Of a stretch of DNA of 64,000 nucleotides, positions 1-64,000 are shown one piece after another. Position 1 is the stretch's first letter; each line of letters opens with the position of its first letter. A program made the translations under genes and the position numbers. The notes under the pieces are model-generated. The model was not told where the DNA came from. It saw nothing but the letters and a program-made list of their open reading frames with translations, and did no database searches. The stretch comes from Nymphaea colorata (taxonomy: Eukaryota; Streptophyta; Magnoliopsida; Nymphaeales; Nymphaeaceae): assembly GCF_008831285.2 (NCBI RefSeq), contig NC_045139.1:20936412-21000411 (forward strand), in the 5' to 3' direction.

Positions 1-487
1 ACATTTGCCTGTCTAAAATTGATTAATATCTTGAACCAAACTTAGGTACGCTACATCGTCCGTAGTCCTTGTTTAAAAATTTTTAACCCTTGTATACTAT
101 ATTTTGATGGAAACCATTTGGGTCCCAGGTCATACACACAAGTGAACATAAGGAGACAGACTTATACCGGTGAGGTTAATCCCTGTACTTTCGCCACCGT
201 AGCTACGAAATTTTCACCTCTGAGATCACCGGTATTGTTCCGCCGCTGTAGCCTCTTGCAGTGAATGTGCGGTGCTCGGTATGTCCAATCTATACCGATG
301 ATTAACATCATTGATATAGATTTACAATAGCAGTGCATTCATCACCGGTATGGTCGAATTTCTTTAGATGAAATTCCCGTGCATGCAGTATGTGAATGGG
401 ATTTTAAGACATTAACCAATAAAAGAATGTTAAGAGTTCATTGTCTAATTACATAATCTGCTCAAACCCATGTTCTCTCTCTCATTC

Positions 488-491
<4 letters not shown>

Positions 492-559
<68 letters not shown>
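492..559. repeat. (AT)n microsatellite
   Basis: Uninterrupted AT dinucleotide tract of about 68 bp. Confidence 0.97.
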
Positions 560-562
<3 letters not shown>

Positions 563-1124
563 GAGCCTGGTAAGCACCCACTTAGAACTAAATCATTATG
601 TTGTGGATGATGTGCATCACTAATTAGTATCCTAGAAATAGATAATTATCCAGGCTGTCATGGTGGATTAGAATTAGTAGGAAGGTGCTCTCATGAAAGT
701 AGTCAAGGAAGACAATGCTGATTTGCAAGCATCACCCACTCACTGATCAATAGGTACATACATTCTTTATTCTGCTCATCAAGATTTCAATAAGCAGGTT
801 AATAATGACAACCAGATAATTGAGACATTTGCCAATAATTTAGTTACGTCCCCATTGCAACAAAAAATTTGGAGATCAACATATCTATTGCAATTTATGT
901 CACATAGGTACGATTACGGACTATTTTAAACAAACTTGGGTATCGGGGGTACAGCTATATATATATATAACATACAATAAGAATTCAAACAAAATAATAC
1001 ATCATGATTCAAGATTTATAGATTATAAAGAAATAACTATTGAACAAAATATGAAAAGTCTGTGTTCCTTAAGTGTAAATGGTGTAAAGAACAAAACTGA
1101 AATCTAAATTTTGGATAGGAAAGA

Positions 1125-1300
1125 ACTCGGTCAACTTTGACCAAGTCCTAAATCATATGGATAAGGTTCCAAGTACGTTGTCTTGTACTGTTTGACTAGT
1201 ACCCAAAAAGTACCTGGGCAAGAAGTACCCAGGATAGTATCAGTACCAGTACTAGTGTCATACCTAACCAGTACGGGTATGCTGCATTTACAGTAGTACT
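1125..1300. repeat. Fragment resembling the hAT-like element at 52517-53669
   Basis: The segment is rich in GTACC/GTACGG motifs and contains CTCGGTCAACTTTGACC, whose reverse complement occurs inside the non-autonomous hAT-like element near 52680-52700. This suggests a diverged relic of the same family. The match was found by eye and is short. Confidence 0.3.
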
Positions 1301-1446
1301 CATATGACAAAAGTTGCAATTGTAATTAGGATTTTGAAGGCATTTCAACAATGTGATTACGCCAATTTAAGCAAAGAAAAAAAAATCAAGCCTTCAAAAG
1401 AACCTAAAACCATAAAAGATATAAAGAATTTATAAATATAGCTTAC

Positions 1447-1647
1447 CTTGCTCTTGTCAAAGCAACATTTGTCATGTTATGGGCAATAAGGAACCCAATA
1501 GAAACTCTGCTATTAGCACGAATAGCAGATACAATAATAACGACCTCTTCACATCCCTCAAATCCATCTATTGACTTGGCACTCACAATAATCTTGCATG
1601 GGACTTGCATCATTGCAACAGTTTGGAGTTGGTAGACCCAACTTGGG
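1447..1647 (-). pseudogene. Exon fragment of an SF1 helicase (UPF1/SEN1-like, AAA_12 region)
   Basis: The minus strand encodes a peptide with two hallmarks of the C-terminal RecA-like lobe of UPF1/SEN1/AQR-type helicases: IDGFEGCEEVVIIV (family form VDGFQGREKDVIIIS) and NVALTRAR (motif VI, with the arginine that contacts ATP). It ends at a consensus donor (AG|GTAAGC at 1445-1446), and a plausible acceptor (TTATGCAG) ends at 1648, giving an exon of 201 bp. The usual glutamine of the DGFQG motif is E and the following R is C, so both conserved residues are altered. No neighbouring helicase exon was recognised on either side. Its place inside a probable CACTA element suggests capture of a host gene piece. 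Function is unlikely. Confidence 0.6.
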
Positions 1648-1682
1648 CTGCATAAGGAGATATGATGCCAACTAAGGTTCAA

Positions 1683-3150
1683 GTTACTGCCAGAAGTAGG
1701 GAATGCTGCAATTTGTAAAGTAGGAAACTGCTACTCGGAAGAAAATGCAACAAAATATGTAATAAAATAAAGGAGAGGAAATACTATAACATGCCAAGAA
1801 ACAGAGCGTGGCTGAAGGTTAGCAGCACTCAGGCAGCAGAGCATTACCCGAAAGATGTCTCTCTTTGCTCGACTAAAGGTTAGCTATGTCAGTCAGTCAA
1901 AGCAGTCTTCCATGCTTTAACTGCAGTAGATCTAATCCCTCGTATAGTCATATTCAAGCTCAAGAGATCTAGTAATGGCCATAAATTGCCTTCATTCATC
2001 ATTCTATATGGTAGCAATGGAAGCCCTGTACCATCTATAATGGCATTGTCCAGATAAAGCCTTCACTGCTGCTCCAAATGAGAGACTACTCAATGAACCA
2101 TCATGTTTAGTACCACCTATAGCACAAATAACTTTGTGCCGCATAACTTGCTACTCGACCCTCAACATTTGTTTCACTATAACCATGAGCTCTTACCAAG
2201 TTCTGTGCTTGGGCATGTAGATTATTTTCCTTGCAATTGAATTGGAGACATTCTCAAGATATGGATGAGCATCTTAGCTACTTACATAAGAAGCATCCAA
2301 TTGTTGTTGCAACGTGGCACACAATTTCAAGCAAACCTACAGCCCAAAGAGGAAAACAAGGTTTTAAACTTGACCATGCTAATTAATTTAAACTTGTTTG
2401 AAGAGAACCAATAAATTCTGATTTAACTTGCTCAAAGCTCCCAAATAAGAGTGCAGACCTTCACATAAACATAAGGAACTGTGAATCATCCTGCCACACT
2501 TTCTTCATCTAACTCTGAATAGATCTAGAGCTTCATGAATTAAGGTTCAACAAAAACAATTAACATAATGAATTCTATCTCTATTAAATTTCATCTGGTA
2601 GTTGCATAAAATTGAACACCAGTCTCTGTCAATCAAAGACCAATAGTATTAGTTTTGCAATTGCGAATAACTGGCAGACCTCATGCAAAAACCCAAGATC
2701 AAAACAACTGGTGAGGGAAACATGAACAAAGGGGTTAGGGCACACAGGAGACAGTGGAGAGGCGGGGTGGAATAAAAGGCTATCTCCATCTTCTGGTAAA
2801 AAAAAAAGGGAAAAGGAACCACTGCATTATGCACATAAAAGGGGGAAAATCGAAAACTTTATGCCATCTCTTACTAGCACATGCGAACCAGCCAGAGGAC
2901 TGCGAGGAACCTTCTGGATGAACGAAATCCATGCTTAGCAAAGAGCTAACAGCGATAGAAGCAAAGAAGAATTAGCAGTGACTGGTGCGGATTAGAACGT
3001 CTCCGACTCGTCTTCCTCTTCCTCCCCTTTGGAAGCTTTGATCTCGAAAAATCCACACGCAGACACAAGAGAGAAATGATGACCGATTGATTTTATTTCC
3101 AGGGCAGGGGGGAGAAGGAATATCTATGGCGGCATGAGGGCTGTGAGTGG
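1683..3150. other. Interior of the CACTA-like element, no gene recognised
   Basis: No convincing coding exon. On the minus strand, 2860-3120 looks like leader and first-exon sequence (an ATG near 2930 followed by about 20 open codons and GTAAGAG), but no known protein is recognisable. Confidence 0.3.
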
Positions 3151-3256
3151 CGATTTTATCTACACAGGTGAATTTTTTTCACCAGTATAGAGCAGTCATC
3201 ACCAAGGACTTGTACCTGGTATTGTCACATCAATATAGTCAGTTTTTTTTGTAGTG

Positions 3257-4297
3257 CAAGCTATTTTTTTTTTCAAGATTTTGAAATACCCTTTGAAGAA
3301 AATAAGAAGTTTGGTTTAAGGAAAACTCAATTATTTTCCTCTTTTCCAAAAAAAAGTGTGATTTCTATATTTGTAACCTGATCAACACTGTTCAATCTCT
3401 TTGGAATCGATGGTTGCGATGATTCGCATCAAGTCAGGTATATGAGATTTTGATGGCTACATTTTTAATAGATAATATATCACCATTGGACATGTCATAG
3501 ACTTTTGACCAGAAAACTTGTGTTCCCTTCCTTGCATATTTTTAAACCTGTGAAAGATGGCCATGCAAAGCTAACCACCAACTGGTCTGAAGACTTACTT
3601 TCCAGTCTTTTACTACATAATATGCTTGTTTATGGTTCCTTGAATAATATGCAAGTTATAAAAAATAAAGAGTGATACTTCATCATCCAAAATTCATGGA
3701 TGAAGATTCCAAACGTGTCAACAATCTATACCACATGTTTTTTTGTGATATTATACTTGTCTAAGATTCCATATTGCAGCATAGTTTGTAAGCCACCTTG
3801 ATTAGCTAGAATACCTATAGGTAGAGTAATTTGTGTATTGTTGCTTATACCTTAAAAGCATGCAGCAATCTTAAAACCCTCCCGGTCAAGCTGCATCCCT
3901 CTAATTCATCCTCTATAATTTGCCAGCCGTATTGAATCAAGATGCTACTCGATCAACCAGAAGAACAATGGGCTTGAATTTCATTTGGCTCAAGTTTGTG
4001 CAACTACAACAAACTCTTCTCTTTAGTGATAGCTTGCTTAACATATGAGATTTTGGAAAATTTCCTCATATTTATGAAAAATTTTAATTTTAGTCTATAG
4101 TTACAATTCAAGGGCTAAGAATCTTTTACTTCATGCATATCAGTGTACTATGAAAAATTTAAGAAAATATTGGCACTTCAAGATATAGAAAATGAAAACA
4201 CAAATTTCGAATACCACTCGGTATCATCCCCTTGAAATTTATTCACATCAAATGAAAAAATTACGAAAGAAAATCAATGAAAGAATAAAAGAAAAAA
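3257..4297. other. Intergenic, nothing recognised
   Basis: AT-rich DNA with frequent stops in all frames. No gene, tRNA or repeat boundary was seen between the CACTA-like terminus and copia-1. Confidence 0.6.
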
Positions 4298-4593
4298 TGG
4301 TAGAAAAAATATCAAAATATAGAATAAGCCAAGATTTTACGTGGTTTGGTAATTCAGACCTACATCCATGAGAGACAACTCCACACCTCGTGTGATTTTT
4401 TTTTATTGATGGTATGCACAAAAGTTATACATAATAAAAGGTTGCAGTCCCATTGAGGAACGCACAGAAGCTCTTTACAAGGAAATATACACCATCAAGA
4501 AAAATCTTTACGGAAACTTATAAGCTTCTAAAGAAGAATGACCTCCAAAAATCAACGGGTGGGAGATAAAATAGGCAACCTCTATTTTCAACA
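4298..4593 (-). repeat. 3' LTR of copia-1
   Basis: About 296 bp, reading TGTTGAAAAT...CTACCA on the minus strand. It aligns with 8942-9248 with many substitutions and a few short indels, so the insertion is not recent. Confidence 0.85.
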
Positions 4594-4608
4594 CTTCCTT
4601 TCAAGTGG
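4594..4608 (-). other. Polypurine tract of copia-1
   Basis: On the minus strand a TTGAAAGGAAG run sits directly before the TG of the 3' LTR, where plus-strand DNA synthesis is primed in copia elements. Confidence 0.6.
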
Positions 4609-4688
4609 GGTGTAGATATTTGTACATCCCCACTTGCTCAATATTTTATGATGTAATTCTCGAGTCAAACCCTTAGTAAGTTCATTTG

Positions 4689-4961
4689 CTAGCTGTTCTG
4701 AACTTCTGGTGTAGGGGTCGATATTTTACCTTTTTGAACTTTCTCACGATCATAGTGATAATCTATTTCTTTATGCTTGGTTCTTTCGTGAAAATCTGAA
4801 TTTGTTGCAATATGGATAGCAGCCTGATTATCACAATGTAAAGGCATAGGGAGATTTACCTGTAGCCCAATTTTTGAAATAGGGGTTTTAATCCATGTAA
4901 GTTCACTAGTTGTTGTAGTTGTAGCTCGATATTTTGCTGCAGCACTAGATCTAGACACCAC
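4689..4961 (-). pseudogene. copia-1 RNase H remnant
   Basis: The segment shows SSAAAKYRA (family form SS.EAEY.A), CDNQAAIHIA and ERTKHKEIDYHY..REKVQKG, all typical of the copia RNase H domain that removes RNA from the RNA/DNA hybrid. The acidic residue of AEY is replaced by K, and the reading ends early by frame disruption. It is contiguous with the upstream RT fragments in the expected order and cannot work alone. Confidence 0.85.
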
Positions 4962-5391
4962 ACTTATTTTTTACTTTTCAAAGACAATATTTCCTCCAAC
5001 AAGCACATAATAACCAGTTGTAGATTTTTTATTGAACTACCTATCTAATATGCATCGGTGAATCTATGCATTTGATGATGACCACTCATTTTGTACCATA
5101 TACCTTGTCATGGAGTTCATTTTAAGTATTGTAGAATGTGATTAACAATTTTTCAATGATGTTTTGTAGGTGCATGCATACACTGACTAGTTATACTAAC
5201 TGACTAGCTATACTAACTGCATAGGTTATGTCTGATCTAGTAATGGTCAAGTTATATAAGCTTTCCTACTAGTCGTTGGTAGCCTTCCTTGTTACAGACA
5301 TGGTCATATTGAACAACTTCAATTTTTTGTCTAACTTCAATTGGTGTCTCTACTGGCTTGCACCCAATTTTTTCTACATTTTTAAGTAAGT

Positions 5392-6183
5392 TTAAGGTAT
5401 ATTTTCGTTCAGAGAGCAAAAGACCCTTGAGTGAGCAATTTCAATGCTAAAAAAGTAACAAATTTTTTTCAAATCGTTTATGTCAAAAGCATTGTGAAGC
5501 AATTCTATAATTCTTAAGATCGTTTCTTCATAAGTCTCTGTTATGATAATGTCGTCCACATATACTAGCACGATAATCAGATTATCATTCTTCTGTTTGA
5601 CAAATAAAAAGTTGTTAGCATTGCTTCTTAAAAAACCATGTTGTTCTAAAAAATTACTCAACTGGTAGTGCCGTGCTCTCAAAGATTGTTTCAAACCATA
5701 GATTGCCTTGTGAAGCCTGCATACCAATTTTTTGTTAGCTTCTTGAGGATGTTCGGGAGGAAGATTCATGTACACTTCTTCTTTCAAGTCTTCTTACAGA
5801 AATGTGTTTTTAACATCCAATTGATATAAGGGCCAATTACAATTACATGCAACAGATAATATCACCCTAATATTGTTCATTTTTGCTATAGGCACAAAGG
5901 TCTCTTCATAATCTAAGCCTTGAGTCTGTGTATATCCCTTTACTACAAGTTTGGCCTTATATCTTTCAATACTCACATTGCTTTTGTATTTTATTTTAAG
6001 CACCCAATGACACCCAACTGCATTTTTTTTAGGAGGTAGTGTGACAATATCCCAGGTTTTGTTTTTATGTAAAGTACAAAGTTCTTCATCCATGGCCTTT
6101 ATCCAAATCGAGTCTCTCTTGGCTTCTTCATATGTAGTTGTCTTTGAGCAATTAGAGACTCTCAATGTATACGCTCTATGCAT
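5392..6183 (-). pseudogene. copia-1 reverse transcriptase, two broken segments
   Basis: Segment 5794-6183 holds the RVT_2 N-terminal part: W..AM.EEL..L..N.TWD.V.LP, then GCHWVLKIKYK, ERYKAKLVVKGYTQ and DYEETFVPIAKM. Segment 5392-5787 continues with LKQSLRARHYQL and the catalytic YVDDIIIT box (YVDD supplies two metal-binding aspartates). A stop or frameshift near 5790 separates them, and downstream sequence towards RNase H is also interrupted. This places RT after integrase, the copia order. Confidence 0.88.
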
Positions 6184-6615
6184 GTAGTTAATCTTTTTGT
6201 GTCCAACATAATGCTCTATAGGATAATTTGTAGAAGTATACGTGATGTAATATGATAACCAGGTAGGTGGCCTAATTTGTCACTTTGATCTTTTCATTGT
6301 GATTTGGAGTCATTTTGGTTAGCAATAACTGCAGTAGTTTGGGTATCGATCTGATGGTCTGGAACTGCAATATCAGTATTAGTCTCTTAAAATACTTCTG
6401 GTGAATTTTGGCTTCTTCTTATGATTGTAAATTCATTGTAAGAACCAGTAGTTGAACGCAATCTCCCCTGGAAAGCAAGTCTCACCAAGAATGTTAGATG
6501 TGGGGGGGAGGGATTTTCCTCCATAATATGATTGTCTGGTATTGGATGATGGAATTAAGGTGTGCTTTCATCAAACATAACACCTCTTGATATAACGAGA
6601 CGCTTTTCTTTTATA

Positions 6616-6840
6616 CTATAGCATTAGTATCCTTTTTGAGAGACAAAGTACCCTAAAAAGATACATTTGAGAGTGACTACTAAGTTCGTTTATGTTTTGT
6701 CGCTGCCTAGATACAAAAACAACACATCCAAATGCTCGCATGTGATTTAAACTGAGCTTAGGTCCCTTTAGAATTTCAAGGGAGGTGCGATCCTGAACAT
6801 TTTTACTAGGCAATCGGTTAATAATATAACATGCATTCAT
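6616..6840 (-). pseudogene. copia-1 integrase C-terminal remnant
   Basis: MNACYIINRLPSKNV..RTSLEILKG and LNHMRAFGCVVFVSRQRQ match the segment after the integrase core in copia polyproteins (A..Y.INR.PS, then R.FGC..YV). It is short and closed by stops. Confidence 0.8.
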
Positions 6841-7061
6841 GACGGCATCACTCTAATAAATCTTAGGGACATTTATTTGGAATAACAAAGTACGAGTAAC
6901 TTCAAGAAGATGCCTTTTCTCTCGGCAACTCTATTTTGTTGAGGAGTGCCCACAAAAGTGAATTGGTGATCAATACCACACCATTTTTCAAAAAAATCAA
7001 ATTTAATATTTTTATATTTGGAACCATTATCAGTCATTAAGATTTTAATTTGTTTCCCATA

Positions 7062-7823
7062 CTAATTTTTTACCATATTATAAAACGTTTGAAATTGATC
7101 AAAAACTTCATCTTTAAATTTGAGCAAATAAATCCAAGTAACCTTTAAAAAACCATCTACAAATGCAACATAATACCAAAAACCAGAGTATGAAACTACA
7201 GGGGTTGGACCCCACACGTCAAAATGAACCAAATCAAATGAGTTTTCAGCATTAGTATCAAATTTCAAAAAAGGAGGTCTACTCATCTTAGCATAGTGAC
7301 ACACATCACATGTTTGACAATCATAATAATATGTAGGAAATAAACTATTCAGTTTGTAGCTAGAAGGGTGGCCTAATCTTTTGTGCCACAATGAGCTATC
7401 AAGTCTAGCAACCATGACTTTACTTTCTTGCTCCAGCACATACAATCCCTTAGCTAATCTTTCCTTACCAATCATCTTCTTCGACAATCTGCCCTGAAAC
7501 ACCACATCATTAGGTGAGAATATAATATTACAATTCAAATCCTTAGTGAACTTAAAAACTGATAGCAAATTTGTAGATAGACTAGGAACAACCAAAGCAT
7601 TGATATTTTGCTCACAATAAAAAAGATGAACATTACTAATATCTTTTACTTTTACCTTTGATCTATCAGCAAAAATCACATAGTTATTTCCATGCACACT
7701 TTTAATATTTGATTGATCTATAATTGAAGTGCACATGTGTTTGCTTGCACCGGAATCAATATTCCAATCATAGTGAGTAGAAATCACACCTGAAGTATTT
7801 GGACTAGCAGCCGAAGCAACCAT
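7062..7823 (-). pseudogene. copia-1 protease, GAG-pre-integrase and integrase N-terminus
   Basis: A 253-residue open segment. It begins with the aspartic protease motif WNIDSGASKHMC (active-site DSG), continues to the GAG-pre-integrase signature SLWHKRLGHPSSYKL, then C..C.YAKMSRPPF (the zinc-binding HHCC region) and the start of the integrase core FDLVHFDVWGP, where the first catalytic D lies. It stops before the second aspartate. This is the best preserved coding part of copia-1. Confidence 0.88.
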
Positions 7824-7935
7824 AGCAGTTGTTTCATTTTGTTTGCAAACACTTTGTAGAAGTTTTGTAATAGTTTTCAGTTGAGCAGCTACGTTAATAT
7901 TTTCTATAGCAGTGACTTGGGTTGTTGTAGTAGAT

Positions 7936-8852
7936 TCATTTGATCAATGAATCTGAGATGGGATAGCTTCCCATACAATGTCCAACACCTCTCACGGGTA
8001 TGTCCATCCTTCTTCCAATAAGTATAGGCAAACTTGCTATGATTTTGGTTTCTGGATTTATTTCCAAGCAAGTCATGACTATCTTTTTTCCCATCATGGC
8101 AGCAAAGGCAGTGGTATTGGTGGTAGTATATGTTGCCTTCTTTGAACCTTCACCCAATGAAATTACTTGTGGCTTGTGTTGATCTGAGTTCATGACAAGA
8201 CTACGAGTTTCTTCTCTTATGAGCATAGACAAGATATTGTTAACCGAGGGTAATTCCAGTGGGAGAAGGATTTGACTTCAATGATGTTCAAAGTCATTTT
8301 CAAAACCAGCAAGAAGTTGAAAGGCTTTCTATGTTCTCTAAGCCTTTTAGATGGGGCGTTATCCGGGTAAGCCATGGTACATAGATCATATTTATCCCAT
8401 AAATGTTTCTTTTTTACCATAGTAATCAATGATGTGAAGATCCTCTTTCTTTAGACTATGGATTTGGCAAGACGATTGGTGCATACGAGCCACATTATTT
8501 TGTTCACCAAACATTTATTTGGCATTAATTCATATGTCACAAGTAGTAGTAGCAAGCGTAAAATTTTCAGCTATTTTTTATTCCATGGAATTTAAGAGCC
8601 ACGATATAACCATGTTGTTGGCCGATTTCCATTCCTTAGCATCATGAATTTCTGGTTTAGCAATTTCTCCATTAACATATCTGAGTTTCGATCTACCGTT
8701 AAGATAGGAAGAAACAAATTTTGATCTGAATTTCGATCTACAGTTAAGATAGGAAGAAACAAATTTTGACCAACACTAATAATTTCTTCCATATGGCAAG
8801 ATAGAAGTGATATTAAAACTTGGTACCTGTTTTTGAACAAGTATTCATTCAA
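7936..8852 (-). pseudogene. copia-1 gag remnant
   Basis: Several short minus-strand segments lie between the primer-binding site and protease, where gag belongs. They carry weak capsid-like sequence and no clear CCHC knuckle. The reading frame changes at least twice. Assignment rests mainly on position. Confidence 0.5.
8681..8770. repeat. 45-bp tandem duplication inside copia-1 gag
   Basis: Units 8681-8725 and 8726-8770 are adjacent and differ at about three positions. The unit is a multiple of three, so it duplicates 15 residues (SDQNLFLPILTVDRN) without changing frame. Confidence 0.92.
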
Positions 8853-8929
8853 CTGAATAATCTAAAGCCATATTTGTTGCTGATGTGTAATTGTTCCCAG
8901 CCATGAAGAAACACCAAACTAGAGTGTCC

Positions 8930-8941
8930 GCTCTGATACCA
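8930..8941 (-). promoter_or_regulatory. Primer-binding site of copia-1 (initiator Met-tRNA)
   Basis: The minus strand reads TGGTATCAGAGC immediately after the CA end of the 5' LTR. This is the canonical sequence complementary to the 3' end of initiator Met-tRNA, which primes minus-strand DNA synthesis. Confidence 0.92.
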
Positions 8942-9248
8942 TGTAGAAAATATATCAAAGAATAAGAGAAGACAAGATTTTACATGGCTCGGTTATTCAG
9001 ACCTACATCCACGAAAGACAACTCCACACATTGTGAGATTTTTTCTTATTAGTGGTATGCATAGAAGTTGCATATAATAAAATGTTGCAGTCCCATTCAG
9101 GAACGCACAGAGTAGAAGCTCTTTACAGGGCAATACACACCATCAAGGAAAGTCTTTACAGCAACTTGTAAACTTATAAAGAAGAATGACCTCCAATGTC
9201 AATAAATCAATGGATGAGAGATAAAATAGGCAACCTCAATCTTCAACA
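8942..9248 (-). repeat. 5' LTR of copia-1
   Basis: About 307 bp with TG/CA termini on the minus strand (TGTTGAAGAT...TTCTACA), abutting the primer-binding site. Confidence 0.87.
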
Positions 9249-9830
9249 ATAACAAACCAAATTCACATACCACAAGAAAGGAGCCTTTATTGAGACCAAA
9301 CAAAATGAAGCCTTCAAAGAACCCAATCAAAGATGTCAATCACTTAGAAGGGAATGCTAGCAACTTGTTAAAATAGCTCGGTCATCGTAGATCCTTGTCC
9401 CTTTATTTCATTCAAAGGCAAGGTTTGCCCTTATCCCTGCTTAACTCTTTAACCCAAGCATGAAAAGCATTCGAAAAAACTATTCAATATCAACCTCACT
9501 AACCTCTCCACAAAGTAGTTGAGCTTGTTGCCATGCATTCTAGCATTTAGAATTTGCTAGACACCCCATATCACCACATGGAAATTTAGATGACAACACT
9601 TTGTCTTCCATCCACATTTAAAATTATTACTGAACCACCATTTCAATTATACAATTATGTTCAAATGGCGAATCCTACTGACTTGGAAGTAGTTAGCAAT
9701 AGAAGTTAGATTCTTAAGATCAAAGAATATTTAAAAATATACATTCACCAGATTTTTCTTGTTCTAGGCAAATACAACACCTATTTGCCAAAGCAACCCC
9801 ACTTTTTTAAGTATGATCAAGAGTAGAGAG
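9249..9830. other. Intergenic, nothing recognised
   Basis: No coding, repeat or RNA signal was seen between copia-1 and the LINE remnant. Confidence 0.5.
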
Positions 9831-10768
9831 TCAATCAGTACAAGCCACAAAGACAAACCACTGACTCCTTGGGTGAGTATTGTTATACCATACCCATTTC
9901 TGCCAAAGTTCTTTGGTAAACTTCATGCAGATAAATTTCCACATCTCCAAAGAACAAATAGAATTATAATTCATACCTTGAAATAATAAGCAATTAGGCA
10001 GATCCTTCAAACGTGGTCTCTTTATTCCCTCTCGATTTGAAACATCCTTGAATTCAACCCACCAAATGTAGAGAATTTTTTTCACAAACCATGAAAGATA
10101 CTAAAAAAATTGCTCAGTTCTTGACCTGACAAAGAGGAGCATAAACATACACCATTCCATGACTTGTACTAAATTTGACCTTGCCTTCTCCAATAGTCCA
10201 AGAGTTACCATTCTGAATCAAGTCCCAAGCATACAAAATTCCCTTAAAGTACCAAGACAGTCTCCAAACTCTACCAATACACCACAAGCTTCTACTTTTA
10301 AGATCTTTTGCAAATAAATTTGGTTCACTAGGCCTCACCTATGTTCACTTCCAATGCCATACAATCTTGATTGGCTAAGCTAATCTCTTGGATACACTTG
10401 ATCCCAGCACGCCCTAAAACTTTTGCTCTACAAATGTTTTTCCAAGAAATCAAGTGTTTAAAGGAACAATTACCATAAGAGCCCCAATGAAACCTGAACA
10501 TGGCTGAATCCAACTTTGGAATAGTGGAATGTAGCAGAGAGAGAGAGAGAGAGAGAGAGACTGGAATGTTGAAAGAATAGTTTTCAGGGAACTTGATTGG
10601 AAACCACAATACCTGGTGGTCTAGTAGAGACAACTTCTGAGAACAACACACCGAGCTCAAGAGACTTTCACAAGCCAAAATTTCTTGTGAGACAAAAGCT
10701 GGGGATATTATGGTTCTGATGATCAGCCACAAAAGCACTATGTGATAGCTCCTATTGAAAGCCTTCAA
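9831..10768 (-). mobile_element. LINE (L1-type) remnant, end of RT and downstream domain
   Basis: Three minus-strand segments line up in the order seen at the 3' end of plant L1 polyproteins. Segment 10328-10768 has HLISWKNICRAKVLGRAGI (family form ..HLISW..VC.PK..GGLGIR) followed by EISLAN. Segment 10114-10338 has SLWCIGRVWR and SWTIGEGKVKF (family form W.IG.G..I.FW). Segment 9831-10085 has the tryptophan-rich stretch. Stops separate them, and an (AG)n tract at 10535-10560 interrupts the RT part. Catalytic RT motifs are absent, so this is a 5'-truncated dead copy. Confidence 0.6.
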
Positions 10769-11671
10769 CTTTGTAATGATTGCAGTTCTTGTACAAACAA
10801 CTCTTGTATAATTGATTATGCAGATCCTCTCTGGCTTTGTGCATTTTCAGACGAATATTGTATCGCTTCTAAAAAGTATGCTGATATCTGGAAGAAATTC
10901 AGCTTTTCACACTCTTATTTCGCTTTTGATAATGCATTCACTTGCCCTCTCAATTACATGTAAACATCGCTTGCTCGATTAAATTTTCAAGAAATTGCGT
11001 AGCTGATTGCTTTACTATGTTCTAAGGAATTGATGGCACCAAAAATAAGAATTAATCACAAGATCTTGGAAGTTACTAAATAAAATAAAACAAATTATTT
11101 TAAAAGAGAGATAAGGAATTGAATTTCTTAAAAGTTTAGACTATGATCCATGTCTTCTCTAAGATATCATAGAGATAAACCATCTCGTAGTGACCTCCCA
11201 TGCTTATCAGATCAATAATTCTTACTTTTTTGTTAGATGATGTAGTTTCATCTAGTTAGGCTTTCAATCAAATGTTTGATGTTGTAGTATAGAAAGGTTC
11301 AACCTAAGGTTAGTCGTGTTGGAGTAATGGTTGCATGATCTCTATTCCCATGCTTGTTGGTGAAGAAACTAGCTAGATTCAACATGACTGGGTTTTGGTG
11401 CCTGAGAGTTGATTGGTTTGTTGACTTGATGTTTGATAAGATTGTTAGAAATAGGTCAAGTTTGTAATGGATATGTAATGAGAAGCAGTTCTTGAATTAT
11501 CATATCATATAGAGCATCAACTTGGTAGAACTATTGAGTGATTCTGCCAATACAGAAAAATATTGTGATTGATGTCTGGTTCAAGCATGCGCCTTTCGTT
11601 ACATCCACGTGCTTCGAAGATTGATGGCAGTACTCTTTAGTGATAGAAATTATTATTTTTTTGTCAATCCT
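10769..11671. other. Intergenic, nothing recognised
   Basis: One plus-strand open stretch at 10742-10963 has no recognisable domain and no splice or start context. Otherwise AT-rich non-coding sequence. Confidence 0.45.
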
Positions 11672-13099
11672 CACTACAAGAATGATGGGATATAGCAACG
11701 CAAATTTAGTAAGTGTTAGTAAACTTTGTTTCTTCAACGCACATTAAGCATGCGTTAGGGAAATCATGTGAACCTCTCCTTTAGCAACGAGCATGCACCA
11801 TGCGTTAGAAAAAGTACTTGCAAACCGTCGTTACCAAAATCTCAAGGCCTCCCTATTTCCAAACACGCGTTACCCCGTGCGTTAGAAAGAATACGACTTT
11901 CCAAACACGATCTACTAGTGTGCTAGGGAATTTTACTCGCGAAAATCCTAATTCTCCTGCGGTTTCCCTTTTTTTTTTTTTTATTCTTCATTCTTCGTCC
12001 TCCCTCCTCCTCTCCTGCGGCGATCGTGTCCTCATGCCAGTTGCTGTTGAGAAGGTGTAAGGATTTTGGAACATTTTCTGCTCCAGCTATATGACTTCGC
12101 CAGCTCCAGTTAATTCCATTATCCCTTTTTCGCTATTTCCTTGCATCTCTTTTCATTCCATAATATCATAAGCTTCAAACGCCAACATTTGCATTCTGTG
12201 CATCATGAGTGATACTATTTCCTGGTTTCCTTTTAATTTTCATGTCGTTCTTGTTTTAAATTTTTTCTAGAGAGAATCCAGTGTGATAGTATCCCGAGGA
12301 CAGAACAACAAGAAAAGAATTCATGGCTTTAAAGTCTGACCGTCATATTTATTGAAGGTTTCCACCCGCAGGTTTGGGCATTTTAATTTCCATCATGTTT
12401 AAACAAACTTTTATGGGTTTTTGCGGGTTTTCAATTAGTTTTTTAGCTTTAGAATGTGTTTAGAAACAAATTTTTTATTTCCTGAGTCGATTTGGTGAGG
12501 TTTTGGGATAGAAAAGTTTATCTCTGATCCTGCTTTTCACTTATTGGTTTAGTCCACTACAGTGGCTGTGTGTGTTTAAGCGATTGGCTTCTAGTAAACT
12601 TCCTTGTTCTTTAAATTTGTTTTAGGATTTGAGATAGTATACATATGTCTGCCTGTTTAGAGTGGATTTTTTTATTCCTAGAGCTTTTTCAATTTGAAAG
12701 TTTCGAGTTTGACCATTTATCTACAGGGTTGACTTGTTGCAGACCTGCTCTGGTGTGTGTTTATAATCTGAACTTCCCTTTTCTCCCTATATAATGTTTA
12801 ACGAAAACAAGGGTTGATTTTTTATCTTCAAATTGAAATTTTACACCTGAAGTACACATCTCTGTTTGCCTAATCTGAGGTACATGACCTGCTATAGAAC
12901 TAAAAGCAGTGCATACTCAACTAACTCTTTGTATCTCCTGAATCTCTAATGTTTCTTACATTCATGCTCATTGCCGTTCTAAAATGTATTCACATATTGA
13001 GTCTAATGTTCATCCAATACATTACCAGCACTTAGTTTTATGCACATGCTTAAAAATTTTAATTTGTTCAATTCTTCTCTGTGGTACCTTATTAGTAAA

Positions 13100-13368
13100 G
13101 GATAGAGCATTTACTCATTTTGGATGTTTCCAATTCATTTGGTGGAAAAGCTGAAAAGTTAATGTTTCTGACAAAGGGATTGTGCTTTGGACATGCCTTT
13201 ACTTCTCAATTACAGGAAGTATTATTATGGATCAAATCAATAGTTAAACAATATGGAGAAAATATATCAAAAGAGCAATTGACAGAGCATATTTGGACTA
13301 CTGGCAAGGTAAATGTTCTTCACTCTGTAGCTTACTATTGGGATGAGCTACATTGTGGTTATGTTAAG
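13100..13368 (+). pseudogene. Unidentified coding exon A (captured or decayed gene)
   Basis: An open stretch encodes a well-composed peptide containing LQEVLLWIKSIVKQYGENIS and VLHSVAYYWDELHCGYVK, ending at a donor (AAG|GTATTTTT at 13369). An earlier possible donor lies at 13310 (AAG|GTAAATG). The upstream edge is not clear. The protein family was not recognised. Exons B and C follow on the same strand, separated by intron-like DNA. The clean reading and splice signals argue for real coding origin; the CACTA setting argues for a captured copy. Confidence 0.42.
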
Positions 13369-13799
13369 GTATTTTTGGAGTTTAGCTTTTACTTGTTTTT
13401 CATTCATTTTTGAAATAAATATGGCACCATATTTTTCTGATAAACCTATGTTGAGACTCAATGTGGCAGACTCATTGAATTGGCAGCATGACCCATTTGA
13501 TTCTTTTTTTTTTTAATTGTCATTGCTGCTACCAATTTCCAACTCTCGATGTTCATGCCTCAAGTGGTGTTATCTGCACCAAAGATCATGTACTCGTCGG
13601 CTTCAGAATTTCTATTATCTATAATCTTCATGACATTTTATAACTTATTAGATCACAATATCAAAATTCGTATCTTATGACATGCATATTGAATGTAGTT
13701 AAGCTTATAGATAAGATAAATAGACCATGCTAAACATACTCATGTCGCCACATTGATTGCTGATCAATGACTAGTGCCTCTAAATAATTTGGGATTCAC

Positions 13800-14012
13800 A
13801 TTATATTTCTTATGCTATTCATTCAAGAAGCCACTAAATTTTTAGCATTCCACCACCATCCAAGAGTTGTATGCTTATTTTGCCCTACTCTAGGCTTCTG
13901 GTGTTCCCTTGAATTAAAGTCATGGAATCACTTACAATGTTTTGAGAATATGGCAAAGGCTCAGCCTTGTGTTAGAGGCTGCCAACAAAGTTTATGCGCT
14001 CCAGGGAACTAA
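13800..14012 (+). pseudogene. Possible decayed exon between A and B
   Basis: Two frames look coding-like over the same stretch. One reads WCSLELKSWNHLQCFENMAK; the other reads IWQRLSLVLEAANKVYALQG. Only one can be original, and neither has clear splice sites on both sides, so a frameshift or chance reading is possible. Not identified. Confidence 0.25.
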
Positions 14013-14385
14013 AATAAATTCATTTCTAGAATCCTGATTTTTTGGATGAAAGAGGTTCTTAATAGGATTATTTCTTGCTGTCATGCCGGTTTTATCTCAG
14101 GGCAAAGCATTCATCGGTGTTTCCTCTTAGTTCATGAAGTGGTTCATTCAATGTCTTTGAGGAGAGCTACTAGTGTCACATGAAGAATGACAAGATTTCA
14201 AAAGTATTTCTAATGATTACTATGCAAATGCTTACTATCGGTCTGCAGGGAGATCTTTTTAGCTATGGGCATGGTCCTTGTCAGGACTATCTTTTTTGTT
14301 TTAGTTGTTATCGAGCAGCTATTAAGAAATATTAAATTGAACTTTCAAGCTTACATAAAAGAGTGATATGCCTGATTCTTTGTAG

Positions 14386-14541
14386 GTGTTGAAAAACTGG
14401 TCCATGTAGGTACCAGACAGAGCGCCTGGCTATCAGAAGGCTTACCTGCTGATAAGCATGGAAATAATTGCATGCCAAGTGGGATCCTGAATCAAGCCAT
14501 AGCACAGGCATCTATTTCTTCAGCAATCCTATATTGTCAAG
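14386..14541 (+). pseudogene. Unidentified coding exon B
   Basis: The exon is bounded by an acceptor (TTTGTAG|GT at 14385) and a donor (CAAG|GTATGC at 14542), 156 bp, with one frame open throughout. It encodes VEKLVHVGTRQSAWLSEGL and, further on, LNQAIAQASISSAILYCQ. Base composition and open frame favour a true exon. The family was not recognised. It lies between exons A and C on the same strand. Confidence 0.45.
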
Positions 14542-14596
14542 GTATGCAGGGGTGAACTCGATGCCTTTATGAGAAAACTTTACTTTGGAAAAAAAC

Positions 14597-14627
<31 letters not shown>

Positions 14628-15913
14628 TGCTGTCTATGTTTTTTTCTCTTTAAATATCTTTAAAGTAAGCATTTCTCTTATATTTCAAAGCCCATTTCTA
14701 TTACAAGTCATCTGCGGGCAAAGACTAGACTCTACAAGGACGAAGCTTGAAAGATTTTCTCCCTGTTGTAAGTGGACCTTCTCTCTAGATTCCCTCTCTT
14801 CCTTGGAAGTTATTGCCCTTGACAAATTGTGTTATTTTTTATCTGATCTTTGACATTCACACTTTTGTTTCTTTGCTGATTATTTTTGTGTTTGGTTTCT
14901 TTTTAGTTATTTTCTTTTATTTAGTTCTTGTTGAAGTCTCTGAGTTTGCTGCCAATTTGTATACATGCATGTGTGTTGTCTCCTTGTGAAACAAGAGTCC
15001 TTTGTTATTCTGACCATGCGTACACCTCATGCATGTTTTCTTTTTGTACTATTACGGGTCTCGAGTATTCATCTTTGTTACATATTTTTAGGTAGAAATC
15101 ACCAGAAGTTCAGTTAATATCTTTTATGGTTCATTCTGTAACTTAAATATCATTTTATTCATTCAAACAAGATGAGTTCCAAGAGAATTCCTTTCACTTT
15201 TCCTTTCTTTCATAATCCCCTAAATGTGATACTTAACATAAATGGAAATAGTTCAGATTTGAAGCTATGGTCCCCACAATCTGGTCCTAGAAGCAGTAAA
15301 AGGAATTTAAATTAAAATTCATTTCATGGGCCCATTTGAAATGGTTTTGCTTATTTGGTTAAAATACAGTTTTCTTAAATAAAAGCTTTTTCCTTTCTGC
15401 CTTCTGTTTCCTGCATTAAATGCATGGAGTGGCCAATGGAAATATGGGCTGATTGATTATGTCCACTAAGCCAAGTGGACGAAATCATATGCAAATTGGA
15501 GAAAGGCAGACCTTTACATTAAATCTACGAACTGGAGATCTCTGCATGAGTTCATCGGTAGGTGGTTTAGTACCCAATGCAAGTGCCCCAAGTGTATCCA
15601 TTATGAGATTAACCCACAGAAGCTGCAGAAACAACTTCCTAAGAAATCAAGAACACAAAAGCAAAATGTCAATTGTCTTTAACTCCAGTCTTTGGAACCT
15701 GAAATGCAGTTATGTATAGTTTGTCTGTTCATTTGCTGCAATATAAAGCGTTTTGATGTAGCTCATATGTTTTAATTAGGGTGATTATTCGTTTTTACAT
15801 TTGATTTTCACTGTAACTTCCAAAAGAACATAGTTCCATTGACAAATACATGTAGATAGAACTTCACTGTTTGGTACTTCTTTCTGTCTTTGTCAATTTC
15901 TTTAATCATTCAG

Positions 15914-16136
15914 TGGCTGTGAAAGTGTTGGTGGCGGAAAATGCAATCCCTTGGCTGAGATCTACACTTCAGTCTCTGAGTTCAGCATGAAGAGGAGGTC
16001 GGAAGAAGAGGATGCAGTGGATTCTGGAACTGATGCTGAGATGTTGTCTTGTGTTCAGACCTTACCATTGCATTCTTCTCCCCAGTGGCTTCATGTCTCC
16101 CATGCGAATAATATAGGCGACAATGTCATCCTCTAA
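15914..16136 (+). pseudogene. Unidentified terminal exon C
   Basis: It follows an acceptor (CATTCAG at 15907-15913) and ends with TAA at 16134-16136. One frame is open across the whole exon, including GCESVGGGKCNPLAEIY and an acidic-basic stretch MKRRSEEEDAVDSGTDAE. It looks like the last exon of a plant gene, followed by T-rich 3' sequence. The stretch 15420-15720 between exons B and C also has coding character, but in a frame that cannot be chosen confidently, so the model is incomplete or decayed. Confidence 0.42.
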
Positions 16137-16251
16137 CTTTGTAGATGTATATGTATCTGTATATAATATCTGGAGCCGTTTGCTCCTACTGCTTTTACTC
16201 TGTTGCTGCTACTTCTTAGTTGAGCTAGTGGTCAGTTAATCTTTTTATCAA

Positions 16252-16509
16252 GTGTTTTATAGAAGGATGCCATATTTGTGTGCTGCACTTGTTCTGTGTA
16301 CACAAGCTCGTTATTGTTCTTATATCTGTCAATTTCTAGAACTGCTAAATGCTGTTGAGGAGTGCATATTAGTGTTTCTGAAATTTCTCGAGAACGATCA
16401 AGAGAGGAAAGCTTCTGCTATTCTACGAAGGTTCCTGCTGTGGGATGAAGCACAGGTAGAAGACGCTAATGACCTGAAGATGTCATCAAAAATAAAAAGA
16501 ACACTTTGA
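16252..16509 (+). pseudogene. Unidentified open segment after exon C
   Basis: An open frame includes AVEECILVFLKFLENDQERK and ASAILRRFLLWDEAQVEDAN. This is unusually protein-like for non-coding DNA, but it lies downstream of the stop of exon C. Either the exon C stop is an alternative end, or this belongs to a second captured piece. No family recognised. Confidence 0.3.
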
Positions 16510-17312
16510 AAAACATGAAGACGGTCTCTTTTTTCTGTAATGGTTTAGTGTCCACATATTGGAAAAAAAACTTGCCATGCATGATATTTTGTTTCTTCTT
16601 GAACACTTCTTAGTGAAGGAAGCAGCGTTGAAGAGTTTGCAAACAGAAAAGAGGGATTCACTCTTAAAAAGGAAAAGGAGGAACAAAATTCAAGGCTGGT
16701 ACAGGATTGAATGTTTGTGTTGCTCAATTGACCTGAGACTTGTTGCTAGAGCACTGTTTGTGCCAATCATCTCCACTAAGCAATTTCAATGGTCTCAATA
16801 TGTGTTGGCAAACATTCACTTTGATGGTAGCCAGGTCAAAAGTAGTCACTGAGGCCTCCTTTTTCCATGTCCATGGACTGGACAAGAAAGATGATCTGTA
16901 GATTTTTCTTTCTCCATTTGTGTACAGGGCGCTAGTTAGTGGAACCCGCACATCCTTTGCATACCATTTAAAGCTATGCACCGCACGTGTTGCTTTCTTG
17001 TACAGTAATGCAGCAAAAATATCTGCACTTAATTAAGATCAATCTTCTTTCCTCTGGTTTCATATTTGCATCAAATAAATTGTTACAGGTTCGGAAACAA
17101 AGACAAGCCACGGTGGATTGTTAATTTTTTTCTCCAAAGGGGGCTTTCTTCAAAATGTTGTACTATAAAATAGGCACCCATTCGGGAAGCTGCAACCAAA
17201 AAAAAAAAAAAGTTAAATAATTAGTGTCACATTCTATGTGTTGGTAAAAGTAATCACTAATACAACAGCTTTGTTGCTATTGACCAAAAAACCGCGTTAC
17301 TAATTACTAGTG

Positions 17313-18610
17313 CAGGGCTATGAGGAGGCCTTTAGTAACATGTTTTGTCACGCATTAGAAGCGTTACTGAAAACCTGCTTGTCATTCAGTTCTTCAAAAG
17401 CTGACGATTCTACTTCCTTTGGCCGTTAACTCTCATGTGTATGAAAAGTTTCGTGGTCTTTATTGAGTCTCTTCCATTCCTACTCAGAGGTCTTCTAGGT
17501 TGAGGAAACCGAAAATGATTTTGATTAATTGCTGTGAAGCTTCGCTTCTAGAATTTGAGGGGCTTAAATGCCAAGGAGAAGAAAAAGTGTTCTAACTGGT
17601 TGGATTTATCAACAACATCGCTGTAATGGTCGTTGTTGAGACAAAAATAGAAGACGTGGCTACTAGGACGGTCAATTACTAGACTCTATAAGTACAATAT
17701 ACACAAAATAATGTTGGACGTGTGAGTTTTGGCGTGCTTCGCAGCTTAAATACCAAGACGGGCCGAGAGGCAGCAGCCATTGTCAAGTCGAGCAAGGACA
17801 AAACCTACGTTCTGGACCCAACTGTACTTACAGTAACGACCAAGCTTTTCCTTCCATGCAAGGTTGCATCATCCTGAAAGTTTCAAATTAATAGGAAAAA
17901 AATGTAGTCAACCATATGTGATTAGTGTTTTTTGTTTTTCAGGTTGTTAATCCATGCTTCATTGCGAATAGTTTTCCTGTGAAAAATATGACATGAGAAA
18001 CTAAGTTTCTTGTGTTGCATTTTCATTCGAAACTTTCATCTTTATTGCTCTTATATAACATGAAAAAACTTAACTGGGGCTGTTGAGGAGACACATGTTT
18101 GAGTAGGTAGAAAATGGGGTTTGTTGAAATCCCGGTTTACCTCTTTGTATTGGATTGCATGGGGAAAATGGTAAACCATTTTCTGTCATCGATGCCCCAC
18201 TCATGCTCTCATTTTCACATAGCAGAGCCAAATTCCACCAAATAAAGAGGTGGAAATGATAAAATAAGAAGTTACCACTTGACTGAGAGCCGACGCTCCC
18301 AACCTTCCCCTGTCTCCCTAAAGTACCAGTCCTTTTTTCGGTCTCATGGTGGTGTCTTTGTTATACTTCAATTTATACTTCAATTTGCATATTGATACCT
18401 TTCTTTTACAACACAAGAAGTTACCTAAGGGACTCAAAACATGAAAAAAAAAATTATCCATGCTCATATTTACATAATCATAAATGGGATCTCCCTTCTA
18501 GCAATAATAAGCTCAAAACTTGTGGATTAATATGTGTCACCAGTACATGTTATGTATGGTAAAAAGTTTAGTGTTTTGTCCAAAATTTAGTGTAATGGGT
18601 GGTCTTTCGT
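17313..18610. other. Intergenic, nothing recognised
   Basis: No gene seen. GCGTTA-type motifs near 17340-17380 may belong to the CACTA candidate. Confidence 0.45.
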
Positions 18611-18802
18611 ATAGCATTCCAAAAGTTTAGTCTGGTATTGAAGATTGTGAGGGATCTTAGGAAACTTATAAAAAAGGGTTCTTTAAGTGGTTGATTGTCG
18701 TGATTCCTAACAATTTTTTAAGCTAGAACTGAAACTGTTAGGGTGTGGGTTGTGGTCCATCGGATCAAAGGCTCGAGCCTAAAAGTGGGTTATCTCGTTA
18801 CA

Positions 18803-18815
18803 GTGGTATTAGAGC
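18803..18815 (+). promoter_or_regulatory. Primer-binding site of the TRIM-like element
   Basis: GTGGTATTAGAGC follows the left repeat and differs by one base from the usual TGGTATCAGAGC. Confidence 0.6.
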
Positions 18816-18878
18816 ACGGTTCAACAGTCAAACCTGTGGTCATACACCCACGAACGCGTGTGCCTTAAGAGGGTGGAT

Positions 18879-19062
18879 TGTCACACCCCTAAAGTTAAGT
18901 TACATATTGAAAATTGTGAGCAATCTTGAGAGACTTATAAAGGGAGTTGTTAAGTTGTTGGTTGTCCTAGTTCCTAATTTTTTTCAAGCTAGAACTGAAA
19001 CTAGTAAGGAGTGAGTTGGGATCCATCAAGGCTCGAGCCTAGAAGTGGGTCGGGTTGTCACA
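18879..19062 (+). repeat. 3' LTR of the TRIM-like element
   Basis: It begins TGTCACACCCC and ends TGTCACA, and repeats the left segment at about 18611-18802 with many substitutions. Confidence 0.6.
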
Positions 19063-22000
19063 TTTTGGGTGCATGAGCTATTTGGGTTTGCAATGATTAA
19101 AAAAAAGGCTAATATGTGTCAATGTTGGTCAAAGCTTACCAGGCCCCTCACATAGCTACTGAAATAATTTTCCTAAAGAAAAATCAAGCATTAGCATGGC
19201 TGGCAAAGTTATGTGATGACACTGACAAGGGACGTTATCAAGGACTTACTAGGAGAAAGGACGATACAGAGAAACGTTTGGCTAGTTCTGCCGTAATATT
19301 TGTGCTGATTTTGCGGATAATATATACTTGGGTGGTCTTAATATATAGGGTTAAAAAAAATGACAAAAGCTGATGCATGGTGGATTTTAAGATTAAAAGA
19401 ATGATAATTTTTTTTTTAGAGGAGTTGGGCAATAAATCCAAATAGTAAATCAAATTTCAACAATTTTTTAAGTAAACTGGATGGTGTTGGACAACCATAA
19501 AGCAGTGGCGAGTAAAATCCAACGATGTTTCACACACACACACAGACACAAGTTGGTAACAACTCTAATTTATATGTTTTCCTTAATTAATGTGCTTATT
19601 ATGAAAAAGAGAGATAGACAAAGACTGTCATGGTGTTGGATTTTACTTGTTACATATATAAGAAATGAGTAGGACCAAGGAAACAGTCGAATTAGTTTTA
19701 CATATAAAAGCAACGAGATGTTTCTCCAATAACATTGATCGAAACATAGAACAGCCGCATAATGCAATTAGCTAGGGCAGAAGTCATTGAAGCATTTAAA
19801 AAAAGTGATATTATTCATTGGCAAACATTTTGTGGGTCACACTTAAAAAAAAAACATTTAGGTTGTGTTTGGCAATATCGAGCCCGTGTGGTAGCTGAAA
19901 TCCAAACTGTGGATTTCACCTTCTACCTCTAACATGGATTTTAAATGTATGTAAAAAGTATACAAAATGGATACAATTCACAAAAATCGGACAGATATGC
20001 ACGTCCGATCGGGCGTATGAAGCAGGGACGTCAACGTTGCACATCATGATCGTCGACGTAGGGGATGAGATGGAACCGATGGCTACTATTTCAGCATCAT
20101 TTAGGTGAATGAGGTGCCATGATTGCCTCGGATAAAGACGCCCCGCCCCCATCATCATTCATTTTGCGCGTGGAACTCAACGACCAAACCAGGCTTTTAG
20201 TTTTGCGTCCTCCGACTTCCCTTCGGCCCCACACGCAACCAGCAGTTCCACCTGATTTGGGCTACCAGAAAAAAAATATATTATTTAGGTGTTTTATATT
20301 TTATATTTTTTATTAATATTTAATTCGGCTTTCAATCTATTGAGCGGTAGTTTTAGCTTTTTTCTATTATTTTTAAGGATATATAAATTATAAAAGGGCG
20401 CCCAACCTTCTACAGTTTCACGTATACATACTCCTTTTAAAAAATATTGCATTTCCCTCTTACTTAATAAAACATTTTATTAAAAACTGATTCACCGCCG
20501 TCCGCATTTCGGAAAACATCAAAAGGCTAATGAATTAACCGGATTTACCCTTGTTCTTTTTTGCGTTATTTTCCGTCTCACTTTTATTTTTGCTCCATCA
20601 ACTGCACCATCATGTTTTGGCAGTTGGGCGTCCTTTTAAATCAAGAGTCACGTCAACTCAAGTTGCAGCTTCATCACCTAACCTCTCGTTAGCACTCACT
20701 ATAACCACAACGGATTCCAGTTTCAAATTTTTTTATACTTTTTATTGGTTTTTTTTTTTTTACAAAATGACAACGACCTGAAAAAACAGTTTAAAAATAA
20801 AACTGGTTTTACTGTCTATTTTGTGCGTTAAGGAATTTGGAGAAATACCCGTAGTTTTTCCTCTCTTTTTTTGTTTAAAATTTATTTGGGTGAGTTGGAG
20901 GGGATCTTTAGTTTTTAATGAGAGGTTTAGACTCAGTTACATACCCTTCAACTCAATTTCTCGTTATTTACAAAATTAAAACTATAACAGGCCACTCAAA
21001 CCAACTAGCAGGCTTAATTAAAATTAGTTGTTGTTCAGTTAATTATTTCTTTTTTTTTTTGGATTAAGTTCTTTTGTTGTCCTTTCATGGCACTCTGCTT
21101 ACCGATATCGAGGTCATGTCGTTCAAGCTGGGTTTCGTTGAACTGTTTAGATCGGGGAAGTGCCATCTTGTTTTCTGATATAATCTTTTATGTTATGAAT
21201 CCTTCGTTGATAATTAGTTTAAATGTTAGGCAGCTTACTGTAATATGTCAAAGTGCGAGCATATTTTTCTGAAATAGTCAAAAGCAGAATGTCTTTCTGT
21301 AATATAATTTGTTTTAGAAGTACGTTGGTCAGAGCTTATTTGATTTTTTTTCCCCAAGAACTGGACTCGTTACAAAAAATTAGCTCTTTTAAACTTTTCT
21401 GAGGAGAAATCTTCTAAAAAACAAACTATTTAATGGGCCCATTAATATCGAGTGTGCCTCCACCACCTTCCCTAAGCATGACTAATCGACTATATGTAAT
21501 GTTAGAAAATTTGAGGTGCAAAATTGCACAATTGAGATCTTTTCTGACCTAAATATATTTGATCCATTTAAGTTCTACTTTAATAAACATATTAATTAAT
21601 TAAGACATTCTGGTCCACTTCTGCTTTGTCCGTCTTTTCTTTTTCCAAATAGCTTTCTCTGTTTTTAATAAAAAGAAGAATTATAATTGCAGCTAGAGAA
21701 TGCCCTTTTGTTGACATTCGTCCAATTTAAATAGGATCCATGTTCTCAAATTAAGTTATGGAATTTGAAATAGAAATTAGAGTCAACGTGATTGATAATA
21801 ATGCCAACACATCCAATTTGGATTCGATATCCAGTCAAATTCTTCTTTAATAAATCAATACTGAAAAAATTTTAGAATCCGACTGAGAAATGGGATCAAA
21901 TTCTGAATTAAAAAATGACACCCAACCGGATTTGGGTTTGAATATCATAAATATCCAATCGGGTTCATATTCAAAGTTGACTGGATTCGGTTTAAAAGTT

Positions 22001-22662
22001 GGATCCAAATTCAAATGTGAATTAAAAACTTTAGAATCAGATGGTGAAATCAGATTTCATAGATTCAGATATTACTTTTTCCCTTTCACATTCGACCTAA
22101 ACTCAAATACGTAAACTTCATGAATATATATATATATGGCCAAGAGGGCATCCCAATCGAACCGGACATCCCTAGCGATTGTTTGTCTCTAGCAAACTCA
22201 TAATGCAGTGACGCGTCCCCGTGCATTCAAGAAAAATGTAGTCGAATTTGGTCCATTCAACAGTTCATACTTTATCATGCCATTAAGGGCCAACCCTTTT
22301 TTTCTGCAGCTTTCCGAGCTCTTCCTTTTGAATCTTTTCGCAGTTTAAGTTGAAAATTTGGCGACAAGCTTTGAATGAGATGGCTGGATGGCAGCTCACA
22401 CTGTCACGAGCAACATGTCCTGTGCACATATAAAGACAAATCCCTCACTTTTACTGTACAAATTTTCTACTCACTAAAAACTTAGGTCTCGTATATAAGT
22501 TACTCTTATTACTATTTAAGTTGTTGAAAAAAGGGAAAAATTAAAAAAAAAAAAAGAGAGAGAGAGAGAAGAGAAGATGCTGGATTTGGCATGAAAAGAT
22601 AATCAATTCTCGTGAACTTTTCAGTAAGGAGGAAGAGTAAGGTACTTCATCTTAATGTCCTG
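19063..22662. other. Long intergenic stretch, no gene recognised
   Basis: AT-rich DNA with scattered short open frames of no recognisable family. A GGTTGTGTTTGG motif near 19861 resembles MITE ends, but no matching inverted partner was found. The stretch 21780-22110 is rich in degenerate ATCCGGAT/GGATTCG-like words. Confidence 0.45.
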
Positions 22663-22830
22663 TTAAGAGCTGAAGCTTTGGGTATCAAGTTTGTTTTCGG
22701 TGATGTCATTGCTGTGCTTCACATCACTGCTCCGATCTTGTACTGATGAGGACATTGGCGACCCTCTAGCCGACCAATAACTATAATTCAAGTTGTTGTT
22801 GGCACCACAAACAGGTGGCAACATGATCTT
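22663..22830 (-). pseudogene. Possible orphan terminal exon, unidentified
   Basis: On the minus strand a frame stays open for about 55 codons and ends in TAA at 22663-22665. It reads KIMLPPVCGANNNLNYSYW, then a serine-rich tail ending DTQSFSS. An AG at the upstream edge could be an acceptor. The composition resembles a plant protein C-terminus, but no upstream exon was found on this strand and no family is recognised. It could be a gene relic or chance. Confidence 0.28.
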
Positions 22831-25800
22831 CTGATCTCAATCTGGAACAGTGTTTGGCCACTGCAAGGTGCATTATTGGATGGATAGTGGACAGGCAAGC
22901 CCAGCCTAACTGGCAAACTGACTGCGATGAGGACATAGGTCAAGTTGCCCAAGTGGATCTAGCTAGCTGAGCCCAGACCAAGGTTTAGGTGGCCAATGCA
23001 TGACTCTAAATCAGGAGGGTTAACAACGAACCCAGATATACGAAAGCGTCCGATTTTTCAAGCTAGTTGAACTCGAATTCGGTTTCGGAACCTTGATTTG
23101 CATCTAAGGCAAGAATTTGATTCGGCAACAATGGGGTTAGGTCAAGCTTATATCTAGTGGCTGGACCGGCCTGTTTAGTTACATGTCTAGCCATGGTGAA
23201 AGTTGGGCAGAAAGCTGATTAAAACTGGCCGTGAGATACATCGCAATGATGGGTAGCAATTATTCTGGTGGTGAAGCAACCAAAAATCCCCGCGTTTTAT
23301 GTGCAAGTTGTTCATTAATTCAAAGCAGGTTTCATGAACCAACCACCCAACGCACTTTTCCCCTCAACATTGATTGCTTTAGCAAAGGGAATAGATTCCA
23401 ACAGAAAATGGATGGACGGATGGATGGATATGCCCACCCCAGCGGATCCATAACTAGATCCAAATTCTTCCCGGGTGTTTAAACCGGTCCATATCCAAAT
23501 GCGGTGACTCATATGAGGCTAGATCCATAATTGAAGGTATAACCAACTCCCTGCATGCCCAGGTTCCCTTGTAAACTTTCGGTCACCAAACCCGGATCCG
23601 TGCAGTTTATGGACCGGAAAGGAGGTCCAAGTCCTCGACAGAGATGATGGAGAAGACCAGAGACATAAAGTTTCGAGAGAAATCATGACGATTACAACAA
23701 GCTCGCATCAAATTGTGATGCCTTTAAATGCTATCGGCGTCTTCTTTTCTCCTCCTCCTCTCTTTTTTTTCAACATGGATGATAAATTCATATTAGGTGC
23801 ACCCACTTATTGTTTATTGTTGTAGAGGTAAGGTTCAACCACAATCATGCCATGCAACTATAGCACAGGACCCACATGCATAAGCAATCTTTATTTGGTC
23901 CCTTTGACAGCCATTAGAAACCTACATCACAGGGACACCAGGCGCGACACGCCCAAGTTAACTTTTCACTAAAACTCGCGTCGAAACGGGCGCGACACGT
24001 CCATATGTGACTTGTACCACCCCTCCTCCCATTACATAAATAAATAAAAAAAAAATCTTAAAAACTTTGGTGATTTACCAAATGTCCAACACTTGCTTAG
24101 TCTAGCCCTACCCTATATTTGTATTTGGCACTGCTTGTGCTTGTGAACTACAAGCCACAGCCAAATATACATCACAAAATCCAAAACAAATACCAAACTC
24201 AAGAGAAAAAATTAGGTCCACCTACTTAATGGACTCTACATGTGAAAGAAGAGAGGGGAGGACAAGTATGGTGGTTTTGAAATGTTCAAAAATCTACTTA
24301 TTTAAGTCCTTTTAAGTATGGTGATTTACACTAAAGCAACGTGAATACAAAGCCAATGTAGACATCACATCTGGCAGGTGTGAGAAAGCTTTCGAACAAG
24401 GTCAGAAAATTGATTTGACTAGTGCAACTTGCTTTAAAACGCACTAGATGTGAAAAAGTTTTGTGGATGTGAGAGCCCAGTTTTCATCTTGGTAGTTTTG
24501 ACTTAAATGCTGGCTTTGTGCTTGAATCATAATAAACATGGAAACCGGAAAAATAGAAGGAAAACAGTAAAAGTGGGGTTTATGGTTAGGGTGCATTGAT
24601 TATGAGTTTGGCAAAAAGATTAAAATTAGTTGAGTGACAATGCATAGGAAAAGTAAGAATGGGGTAATTACTTTTTGTCTGTAAAGTTATCCTTACCATC
24701 GATACTCACACCTTTCCCTTCTTTTAACTAATATGGATCAGCCCAGGGGCATAGCAACCGGCTAGTAACACGTTCTTAGTTCTACCCTTGTGATTGCAAT
24801 AGTTGCATGCATAGCACTCGAGTCGAAAAGTATACCATAAGACCATACAGACCTTCAAGCAGCTTTACAACAGTTGCATGTATGGTACTCGAGTCGAAGA
24901 GTGTACTATAAGACCACACACAGATCTTTAACCAGTTTTGACCTCAGAAACAAAAAAGGAGTTTTTGCCTCTCACTCGGACAATAAATTTTCACTACTCA
25001 TTCAAAAAAAAAAACAAAAAAAACACACACACACACCCAAATCAAAATGCAACTATTGCTCTCAAAGAGTGCAAAAAGTACACGTTATTAATATTATTCC
25101 TATTATTATTATACATCAAGATTTCTTACTCTAAGGCCATCATTCCAATCTAAGCTTTTAAATAACCCCTACTGTTATAGCAAAGACATTATTCAAGCAC
25201 TATTCATGTGACTTCCTCCGTCTACTAAAAAAATAAATAAATAAATAAAAGAAAAGTGAAGGTGATAAGGGCTACTTAATTTATGCCTTGTTAGTGTGGA
25301 ATAAGGCAAGAAAGGGCATTAGATTCAAAGATGTCACTAAGAGATGAAAGAGATTTTTCAGCCAATGCTTGTCATAGCCTCATTAATGAAGTCTATGGAC
25401 TTTGGTGGCGTACTCATTTTACTCTCTTTTAAAAAGGGAAATAAAAGTATTTCTCAAACGTTTTTCTTTATTTATGTGAATAGTAAATATTTGCATAATA
25501 CTTGAAAAAACAAAGAAAGCAGCACCACGTTGGAAAAAAAAAAACCAAAATAGAGAAAAAAAAATCAAGAGAGAGAAATAGAGATCAATTTAATTTTATA
25601 TATGTTGGCTGAAAGTGCTTTGTTATATGTGACAACAATTGAATATATTAAGAAAAGGAGAAAAGGGGGATTACGTTACATTGATGGATCCAAGTTTCCA
25701 AACCACAAAAATTATCAACCGTTGAACAGCCGGACAGGTGGGCTCTTCCTCTCAAATATCATGCAAGTACCACCCTCTCTTTATATTAAAATTTCTACCC

Positions 25801-26240
25801 AAGCTATTATTTTTAATGTTATTAATATGTCATTCTTTATATGTTATAAAAAAAAAAGCTGCACTCCATTGCTGAGCTGAGGACGCACGGATTCGATCAC
25901 ACCGTTCAATAAGAAACAACCCCAATATTCGATCACACCGTTGAAGCATGTTCTGTTCATTTTTAATTAGAAAAAATTATCCGCCAATACAAGCCTGTAA
26001 TAGTCAGCGTTATTATTAGGTTGCCAAGTTTTTTTCTTAGCGAATCAAGGAGATTAGCAAAATCAGAAAGCATGCGACATATTTAAAAAATACATAGAAC
26101 ATATAAACAGAAGGCCTCACCTTCCTTGTGAAGCAATAATTTTATTGAGAACATGAAAATAACAATTGGCTATGTAGTAAACAAATATATAACCACATAT
26201 ACATTATTACGGTAAATAATTTACATGCAATGTTGAGAAA
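22831..26240. other. Intergenic, no gene recognised
   Basis: No convincing exon. It contains a GGAT-rich tetranucleotide stretch near 23410, an (AC)n tract near 25025, and the 71-bp duplication listed separately. Confidence 0.45.
24801..24942. repeat. 71-bp imperfect tandem duplication
   Basis: Copies at 24801-24871 and 24872-24942 share AGTTGCATG, ACTCGAGTCGAA and TATAAGACCA/CATAAGACCA blocks in the same order and spacing. Confidence 0.8.
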
Positions 26241-26256
26241 CTATATAATAATTTTT

Positions 26257-26268
26257 TTATAAAAGAAA
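26257..26268 (+). promoter_or_regulatory. Possible TATA element of the F-box gene
   Basis: TTTTATAAAAGA lies about 425 bp before the start codon, upstream of a GA-rich leader. Position fits a promoter with a long leader, but no transcript evidence is available. Confidence 0.25.
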
Positions 26269-26451
26269 AAAAGAGTGAAATGTTGAGAAAGAAGGAAGAA
26301 AAAGAGGGCACCGTCTAAGTCCCAAGTCTGACCAACTAACAGATACAGACACTACCCTCCGAGGAAGAAGAGTAAAGAGAAGTTTTGGAAGGGTCGGGCT
26401 TTGCTTCCCGGAGCGACTAAGGACAAAGAAGAGAAGATGGTGCCCCAGTAA

Positions 26452-26649
26452 TTGATCCCAACTACAAGGCCTGATAAGCTTCCCCTCTGTACGCAACCAT
26501 TATTACTTCTCTTCTCTTCCTTCCTTTTGGCCGAGATAGTCAAGAGCGAGGAACGGACGAAAAAAGAAGATGAGAAAAGTGCCGAGTTAAAGGAAGCAGA
26601 GATGGCGCAGGAAGCGAGCAGGTTCCAGGACGAGCAGGCTGAGAAGTAA
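26452..26649 (+). other. Possible upstream ORF in the F-box leader
   Basis: A 65-codon open frame ends at TAA 26647-26649, 34 bp before the main start at 26684. It contains an acidic, lysine-rich stretch after about residue 30. If it lies within the transcript it could reduce translation of the main frame. No conservation could be tested. Confidence 0.3.
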
Positions 26650-26683
26650 GAAGAAGAAGACAGGGACGGAGGATAGTGGGAGA

Positions 26684-26808
26684 ATGGAGAGCCTGGCCAT
26701 GCTCAGGCAACTAACCTCCCATATCCACCTTCATGTCCTCTGGGAGATCTACGACGCTGATTCTGCAGCGCGTTCTTCTTCTTCCTCTGCTCGCCTCAAT
26801 CCCGAAAG
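26684..26808 (+). CDS. F-box protein (At5g15710-like), coding exon 1
   Basis: The ATG opens a 125-bp exon starting MESLAMLRQL and ending CCC GAA AG|GTAGGC. Splicing to the acceptor at 30916 completes an arginine codon and gives RWCFISLDSGSNSEGHYK leading straight into the long exon, with no stop. This start was chosen because the RWCFI junction peptide recurs, from memory, in plant relatives, and because the total of 446 aa agrees with about 448 aa for Arabidopsis At5g15710. A search starting at 30969 would lose the first 59 residues. The exon carries a short serine run before the junction and no known domain. Confidence 0.85.
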
Positions 26809-29800
26809 GTAGGCCCCTCCTTTTCCTTATTGTCTTCTTTTTCTTTTCTTTTGGTTGTTCTTTTCTGCTAATTTGAACGGCTTGTTTTTCGGCATGTTCT
26901 TGTTGGGTGGTTTCTCTCTCTCGCTGCTTTCTTTCTCTCTTTAAAAATCGTGGTTACGGGCGGTATCATGGTGGTTTTTGATGCACTGAAAATTTGTGGA
27001 CCTGATTTCGGGAAGTTGGTCTTGGTGTCATGCTTTATACCGTAGCCTTCCGACCTTTCCTGGCTTCCTGAATGAGTTTGGAGCATTTAAATTCCAGCAG
27101 AGGGGATATTTTTATGTTTATCTGTGTCTGTTTTAGGTCCTCTTCGTTTCTGCTGTTGATGTTAATTGGAGATTATGGTTCTGTGCTCTAGATTTTCATA
27201 TGTTTTGCTTTCTTTTCAGTTGTAGATGCTTTGATGGTGATTTTGGGCTCATCTCTCACTTGTAGATTTATCTGGGTGAAGTTGGTATTTTTCATATGTT
27301 CAAATTTCTGGACAAGTAGAAGTATCAGAGGGTCTAGGTGTCTTATCTTCTTCTTTTTCTGCTGTTGGCCTTCTTTGGTATTTCATTTTCCTACTTTTTG
27401 CTTGGCCTTCTAAGGTTTTCTTTAGCTAGTTTTTTGTTGGTTTTCTCGTCAGACGCTTAGATGGTGAGTTTGATGCATCGAACACTAGTCGACGTGGGAC
27501 TCTGAAGTCTGTGTGTCCACTTCACCTCGGGTGTGTTGCTTTGATGTGCCATATTTACTCTGAGATGGGAGACAGTTTTCTGCTCGATAAGGGCAATTTC
27601 TTTGGTCCTTCTGGTTTCCCAAATAAATTAGTAGATCGCTTCTCAATGCCTCTTTGAAAATTTAAAGGAAAGTTTCCTCGTATCGAGTCTGTTCGTAAAC
27701 GGATCTTCTATATTTTTCCATTAGGACATCTTGATGCATTTAGTTTGTAATTTTCTTTTTTCTTTTTGGGGTTTTCTTCTTGCCATTGTCGTTCTTGTAT
27801 TGGACTTTTTGGATCCTGTCTGTTGCACAATTCTTTCTAAATGTAGTTTCTGCAATTATATGTGGTTAGATTAATGTAAATCTTTTCTTGACCAAGAAAG
27901 AAGCTTTTTCAACATCCATGTGATCTACGATCTTCTACTGGAAGTAGGGCGAGAGTAACTTGGTCGTATATCCCGGAAGTGCCGCAATCGTTTGACATTT
28001 TTTTTTTTTGATGTTTATTTATCAGCAGTTTTCTGTTGTGAAGGCACACACACGATTCTTTTCCCCCTTCGATGTCTTTGTGTGTGTCCATGTTTGTGTA
28101 TGTGTTGAATACTGGAAAATTGAATACGTTTACCTTTTTTGTCCTTCAAATTCTTGTGTTAGTTTTTATAATTTTTGTGCTTTTCTTATCTTATCTTTAG
28201 GATATTTTAAGGTGGCGTGTTTGAACTTCCTTTTGTTCTTTCGGTTTTAAGGATTGGTGAAGTTTTTGTCATGGGGTTTGAGGTTTTCAAATTCTTAGTG
28301 GATAACTTTCGCTACTTTTTTATTGACTTAAGTTGCTTCAGCATTTATGGTTTGTCTCCAAAAGCAGAAAGACCGATATTCTTCGGTGATGTTATAGCTT
28401 TCCCCTAGAGTTGTTTGTTGATGGTGAGCGCTATGTTGTTTTAACTTAGAGGTGGACCGGTGGTTAATTTCTTTTTTTTTCTCATAATTCTTCTTGGGTT
28501 CAGGGCAGATAAAAACCTGGGGGGGCTGAAAGGGGGTGTTGCTGGTGTGGGGTACTCACTGAATTATGTAGGTTCTTGAATTTGTTATTATGGTTTGACC
28601 TTGTATATGCAATTTCTTTCCGCTTAATCTATATTTTTTGGTTTGATGATTGGTCTATGTCTGCTTTCATTTACTATGGTGCATAAGCATGGGGTAAAGT
28701 TATAATATGTATTTCTTGATGGTAATAAGAATAGTAATTGATTTGCTCTATGTTTAGTAATTGATTTGCTCCATGTTTCTCCCCAGGTGGAGTAATGGAG
28801 GTGGATACAAATTGAAAAAAAACATGCATTTCAATGTAGAGACATTGCTACTCTAGTGAATGAATTGTATTATCTGGCTAGAGAGACACTCTGGTGCATA
28901 ATCCAGTGGGCATGGTACATTTGTAATTCATGGTGTTAATAGAAATATTAGTAGATTTTCGCCTGTGTGGGCTCGCTGTTTCGTCACTTTCATCCCAAGT
29001 GGAGAAATGGTGGTTGATACATTTTGAAGAAACATGGAGTCATTGCTACTCTAGTGATGAAATTGTAGTAGCTTGCTGGCTGCTTCTGTGCAGTTTCTAA
29101 CGGATTTCATATCATTCGTATGAATCATGATACTTGCATGGTGTTTGTCAAATTCAGGAAGAGTACCTTTATTGTGCTTAGACAAATGTGTCAGTGGTGT
29201 CTATGTTGAGCATTTAGTAAAATGTCAAAGGCAAACATCTAAAAGAGAATGGAAGTACATTATGGAGAATTAATAAAACGACACTGTGAAAGCTTCATCT
29301 GAGTTGGGTTTTGACCCAGGAAGAGTAGGGAAAATGATGGGATTCCAGAATTTACACTGCTTACGGAGGGAACCAATGCATCCTGTGCCATTGCTTGTGG
29401 CTGTTACAAGTTGCATATATGGTACTGTTGATAGTGATATATGCATCAATTGAGACACATATTGTTGGCCTGGGCAACCTTTACTTTGTCTAAAGGTTCC
29501 TCACCATACTAAGGCAGTCAAAACACAACATGAGGAAGTGCAGGACTTCTTTCACCCCCAACATTCTTTAATACTTGGAATCAGGTGAAGAAAATTGGTG
29601 GGGGAAATGTCCAACTTTGTTCACCCAGTTTTTGAATGTAAAAGTACACTCAAAATAGGTGGTTGGTTACAGATATTCTTGATATAAACCTAGATACGTG
29701 GCAACTTGAACATTTGGTTATATTTTACCGTCTCGCTTCTGGTCATGCCTTTGTGTTCCTCCTGTAAATAGCACTTTACGGGAGAGTTACTCCTAGTACC

Positions 29801-29920
29801 ATTAGCTTATGGTTCCCCTCCTTTTATTGGAAAATCCAATAATACCAACCTTAGTGACCACCTTAATTTGTCTGGGGATTTTCTAGGACAGTAGTTCGCA
29901 CTGTGTGTGAGCACTTACAG

Positions 29921-29984
<64 letters not shown>

Positions 29985-30916
29985 GTGTATGACGAGGAGT
30001 GGAGTCCCTTTGATGATTGCTGTGTTTTCTTTATTTTTGGTAGCTTGCTGATGTTTGTGTGTTATTTTCACATTGGGCATGTAGGTAACACTACTCAAAA
30101 GATAAAAGGAGTTGGGCAGCTGAACACTATTTGAGAAGATGATCATGATTTACTTATGGCAGATAGCTTCCTGCCTACTAGGGGAATCCAACCACTTGTT
30201 TAGGATAGGATGATCCCATATTTAGCCTTGAGCAAGTCTTAGGAGGGAGATGGGAGATTGGTCAACAGGCTCGCTTAGTTTAAATATGGTGGAGTATTTC
30301 TTCCAACTAAGATGCAATGACCTACTTATTTATTGTGGATGGCATAATCAGAAATCCAGACAATCACCTTTTTTTTTGTTTTTAGCTTAGATCTGGAAGG
30401 ATATTCACAGACGAAACATCTTCCATAAGGATGATACAAACTCTACTATTTGCTAGCAATAACAAGGTTAGGACTTAGGAGCTGTGGTGTTTGCATCGTG
30501 TTTTTATTACAATAGTTACAGTATTAGGCTATTAGCATGGTCATGGGCTGCTTTGGTATGATAAGGTGTGAATGTAATGGTGTAGGTGTTAGCCAGTCTT
30601 GACTATAAATGTGGCTTCTGTAGCTTCTTGATAGAATTGAGAGCATATTAGGACTTGGTGCTAGAGAAGAGGCTTTTGGGAGAAATTCCCATCTTTTGGA
30701 ATTTGGAAGGTCAGATTAATTATAACTGATTTTCTCAATGTTGCTTGATTTATAATTTGAAAGTACCCTTTTCTATGCTGTAAAATCGATAGTTTCTTTT
30801 TGTGATAAGTTTATGTATAACTGTGTAATGTTTTAGATTGTTTTTATATAATCCATGCTTCTAGTAGGCTTTATCTCAAACAGGATTCACTAATTTTTTG
30901 TTGTTTTCCTGCACAG
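26809..30916 (+). other. 4.1-kb intron of the F-box gene
   Basis: GT at 26809 and AG at 30915-30916 bound the intron. It is T-rich on the sense strand and contains a (CT)n tract at 29924-29977. Two related segments near 28785-28880 and 28993-29080 share GGTGGATACAAATT-like and CATTGCTACTCTAGTGA blocks. No nested gene or recognisable transposon was seen. Confidence 0.82.
29924..29977. repeat. (CT)n microsatellite in the F-box intron
   Basis: Uninterrupted CT dinucleotide tract of about 54 bp. Confidence 0.97.
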
Positions 30917-32132
30917 ATGGTGCTTTATTAGCTTAGATAGTGGTTCAAACAGTGAAGGTCACTATAAAATGATAAAAGGAGTGAAGTCGGAGGTAATGAA
31001 GCCCGGTGAAGCAAAGGGCCCACCGTCCAAGAAAGCACGAAGAGACAAGAACCATGAGATTGTTATGGACGAGAACATCTGGAAAGAATTTCCAGAGGAT
31101 TTGTTTGAAGTTGTTATTGCAAGGTTGCCTGTTGCCACCTTTTTCCGGTTCCGTTCTGTCTGCCGCAAGTGGAACTCCTTACTCTCATCGCATAGTTTCT
31201 CACAGCAGTGTGCTCAAGTCCAGCAACCTTGTCCTTGGTTTTACACCATAACCCACGAGAACACTAACAGTGGAGCTATGTACAACCCTTTGCTAAAGAA
31301 ATGGCATCACCCTCTCATGCCTGCCTTCCCCGCAAAAGGAATTGTTCTTCCAGTGACCTCAGCTGGTGGCCTGGTTTGCTTTCTTGATATTGGTCACAGA
31401 AACTTCTTTGTCTGCAATCCACTAACACAGTCTTTCAAGGCTTTGCCTTCAAGGTCTGTTCGTGATTGGTCGCGTCTTGCAGTTGGCATGACTCTGACTG
31501 CAGAATCTACTGAAAGTGGATACAAGATCATGTGGCTAGAAGCAAACGGAGATTATGAAGTCTATGACTCTGTTAGTAACAGTTGGACACGTCCAGGAAG
31601 TTTGCCTTCTTGTGTCAAGCTTCCTCTTGATTTGAACTTCCGCTCTCAGACTGTTTCTGTTGGCAGAGTTCTCTATTTCATGCGTTCCAGTCCAGATGGC
31701 CTTGTCACCTACAACATGGAGAGCCATGTGTGGCGGCAATTTAGCATTCCACTTCCACCGCACTCAAATGACCATACGCTGGCAGAATGCAGCAGTCGTA
31801 TCATGCTTGTTGGCTTGTTGACTAAGAATGCAGCAACGTGTGTGTGCATATGGGAGCTTCAGAAGATGACCCTTTTGTGGAAGGAGGTTGACAGAATGCC
31901 AAATATGATGTGCTTAGAGTTTTATGGCAAGCAGGTGCGTATGACGAGCTTGGGTAACAAGGACCTTCTTTTGCTGTCATTGCGCTCTAAGCAGATGAAT
32001 CGCCTGGTTCTCTATGACATCTCAAACAAAAAGTGGACGAAAGTGCCAGGATGCATGCTTCCTCGAGGTCGGAAGAGGCAGTGGATAGCTTGCGGTACGT
32101 CTTTTGTGCCATGTAGAACTGCTGCTGCTTGA
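30917..32132 (+). CDS. F-box protein (At5g15710-like), coding exon 2
   Basis: The exon holds 404 codons, up to TGA at 32130-32132. A basic stretch KKARRD, a possible nuclear signal, precedes the F-box EFPEDLFEVVIARLPVATFF...RKWNSLL at about residues 95-135 of the 446-aa protein. F-boxes bind SKP1 and so link the protein to an SCF ubiquitin ligase. The rest resembles the kelch-like F-box-associated repeats: WFYTITHEN, SAGGLVCFLDIGHRNFFVCN, YEVYDSVSNSWTRPGS, LLTKNAATCVCIWELQKMTL and the end PRGRKRQWIACGTSF. These match the Arabidopsis At5g15710 family closely. The substrate is unknown. The gene stands alone, with no lesion seen. Confidence 0.95.
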
Positions 32133-35100
32133 TCTGCGTTGACGTCGTTGTATTGAGATTCTGATATATAGGTAACCTTTTAGAGATATAAGCTTGTTCC
32201 GACAACAGATTTGATGGTGGTGGAGGTGGTAATGGTGGGGTTGATGCTGACGGTAAAAAATTGTACTTCAGATGTGAAAAATCCTCAATCCTGTGGAATA
32301 CAACACAAATTTAAAAGCTAACGTCTTTACCTTGAAGAAGTAAAAATGATGTATTCTTGGTCTCCGGTGTTTGTTCTCAATTTTGCTGATAATACTTTTT
32401 CGGCATTAGCGCTACGATATGACGTCACATAGAGAATTCGGCCTGCCATTGTATGCCTATATTCGTTTGATTTCTTATGCAAAAAAAAAAAGCATAATAC
32501 TTTTGATTGAAATAGATATAATATTGGACCTTTTGCTTCATGCTTTATATGATTTACGTGCTATTTTCATGTGCCCATGTCGACGAGGATTTTGGACCCT
32601 TTTTCTTCATGCGTCGTCAGTTGTTTTTCGAAAGTAGTGGACTGTGTATTGGATTGTTCAATAATTTTATTGGTTGCTGGATCTTGGAGAGCCATGTCAC
32701 TGCGCTCAGGGGGTGGAAATCGAAAAATTGAAAATGACCAAAATACCCTTATCAAAACAATAAATAACATGATTTTAGAAAGGGTAAGAAATGATTTAAA
32801 AAAGTAAAAAGGTTTAAAATGTAATTTAATGCCCATCGCTCTTTGGTGTATGTTTGCTGCATGCACACCTCCATGCAACTCATTTCATGGCGATGTATGT
32901 ATGATATTGATAGAATGGTTGGTTCGAAAGATTGGTTGGTAGTAGTTGTCGTAGTTTAGACTCAGCCTCCCTCCCTCTCCATCCGAACCCTCTTCCCAGC
33001 CTCACTTGTCTGACGCGTTTTGTTTTTGGTTGAACAAAGTACCATTTCACAGACTATGAACAATGACGCAGTTCGGCCAAACCTCGAGAGAGATCAACCC
33101 CATTGTCGCTCTTCCAAATATATATTTTTTTGGTTTCTCGGTGGTCTTAATTGGAAAACTCGTATTAACTAAATGCAAGGGAAGCACATTGTTTTTATGT
33201 TATTTTCCATTACCTAAGATCTTGCTATTAGAACTTTGTAACCACATTTGAGAGAGCAACTTTGTGTCAACGTTCCAACGTCCCATTCAGTTGACTGCCG
33301 CGATTTAAGCAGAGTGCCGAAATAACAAGCGGGTAAAGCTCTAATCAGGAATCTTTAGAAAAAGACAACACAGAGAAACTGGAAGAACAGATCTCGCGAC
33401 CTGATACCAAAGTCTTCCAACTCGACGCTCTCCAGGATCCCATCTTAATAGTTAATACCTTCTCCAACATTCAATTACCACCTCCTCACATGTTTTAATT
33501 GAACTTTAGATCCAAAGCTGCATTAAAAAAAATGTGTTTTAAAAAATCTTCATAGACAAACCATAATTTCAATACCATGAATTTAAATTCAAGCTACATG
33601 TTAAAACCCATAAATTTAAAATTGGCTTGAAAAAGAGGAAGTCAGACCTTAACTCCATATGAAAAAAAATCTCAGAACCATAGATCTAAAATCTATGGTG
33701 AGACAAACACAAGGTGCCATTAGATTCACGGACCAACTTTGTTGCTATCTTTGGTTGTAGCAAATTCGCATTGGATTCAATCGTTCATGAATTTAGGTAC
33801 TCCAGATCCAATCCTTTTTCTCAATGCCGCACCTGGGATAAGCCCTCATGCATAATGCACGAGCCTGTTAGAACCGACCAGGAAGCGGCCGCATTCTCGT
33901 GACAGTCGGCCTCGGCCACAAAAGAAAAAGGCACGGAATTTCAACTGACCGACAGAAAACCAAGCAATTGTAGAAGCCAAGCTGGTGACGACGATACAGG
34001 CTAGGCAACATACGGAGATCTCTAGAATTTCGCCAACACTGCGTAGGTGCAAAAAGTTCAAAGCCGCCTTCTAAATGAATCTCTAATCATGGATTCGGAC
34101 TTTGTACTGAACATTCAGTTTAAAATCGAAAGCCGGGTGATGACGAAATGAGAGCACAAAAGTAATTTCCAGTCATTTTCGTACATCACTATTAAAATAT
34201 AATTAGAAGAATTATAATTTCCTATCCTCCAAACGTCCACAAAATGTTGCTAGCTAGCAGATCCACTGAGTAATCAATCTGCTCAATCCTACCTGCATTT
34301 AGGAGCCAAGAGATAATCAAACTAGCAGCTAAGAACCAATTTTACATAATGAAATTCGCAAAAATCATTTTATTTGAAAAGGAATAAACCACCAAAAAGA
34401 AGGCAACAAACAATACAGAACAGGTAAGGTCACAAATATTGATCAGTAGTAATCTAACCAGACGCCTTAAAGATCAATTGAGTAGCATTATTTAGCATAA
34501 AATTACTTGGGCTCTCCTTAGTCTCGCTTCCAAATACCAATCCCTCTTTTCCGTAACAAAACCTAAGAAACAGCAAGCTGCAGCAGGAACTGACAGCATG
34601 TATCAGTTTGACACCATCTCATATTCAAAGGAGCACAGTATTCTTTGTTGGGCTAATTTAGGTGCAGGTTCATGAATTCTTTGCCATTTAGTGGAAATAA
34701 ATTGTAGATAAGCCCATATCAGGTGCCTAGATTAGATGAGGTCACAATATGTTACCATACTGCGGAGTTTATCTGCCTCTTCTTTGATAAATATTACATG
34801 ATCCAACTCTCTTCCTAATGGAAATTTTCCTTCTCTAAGGTTCTAAATTGTGTTTTTTTCTTTTTCTTTTTTTCTATCAATTGGTGCTACACTAGCAAAA
34901 TTAACTAAATAACAAGCTCTTCTCGTATAAAGGTGAACACCAAATACCTATATATTGGACAAGTATTCAGCAACATCGATGTCAAGGATCTTTTGGGCAA
35001 GGAAAAGATCGCCATAAACTTTTCAGAGCATAACCAAGCACTATGTTCTTTTTTGCATGGAACTCTGGCAACTTGAAGTCTCTGGATCAGTTGACGGATT

Positions 35101-36344
35101 GATTAAGTGTTTCCGAACTGGAACTTCCAAAGAAGCAAAAGATTCCTTAGAAGTTCAACTGGTTGGAGAGGAGATAACACTATTAAGTTCAAACCTAATT
35201 AAGCTGTGAAAGATTTACATGTACAGACTTAATTACACAGTTTAAGAAGTATACTTGACACCGAAGCTCAAACCTTGATAAAATCTGTAAAGATCAAGTA
35301 CCAATCACAAACAAAAAGCTAGTAAGTTCAAAGAAAAATGAAAACCAAAAGTGCTCATGTTAACTAAAAAACAATTGTGAACATAAACCTAAACCAGTAA
35401 ATAAATAAATAAATTTGGAACTTTTGTAACAAGTTAGCAACAAACATAATAATAGGCATAATACTCTTAATGAAGTTCAGAAAAGGAAAGCTCCAAAAAA
35501 TTGTTTTTGAAGTAAAAAAAAAAAAAATCAAGCATAATTTTACTCTTTTAGAGAAGGAAAAAACACATTCAACTTCAGGGAAAAAAGAAAAACTTAAATA
35601 AGGAAATCGACAGCACAAAAATCTTCTGAATCGAGACATCACCTTGTTGACTGTGCTACTCGCTTCTACATTGACCTAGTCCGTTCCGGGTGATACAATT
35701 GGACATGTATCTGATTGATCTAGGTTCAACATAATGTAACCTTGATTCTCGTAGTTAAAAAAAAAAAATCGCAAGCCAAAGAGAGAATTTAACAAGTCAT
35801 GGTCTATCACAAGAATAAGTGTATAACCAAGTCAAATAGATTATAGATTCTTTTATATATAGGCTTAACTCGATGGTTCTTTCCTTCCCTTACAGTAACT
35901 TGACAAAAATTCTCACAGAAGCAAGAAGATGGCTAATTAGCATTAAGCGAAAATACAAAATAAAGCCTAAGCTTCCCAAAGTACACAGCAATATAGTAGA
36001 TGGAATCGGATCATGCAAACTTTAGGCAGCTTTGCTGATCGAATAAACGGGACGCAGCCATGATATGCTGATACAGCAAACCCACGCATTCTAATCAAAT
36101 ACTGCCCAACTGTTCACATAAGCTAAGTAACATCAAAACCAAATCAACTCCATCAAGAAATGCAGATAAACTGACTTCTTCCGACAATGTAAACAAAGAG
36201 TACCACAAAATTCAATTAAAGATCGATCATAAACCAAAAACACACGAAAAGTTTCCCAGAATAACGTCCCGCCTAACGCAACAGAAAGAGAAAAAACAGG
36301 GGAACCCGCAGATCCACACGCAGCATCTAGCCTTATGGCCTTAC
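32133..36344. other. Intergenic and untranslated DNA, no gene recognised
   Basis: It holds the F-box 3' untranslated region at the left and presumably that of SEC61 gamma at the right, facing each other. Short open frames here lack domains. A small perfect hairpin is listed separately. Confidence 0.5.
33670..33703. repeat. Small inverted repeat (hairpin)
   Basis: CCATAGAT (33678-33685) pairs with ATCTATGG (33691-33698) across a 5-nt loop. TCTCA (33670-33674) and TGAGA (33699-33703) extend the stem after a 3-nt bulge. Confidence 0.7.
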
Positions 36345-36460
36345 CTAACCAGATCCGACGATGATATTGTTGATGGGGATGAAGATCAGCTTGACGAAGA
36401 AGCCAACGAACCCCATCACCACGAAACCGATAGCCGTCCTGAACGCAACCTTAGTGAACT
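36345..36460 (-). CDS. SEC61G: SEC61 gamma subunit, exon 2
   Basis: Joined to exon 1 through GAG (E), it encodes [20 protein letters not shown] followed by [18 protein letters not shown] and TAG at 36345-36347. This contains the single transmembrane helix of SEC61 gamma/SecE, the tail-anchored subunit that clamps the two halves of the SEC61 alpha channel in the ER membrane and so supports co-translational import of secretory proteins. Total length is 69 aa, as in Arabidopsis. The acceptor is GTGCAG at 36461-36466. The two exons are each too short to stand out as open frames, so the gene is easily missed. Confidence 0.95.
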
Positions 36461-36590
36461 CTGCACGATAAAAAGAGAGGGAGTATCATCAGGGCACAAA
36501 CAAACGGAGATCAACAAAGAAAAAGAAACGACCGATGCATCTTTGTTGAGGGAGAAACACTTGGATCAGGCAAAGGAGAAAACAAAAAAC
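36461..36590 (-). other. Intron of SEC61 gamma
   Basis: A 130-bp intron with GT at 36590-36589 and AG at 36462-36461 on the minus strand, pyrimidine-rich before the acceptor. Confidence 0.9.
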
Positions 36591-36684
36591 CTTTGCGATC
36601 GGGCTTGTGGCACCTCTTCACCAGACGAACGCTGTCCTTGGCGAACTCTCTCAGGGGATCGACGACGGAATCCAGGGCATCCAT
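36591..36684 (-). CDS. SEC61G: SEC61 gamma subunit, exon 1
   Basis: ATG at 36684-36682 starts [20 protein letters not shown] followed by [11 protein letters not shown], the highly conserved cytosolic amphipathic N-terminus of SEC61 gamma. The exon is 94 bp and ends in phase 1 at AAAG|GTTTTT. The protein has no signal peptide; the C-terminal helix in exon 2 serves as anchor. Neighbouring genes are unrelated. The upstream region is CT-rich on the sense strand, common in plant housekeeping promoters. Confidence 0.95.
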
Positions 36685-36711
36685 CGTGGGAAGGCAGAAA
36701 ACCAGAAGAAC

Positions 36712-36719
36712 AACCCTAA
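36712..36719. promoter_or_regulatory. Telo-box-like motif upstream of SEC61 gamma
   Basis: AACCCTAA lies 28-35 bp upstream of the start codon. This core is common near the start of plant genes for ribosomal and protein-synthesis components. Function here is inferred. Confidence 0.4.
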
Positions 36720-36889
36720 CCTAGAAATCAGAGGAGGAGGAGGAGGGGACGACAAAAGGAGAGAGATTGTGGAGTCTTCTTGTTCTTGGTCAGCTCTGGC
36801 CGACTTGTACACCTACCTATTCGCCGGCCTTTACACCTGCAGACGGGCCAAACAGGTGAAAACGGACCGATATCCAAATCCAATTTGAG

Positions 36890-38692
<1,803 letters not shown>

Positions 38693-38697
38693 TATAT

Positions 38698-39030
38698 AGT
38701 TAAGAGAAGAGCACACAAATTTAAGAGAAAGAGAAGAACACAGATATAATGTGGTTCGGCTAAACTCAGCCTACGTCCACAAGAAAGACACTCTCTTTTA
38801 TTCTTTAATAATTCAACCAAGAGAATACATATATTTATAGTTACTGTGTACAATTGAGATCATTGATTTTAGGATCTGGGTTCACATGATAGACTTTGGC
38901 AAGATTACAGGAGAATGTTTTAGAAATGATTCTTTTCTTATCAAGAGGAGATTGTTCAGTTTTGGATAATGTTGGGTTGGTGTAACCATAGATCATATCC
39001 TTTCCTTGATTATCATAGATCATCTTATCA
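38698..39030 (-). repeat. 3' LTR of copia-3
   Basis: 333 bp, TGATAAGATG...TTAACT on the minus strand, same length as the 5' LTR with no indel noticed. Confidence 0.93.
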
Positions 39031-39335
39031 TTCCCCCTCAAGCAGATCTTGGTGTCAACGAGATTAAACTTGCTCCTTAGACAATGGAACCATGGTGCAG
39101 CCAATCCTTTGGTCAAGATATCAGCCAACTGTTCTTGTGAGGTGATGAATTCAATTTGAATTTCCTTTTTGGCGACTTTCTCTCTAACAAAGTGAAAATC
39201 GATTTCAATATGTTTTGTTCTTGCATGAAAAACAAGATTGGCTGCAAGGTAAGTAGCTCTAAGATTATCATGTTTGAGTATTTTGGTGGTCCCGTAATGC
39301 CAACCTTGAGTTCCTTGAGAAGAGATTTTAACCAA
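38841..39335 (-). pseudogene. copia-3 RNase H remnant
   Basis: [20 protein letters not shown] followed by [20 protein letters not shown] is the C-terminal signature of copia RNase H. The upstream part with the catalytic acidic residues is in another frame or lost near 39340-39420. The end of this open stretch runs into the 3' LTR. Confidence 0.85.
39031..39042 (-). other. Polypurine tract of copia-3
   Basis: CTTGAGGGGGAA on the minus strand directly precedes the TG of the 3' LTR, the classic copia plus-strand primer. Confidence 0.88.
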
Positions 39336-39519
39336 ATAATTTTAGAAGCAGCAATCGCAAGGGCTTTATATTCAACTTCGGTGCTTTATCGTGCTACAGT
39401 ATGTTGTTTAGTTGATCCCTAAGAAATAATATTTCCTCTAAGCAAAGTAACAAATCTACTGGTTGATCATCGGTCATCCGGGCAACCAGCCCAATTGGCA
39501 TCTGCATATGATTCCAACG

Positions 39520-40218
39520 TCATAGACTTGTTTCTTCAAATTTGAAGACCATACGTGCTCGTGCCTTGTAGATACCAAAGAATGTATTTGACATGACCCC
39601 AATGAAGATCATTAAGGTCATACATAAATTAGCATGCTTTATTAATAGCAAAGGCAATATCAAGTCGAGTGAGAGTGACATACTGTAAGGTTGTAACAAT
39701 GCTCCTATAAAGAGTAGCGTCCATGAGTCTCTCCCCTTCATGTCGTGAGAGGGGTAAGTAGGGAAAAATAGGTGTAACAACATTTTTACATTTCTCCATC
39801 TCAGCTTTGCTAAGTACATCAAGAATATATTTCTTTTGCGATGCAACAAAATGATCTTTGTTGAAGAATACCCCAATTCCAAGGAAGTACTGGATGTGTC
39901 ATAGGTCTTTGAGGGAGAAGTGTTGTCCAAGCTTTGCTGAAAAATTGTGTATTTCTATCTTGGAGCTACCAGTCAAAATAATGTCATCGACATAGATCAA
40001 GAACAAGTAGTGCTGGAACCAGAATTGCGAATAAAAAGTGATGAATCAGATTGTGATTCCTGAAATTCTTCACTAATAAGAAACTTCTTCAAGTTGTCAA
40101 ACCAAGCTCTGGGAGCTTGTTTGAATCCATAAAGAGATTTCTTGAGTTTGCAAACATGATTAGGCAACTCTGAATTTTCAAACCCTGATGGCTGAATCAT
40201 AAAAATCTCTTCTTTCAA
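39520..40218 (-). pseudogene. copia-3 reverse transcriptase, broken
   Basis: Segment 39997-40218 reads MKEEIFMIQPSGFEN, KLKKSLYGFKQAPRAWFDNL and DSSLFIRN, the central RVT_2 part. The catalytic DD region should follow near 39980, but the frame is lost there. Segment 39520-39930 holds later RT sequence with further frame changes. Sequence upstream to 40430 joins integrase to RT in another frame. Confidence 0.85.
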
Positions 40219-40433
40219 TTTTCTGTGAAGGAAGACATTATTGATGTCAAGTTATTGAATGCACCATCCACGACTGAAGGCAATAGACAAAATAAACCGA
40301 ATAGTGGTTGGTTTGACAACCTGAAAGTATCAAAGTAATCAACTCCTTCTCTTTGATTAAATCATTTGGCCACTAATCTGACCTTGTTTCTTGTTATAGT
40401 ACCATCAAAATGACACTTGATTTTGTAGACCCA

Positions 40434-41135
40434 TCAGCATTCAATAACGTTAAAGTGAGGTTGTCTCGACACAAAATCCCATGTTTCATTTTTGTAAAGA
40501 GCATCCATCTCGCTTTTCATAGCATCAACCCAGTTGTGGTCTTGTTGGGTCTCTTTTAGAGAGGTAGGTTCAGTTTCAGAAGTGGTTTGGGTCAAGTAAG
40601 TGAAGACTCTAGACTGTCGGGTTCCATCTTGGGATCTTGTTACCATGTGATGGGACCTAGTGGGCTCAACTAATTGGTTGTTAGGTTCATCATTGGAGGG
40701 AGACTCAAAAGAATTAGAACCAGTTTGGACAACTGAGGAACTTGGGGGGTTAGGAATGCTTCTGGGCAACTCAATAAGAGGTGAACTCTCTTTTGGCTTG
40801 TCAATAGGTCTAGGTTCAATGTACTTAGATATGGATGATTCTAGCCACATTGAAATATTTGAGGGAGTAATAGAGGGACCACAATGAGAATATAAAAAAC
40901 TTCTTTCATCAGATCTAACATGTCTAGATATGATTACACTGTTGGAGACTGGATTGTAGCAGATGTAACCTTTATGACAGCTTTCATAGCCAAGGAAGAC
41001 ACAGACTTGAGCTTTGGGTTCTAATTTGGAAGCACGTCTAGGCCCACTCAAAGGATAGATAGTACATCCAAAGGTTCTTATATGATTATATTTTGGAGCT
41101 TCATGCAAGAGCTTCTCATACAGTGTCATTTGCAA
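40434..41135 (-). pseudogene. copia-3 integrase C-terminus and RT start
   Basis: The open segment shows LHEAPKYNHIRTFGC..YPL, KLEPKAQVCVFLGYESCHKGY (the conserved F.GY...KGY block after the integrase core), a serine/proline-rich linker HHMVTRSQDGTRQ, and then DHNWVDAMKSEMDALYKNETWDF at the RT entry. It ends at a stop near 40434. Confidence 0.88.
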
Positions 41136-41303
41136 GTCTGCAATAGGGAACTTGTTAATAAGATGAACAACTGTTTTAAAAGCATCAAACTAGAATTTTT
41201 GTGGCATATTGGCATGAATAATCATGGTAAGTCTCATCTCCACCAGATGTCTAAGTTTCATTTCTACTATGACATTCTGCTGAGATGTGTAAGGACATGT
41301 TAT

Positions 41304-41675
41304 TCATTGACGAATACATTGGTTTTCAAGAAATGTGGTAAATTCTTTGCTCATGAATTCCCCTCCTCCATCTGAATGAAAAATTTTAATTGTTGTCTCA
41401 AGTTGACGCTCTACTATGCTAGAGAAGGTTTTGAAACATAGAAGTGTATCACTTTTCTTGGATAAGGGAAAAATCCATAAGAAGCGAGAACAGTAGTCAA
41501 CTATTAAGAAATAATACATGTACCCTTCTCGCGAAGCACATGGTGCTGGGCTCCAAAGATCAACATGTAACACTTCAAGTGGTTTAGTCGCATGAAACTC
41601 AACCTTAGAAAAATGAACTTTATGCATTTTTCCAAGCACGCATGAAGAACAAAAAATCCAATTTATGTTTGTCAT
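41304..41675 (-). pseudogene. copia-3 integrase core
   Basis: FCSSCVLGKMHKVHF is the end of the zinc-binding HHCC domain. LEVLHVDLWSPAP carries the first catalytic aspartate, and IFHSDGGGEFMSKEF the second with the GGEF block. The third catalytic residue (glutamate) should follow, but the frame breaks at 41304. Confidence 0.9.
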
Positions 41676-41763
41676 TAGAAAAAATTAAACCAACAACTTT
41701 CAACGAGTTCAATAACTAAAAATGAGCACGTCCTAGACGTAAATGCCATAACTGAAAATCTGA

Positions 41764-42264
41764 TCAATAATTTGGTGAAACTAAAGAAGTATTAGCAGTC
41801 TTTAGTTGACCATCATCTTCAACACTGATAATATTGTTTGTTGAGTCATTTCTCTCTCTTGTCCATCTATAGAGTCCTCCTTTCTCAAGCGGCCACGTGT
41901 GAAGAATCTTGCCCATCTGGACACTCTTAATAGTAAAACCATTAGAGGAAAATTCAATAGAGCATTGATTGTCATTGGTAAATCTCGCAACTGACATAAG
42001 ATTCTTGTGTGCCTTAGGGGCATGCAACACATTTTTCAAAATAAATGATGACGTTTTGCTAGGTAATGATATGTTTCCTATATTCTTAATTAGCATCTTA
42101 CTACCATTGCGAACAATAATAGAATTAGATCCATGATAGGGAACTCTATCTTGCATATCTTGATCTGAGTTTGTCACATGGTGGGAGGTGGTGGGAGGTG
42201 CATGTGTCAGGATATCAGGCTGAGTCGTGAGTATTGGTGACAGTTTCATGACTACTAGATGCAT
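41764..42264 (-). pseudogene. copia-3 protease/GAG-pre-integrase region
   Basis: HHVTNSDQDMQ, ILKNVLHAPKAHKNLMSVARF and GKILHTWPLEKGGLYRW match the stretch between the aspartic protease and the GAG-pre-integrase domain. The usual DSGA active site is not readable in this frame, so protease is probably inactive. Confidence 0.8.
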
Positions 42265-42288
42265 GGTCAGACTTTCCTATATTGAGTG

Positions 42289-43210
42289 TCATGTCCATAA
42301 ATGCCTTTGGAATATCATAACACTACTGAACTGTGTGATTCTTTCTTCCATAGTATTGGCAAATAACTCCTTGACTATACTTGTTAGTACTATCATTTTT
42401 TCTATAGTTTCCTCTTCCTTTATTATAGTTTCCTCTTTCTCCATTACGGCCTCTACCCTTGCCACCATTATAAGTACCACACCCACGCCCCTGATCAGTA
42501 ACAAAGACATGTCCATGCCCTTGTTTAGCAATAAAGGCAGTGGTTGTGGCTTCAACCTCAGTTGGGGTGTGGAAAGCATTCCAAGTCGCTGCTCTTGAGT
42601 GATTAACATATCATATAATTCAGACCATGAAGACAAATCTTTAAACGCAGTAACTGCGGTAATGAAGGACTCATATTCTGAATTCAGCCCATTCAAAGTA
42701 TAGAGAACAAGATCTGTATATAAGAAAAAATGTTGCACAGTGCTAAGAGAATCATGAAGAAAACTAATACGTTGAAGATAATCCGTCATAGACAACCCTC
42801 CTTTTTTTTACATTTTTGTAGTTCTCTTTTTAGTTGAATGATACACAGATTATTTTGTGAAGCATACTGCTTTTTAAGGATGCACCAAACATCTTTAGCC
42901 GTGTCAACCCGAACTAGTTGTGACATGACTGGTTTAGTCACAGTGACTTTGATCCAACTTAATCCAAGTTGATCTTCATGATATCATAAATCATAAGCAG
43001 GATTTTCTTGTGTATGTGTTCATCAAGAAATTCAGGTGAAGCAAAACATTTCTCATTAACATACTTGATCAGATTTTGACTTTTCATAACACTTTTAAGT
43101 TGAGAACGTCAGAGAAGATAATTTGATCAATCAAGCTTAACTGAAACTAGATTTGAGAAGACATTAGAAGAAGTGGTTTGGGTGACATTAGAAGAAGAAG
43201 ATGTAGCCAT
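42289..43210 (-). pseudogene. copia-3 gag
   Basis: A plausible start ATG lies at 43210-43208 (MATSSSSNV). The segment 42289-42795 carries LVLYTLNGLNSEYESFITAV and ELYDMLITQEQRLGML, typical of the UBN2/gag capsid of copia elements. Frameshifts lie near 42800-42850. The CCHC zinc knuckle is not recognisable in frame, so packaging function is lost. Confidence 0.8.
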
Positions 43211-43590
43211 TTTGAAACCGAGTTTCCCCCTTGGCAGAACTATAGCTGCTGAGCACAGAAATAAAAGATGTAGTAGAATGAGGCCTTGGTTGCTATCCTT
43301 TGTTCAATCGCAGAAATAAAGAAACTCCTTTGTTCAGTCGCAGAAATAAAGAAGCAGGGGACACAACAGGAACACAAACAGGGGCAGCAGGATGGGCAGC
43401 CGAAAAAATAATGATTCCAGTCAGTACCGAGGCTGATTTTGGTCGAGCACCAGACCGTTGGAAGGGTTACTCCAGGAGGATGCTGCATGTTTAATATCTT
43501 GGTGAAAGACCTTTGGTGGAGACAACACCAAACAAAAATATGAGGCGGGGAGGCGGTAGACATAGGTTTTCTTCAAAAACAGATGGTACT

Positions 43591-43910
43591 TCAAAAATTG
43601 ATTGCTCTTCACCAGCAGCTCTAAAAAATCTGAGATTTCACAGAGTTGTTTCTAGATGCAATCGATTCTATTGAATCCCTGCTCGATAGTTAAGGTGCCC
43701 AGAGTTGACACTGCTGGCTAATTTTCTTGCCGTGAAGAATTAGTATGCGGCAGTCGCAGGTGTTCAAAAATTGATTTCTCTTCATTGATAGCTCCAAAAA
43801 ATCTGAGATTTCATAGAGTTGTTCATCAGAAGATGCAGATGATTCTAATGATCCCTGCTCGACAGTTAAGGTGGCTGGAGTTGGCAGTGCCAGCTGATTT
43901 CCTTGCTGTT
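43591..43910. repeat. 172-bp-period duplication in the copia-3 leader
   Basis: Copies start at 43591 and 43763 with TCAAAAATTGAT and share AAAAATCTGAGATTTCA and CCCTGCTCGA.AGTTAAGGTG. The second copy is truncated at about 43910. They lie between the primer-binding site and gag. Confidence 0.82.
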
Positions 43911-44025
43911 GATAGCCAATCTTCTCCCTGCTCAGCAATACAACGTCGGTTGATTACAACCTGGTTGTTTTCCAATCTGTCAACAGCTTCAAATCCCATG
44001 GTAATGACAAAATCCTAGAGCTGTT

Positions 44026-44038
44026 GTCTCTGATACCA
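44026..44038 (-). promoter_or_regulatory. Primer-binding site of copia-3
   Basis: TGGTATCAGAGAC follows the AACT end of the 5' LTR on the minus strand. It fits initiator Met-tRNA over the first 11 bases. Confidence 0.85.
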
Positions 44039-44371
44039 AGTTAAGAGAAGAGCACATGAATTTAAGAGAAAGAGAAGAACACAGATGTAATGTGCTTCAG
44101 CTAAATTCAGCCTACGTCCATAGGAAAGACACTCTCTTCTATTATTTAATAATTCAACCAAGAGAGTACAAATATTTATAGCTACTCTGTACAATTGAGA
44201 TCCTTGATTTTAGGATCTGGATTCACACGATAGACTTTGGCAAGATTACAGGAGATTGTTTTAGAAATGATTCTTTCCTTATCAAGAGGAGATTGTTTAG
44301 TTTTGGATAATGCTAGGTTGGTGTAACCATAGATCATATCCTCTCCTTGATTAGTGTAGAACATCTTATCA
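44039..44371 (-). repeat. 5' LTR of copia-3
   Basis: 333 bp, flanked on the outside by TATAT. Confidence 0.93.
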
Positions 44372-44376
44372 TATAT

Positions 44377-44994
44377 TACTAACTTGGCCTCAAGTTCTTT
44401 GGATGTGAAATATAGGCAAGCAGGTTGGTTCCTACATGCATTTACAGACGAGGAGGAGGAAGAAGAAGAAGCAGAAGAAGGGGTTCTACCTAGCTCGTTG
44501 GCCACATCAAACCCCAGGCCAGCTCATGTATGCCTTGTTGGTAAAGAAGCATGGCTCAAGCCCAAGGCGGGATCACACGGCCCAATTCTGGACTGAACCT
44601 TCGTCTATAGCATCATTAACTCCTTTTTGGTGTTGATTATAAGAGAGGGTAATGCAATTTTTGATTTCTACTTCCCAGGCAGTCATCTTCTCTATGGTTA
44701 TCTCCAATACTGTGACTGTGACTAGCATCAACCACCTTCTTACTAGAAAGCAAACAAGTTTATCGGGGATAGACTCACGTTGGGATCGAATCATCACATT
44801 CTCCTTGATAGAAACCATCTTTGTGATATGTTAAGAAACCCTTAAGAAGTGGAGATGAGTCTTTTGGAGAAGCAAAGCTCCCCTTTGGTTGTTTGGTTTT
44901 TTTACCCAACATGTCAGGACAAGCTTCTCATCTTCGACAGACTCAAAAAGATTTGGCATTTCTCTGGTTAACCAATGCTACCTATATCCACCTC
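44377..44994. other. Intergenic, nothing recognised
   Basis: A GAGGAGGAAGAAG run at 44450-44480 creates an acidic open frame that is not supported by splice or family evidence. Confidence 0.45.
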
Positions 44995-45002
44995 TATCTA
45001 TG

Positions 45003-45400
45003 ACTGCACATGATCCGAGTTGAGCTCAAGTTGCGCAGCTCGAGGTTGAACTCGAGTCCCTCAACAGAATAAGCTTGAGCTCGACTCTATGGTACAACGT
45101 CGAGCTCAAACTCAACTCGTTTAACTCGTTTGTGTTAAGCATGTTTTGTTTCCTTTAACTCATTTAACTTGGTTAGCTCGTTTGATTGCTACTTGTTTAA
45201 TTATTTTCTCATTATAATTCAATATTCAGTGTGTAGTCGAGCATTGTCAAATTTAGATGAGTGAGTTCTTAGAATTTGAACTTGAATCATTTAACATTTC
45301 GAACATACATTGGAACTCTAACTCATGTCATTTGTATACGAGTCGAGTTTTAATGACAGTTTGAGTCGAGCTCGAGCAGTCTCGACTCCTTGTGCAACAT
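45003..45400. mobile_element. Non-autonomous hAT-like MITE (398 bp)
   Basis: An identical 8-bp duplication TATCTATG flanks the segment (44995-45002 and 45401-45408), the length typical of hAT insertions. The ends are imperfect inverted repeats: TGCACATGATCCGAG at the left, and TTGCACAAGGAGTCGAG read inward from the right. Many GAGCTCGA/CGAGTCGAG words near both ends form subterminal repeats. There is no coding capacity. Confidence 0.62.
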
Positions 45401-45408
45401 TATCTATG

Positions 45409-47009
45409 TTAACAAACTACCGCTTGAAAAGGAGGCCCAAAGCCGCCTACCTTCAAGGTCCTATGTTGTGTCGACATCAACTATAGTAATGGTGCATTTT
45501 TCAACTTAGGTACCATGAGAATCAAACTAGAAACATGCCTTCTTTACATGCCCTAGCCCATCCACCCATATCTCATTCGTTGCAAGATTTTGAAGAAGAT
45601 TTAGACCTTTTTTGAAGGACAGCTTGAGGCTAATCTGAAAATGGTTCCATTCTTAGTCATTGGGTTCGTGTGCAAACACAGTAATAGAATTTGCCATGGA
45701 GGAGAAAAGCTTCCTTTCCAAGACCATATGTTCTTCTTTGCAAAATGTAAGTTTGGTTTGGCTAATGGGGTAAATTCATAAGACACCATAAATGAATCTG
45801 CCAAATCTGCTCCATTTATTGGAGCAGCTTCATAGGACAACAACAATATGTTACTGTTGTCAAACACCCCTTAGAAATGATTGGACTTGTTAGCTCTTGC
45901 TTGGTGAAGATTGACGAAGGATATGAAGAAGCTCATCTCATCTCAACGACTTCAATTCCAAGAGTCTTTGTCGCTCTTTGTCGCTAATTGTAGCCCTACC
46001 ACTGAAGTGGTGTCCTTACCTCAACCCATGTTTTAGGCTTTTCTGAAGATTAGAGATTCTTTTTGCCAACACGGAGTTTCCTCCTCTCGGGGTTTTGAAA
46101 CATTTCTGCAACTCCATTCTTTGTGCAATAACAGATAGGCGACCTCCTACCAGGGACGCCGAAGAAGTCATTTTAAATGAAAACTGAGTGACATTCTTCA
46201 AAACCATAGGGAAACAAGCCTACCACATGAAATTCATACTTGAGCCGAAATGTTTTGGTTTGATCGATAATAGGTAAGGTAAGTTCAATTAGCATCAAGT
46301 CTCGTTTGAAGTGGTTTCTTCAAAATAAACAAGAACAGATATGTACATGATTTCTTTATTACTGAATTAATATGTAAAATATACGAAAGGCTAAGGCGTT
46401 TAAAGAAAAGAACACAAAACTCAAAAAGATTTAAATTAGCGGTATGCTAACCCAAAAACTATGAACTAATTTCATACTTCAAACAAGGTTAGACTTCTTT
46501 GCAGGGTAGCTGATGCTGCACTTAAGCTAAGTGATATACATTCCAAAGTTTGAAACGTCGCCATAAAATTAAATCCAGAGGCATCCCTTAAGCAAGCTAG
46601 TTGTTTGTTCAGGCCCCAAAAACATTACGTGTGTTCAGGTGCCTGAAATTATGAAAAATGACCCGGATAAGAAAAATAAAAATCCCATCTACAAGGACAA
46701 AATGTAAAAACGGAAAGCCATTTCCCCATTTTGCCCTCATGAGGGAGCAATGTGATGCATCATGAAGGTGTCAAACGGACTGCTGTGGTGTCTTCGACCC
46801 TGAACACACACCAAGGCTTTGGTAACAGGAATGTTGTATTCTTTGGAATGAAGGGAATCAAACATTTTATAGTGTCAAATTTGTTATTTGGCAATTAAAC
46901 ATGCTCAAAGAGATTTTTCCCTTTCAACTATGAGAAAATAAAGAGGTAGAATCTAATGCTACTTATTATCACATTTTGCACATTTTACAATATTGAAGCA
47001 CAAAGACGG
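45409..47009. other. Intergenic and 3' flank of the zinc-finger gene
   Basis: Short minus-strand open stretches (45601-45867, 46016-46207) have no recognisable family. The right part probably includes the 3' untranslated region of the zinc-finger gene. Confidence 0.45.
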
Positions 47010-47408
47010 CTACCTTTTTCTGTTTGCCGAAATGCCAGATTTCCTTTGCTGCTGAATCGACCGTGGAATAAAGGCAAGACCACGTGAATGGCGGCGGCCA
47101 AAACTAACATTCGAAGGGGATGAAGCATCAGCAGTGCTTAATCTTGAGACTGCACTTGCAAGCTCAGCGACATTTCCTTCCATTTCCATGTCCACCACTG
47201 CAGACTCGCTTTTTGCATGATCACTTGTGGTGTCTGATTCAATCTTCTTTGCTGCCCGTCGATGATGGTGCTGGCGTTGCTGCTTCGACAGGTGCTTCTT
47301 CTTAAGGAACTCAAAGGACGTTGGGAATTTATGCTTGTCGATGAGGTGCTGCTGCCGGCTTTGGTAAGTTTTGAGCTTCACACCACAGCCTTCAACCAGA
47401 CATTCATA
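47010..47408 (-). CDS. C2H2 zinc-finger protein (ZNF511-like), last exon
   Basis: After an acceptor (CAACAG at 47409-47414) the exon opens in phase 0 with YECLVEGCGVKLKTYQSRQQ HLIDKH, a complete C2H2 finger (C-x4-C-x12-H-x4-H). A basic, histidine-rich region follows (KQQRQHHHRRAAKK), then SRLSTADASSPSNVSFGRRH and a basic tail, ending at a stop at 47010. The finger pairs with two fingers in the exon at 63234-63432. The order and the YECLVEGC start match ZNF511-type proteins of animals and plants, which are probable nucleic-acid-binding proteins of poorly known role. Confidence 0.85.
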   Translation of the reverse strand, partial: YECLVEGCGVKLKTYQSRQQHLIDKHKFPTSFEFLKKKHLSKQQRQHHHRRAAKKIESDTTSDHAKSESAVVDMEMEGNVAELASAVSRLSTADASSPSNVSFGRRHSRGLAFIPRSIQQQRKSGISANRKR

Positions 47409-48692
47409 CTGTTGCAGAACAAACCATAGTTCAGGTACAAATTATGCACAGGAGCAGCTGTTTGGGTGCAGAAATTATGCTTAAAATCTTCAATAGAGGT
47501 ACAGTAATTCAGATGAATACAAATTGTAGTTTCAATATCCATAAATAGATTCAGGCCTATATTCATAAACAGAGTCAGGCCTGAGGAAGGAACTTGTCAT
47601 TTGATTAAAGCACATAACTCATGCCCATTGGACTAGGACCAGATTATGTAATTACAAGCCAGTAAAGAATTCAAGACATAGTTAATACACAAAACTAAAT
47701 GTTGGTTTCAAGAAATGGCAACTCTTGCTAAGGAGAACGTAATGAACAGCTTACAAAGCATCAACAATGATTCTTAAACATAAACCATCGTTCTTCGCCA
47801 ATAAAAAAAGCAGGTTAATGCTACCATGCCGTGACATAACATGGATGCTAGAAGCAAAACTTATTCTAGTAGAGAACTATTACACTGAAGTTCATAGACA
47901 AGAATGAGAACAGACGACATGCATCTCATTAAATATATGCCAGCAAGGAAAGCAACCAGATAGGAAGCAAAAAGAGAAGGGGCTAATGTCCCAATCCTAG
48001 ACAATACAACAAGTGCAAGTACTAAAATGCCTATAGATGGATTAAATTAAACAACATTGTGCTAGTAGTTATGCTAGAAGTACCAAGACCTGGTTAATGC
48101 ACGAATTTGCTAATGAAATTTCCAACAAATACATGTTAACTGAAAGCAAGCATATAAATAATTAAAGAATAATATGTAATGCACTGTTCTGTTTTCTTTG
48201 CTAATATCACTCCTGTTTTATTTTCATCAGGGATGATTCTCTAGTCTCCTAGTGACCCATGTTAACCTTCATAAACTTTCAGTATGTTGCTTATATAACA
48301 AGTTTTTTCACATTTTCTTGCAAATATTAACAACCATAAAGCATGTTCCCGTTAGCAGGACAATGGAAGTTGCACCTATTAATGGCAGGTTATGACCACT
48401 GGCTGCAAGCTCTTCCTTATTATGCATCACATTTTAACTTGTAAAGCCTTCATCTTTTGAAGGCTTCCCCAAATGTGCCGGTATTCACAAGGCAGTAATG
48501 AGTTACAATCAATATGATGTAACATGATAATTTTAGTCACCAGGCCATATCGTTCAAGGTAAAAACCTCAAAACAGAAACAGGTAAGGCCCCAACTTAGA
48601 ACAATTTCTCATCAAGAGGCAAGCGTTATGTGAAAAACGAAGTGAAGCATAAGCTGTGTATCGTCTTCATTCTTCGGGATGTTCTGCTCCCA

Positions 48693-49398
48693 TATAAGAA
48701 CTAAAACATAACCTACAATCACAAAATTGAATAAAGTAGCGAAGATCAAGCCATTCCCTAATTAACAGGAAACTGTCAAAAAATGTGGCAAACTAGGAGA
48801 TAAAGGAACTTGTACTATAACAAGTGATACCGATGACTTGGGACTCAACTCGACTCGTTCGTTCTTGACTCGTGACTTGGGCGGGGCTTCGTTAACTATT
48901 ATTTTAAAAGAAAAACAATATATAAAAATTGTCATTTAAATATAAAAAAGTTGTAAAATGACTTCAATACATGCATAATTCATACCATCAAGCTATAACT
49001 AAGTTACATTACCTCTTTTGATAACAAGAAATTGATAATAAGGTCTATAAGAACTCAAACATAACCTACAATCACAAAATTGAATAAAGTAGCGAAGATC
49101 AAGCCATTCCCTGATTAACAGGAAACTGTCAAAAAATGTGGCAAACTAGGAGATAAAGGAACTTGTACTATAACAAGTGATACCGATGACTTGGGACTCG
49201 TCTCGACTCGTTCGTTCTTGACTCGTGACTTGGGCGGTGCTTTGTTAACTATTATTTTAAAAGAAAAGCAATATATAAAAATTGTCATTTAAATATAAAA
49301 AAGTTGTAAAATGACTTCAATACATGCATAATTCATACCATCAAGCTATAACTAAGTTACATTATCTCTTTTGATAACAAGAAATTGATAATAAGGTC
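48693..49398. repeat. 353-bp tandem duplication
   Basis: Copies 48693-49045 and 49046-49398 differ at only about eight positions (roughly 2%). Each includes a GACTCG-rich block (GACTCGACTCGTTCG region) and an AT-rich block. Confidence 0.93.
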
Positions 49399-49892
49399 TA
49401 TAATTGCATTTTTCAAAGAAAACTGTATGGCAAGAAACAATATATCAACAAAAAACAAGTCAATAAAAATCAAACACTAAGATTAACACATTCAATATTT
49501 ACAACTATCTAATGGTTAACAAATCCGATATACATGTTAATGTGATATAAAACTAAAATCCAAAAGTAAAGCGTCCCATGTTCTAAAACTTAATACACCG
49601 TACAAGAAGTTAAACCTAATTAATTTTACCTTTTCATTTGTAATATATAAAGTTAATAAATGAACAATAATTCTGAATTCTTATATTTCGACAAGTTAGA
49701 AGATTTATGTCAAAATTTAAGTAATTAATAAACAAATGACCATGTTAATTACAAAATACAATATTTATCACTGGACTACACCAAATCAAATGACTTTTAG
49801 CCAAGTCAAACAGAGTTTCAGCCGAGTCATGACCAAGTCATGCCGAGTTTGACAAAAACCGAGTCGCCTGACTTGACGAGGTTTTAAACACT
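48830..49892. repeat. Possible decayed DNA transposon with GACTCG-type ends
   Basis: GACTTGGGACTC...GACTCG words at the left (near 48836 and again near 49189) are mirrored by GCCGAGTCATGACCAAGTCA and ACCGAGTCGCCTGACTTGAC words at 49820-49880. This resembles the subterminal arrays of plant hAT elements. No clean terminal repeat or 8-bp duplication was found. Confidence 0.3.
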
Positions 49893-49899
49893 GTGTGAT

Positions 49900-50740
49900 G
49901 GTGCCATCACTTATAAAGTGACCAGAAAATCTAACTTTTAGTTATTACCACAGACACACTATTAGCTACCGGGTCCTAGGTTTCAGGTCGGATCCACGGG
50001 ACTGACCTGGTAACAACTATAAAGGGAGTCGGCTGTTGTAATTAGGGGCAGCACGTCCATTAGAAGGCCATTCTTCTGGGAGGAAGGAACCCTAATCTGG
50101 GATAAGGGTTTGAGTGGGTGAGTTTGAGGAGTTTACTAGTGTGCTGTATCTTCTTGTATCCAACATTGTTAGCTGGAGGCTAACACACACATTCTACCAT
50201 CGACGCCACTTTCCATGCTAAAGAGCTTTTACAATCCTTTGCTCATCCCACGAGTTATAAGCTAATGCTACAAAAGGAACAGAAGACGGCTGGAAACTGA
50301 AATTAAAGCTGCAGACTGTTGATAAATTTCTAGATTTCCTCTTCTTCTTGACTTAGCTATTTATGTATCTAATTGGGGTGCATCTACTTTAGAATTTCAA
50401 GGAAAGTGTTCTTGAATAATGCTTGTGCCTTTCTGCTTTAAAACTATTTTTCTACATTTCTTTTGTCTGTTAATTTGTCATATCATATTATTGTTATTGT
50501 TGACTTGTCTACTCACCTTTTTTGCTTTTCAGGTGAAACGACATGAACATAATGCCCTTCCAGAAAACCATTCAATCCAAAATCAGACATTTGAAAATTT
50601 ATGTGAATAATTTGGCATATATGTGTGTGTATATTATAGAGTGCATATATATATATATATATATATATATTCCTTGTATTTTTCTTTCTTGTACTTTTTC
50701 ATTTGATATGTATTTTATTCTTTCCCTCTTTTTAGCTCTA
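49900..50740. other. Intronic DNA, nothing recognised
   Basis: 50020-50210 has a CTATAAAGGGAG motif followed by a T-rich stretch and resembles promoter or LTR sequence, but no paired repeat was found. A short (AT)n tract lies at 50644-50670. Confidence 0.4.
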
Positions 50741-50746
50741 GTCAAG

Positions 50747-50811
50747 CATAAGCCTTGACTGTGCTGCTCGGCTGGCTGTTGGCCAGCCGAGCACCACCTG
50801 AGAGGCTTATG
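50747..50811. repeat. 65-bp interrupted palindrome
   Basis: TGCTCGGCTGGC (50765-50776) pairs perfectly with GCCAGCCGAGCA (50782-50793) over a 5-nt loop. Outer arms CATAAGCCT (50747-50755) and AGGCTTATG (50803-50811) also pair perfectly. They are separated by a symmetrical 9 x 9 nt internal loop. Confidence 0.9.
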
Positions 50812-51597
50812 TTTATCACTTTATCTAAACCTATTCTTCTTACTTAAATTTTTATTATTGTTTATGTGCCTCCGAGTACTTGAGTGAGCCTTTGTGCTGT
50901 GTGATTTTTTTATTTGAAGAGTATTGTCAATTTGTGTATATGGCTTGGGAGTGTCTGAATGAAGCCATTTATAAAGAACACATTTACCTCATACTCCCTG
51001 CAAATTCCTATAAAATAATAGTCACAAATATCAGCAAGATCTTCAAAATTATTGTGACAAAAGTGGCAAAACATGCGAAACAAAAAAATGGAAATTTATC
51101 ATAATATTTGAAAATATCACCAAAATGGAAATATCACAATAATTTTGGCACACAAAGCAAGTCCTCAGACAGTCCTCTACATCCTCGACTAATCGAGGCC
51201 AATGCTAGTGCCCTGACTCCATAGATATCTCCATCTTAGCTCTTTTGTGATCAAGCTTTCTATCCACCTTGTTGATTGATTGGTAGCATCTGACCAAGAG
51301 CTTGCCCTGATCCCCTTCTAAAGTTGCATGGTTAATGCCACCTCATTTGCCTCCTTTAAACACAAAATCCAATCGGCATTTAATGAATTGAATGACTCTT
51401 AAGTTCTAAAAGGAAAGAAAGAAAGGAATCAATACAAAAAGGAAAGGTTATTCAGAAAAAAACATTATTAAAAACCAATTAGTTTTAACATATTTTAAAA
51501 TTTCTTTGAGTTTTTAATCTTTTAATATTTTTTGTGAAATTCTATCCATGTTATTGTAATAAAATTAGCAGAAAACTCATATCTTCATAATTTTCTC

Positions 51598-51599
<2 letters not shown>

Positions 51600-51680
<81 letters not shown>
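51600..51680. repeat. (AT)n followed by poly-T
   Basis: About 51 bp of AT repeats run into about 30 T. Confidence 0.96.
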
Positions 51681-51681
<1 letters not shown>

Positions 51682-51838
51682 AGTTCCTGAGATTTCCCTA
51701 ATAAAAGAAAAATTTCCGATTAATACCCTAGAAAAGCCTTGCCAATCAAAACTAAAATCATAATTTTGACCTGTCACATGAGTGCAGGGTGTGACCGACA
51801 GAATTTTAAAAAAAAAATTGGCTGCAGGCATTGCAGGG

Positions 51839-51840
<2 letters not shown>

Positions 51841-51880
<40 letters not shown>
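51841..51880. repeat. (TA)n microsatellite
   Basis: About 40 bp of TA repeats. Confidence 0.95.
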
Positions 51881-51882
<2 letters not shown>

Positions 51883-52995
51883 GTCTACATTCGTTTTTGT
51901 TGTAAATTTTTATTTTAAGGTTACTTTAGTCCATTCTAAAATTTTAGATTCAAATAAGTAAAGTTTTTATGTTTAAAACATGTAGCTTGTCATCCTTTTT
52001 AAGGACTGACAAGGGACAGGTGTCTGCTCATCTTCTAAAAAGGATGACTAGCCTTTCAAGGACAGACCAGCTGGTCATCCATTCTTTTTTAAAGTACAAA
52101 ACGGAGAGAAAGGGTAAGAAAGGAAGAGAAAGGGTGTTAAAGGCAAAAGGAGGAGAAGGAGGAGTAAAAAATAGAGGGAAAATGGAAAAAAAAGAAAAGG
52201 AAAAAGGGAGAGTTAGGTGCACCAAAAGAAGACGATTTTGGCCAGGTGTGGCTGACCACACCCAATGCGCAATTGACCACGCCTGGGTGCGTGTTAGAGC
52301 CACACCCGCAGCCACACCCACACCTTCATCGGGTCGCATGGGTGCAACGCTCAAAATGAAGAATCCATGAGACTTAGTTTTTTACTATGCTTAAAATATT
52401 TTGCAGCATATGATTTAAGGAATTGCACATAAACACACATTAATCATTAATGTGCATAAGTAACACACGCATCAGCACACAGTTACAGATCCAGATGCAT
52501 GCACATGTGTGTTAAACTATGATACACGGGTACGGCTTTGAGGGTGGAGTACCCATCCAGTACCGGTACGACACCGGTACCGGTACGGGTACGGGCTTGG
52601 GTACGGGATGGTGCGGGCGTTGACCGTACCGGGTACAGTCAACATACCGAAGGCTGTATCCGTCCATTTTTGGATACGGTCAAAGTTGACCGAGTCTATA
52701 GTTGTCCGATTTTAATTAAAATGCTTTTTCTATTTTAACTTTTAAAGAATGAATTTAACGTTAATTTGTTCGAACCCTACCTTTTACGTTTCATTTCTGT
52801 CGTTCCACTTCCATCTTCACCCGACGAACGACAGGTGACGGCGAAGGCAAGTGGCGTCCGGCGACGGTATTAGCCTTTTTTTCATCATTTTCTCCATTTC
52901 TATCGAGTTTCTGAAACACGGTGGTCGTGCGTGGCCGACAAACGGTGCTTTTCTTGGCTGAGCCTTCCATCGTCGCTGTTTTCCATCACTCGCCC

Positions 52996-53217
52996 CATCT
53001 TGCCGCCGCCGGTCTGCCGCTGCTACTATTCCAAAAAGAAAGAGGGAAAGGGAGGGAAGAGCTAGGGCATCTTGCCGCCACCGGTCTGCCGCTGTTACTC
53101 TCCAAGAAAGAAAGAAGGAAAGGAAGGGAAGAGCAGAGCTAGGGCATCTTGCTGCCGCCGGTCTGCTGCTGCTACTCTTCGAAAAAGAAAGAGGGAAAAG
53201 GAGGGAAGAGTTAGGGT
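52996..53217. repeat. Three-copy minisatellite (73-76 bp units)
   Basis: Units start with CATCTTGC at 52996, 53069 and 53145. Each has a CCGCC.CCGGTCTGC block, then a purine-rich AAAGAAAGAGGGAAAGG-like block. Confidence 0.92.
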
Positions 53218-53553
53218 TTTCAAGAGAGATTCGGGTTTTTTGCCCACCGGCCCCAAATGGACCTTTGAATATAAGTAATTAGAACTCAGATTTTAATGGA
53301 TCAAGTTCTGGTTCTAATAAGAGTCGGACTCACAAACATAGAACAGATCGGAGCATGCTATCTAAATGAAGTCATATTAAGGCAACTTCAGATTTTAACA
53401 ATAGATCCAATCTTGGCCTAAAACTCGAGCATCATTGTCTAAAAACCAGATCTCAGATATATTTTTAGATAAGAGCACCAAATGAGTTGGATCTTATATA
53501 TATATGTGTGTGAAGATGTTATACCGGTCTGAATATATATTTTTTGATATATG

Positions 53554-53570
<17 letters not shown>

Positions 53571-53606
<36 letters not shown>
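53571..53606. repeat. (GT)n microsatellite
   Basis: About 36 bp of GT, preceded by a short AT tract. Confidence 0.96.
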
Positions 53607-53609
<3 letters not shown>

Positions 53610-53670
53610 GCCGTGCCCTCGTACCTAAGTTTTTTGAAAGTAGTCTGTACCCGTACCCATGTGACATAGG

Positions 53671-54118
53671 TGTTAAACAATAAGGTTTTCGGATCCTTCA
53701 TCTGGATCCAAAATCCAGCACGTTGAAGAAAAGTCTCTTAGGATTCCACATTCTTGTAAATTGTGTTAAGATATTTAATATCCTTGTAATATGTGAAGAG
53801 TCTCTTAGGATTCTACGTTCTTGTAAACTGTGTTAAGGTATTTAATGTCCTTGTAATATGTGAAGAGTCTCTTAGGATTCTACGTTCTTGTAAACTGTGT
53901 TAAGGTATTTAATGTCCTTGTAATATGTGAAGAGTCTCTTAGGATTCTATGATTGAAGACTCTTAGAATTCTGGAATTGAAATTATAAATAGGGGCCAAG
54001 CAGACCATCCTGGTCACAGCTTCTTCTCATCAGCTTCTTCTTGTTTTCATTTTTTCTCTCTATCTTTCTGCGTGAATGTTGTTTTCTGGTTTCAAATATT
54101 GGTGCTAGATTTCTGTCA
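53671..54118 (+). repeat. 5' LTR of copia-2 with internal repeats
   Basis: 448 bp against 313 bp for the 3' LTR. The excess (about 135 bp) equals two extra copies of a 67-68-bp unit containing AAGAGTCTCTTAGGATTCTA and CTTGTAATATGTG. The first seven bases also exist at 52510-52516, left of the nested element. TATAAATA lies at 53984-53991. Confidence 0.9.
53984..53991 (+). promoter_or_regulatory. TATA box in the copia-2 5' LTR
   Basis: TATAAATAGGGG about 130 bp before the LTR end, conserved at 62294-62301 in the 3' LTR. Position suits the U3/R promoter of a copia element. Confidence 0.65.
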
Positions 54119-54130
54119 TGGTATCAGAGC
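54119..54130 (+). promoter_or_regulatory. Primer-binding site of copia-2
   Basis: TGGTATCAGAGC immediately follows the CA end of the 5' LTR and is complementary to initiator Met-tRNA. Confidence 0.93.
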
Positions 54131-54337
54131 TAGGTTACGTTATCTCTACCTAACAAAATGCCCCAACAGGTTTGATCTGGTTAGAACTCTTTTCTCATCT
54201 TGTCTTTATCCTGATTTTACTTTTCTTTTGCGTAATTCTTGTTCCTTTTTCTTCTTGCTTAACAAAGGACACATCTTGTTATATCGTGCCTTCTTTCCCT
54301 CTCATCTTCTATCTGCATACCCTTCCTTTCTGTTGTC

Positions 54338-55230
54338 ATGGAAAACCTTTCGCATTCTGGTATGTCCTCAAATTTTCTTCCTCACCTTTTACCGAAAAAC
54401 TCAACCATGAGAATTATCTAACCACGAAAAGGCAGATCATGCCTTTTATAAGAAGTCAAGGCCTTTTTGGACATCTCGATGGTTCAACAAGGGTTCCACC
54501 AATGTCTGTTCTGCATGAAATAGAGAATGAGGCAGGAGCGGTCATTGTTGTTCAAGAAGATAGCAACCCTCAACATGTTGTGTGGATGAGACGTGACCAA
54601 AGTCTGGTTGCATATATTTTGTCTACTCTATCTCAACAAGTGTTACTTTCAGTTTCTGATGACTGTATTGCAGAAGAATTATGGGAAACCCTAAGTGATA
54701 CATTTTCCCAAATATCAGAAACTCGGATTATGTACTTAAAAAAAGAATTTCAGAATTTGAACAAAGGTTCGACATCTATCATGGATTATTTGGGGCGTAA
54801 TAAGGCTGTCGCAAACCAACTTGCTGCCTCAGGGAATAACATTTCTGATAAAAAGAAGGTGCAACAAACTTTAAGTGGACTTGAGCATGATTATCATTTT
54901 TTATTACAGCTCTTGAGGTCCTTCCTGTTCTGCCTTCCTTCAACGAATTACAAGGTAAACTTCTCCAACACGAAATGAATATGAAAAGAGTCATTGAAAG
55001 GACTGATCAAGGGAACTCCCAAAATGTGTTGGCCATAAATGTAAAATTTGGTCAAAACCATGGGAACTCTAATCAAGGTGGTCGCGGCATTCTACCGACA
55101 CCAAATAACTAAAGTATGTCATTTGAATACTTCAAGAAGGATACCAGTTTGTTTTCAATATAACAAGAAAAGGCACATGAAGGCACAACGCTGGTTTAAT
55201 CCTCAAAATAAAAACAAAGGGGTAAGAGTG
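54338..55230 (+). pseudogene. copia-2 gag
   Basis: A natural start is ATG at 54338 (MENLSHSG), but the frame shifts within about 25 codons. The main body then reads LNHENYLTTKRQIMPFIRSQ, VAYILSTLSQQVLLSV, ELWETLSDTFSQISETRIMY and GSTSIMDYLG, the UBN2-type capsid. A further shift near 54950 leads to a degenerate zinc knuckle (CFQYNKKRHMKAQ, missing the last cysteine) near 55150-55195. Not functional as read. Confidence 0.85.
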
Positions 55231-55299
55231 TAAGACATGATTACAAACAAGGAGGACAAAATTCTAAATCCACCGACGAAGATATGCAGCAGCTATTGA

Positions 55300-56621
55300 T
55301 GGCCGCTTTCTCAAAAATGACTACAAAGCAAAATGAACGAGGAGAATGGTTCTTAGATTCAGGTGCAGCTGCTCATATGACAGGAAACTGCAGGTAAATT
55401 GACTAACTTATCCCCTCATTATGGTATAAATTGCATTATAACGGGTGATGGAAAATCTCATCCCATTACACACATTGGAAATGCACATATTCCATTGTCA
55501 TCTTCCTCTCTATCAGTGTCTAATGTTGTTCTTGCTCCCAACATCAAAAAGAACATCATATCCATTTCTAAACTCATTGATGATACAAACTCTTCTATTG
55601 AATTCACACCTTCTTCTGTCTATGTCAAAGACCTCCAAACGAAGAAAATGTTCGCTAAAGGGGAGTGTCAAGAGAATATGTATGTCTTCAAGGAATGTCT
55701 ACTAAGGATTCGTCCACCTTTGGTATAGGATTGAAGACATTTTCTCTTTCTCATAATGCGTCACCAACTTCAAGTTCTTGCCATTTCCAATCAAAAGTAT
55801 GGGGCTCTAACCAATTTTTGGAGTCTGATCTGTGGCATAATCGACTGGGACACTGTGGTCGACATTTTATTGAAAAACTTGTCACATATAGCCTCATTCC
55901 AAGATCAAGCTTACCTCTTACTTCAAGTGTCAAAAAATGTTCAAGTTGTGAACTTTGTAAGAGTCATGTTTTACCTTTCCATAATATAAATCAAAGGGCT
56001 TCCAAACCTTTTGAAATTATTTTTTCTGATGTTTGGGCGCACCTATTGATTCCATGTCTAGTTCACGATATTATGTTTTATTTATTGACTTACTCACATT
56101 TCACCTGGATTTACTTCATGAAACACAAATCAGAAGCACTCTACATATTTCGAAACTTCTATGCCATGATTCAAACCAAATTTTCATACAATGTGGTGCA
56201 TTTTCAATGTGATGGTGGGGGAGAATATTCCTCACTTGATTTTATTGAATTTCTACGTGAAAAAGGGATAACTAGACAAATCTCCTGCCCTTACACACCA
56301 CAACAAAATGGTGTAGTTGAGCGAAAACATCACCATATAGTTGAAATCGCCATGAGCATGATGCATGATACTAATGTGCCTATTTTCTTATGGACTAAAG
56401 CCTTCCATACAGTATACATAATAAATTGTTTGCCTATAACACTCTTGATGTCTAAATCGCCATATTTCACACTCTTATGCAAACAACCTGATTATAAGAA
56501 ATTGAAGGTTTTTGGCTGTGTATACTATGTTTACGTTGATGCTGCCTTGAGGAACAAGTTTCAAGACAAAACTATTCAATGTAGATTCGTTGGATATGCT
56601 GATGAATATAAAGGCTTTTGA
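55300..56621 (+). pseudogene. copia-2 protease, GAG-pre-integrase and integrase
   Basis: The aspartic protease motif WFLDSGAAAHMTG has its DSG at 55356-55364. Segment 55399-55728 continues with SVSNVVLAPNIKKNIISISK. Segment 55665-56621 holds DLWHNRLGHCG, CELCKSHVLPF (zinc-binding region), FEIIFSDVWAH with the first catalytic D, HFQCDGGGEYSSLDF with the second, and YTPQQNGVVERKHHHIVE with the catalytic E. The integrase triad is therefore present in one frame. Frame changes at about 55385 and 55700 separate it from protease. Confidence 0.9.
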
Positions 56622-57111
56622 TGTTATGATCCAACAACTAACCGTATCAAGACTTCAAGAAATGTTACTTTTGATGAACATAGTTTTTGATGACACTAAT
56701 GAAATGCCTATGACCATTGAATCTTATGATCCTTGGACCAGTACACAGTTATTCAATGCAGATCCTATTTCAGAAAATAATGTGCCTCAATGTGAAGATC
56801 GAGAGAGATCAATACAGTCATCGAATGTGACCCAAAGTGAAAATCAAGAGGATCCAACACAGTCATCAAGTCATCATGAAAGTAATAATGAAGAACAGAG
56901 CAACAATTCACATCGGTATTCGGGTCTTATCTACAGTCGACGACTAACGAACAGAGATGCTCACAGTGAAGAAGACATCATGCCCCACCTTAGAAGCTCC
57001 CAACGCATTCGCCATCCTATTCACAGGTGGGTTAGCTATGATTCTTTATCACTTGATTTTCAATTATTCGTGGCAAAAGTCGGCAAGGGAGGAAGAACCT
57101 ACGTCATTTGA
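56590..57111 (+). pseudogene. copia-2 linker between integrase and RT
   Basis: Polar, Ser/Asn/Gln-rich sequence ending with an RSSQRIRHPIHRWVSY motif, typical of the variable spacer before RT in copia polyproteins. It is in a different frame from the integrase. Confidence 0.75.
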
Positions 57112-57172
57112 TCAAACATCAAAATCACATCATTGGAGAAAGGCTATGAGAAGAAATAGATGCCTTGCATGA

Positions 57173-57617
57173 ATGTGGAACATGGGAGATCGTTCCAAGG
57201 CCACATGGAAAGAACGTAATGGGCTCCAGTGGGTACACAAAATCAAATACAAACCTGACGGCAGCATAGAAAGACACAAAGCAAGGTTACTAGCAAAAGG
57301 GTTTACTCAACAGTTTGGGCATGATTATGATGAGACGTTCAGTTTCGTAATCAAAATGGGAACCATTCGCGTAATTATATCCCTTAAAATATGGGTGGAA
57401 GCTAAATCAATTAGACGTTAAAAATGTCTTCCTTCAAGGTAACTTGAAGGAAAAAGTTTTCATGGAGCAACCTCTTGGCTTTGTTGAAAAGGATTCTAGC
57501 GAATGGGTTTGCAAACTGAAAAAATCTCTATATAGACTTAAGCAAGCATCACGGTCATGGTTTGATAGTTTTTCAAACAAAATTAGGGAATACGAATTTC
57601 GAAACAGTCCTCTCAAC
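57173..57617 (+). pseudogene. copia-2 reverse transcriptase, 5' half
   Basis: [51 protein letters not shown] and CKLKKSLYRLKQASRSWFDS mark the first half of the RVT_2 domain. Small frame changes lie near 57400-57440. The frame is then cut at codon level by the hAT element starting at 57618. Confidence 0.9.
57610..57617. repeat. Target duplication of the hAT element, left copy
   Basis: CTCTCAAC, identical to 61084-61091. Confidence 0.95.
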
Positions 57618-57627
57618 CAATGTTATC

Positions 57628-57712
57628 ACTGCCGTATCGTATCGTGTATCGGTCGGGCCGACCTATATGTCGTATCGTAACGTATCGTAAATGTATCGTA
57701 ACGTATTGTAAA
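57628..57712. repeat. Left subterminal GTATCG array of the hAT element
   Basis: CGTATCG/GTATCGTAACG words recur about eight times. Such short subterminal repeats are transposase-binding sites in hAT elements such as Ac. Confidence 0.85.
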
Positions 57713-58180
57713 ATTAATTTTTTAATTTGTAAAAAATATTAAAAAATTATAAAAAATAGAATAAAAATCAGAAAAATTCTAAAAAAATTCGAAAAAACTA
57801 GTAAAAATCAGAAAAATTCAAGAAAAATGTATTTAAAGGAACATTCATCATTCATGTATATGAAGTATGACCTATGAAGTATGCATATGAACAAGACATT
57901 ACAAAATAAGAAATCAAACATTCAAAAAACAAAATAACATACTAAGCAACCTAAGAGGCTAAGCGTATTCAATTACATCACAATTCATAAGTTCAGAAGT
58001 CAAAACTCAAAACATATTGACATAGTTTTCAAAACTCAAAACAAAAAGCATCGTCAATCGTCATTTGCATCATCATCTTCATTCTTTATCATCATCTTCA
58101 TTTTCTTCATTAACTGCTTCTTCTATCCCCTCTGTTGCAAATGGAATGTCACCAACATCCCATTGCTGCCCCCCAGCCTC
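57713..58180. other. hAT element, 3' flank of the transposase gene
   Basis: A-rich non-coding DNA (many AAAAATT words), probably the 3' untranslated region of the transposase gene. Confidence 0.5.
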
Positions 58181-58352
58181 TCATTCATCAATAATCTCTG
58201 CTGCTCCTTCAACGTTCAAAAAATCAAGATCGTCCTCATCAAGTATTGCAGATGGTTCTTCTTCAACCCAAGAATCTAATATATCAAAATGGTCAATGAA
58301 GATAGGATCATATTGATTGTGATGCTTCCTCATAGATGTTGTTTGTAGTTGC
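58181..58352 (-). CDS. hAT transposase, exon 3
   Basis: After an acceptor (TTGTTAG at 58353-58359), the exon completes an arginine codon and reads QLQTTSMRKHHNQYDPIFID followed by an acidic stretch (EEEPSAILDEDDLDFLN), ending IIDE and a stop at 58181-58183. Acidic tails of this type end many DUF659 hAT transposases. Without splicing, the protein would stop at 58429 just after LRQR. Confidence 0.78.
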
Positions 58353-58432
58353 CTAACAAGAGAAAAATTTAACAAATTGTTAGAGATTAAAATATATATT
58401 AGAATTTGCTATTTTGTATAACAAATATTTAC
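58353..58432 (-). other. Transposase intron 2 (80 bp)
   Basis: Donor AAAG|GTAAAT at 58432-58431 and acceptor TTAG at 58354-58353, with T-rich sequence before the acceptor. Confidence 0.78.
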
Positions 58433-58637
58433 CTTTGTCTCAACTTCATATAATAACGAACGTAAACAAGGTCATTCAACCTTTTATGTTCCAACCTATT
58501 CCTCTTCTTACTGTGGATGTGTTGAAATACACTCCTATTTCTTTCACATCCAGTTGCACTACATGTTTGGCTTAGGATTCTAATTGCAAGCTTCCTTAAT
58601 TCTGGGCAATCAGGCCCAAACCTTTCCCACCACAAAT
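58433..58637 (-). CDS. hAT transposase, exon 2 (dimerisation domain)
   Basis: It encodes LWWERFGPDCPELRKLAIRI followed by LSQTCSATGCERNRSVFQHI and LNDLVYVRYYMKLRQR. This is the hAT C-terminal dimerisation domain (Dimer_Tnp_hAT): the WW, the S..C.A..CERN.S block and the NR....L..LVYV.YN.. helix are diagnostic. The domain allows multimerisation and is needed for transposition. The exon begins in phase so that CCA AAT TTG TGG TGG reads through the junction. Confidence 0.88.
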
Positions 58638-58742
58638 CTAATAACAGATGGAAAGTAAAAATGTTGTCAGAATAAATATGTGAGAAGGTAGAATAAAAGC
58701 TAAACAACAAAAAAAAAAGTATAAAGTCTCTTTTTCCAATAC
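58638..58742 (-). other. Transposase intron 1 (105 bp, in frame)
   Basis: GT at 58742-58741 (CCAA|GTATTG) and AG at 58639-58638 (TTATTAG|ATTTG). The segment is T-rich, a multiple of three and free of stops. If unspliced it would insert 35 mostly hydrophobic residues just before the WW of the dimerisation domain. Confidence 0.8.
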
Positions 58743-60594
58743 TTGGACGCATAGTTGTCCTGCATCTAACTGTTGTGTCTCTCGCCATGGTACCAAAAGC
58801 CGTATCATATTTGTTGATCGACATATGGATAGCGTCTTGTTCTTTACTATCACTTACTAATACATCAATACAATCCAACATGCCATACTCGACCTCTCTG
58901 TCCTTCTTAAAAGTGGGAAGATATCTAATAGCAGGATTTAGGTAGTAGGCTGCTGCATGAAGTGGGCGATGAAGTTGTCCAGACCACCTTTCATCTATAA
59001 TCTTCCATATAGGCATGTACAACTTCTTTTTCCCCTTCATATTATCTCTAATGGCCTCCTTGGCTCTGTCCATAGACTCATATAAATATCCAATAGAAGG
59101 TCTATCTTCACTATCAACTAATCTGAGGACTTTCACTAGAAGTACATAAATCTTCAATAAGTGCACACATGATTCCCAAAAGTCAGCATCGAAGATGGTA
59201 TCCACAACTGTCGTAGCCTTTCTTTTATAGGCATGTGGATATGCAGCCCAATCATCACTTGAAAACATTTGCCTGAGAGAAGTTCTTTGCTTGACTATAC
59301 CCTGCACAGTCAAAACATTTGTAGCAAACTGTGTTTGTGCAGGTCGAATCAATTCAGCCCCATTTGTGAATTTCCTCATCAAATTCAAGACATAAGCATG
59401 ATTATAAATAAACTTCGTAATTTCTTGGCATCTATGAACTGTCAACTTCATATCATCTCTTTCACCAAGATCCTGAAGCATAAGATTTACACAGTGAGCA
59501 GCACATGGGCTCCAATAAAATGTCCCATATCGTGCTCCTAACATTTCACCTGTAGTTTTATAATTTGCTGCATTATCAGTGATAAATTGTACGACATTTT
59601 CAAGCCCAACTTCTTCTACAACTTTATCAAAAACCCCAAACAACACATCAGCAGTCTTAGGAGTATCAAACAAATCAACAGATTTTAAGAACATAGTACC
59701 AAGAGGGCAATATACAAAGAAGTTTACCAATGTTCTGTTCTTGATGTCTGTCCAACCATCTACCATTACACTGCATCCTGTAGCTTTCCAGCTCAATTTT
59801 AGTTCATCACAATATATCTTCACATCTCTAACTATATTGTTGAGAATTTTACCTCGCAATTTATGAAAAGAGGGCATTTTATACCCTCGCTCTGCACTAG
59901 CAATCGCATCTGCTATAGGCTGATAATGATAAGAGTTTGCTGCATTGACGAGAATGGATGCATCATAGAACCACCTTCCTATGGTTTCATCTGCTGCTTC
60001 AATAATATCCTTTGGTTGCATGGCTATACGAATCTCAGGCTGAGCACTAGCAACAGTATAATTGGGAAAAAAATTCTTGATCAAACCAGACATATTGCTC
60101 GACCTTATAGTAGGTACTCTACCACCACCAGTACGACCACTATGACTCCTGCCACGTCCTCGTGAAACTGAACTTATATTTGCACCTCTTCTTTTTCTGG
60201 TTGCAGTTGCAAAAGAACCACCTCCACGCATGATGCCTTTCCCTTTAGCTGTTCCCAAACTGACACCAACATTTTCTTCTTCAAGCTGAACATCTTCACC
60301 TTCACTTTCTTCCTCTTCATGTGGGTCCCCATATCCTTCCTCTACATCTTCCATTTCCTTTTCACTTGCCTTCACTGCATCAAGAAGCTCCTGACACTGG
60401 TGCTTTACATACGCTGGCAATGGGTTCTCTTGGGAGCCATTGCATTGAGCCACATCGCTGTGTGTACCAGCTATATGGTGTTTAAAGCGAGAGATCCCTC
60501 CTGATATGATTTGCTTACAATAATTGCACTTAACTCTTAATCTATCTTTGGGATTCACCCTTGTACACCACTGCCATGCAGGATCCGACATCAT
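58743..60594 (-). CDS. hAT transposase, exon 1 (BED finger and DUF659)
   Basis: The start chosen is the ATG at 60594-60592 (MMSDPAWQWC). The frame runs 17 codons further upstream, but only from a TTG. A BED-type zinc finger follows at about residues 20-45: VKCNYC...FKHHIAGTH, which binds DNA. An acidic stretch and a Gly/Arg-rich linker (RGRGRSHSGRTGGG) precede the DUF659/RNase H-like core: CSVMVDGWTDIKNRTLVNF (first catalytic D), QFITDNAANYKTTG (second D) and WSPCAAHCVNLMLQDLG. With exons 2 and 3 the protein is 742 aa, normal for the family. No stop or frameshift was seen. It cuts and pastes the element via its terminal repeats in the nucleus. Confidence 0.92.
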
Positions 60595-60910
60595 ATCTTC
60601 ACAAAACAAGTAAAAACATACAAATAAATGTAGGAAATAAGACAAACGAATGATTCAACGGTAAAAATGACTTATTTCTTACCTTCTTGGTGTTAAAAAC
60701 CAAAAAACCCTCTTTTTCCAAGCTTCCCACCGTCCCAAGACTCCCCACAACGAGAAAGAAAGCTTCTTCACCGGCAAATCTTGATGCAATGGAGAAAATC
60801 TCTCCCTCCCACGTCTCTAGCAGCGTTGAGAAACAAGAAAAGAGAGAGAGAGGAGTGTCTGTTTCAAAATAAGATGCAAAAAAAGGGGCCCTCGAGCCCC
60901 TATTTTAATT
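60595..60910 (-). promoter_or_regulatory. hAT element 5' region of the transposase gene
   Basis: Non-coding DNA between the transposase start and the right subterminal array, expected to hold promoter and leader. It has an AGAGAGAGAG tract near 60842. A splice acceptor just before the start is possible, since AAG/AT sequence precedes the ATG. Confidence 0.4.
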
Positions 60911-61083
60911 TCACGCCCGTATCGTGCGATACGGGGGTGTATCGCACGTATCGCACGATACGTACGATACGCGTACGATACGTACGCGTATCATATTTAA
61001 ACAGTGTATCGTATAGGTTTTCTTAACCTATACGATACGTATCGTACGATACGCATCCGTATCGTACGATACGGATAACATTG
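60911..61083. repeat. Right subterminal array and terminal repeat of the hAT element
   Basis: GTATCG/CGATAC/GTACGATACG words recur more than a dozen times in both orientations, forming nested palindromes such as CGTATCGTACGATACG. The array ends GATAACATTG at 61083. Confidence 0.9.
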
Positions 61084-61091
61084 CTCTCAAC
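61084..61091. repeat. Target duplication of the hAT element, right copy
   Basis: CTCTCAAC, identical to 57610-57617. Confidence 0.95.
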
Positions 61092-62100
61092 CATTCCCTT
61101 TTTATTTTCAAGAAAGAAAATGCTATTACCATCCTCCTTATATATGTTGATGACATCATCATTACAAGGAGCTCAGAAAAACACTTTGATGAGATAAAGG
61201 GTCTGTTAATGAGAAACTTTAAGATGAATGATCTTGGAAGTCTGCGATATTTTCTTGGGGTTGAAATTGATAGGTAAGGAGATCATCTTACCTTGACACA
61301 ACAAAAATATACTCTTGACCTATTGGACAGAACATGCATGATAGGTTGTAAACCTGCTGAAACACCGAGCGTTCTGAACCAAAGGATGAGTATAAATGAT
61401 GGGGAAACATATAAAGACCCCACCAAATATCGCAGCATTGTTGGTGCTTTGCAATACTTAACATTTACCAGACCTGATATTACCTATGCGGTAAATCAAG
61501 TGTCTCAATTTATGCATGCACCAAGGGACATACATATGAATGCAGTTAAAAGGATACTATGGTATCTCAAGGGAACTGTTGGAGATGGATTAATGTATTG
61601 TAAAAGTGAAAATGAAGCTGTTGATCATGAATTAATCACATATACTGATGCTGATTGGGCTGGAGATCCAGACGAAAGAAGATCTATCTCTGGTTTTTGC
61701 ATTTTTATAGGCAAAAATTTGATATCTTGGAGTAGTAGAAAACAAAGAGCAATTGCAAGATCAAGTACAGAAGCTGAATACAGATGTATGGCTACGGGGA
61801 CGGTAGAAGTGACTTGGATTCAACACTTGCTAGAAGATATAGGAGAAAAAAATTAAAAGTTCAGTACTAATGTGTGACAAGCAAAGCGCTATCAACATTG
61901 TTTTCAATCCTATACAACATTTCTGAACAAAACACATTGAGATTGACCAGCATTTTATCAGGCAGAAGGTGGAGAATAAAGAGATAGAACCAGTCTTCGT
62001 TGGAACTAATGAACAAGCTGCTGACATATTTACTAAAGGATTGACAAAGTATCGTTTCTGGTTTTTGAAGAGCAAGTTGTTCATGGTTCAAAACCATGCA
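61092..62100 (+). pseudogene. copia-2 reverse transcriptase 3' half and RNase H
   Basis: The catalytic LIYVDDIIITRS lies near 61138-61175, then MNDLGSLRYFLGVEID. A single in-frame TAA at 61275-61277 interrupts an otherwise open frame to 61856: KYTLDLLDRT, YRSIVGALQYLTFTRPDITY, YTDADWAGDPDERRSISGFC (RNase H catalytic D) and SSTEAEYRCMATGT. After 61856 a frameshift and a TGA precede the final TKHIEID and EQAADIFTKGL motifs. Apart from the hAT insert, these few lesions would each inactivate the polyprotein. Confidence 0.92.
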
Positions 62101-62104
62101 CAGC

Positions 62105-62115
62105 TTGAGGGAGGG
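62105..62115 (+). other. Polypurine tract of copia-2
   Basis: TTGAGGGAGGG directly precedes the TG of the 3' LTR. Confidence 0.88.
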
Positions 62116-62428
62116 TGTTAAACAATAACGTTTTCGGATCCTTCATCTGGATCCAAAATCCAGCACGTTGAAGAAGAGTCTCTTAGGATTCCACATTCTT
62201 GTAAACTGTATTAAGATATTTAATGTCCTTGTAATATGTGAAGAGTCTCTTAGGATTCTACGATTGAAGACTCTTAGAATTCTGGATTGAAATTATAAAT
62301 AGGGGCCGAGCAGACCATCTTGGTCACGGCTTCTTCTCCTGAGCTTCTTCTTGTTTTCATTCTTTCTCTCTATCTTCCTGCGTGAATGCTGTTTTTTGGT
62401 TTCAAATATTGGTGCTAGATTTCTATCA
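62116..62428 (+). repeat. 3' LTR of copia-2
   Basis: 313 bp, TGTTAAACAA...TTTCTATCA, with one copy of the 67-68-bp unit that is multiplied in the 5' LTR. TATAAATA at 62294-62301. Confidence 0.94.
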
Positions 62429-62433
62429 ATGTG

Positions 62434-63233
62434 CACATGTCTGCATGTGTAACCCATAAACTTAGCCAAGAGTCACTTGAGTCTATTTTTCTTAAGATAT
62501 ATTAGAATTCTGCTTTTCTTTTTCCTTTTTCTGTCAAGGAGGAATCCTTCGAGAAGGAAGACTCTGGGTGAGCCCCAGTCCAAACCATATTATGAAGATA
62601 TATTAGTTATACCAACTGAGCTAGGAAGAAGAAAGATCATCAGCTTGAAGAAGACTAATCCATTGTTCCACCAACCACAAATTTGATGCACAAAAAATCC
62701 ATCTCCTAAACAAGACCAGCACACTGTCCAAGCTCATTAAGATTTAAGAGTGATGTGAGAATCAAACCTGAAGGGCTGAAGGTCACTTACTGTATATTTT
62801 ATAATCAGGTGTAAAAGAAGAAAATAAAGCCCATACACATCAAAATCTGCAAATCTGGATCTGGAAATCTGCCCAAGCATAGAGTTCTAACACGTATCCT
62901 CACACACTAAGTACACAAAATGAGAACCTTTTCACATTCCATGTTAGTCGTATGAAATATTCAGATAAATGTAAGTCCAGTTGAAATGCCCCCACCCTTT
63001 TGAAGTATAAGTGGAGCACTTGGGATATGCTCAACACAGAGAAAAACATAGTGGTGTTCAAAGCCTAAACTCATTTCAGCAATTGATTTAATTGAACATG
63101 CACTATGAAGTCACATAACATACACATAATTTTGTAATCAATTGCATGCTATCTCCATTGCAATATCCAAAATCAACCATGTCTAACATATTAAAACTTA
63201 AAATTGCATGGATAAGTAAATATGATTATTTAC
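62434..63233 (-). other. Intron sequence upstream of copia-2, nothing recognised
   Basis: Non-coding DNA of the zinc-finger gene intron between copia-2 and the exon at 63234. Confidence 0.5.
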
Positions 63234-63432
63234 CATGGGAAAACCACGAGCTACTTTAGCCTGGAAAAAGGAATCATGTGTTTCAGAAACATGTATACTC
63301 AGCAATCTTGATGTTGGATAAACTCTTCCACACACTGAGCATGACGCAGTGTGCCTGGCAAGGTAATGGTCTTCAAAGTCTTCCAAAGAATTCAATCTTG
63401 CACCACAGCCAACGATTGGACAGAACATACCC
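63234..63432 (-). CDS. C2H2 zinc-finger protein (ZNF511-like), internal exon
   Basis: The 199-bp exon lies between an acceptor (CATGACAG at 63433-63440) and a donor (CCCATG|GTAAAT). It encodes GMFCPIVGCGARLNSLEDFE DHYLARH, finger 1 (C-x4-C-x12-H-x4-H), then CSVCGRVYPTSRLLSIHVSE TH, finger 2 (C-x2-C-x12-H-x4-H), and DSFFQAKVARGFPM. The ARHTASCSVC..VYPTSRLLSIH block is strongly conserved in plant ZNF511-type proteins. The exon starts in phase 2, so at least one more coding exon lies upstream, probably beyond the window. No lesion seen. Confidence 0.87.
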
Positions 63433-64000
63433 CTGTCATGCAAGTAAACCATCAAACTTGGAAAGTAAGCCCAAAACTTGTGCAGATATGTTCAGGCAAG
63501 GTGTAGATATCAAGCCTTGGATTCTGATAAATTCAAGTATTTCTTACTTCTAAAAGGACAATACTGATCATAGTCGAAACATGAAGTCTGCAGAATGACA
63601 TGTCACATTCTTTCAACAACAGACACACGGAGGCTTTGACTTGGTTCATCAACCCATGGATCATGTGCCACGTGCTGTTATGCATGTTCCACAGGTTGGC
63701 AACTGCACAGAGATCCTAGAAAGGTAGCATTACTCTCTAATCTTGGTTTAGTGTCAAAAGGTGAAAGCTTGAAAACTTGGGCATCAGATTTGAACAGAAA
63801 TAGCAGCTTCTAAATAGCTTGCCATGAAATGAATACCACCACATACACCTGCACCAAAATACGTACACCAGTGCAAGTACATATGTGTGTCCTATCAGAA
63901 CATGAATGCCATTTTTCTCTGGGAGTATCTGCCCCAGTAGGCAGAATACCAGTGTCATCTTCTCAAAAGTATATTAATTTCTTGTAACAATATTAGGAGA
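63433..64000 (-). other. Probable upstream intron of the ZNF511-like gene
   Basis: No further exon of the gene could be placed with matching phase before the window ends. Confidence 0.45.

Follow-up and report, generated by a model that had tools for sequence, protein, structure and literature searches.

Plant transposons of the hAT superfamily include Ac/Ds, Tam3, Tag1 and nDart/aDart. The element described here lies in a 64-kb stretch of Nymphaea colorata DNA (the window). With the plant hAT superfamily it shares an 8-bp target site duplication (TSD), short terminal inverted repeats (TIRs), subterminal repeats, a BED finger, a D-D-E core, a C-terminal dimerisation region and the occurrence of short derivatives. 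Different from other plant hATs, its family has the TIR CAATGTTATC, CGTATCG-type subterminal motifs and a DUF659-type core. The start of the TIR resembles what we take to be the TIR of Arabidopsis Tag1. CAATG agrees with the hAT TIR pattern [T/C]A[A/G]NG given in section 3.3 of a plant hAT survey (PMC6027215); the longer pattern of that survey, [T/C]AGNGNNG, does not fit the family TIR, which has A, not G, at positions 3 and 8.

In section 3.4 of the same survey (PMC6027215), R463, [W/F]464 and E719 (Ac numbering) are named, along with the two D of the D-D-E set, among the essential residues of the transposase; [F/W]722 (Ac numbering), the aromatic residue three positions past the catalytic E, is given as invariant. 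Hermes (PDB 6dww, 8edg, 4d1q and 2bw3) is a distant relative. One sister protein of the present family aligns with Hermes over the catalytic domain (best E 7.1e-7), and the D, D, CxxH, R-aromatic and E motifs line up; compared to Hermes, the plant protein is longer (774–778 aa in complete copies) and has an acidic C-terminal tail. In rice, nDart1 and aDart1 form a plant hAT pair, in which the autonomous element moves the non-autonomous one (PMC4585910). Different from this pair, the movement of the present family is deduced from its sequences alone. Among the matches listed, a word search of the literature gave no description of the family, which does not show that the family is unpublished, and the 20 titles listed among 722 matches to the TIR letters pointed to no transposon of this kind. 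As argued below, the copy in the window is probably a defective member of a young, ordinary hAT family.

Element boundaries and insertion site

The element occupies positions 57618–61083 of the window and is 3,466 bp in length, its exact limits being set by the TSD and the TIRs. It is flanked by two direct repeats of CTCTCAAC, at 57610–57617 on the left and 61084–61091 on the right. The left TIR is located at 57618–57627 on the plus strand; at the other end, the element closes in GATAACATTG (61074–61083, minus strand), and the two 10-bp repeats match perfectly. Next to the TIRs are two subterminal arrays. The left one (57630–57712) contains CGTATCG-type motifs, four of them exact, and the right one (60917–61076), which is partly palindromic, contains 11 exact CGTATCG motifs in both orientations. 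Within the 64-kb window, 15 of the 16 CGTATCG sites fall in the two element ends, compared to 0.69 sites per window expected from shuffles. The identical 8-bp duplications, perfect 10-bp terminal repeats and dense subterminal arrays described in an earlier, sequence-only reading of this DNA were thus all recovered.

The hAT element sits in a copia-like retrotransposon, which was recognized by its LTR pair and the domains of its upstream ORF and runs on the plus strand, LTR to LTR, from approximately 53669 to 62428. The LTRs are located at about 53,669–54,118 and 62,114–62,428; in their main block, 15 of 256 ungapped positions differ, corresponding to ∼3% per LTR. The LTRs are also unequal in length, the difference amounting to about two 67-bp units: the 5′ LTR contains a tandem array of 3.3 copies and the 3′ LTR has fewer. 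The ORF upstream of the hAT element (55659–56618) matches gag_pre-integrs, rve and SH3_retrovirus in Pfam; the ORF downstream (61278–61853) matches no Pfam family at E 0.001. Reading of the sequence places the hAT element within what appears to be the reverse-transcriptase region, and the reverse-transcriptase and copia labels come from the same reading. When the flanks are joined with one copy of the duplication, the reading frame is continuous across the site.

The host element has relatives in the window's own genome. Forty of 604 candidates were scored, so the number of matches is a lower bound, and ten of the 39 other matches listed were fetched. The site is uninterrupted in all ten. Together with the 8-bp duplication, these empty sites, which the sequence-only reading had proposed to look for, show that the window copy, a member of a cut-and-paste DNA transposon family, inserted into the copia-like element. 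All ten relatives read CTCTCGAC at the site, whereas both duplications in the window read CTCTCAAC; thus, one base probably changed in the host copy before the insertion. The LTR divergence of ∼3% per LTR, set against the 2.04% terminal branch of the hAT copy, fits the earlier proposal that the retrotransposon is the older element. The insertion would have been carried out by a transposase from the source copy or from a sister element, which, as known from hAT biology, presumably recognized the TIRs and the subterminal repeats.

Other features were observed elsewhere in the window. Copia-type polyprotein remnants are present on the minus strand at 7062–7943 (Pol_BBD and gag_pre-integrs in Pfam) and 40434–41189 (SH3_retrovirus). 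The single-frame ORF at 30894–32132 (412 aa) has F-box and Kelch/KIB1-4 matches and is likely an F-box/kelch gene. At 48693–49403, one 353-bp unit occurs twice in tandem with 97% matches.

Family copies in the genome

Dozens of copies of the hAT family are present in the genome to which the window belongs (408 Mb, 783 contigs), among them near-identical ones (96% identical by BLAST). The sequence-only reading had suggested this check too, with a threshold of about 95%, and on this point the outcome favors that reading. The counts are lower bounds, as 40 of 1,484 candidates were scored; in another search of the genome, 40 of 355 candidates were scored, and those counts are lower bounds too. The copy set analyzed contains 38 members: the window copy, 31 full-length or near-full-length copies and six copies added later. 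L029, L040 and L042–L047, which are partial, rearranged or deleted, stand outside the alignment, as do the outer copies that are interrupted by an insertion in L016 and L018. The ends of L026 are clipped by the extent of the BLAST match.

Identical 10-bp ends on both sides were found in 31 of the 32 copies of the first set and in all 14 copies of a later set. Perfect 8-bp TSDs flank 29 of 32 and 14 of 14 copies, respectively. Since the same 10-bp ends recur with different perfect duplications, a chance origin of the TSD and TIRs in the window was rejected. The 8-mers flanking L041 have one mismatch in eight positions. L009 is full-length with good TIRs, and its flanking 8-mers differ at four of eight positions; this copy is possibly rearranged or recombined.

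The genome was also searched with the family ends. Allowing up to three mismatches, 175 occurrences of the left 27-base end were found; for the right end, at up to two mismatches, the number was 328. The reversed-pattern control gave zero in both cases. Pairing of 100 listed left ends and 100 listed right ends yielded 44 pairs, of which 24 are 3.0–3.6 kb apart, 17 are shorter than 1.2 kb, two are in between and one is 3.8 kb. The 3.8-kb pair consists of the outer end of a nested copy and the end of the inner copy. Among the listed ends, 19 pairs are shorter than 3 kb; eight of these, plus L047, were covered. Seven of the eight short derivatives read are fusions of two or three end pieces from the long element. 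The members of one 793-bp derivative group are 98.6–98.7% alike, and one pair of 970-bp derivatives is 99.4% alike. L071, a 1,537-bp derivative with a perfect TSD, contains ∼0.8 kb between its end pieces that does not match the long element and may have been captured or be of older origin.

Two nested self-insertions were found, in L016 (inner copy at 3425–6888) and L018 (inner copy at 449–3930). Both inner copies sit in the first 350 bp of the outer family copy, and 8 bp of the outer sequence are cleanly duplicated on either side of each. Complete ORFs of 774–778 aa are present in 11 of the 37 other copies, none of them among the six later ones, and ten of these 11 complete copies keep every signature residue checked. 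L015, L019, L020 and L032 are otherwise open; in these four copies a G run is one base shorter, the tail is altered and the ORF ends at 759–761 aa. The shared shorter run may have arisen by repeated slippage or may reflect a fault in the assembly.

Transposase gene of the window copy and its private changes

The transposase gene is located on the minus strand and, as the sequence-only reading had proposed, contains three exons with GT/AG introns. Starting from the family ATG, exon 1 (58743–60591) encodes the BED finger and the DUF659 core and contains residue 421. Exon 2 (58433–58637) encodes the hAT dimerisation region with the catalytic E and contains residue 651. Exon 3 (58181–58352) closes in a stop that is absent from the 31 other copies compared. 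Intron 1 (58638–58742) is 105 bp and intron 2 (58353–58432) is 80 bp in length, both GT-AG. Being a multiple of three, intron 1 of the window copy is open in frame; retention of this intron as coding sequence was rejected, as the intron is 101–109 bp in the 31 other copies and is a multiple of three in 6 but not in 25 of them. Intron 2 is 80–86 bp in the same copies. The BED finger, DUF659 core and dimerisation domain named in the sequence-only reading all lie above the Pfam cut-off in the unspliced open frame (zf-BED, E 1.8e-6; DUF659, E 2.9e-54; Dimer_Tnp_hAT, PF05699, E 4.2e-11). The reported ORF length of 742 aa counts from an ATG that is private to the window copy. All 31 others read ATA ATG there; the family ORF therefore starts one codon later, and the ORF of the window copy is 741 aa.

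Alignment to the relatives revealed three private changes at family-conserved positions of this ORF. First, a stop codon closes the frame after residue 741, at a place where the 31 other copies compared all lack one; the ORF is thereby 33–37 residues shorter than the 11 complete ORFs, and the acidic C-terminal tail is missing. Second, residue 421 is Q in the window copy alone, compared to R in 35 and W in two of the 37 other full-length copies; one of the two, L035, is an otherwise complete copy. Third, residue 651 is R in the window copy alone, compared to W in 36 of the 37, the remaining one having a stop. To place these residues, the sister protein was aligned to the full-length Hermes chain (8edg) and residues were counted: 421 maps to Hermes R318 and 651 to the aromatic residue three positions past Hermes E572. 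The D, D and E of the superfamily, taken to be D278, D339 and E648 from the alignment of the sister protein with Hermes, are present in the window copy, and C363, H366 and F422 are kept as well. What it lacks is the complete transposase expected of an autonomous hAT copy, with an R-[W/F] motif and an aromatic at E+3 (Q421, R651, early stop). The element had been described as intact and possibly active, with no visible lesion. For the window copy this description is not supported on alignment to the relatives: the early stop and the two changes at conserved positions of the catalytic domain are probably disabling, which is the kind of finding that the sequence-only reading had itself named as refuting it.

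The lesions could instead be sequencing or assembly errors. We regard this as very improbable, because the 37 private substitutions and the terminal branch of 2.0% fit an aged copy, and because each lesion is a single-base substitution rather than an indel in a homopolymer run.

In the coding region, with the count ending one codon short of the early stop, the private changes of the window copy comprise 6 synonymous, 16 nonsynonymous and 0 stop changes, against 5.6, 15.2 and 1.2 expected without selection. These numbers fit neutral decay. They also bear on whether the gene was domesticated by the host and kept for a function other than transposition. Being the least broken member of its clade of eight, the window copy might invite such an explanation, but a ratio of 6:16 against the expected 5.6:15.2 fits neutrality, the terminal repeats and the duplication are still present, and the gene is located inside a retrotransposon. 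Domestication, rejected on the neutral pattern of the private changes, is the most improbable of the alternatives considered.

In the maximum-likelihood tree of the 38 copies, the window copy falls in this clade of eight (support 100); in its other seven members, stops or frameshifts leave ORFs of 57–285 aa. All 11 complete ORFs belong to a sister clade of 28 copies (support 100). The terminal branch of the window copy is 0.0204. Its nearest relative differs by 3.3% among the 31 others and by 107 substitutions (∼3.1%) in the 38-copy alignment, and the six later copies fall outside its clade.

It could still be argued that the window copy is autonomous, with Q421 and R651 tolerated and the tail dispensable. 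The long open frame, the splice sites, the D/D/E and CxxH residues and both intact ends are in favor of this. Being acidic and lying beyond the regions that Pfam matches, the lost tail may indeed be dispensable. In addition, a broken motif is no proof of lost function, as a transposase can do without a conserved aromatic of its active site: according to PMC4763223, Kat1 with W576A, a change of the aromatic equivalent to Hermes W319, still performs cleavage and switching. In the family itself, the otherwise complete L035 has W in place of R at 421. However, three private changes at family-conserved positions, the neutral pattern of the private changes and the lack of any recent daughter among the copies read (the nearest at 3.3%, or ∼3.1%, and the six later copies outside the clade) render autonomy improbable, though less so than either error or domestication. 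Given the three changes together with the private pattern without selection, by far the most probable interpretation is that the copy is dead, its transposase most likely being non-functional. After insertion, the window copy would have decayed without selection, losing the R of the R-[W/F] motif, the aromatic residue three positions past the catalytic E and the C-terminal tail. Its intact ends could probably still be moved by an enzyme supplied from elsewhere.

Selection, age and mobility of the family

The coding changes of the family were divided by how many copies share them. Among changes common to at least three copies, 40 of 79 are synonymous compared to 20.7 expected (p ∼3e-6 by a simple binomial ignoring linkage). 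Singleton changes over all copies match neutrality, with 80 of 320 synonymous and 75.6 expected. In the young clade, 16 of 27 shared changes are synonymous (6.8 expected) and so are 37 of 176 singletons (38.7 expected). The 11 complete copies give 12 of 21 for changes shared by at least two copies (5.6 expected) and 11 of 53 for singletons (12.4 expected). The simplest account, which is also the usual one, would be that lineages multiply mainly while their transposase works and that inserted copies then decay, with the family persisting through its younger clade. In two rice genomes, most recently moved full-size DNA transposons have defective transposase ORFs, the few exceptions including one hAT, according to PMC4423477.

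The closest pairs counted in the sister clade of 28, gaps aside, are L017/L019 with two substitutions, L018/L031 with three and L034/L037 with four; among these three pairs, both ORFs are complete only in L034/L037. Plant neutral rates are ∼0.7–1.3e-8 per site per year. At such rates, the window copy would have landed about 1.5–3 million years ago and the youngest family pairs would be less than 0.1 million years old, both dates being rough because of methylation.

Taken together, these observations make it highly probable that the hAT copy in the window has decayed since its insertion into the copia-like element and that its own enzyme is dead. The nesting seen by the sequence-only reading survives, and its view of an intact, possibly active copy does not. 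Recent mobility of the family, in a younger clade other than that of the window copy, is supported by the 11 complete ORFs, the pairs separated by 2–4 substitutions, the nested self-insertions and the derivatives with perfect TSDs. Chances are about even that the family still jumps today and that the host could hold a native active autonomous/non-autonomous system, as judged from the 11 complete-looking copies, the four substitutions between L034 and L037 and the derivatives that are 98.6–99.4% alike.

A transposon that looks perfect in one window can thus prove dead once its sister copies are read. The family provides a clear example of selection on spreading lineages, with shared changes rich in synonymous ones and singletons that look neutral. 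It is the family, rather than the window copy, that would merit a trial as a native tool for tagging in the host plant.
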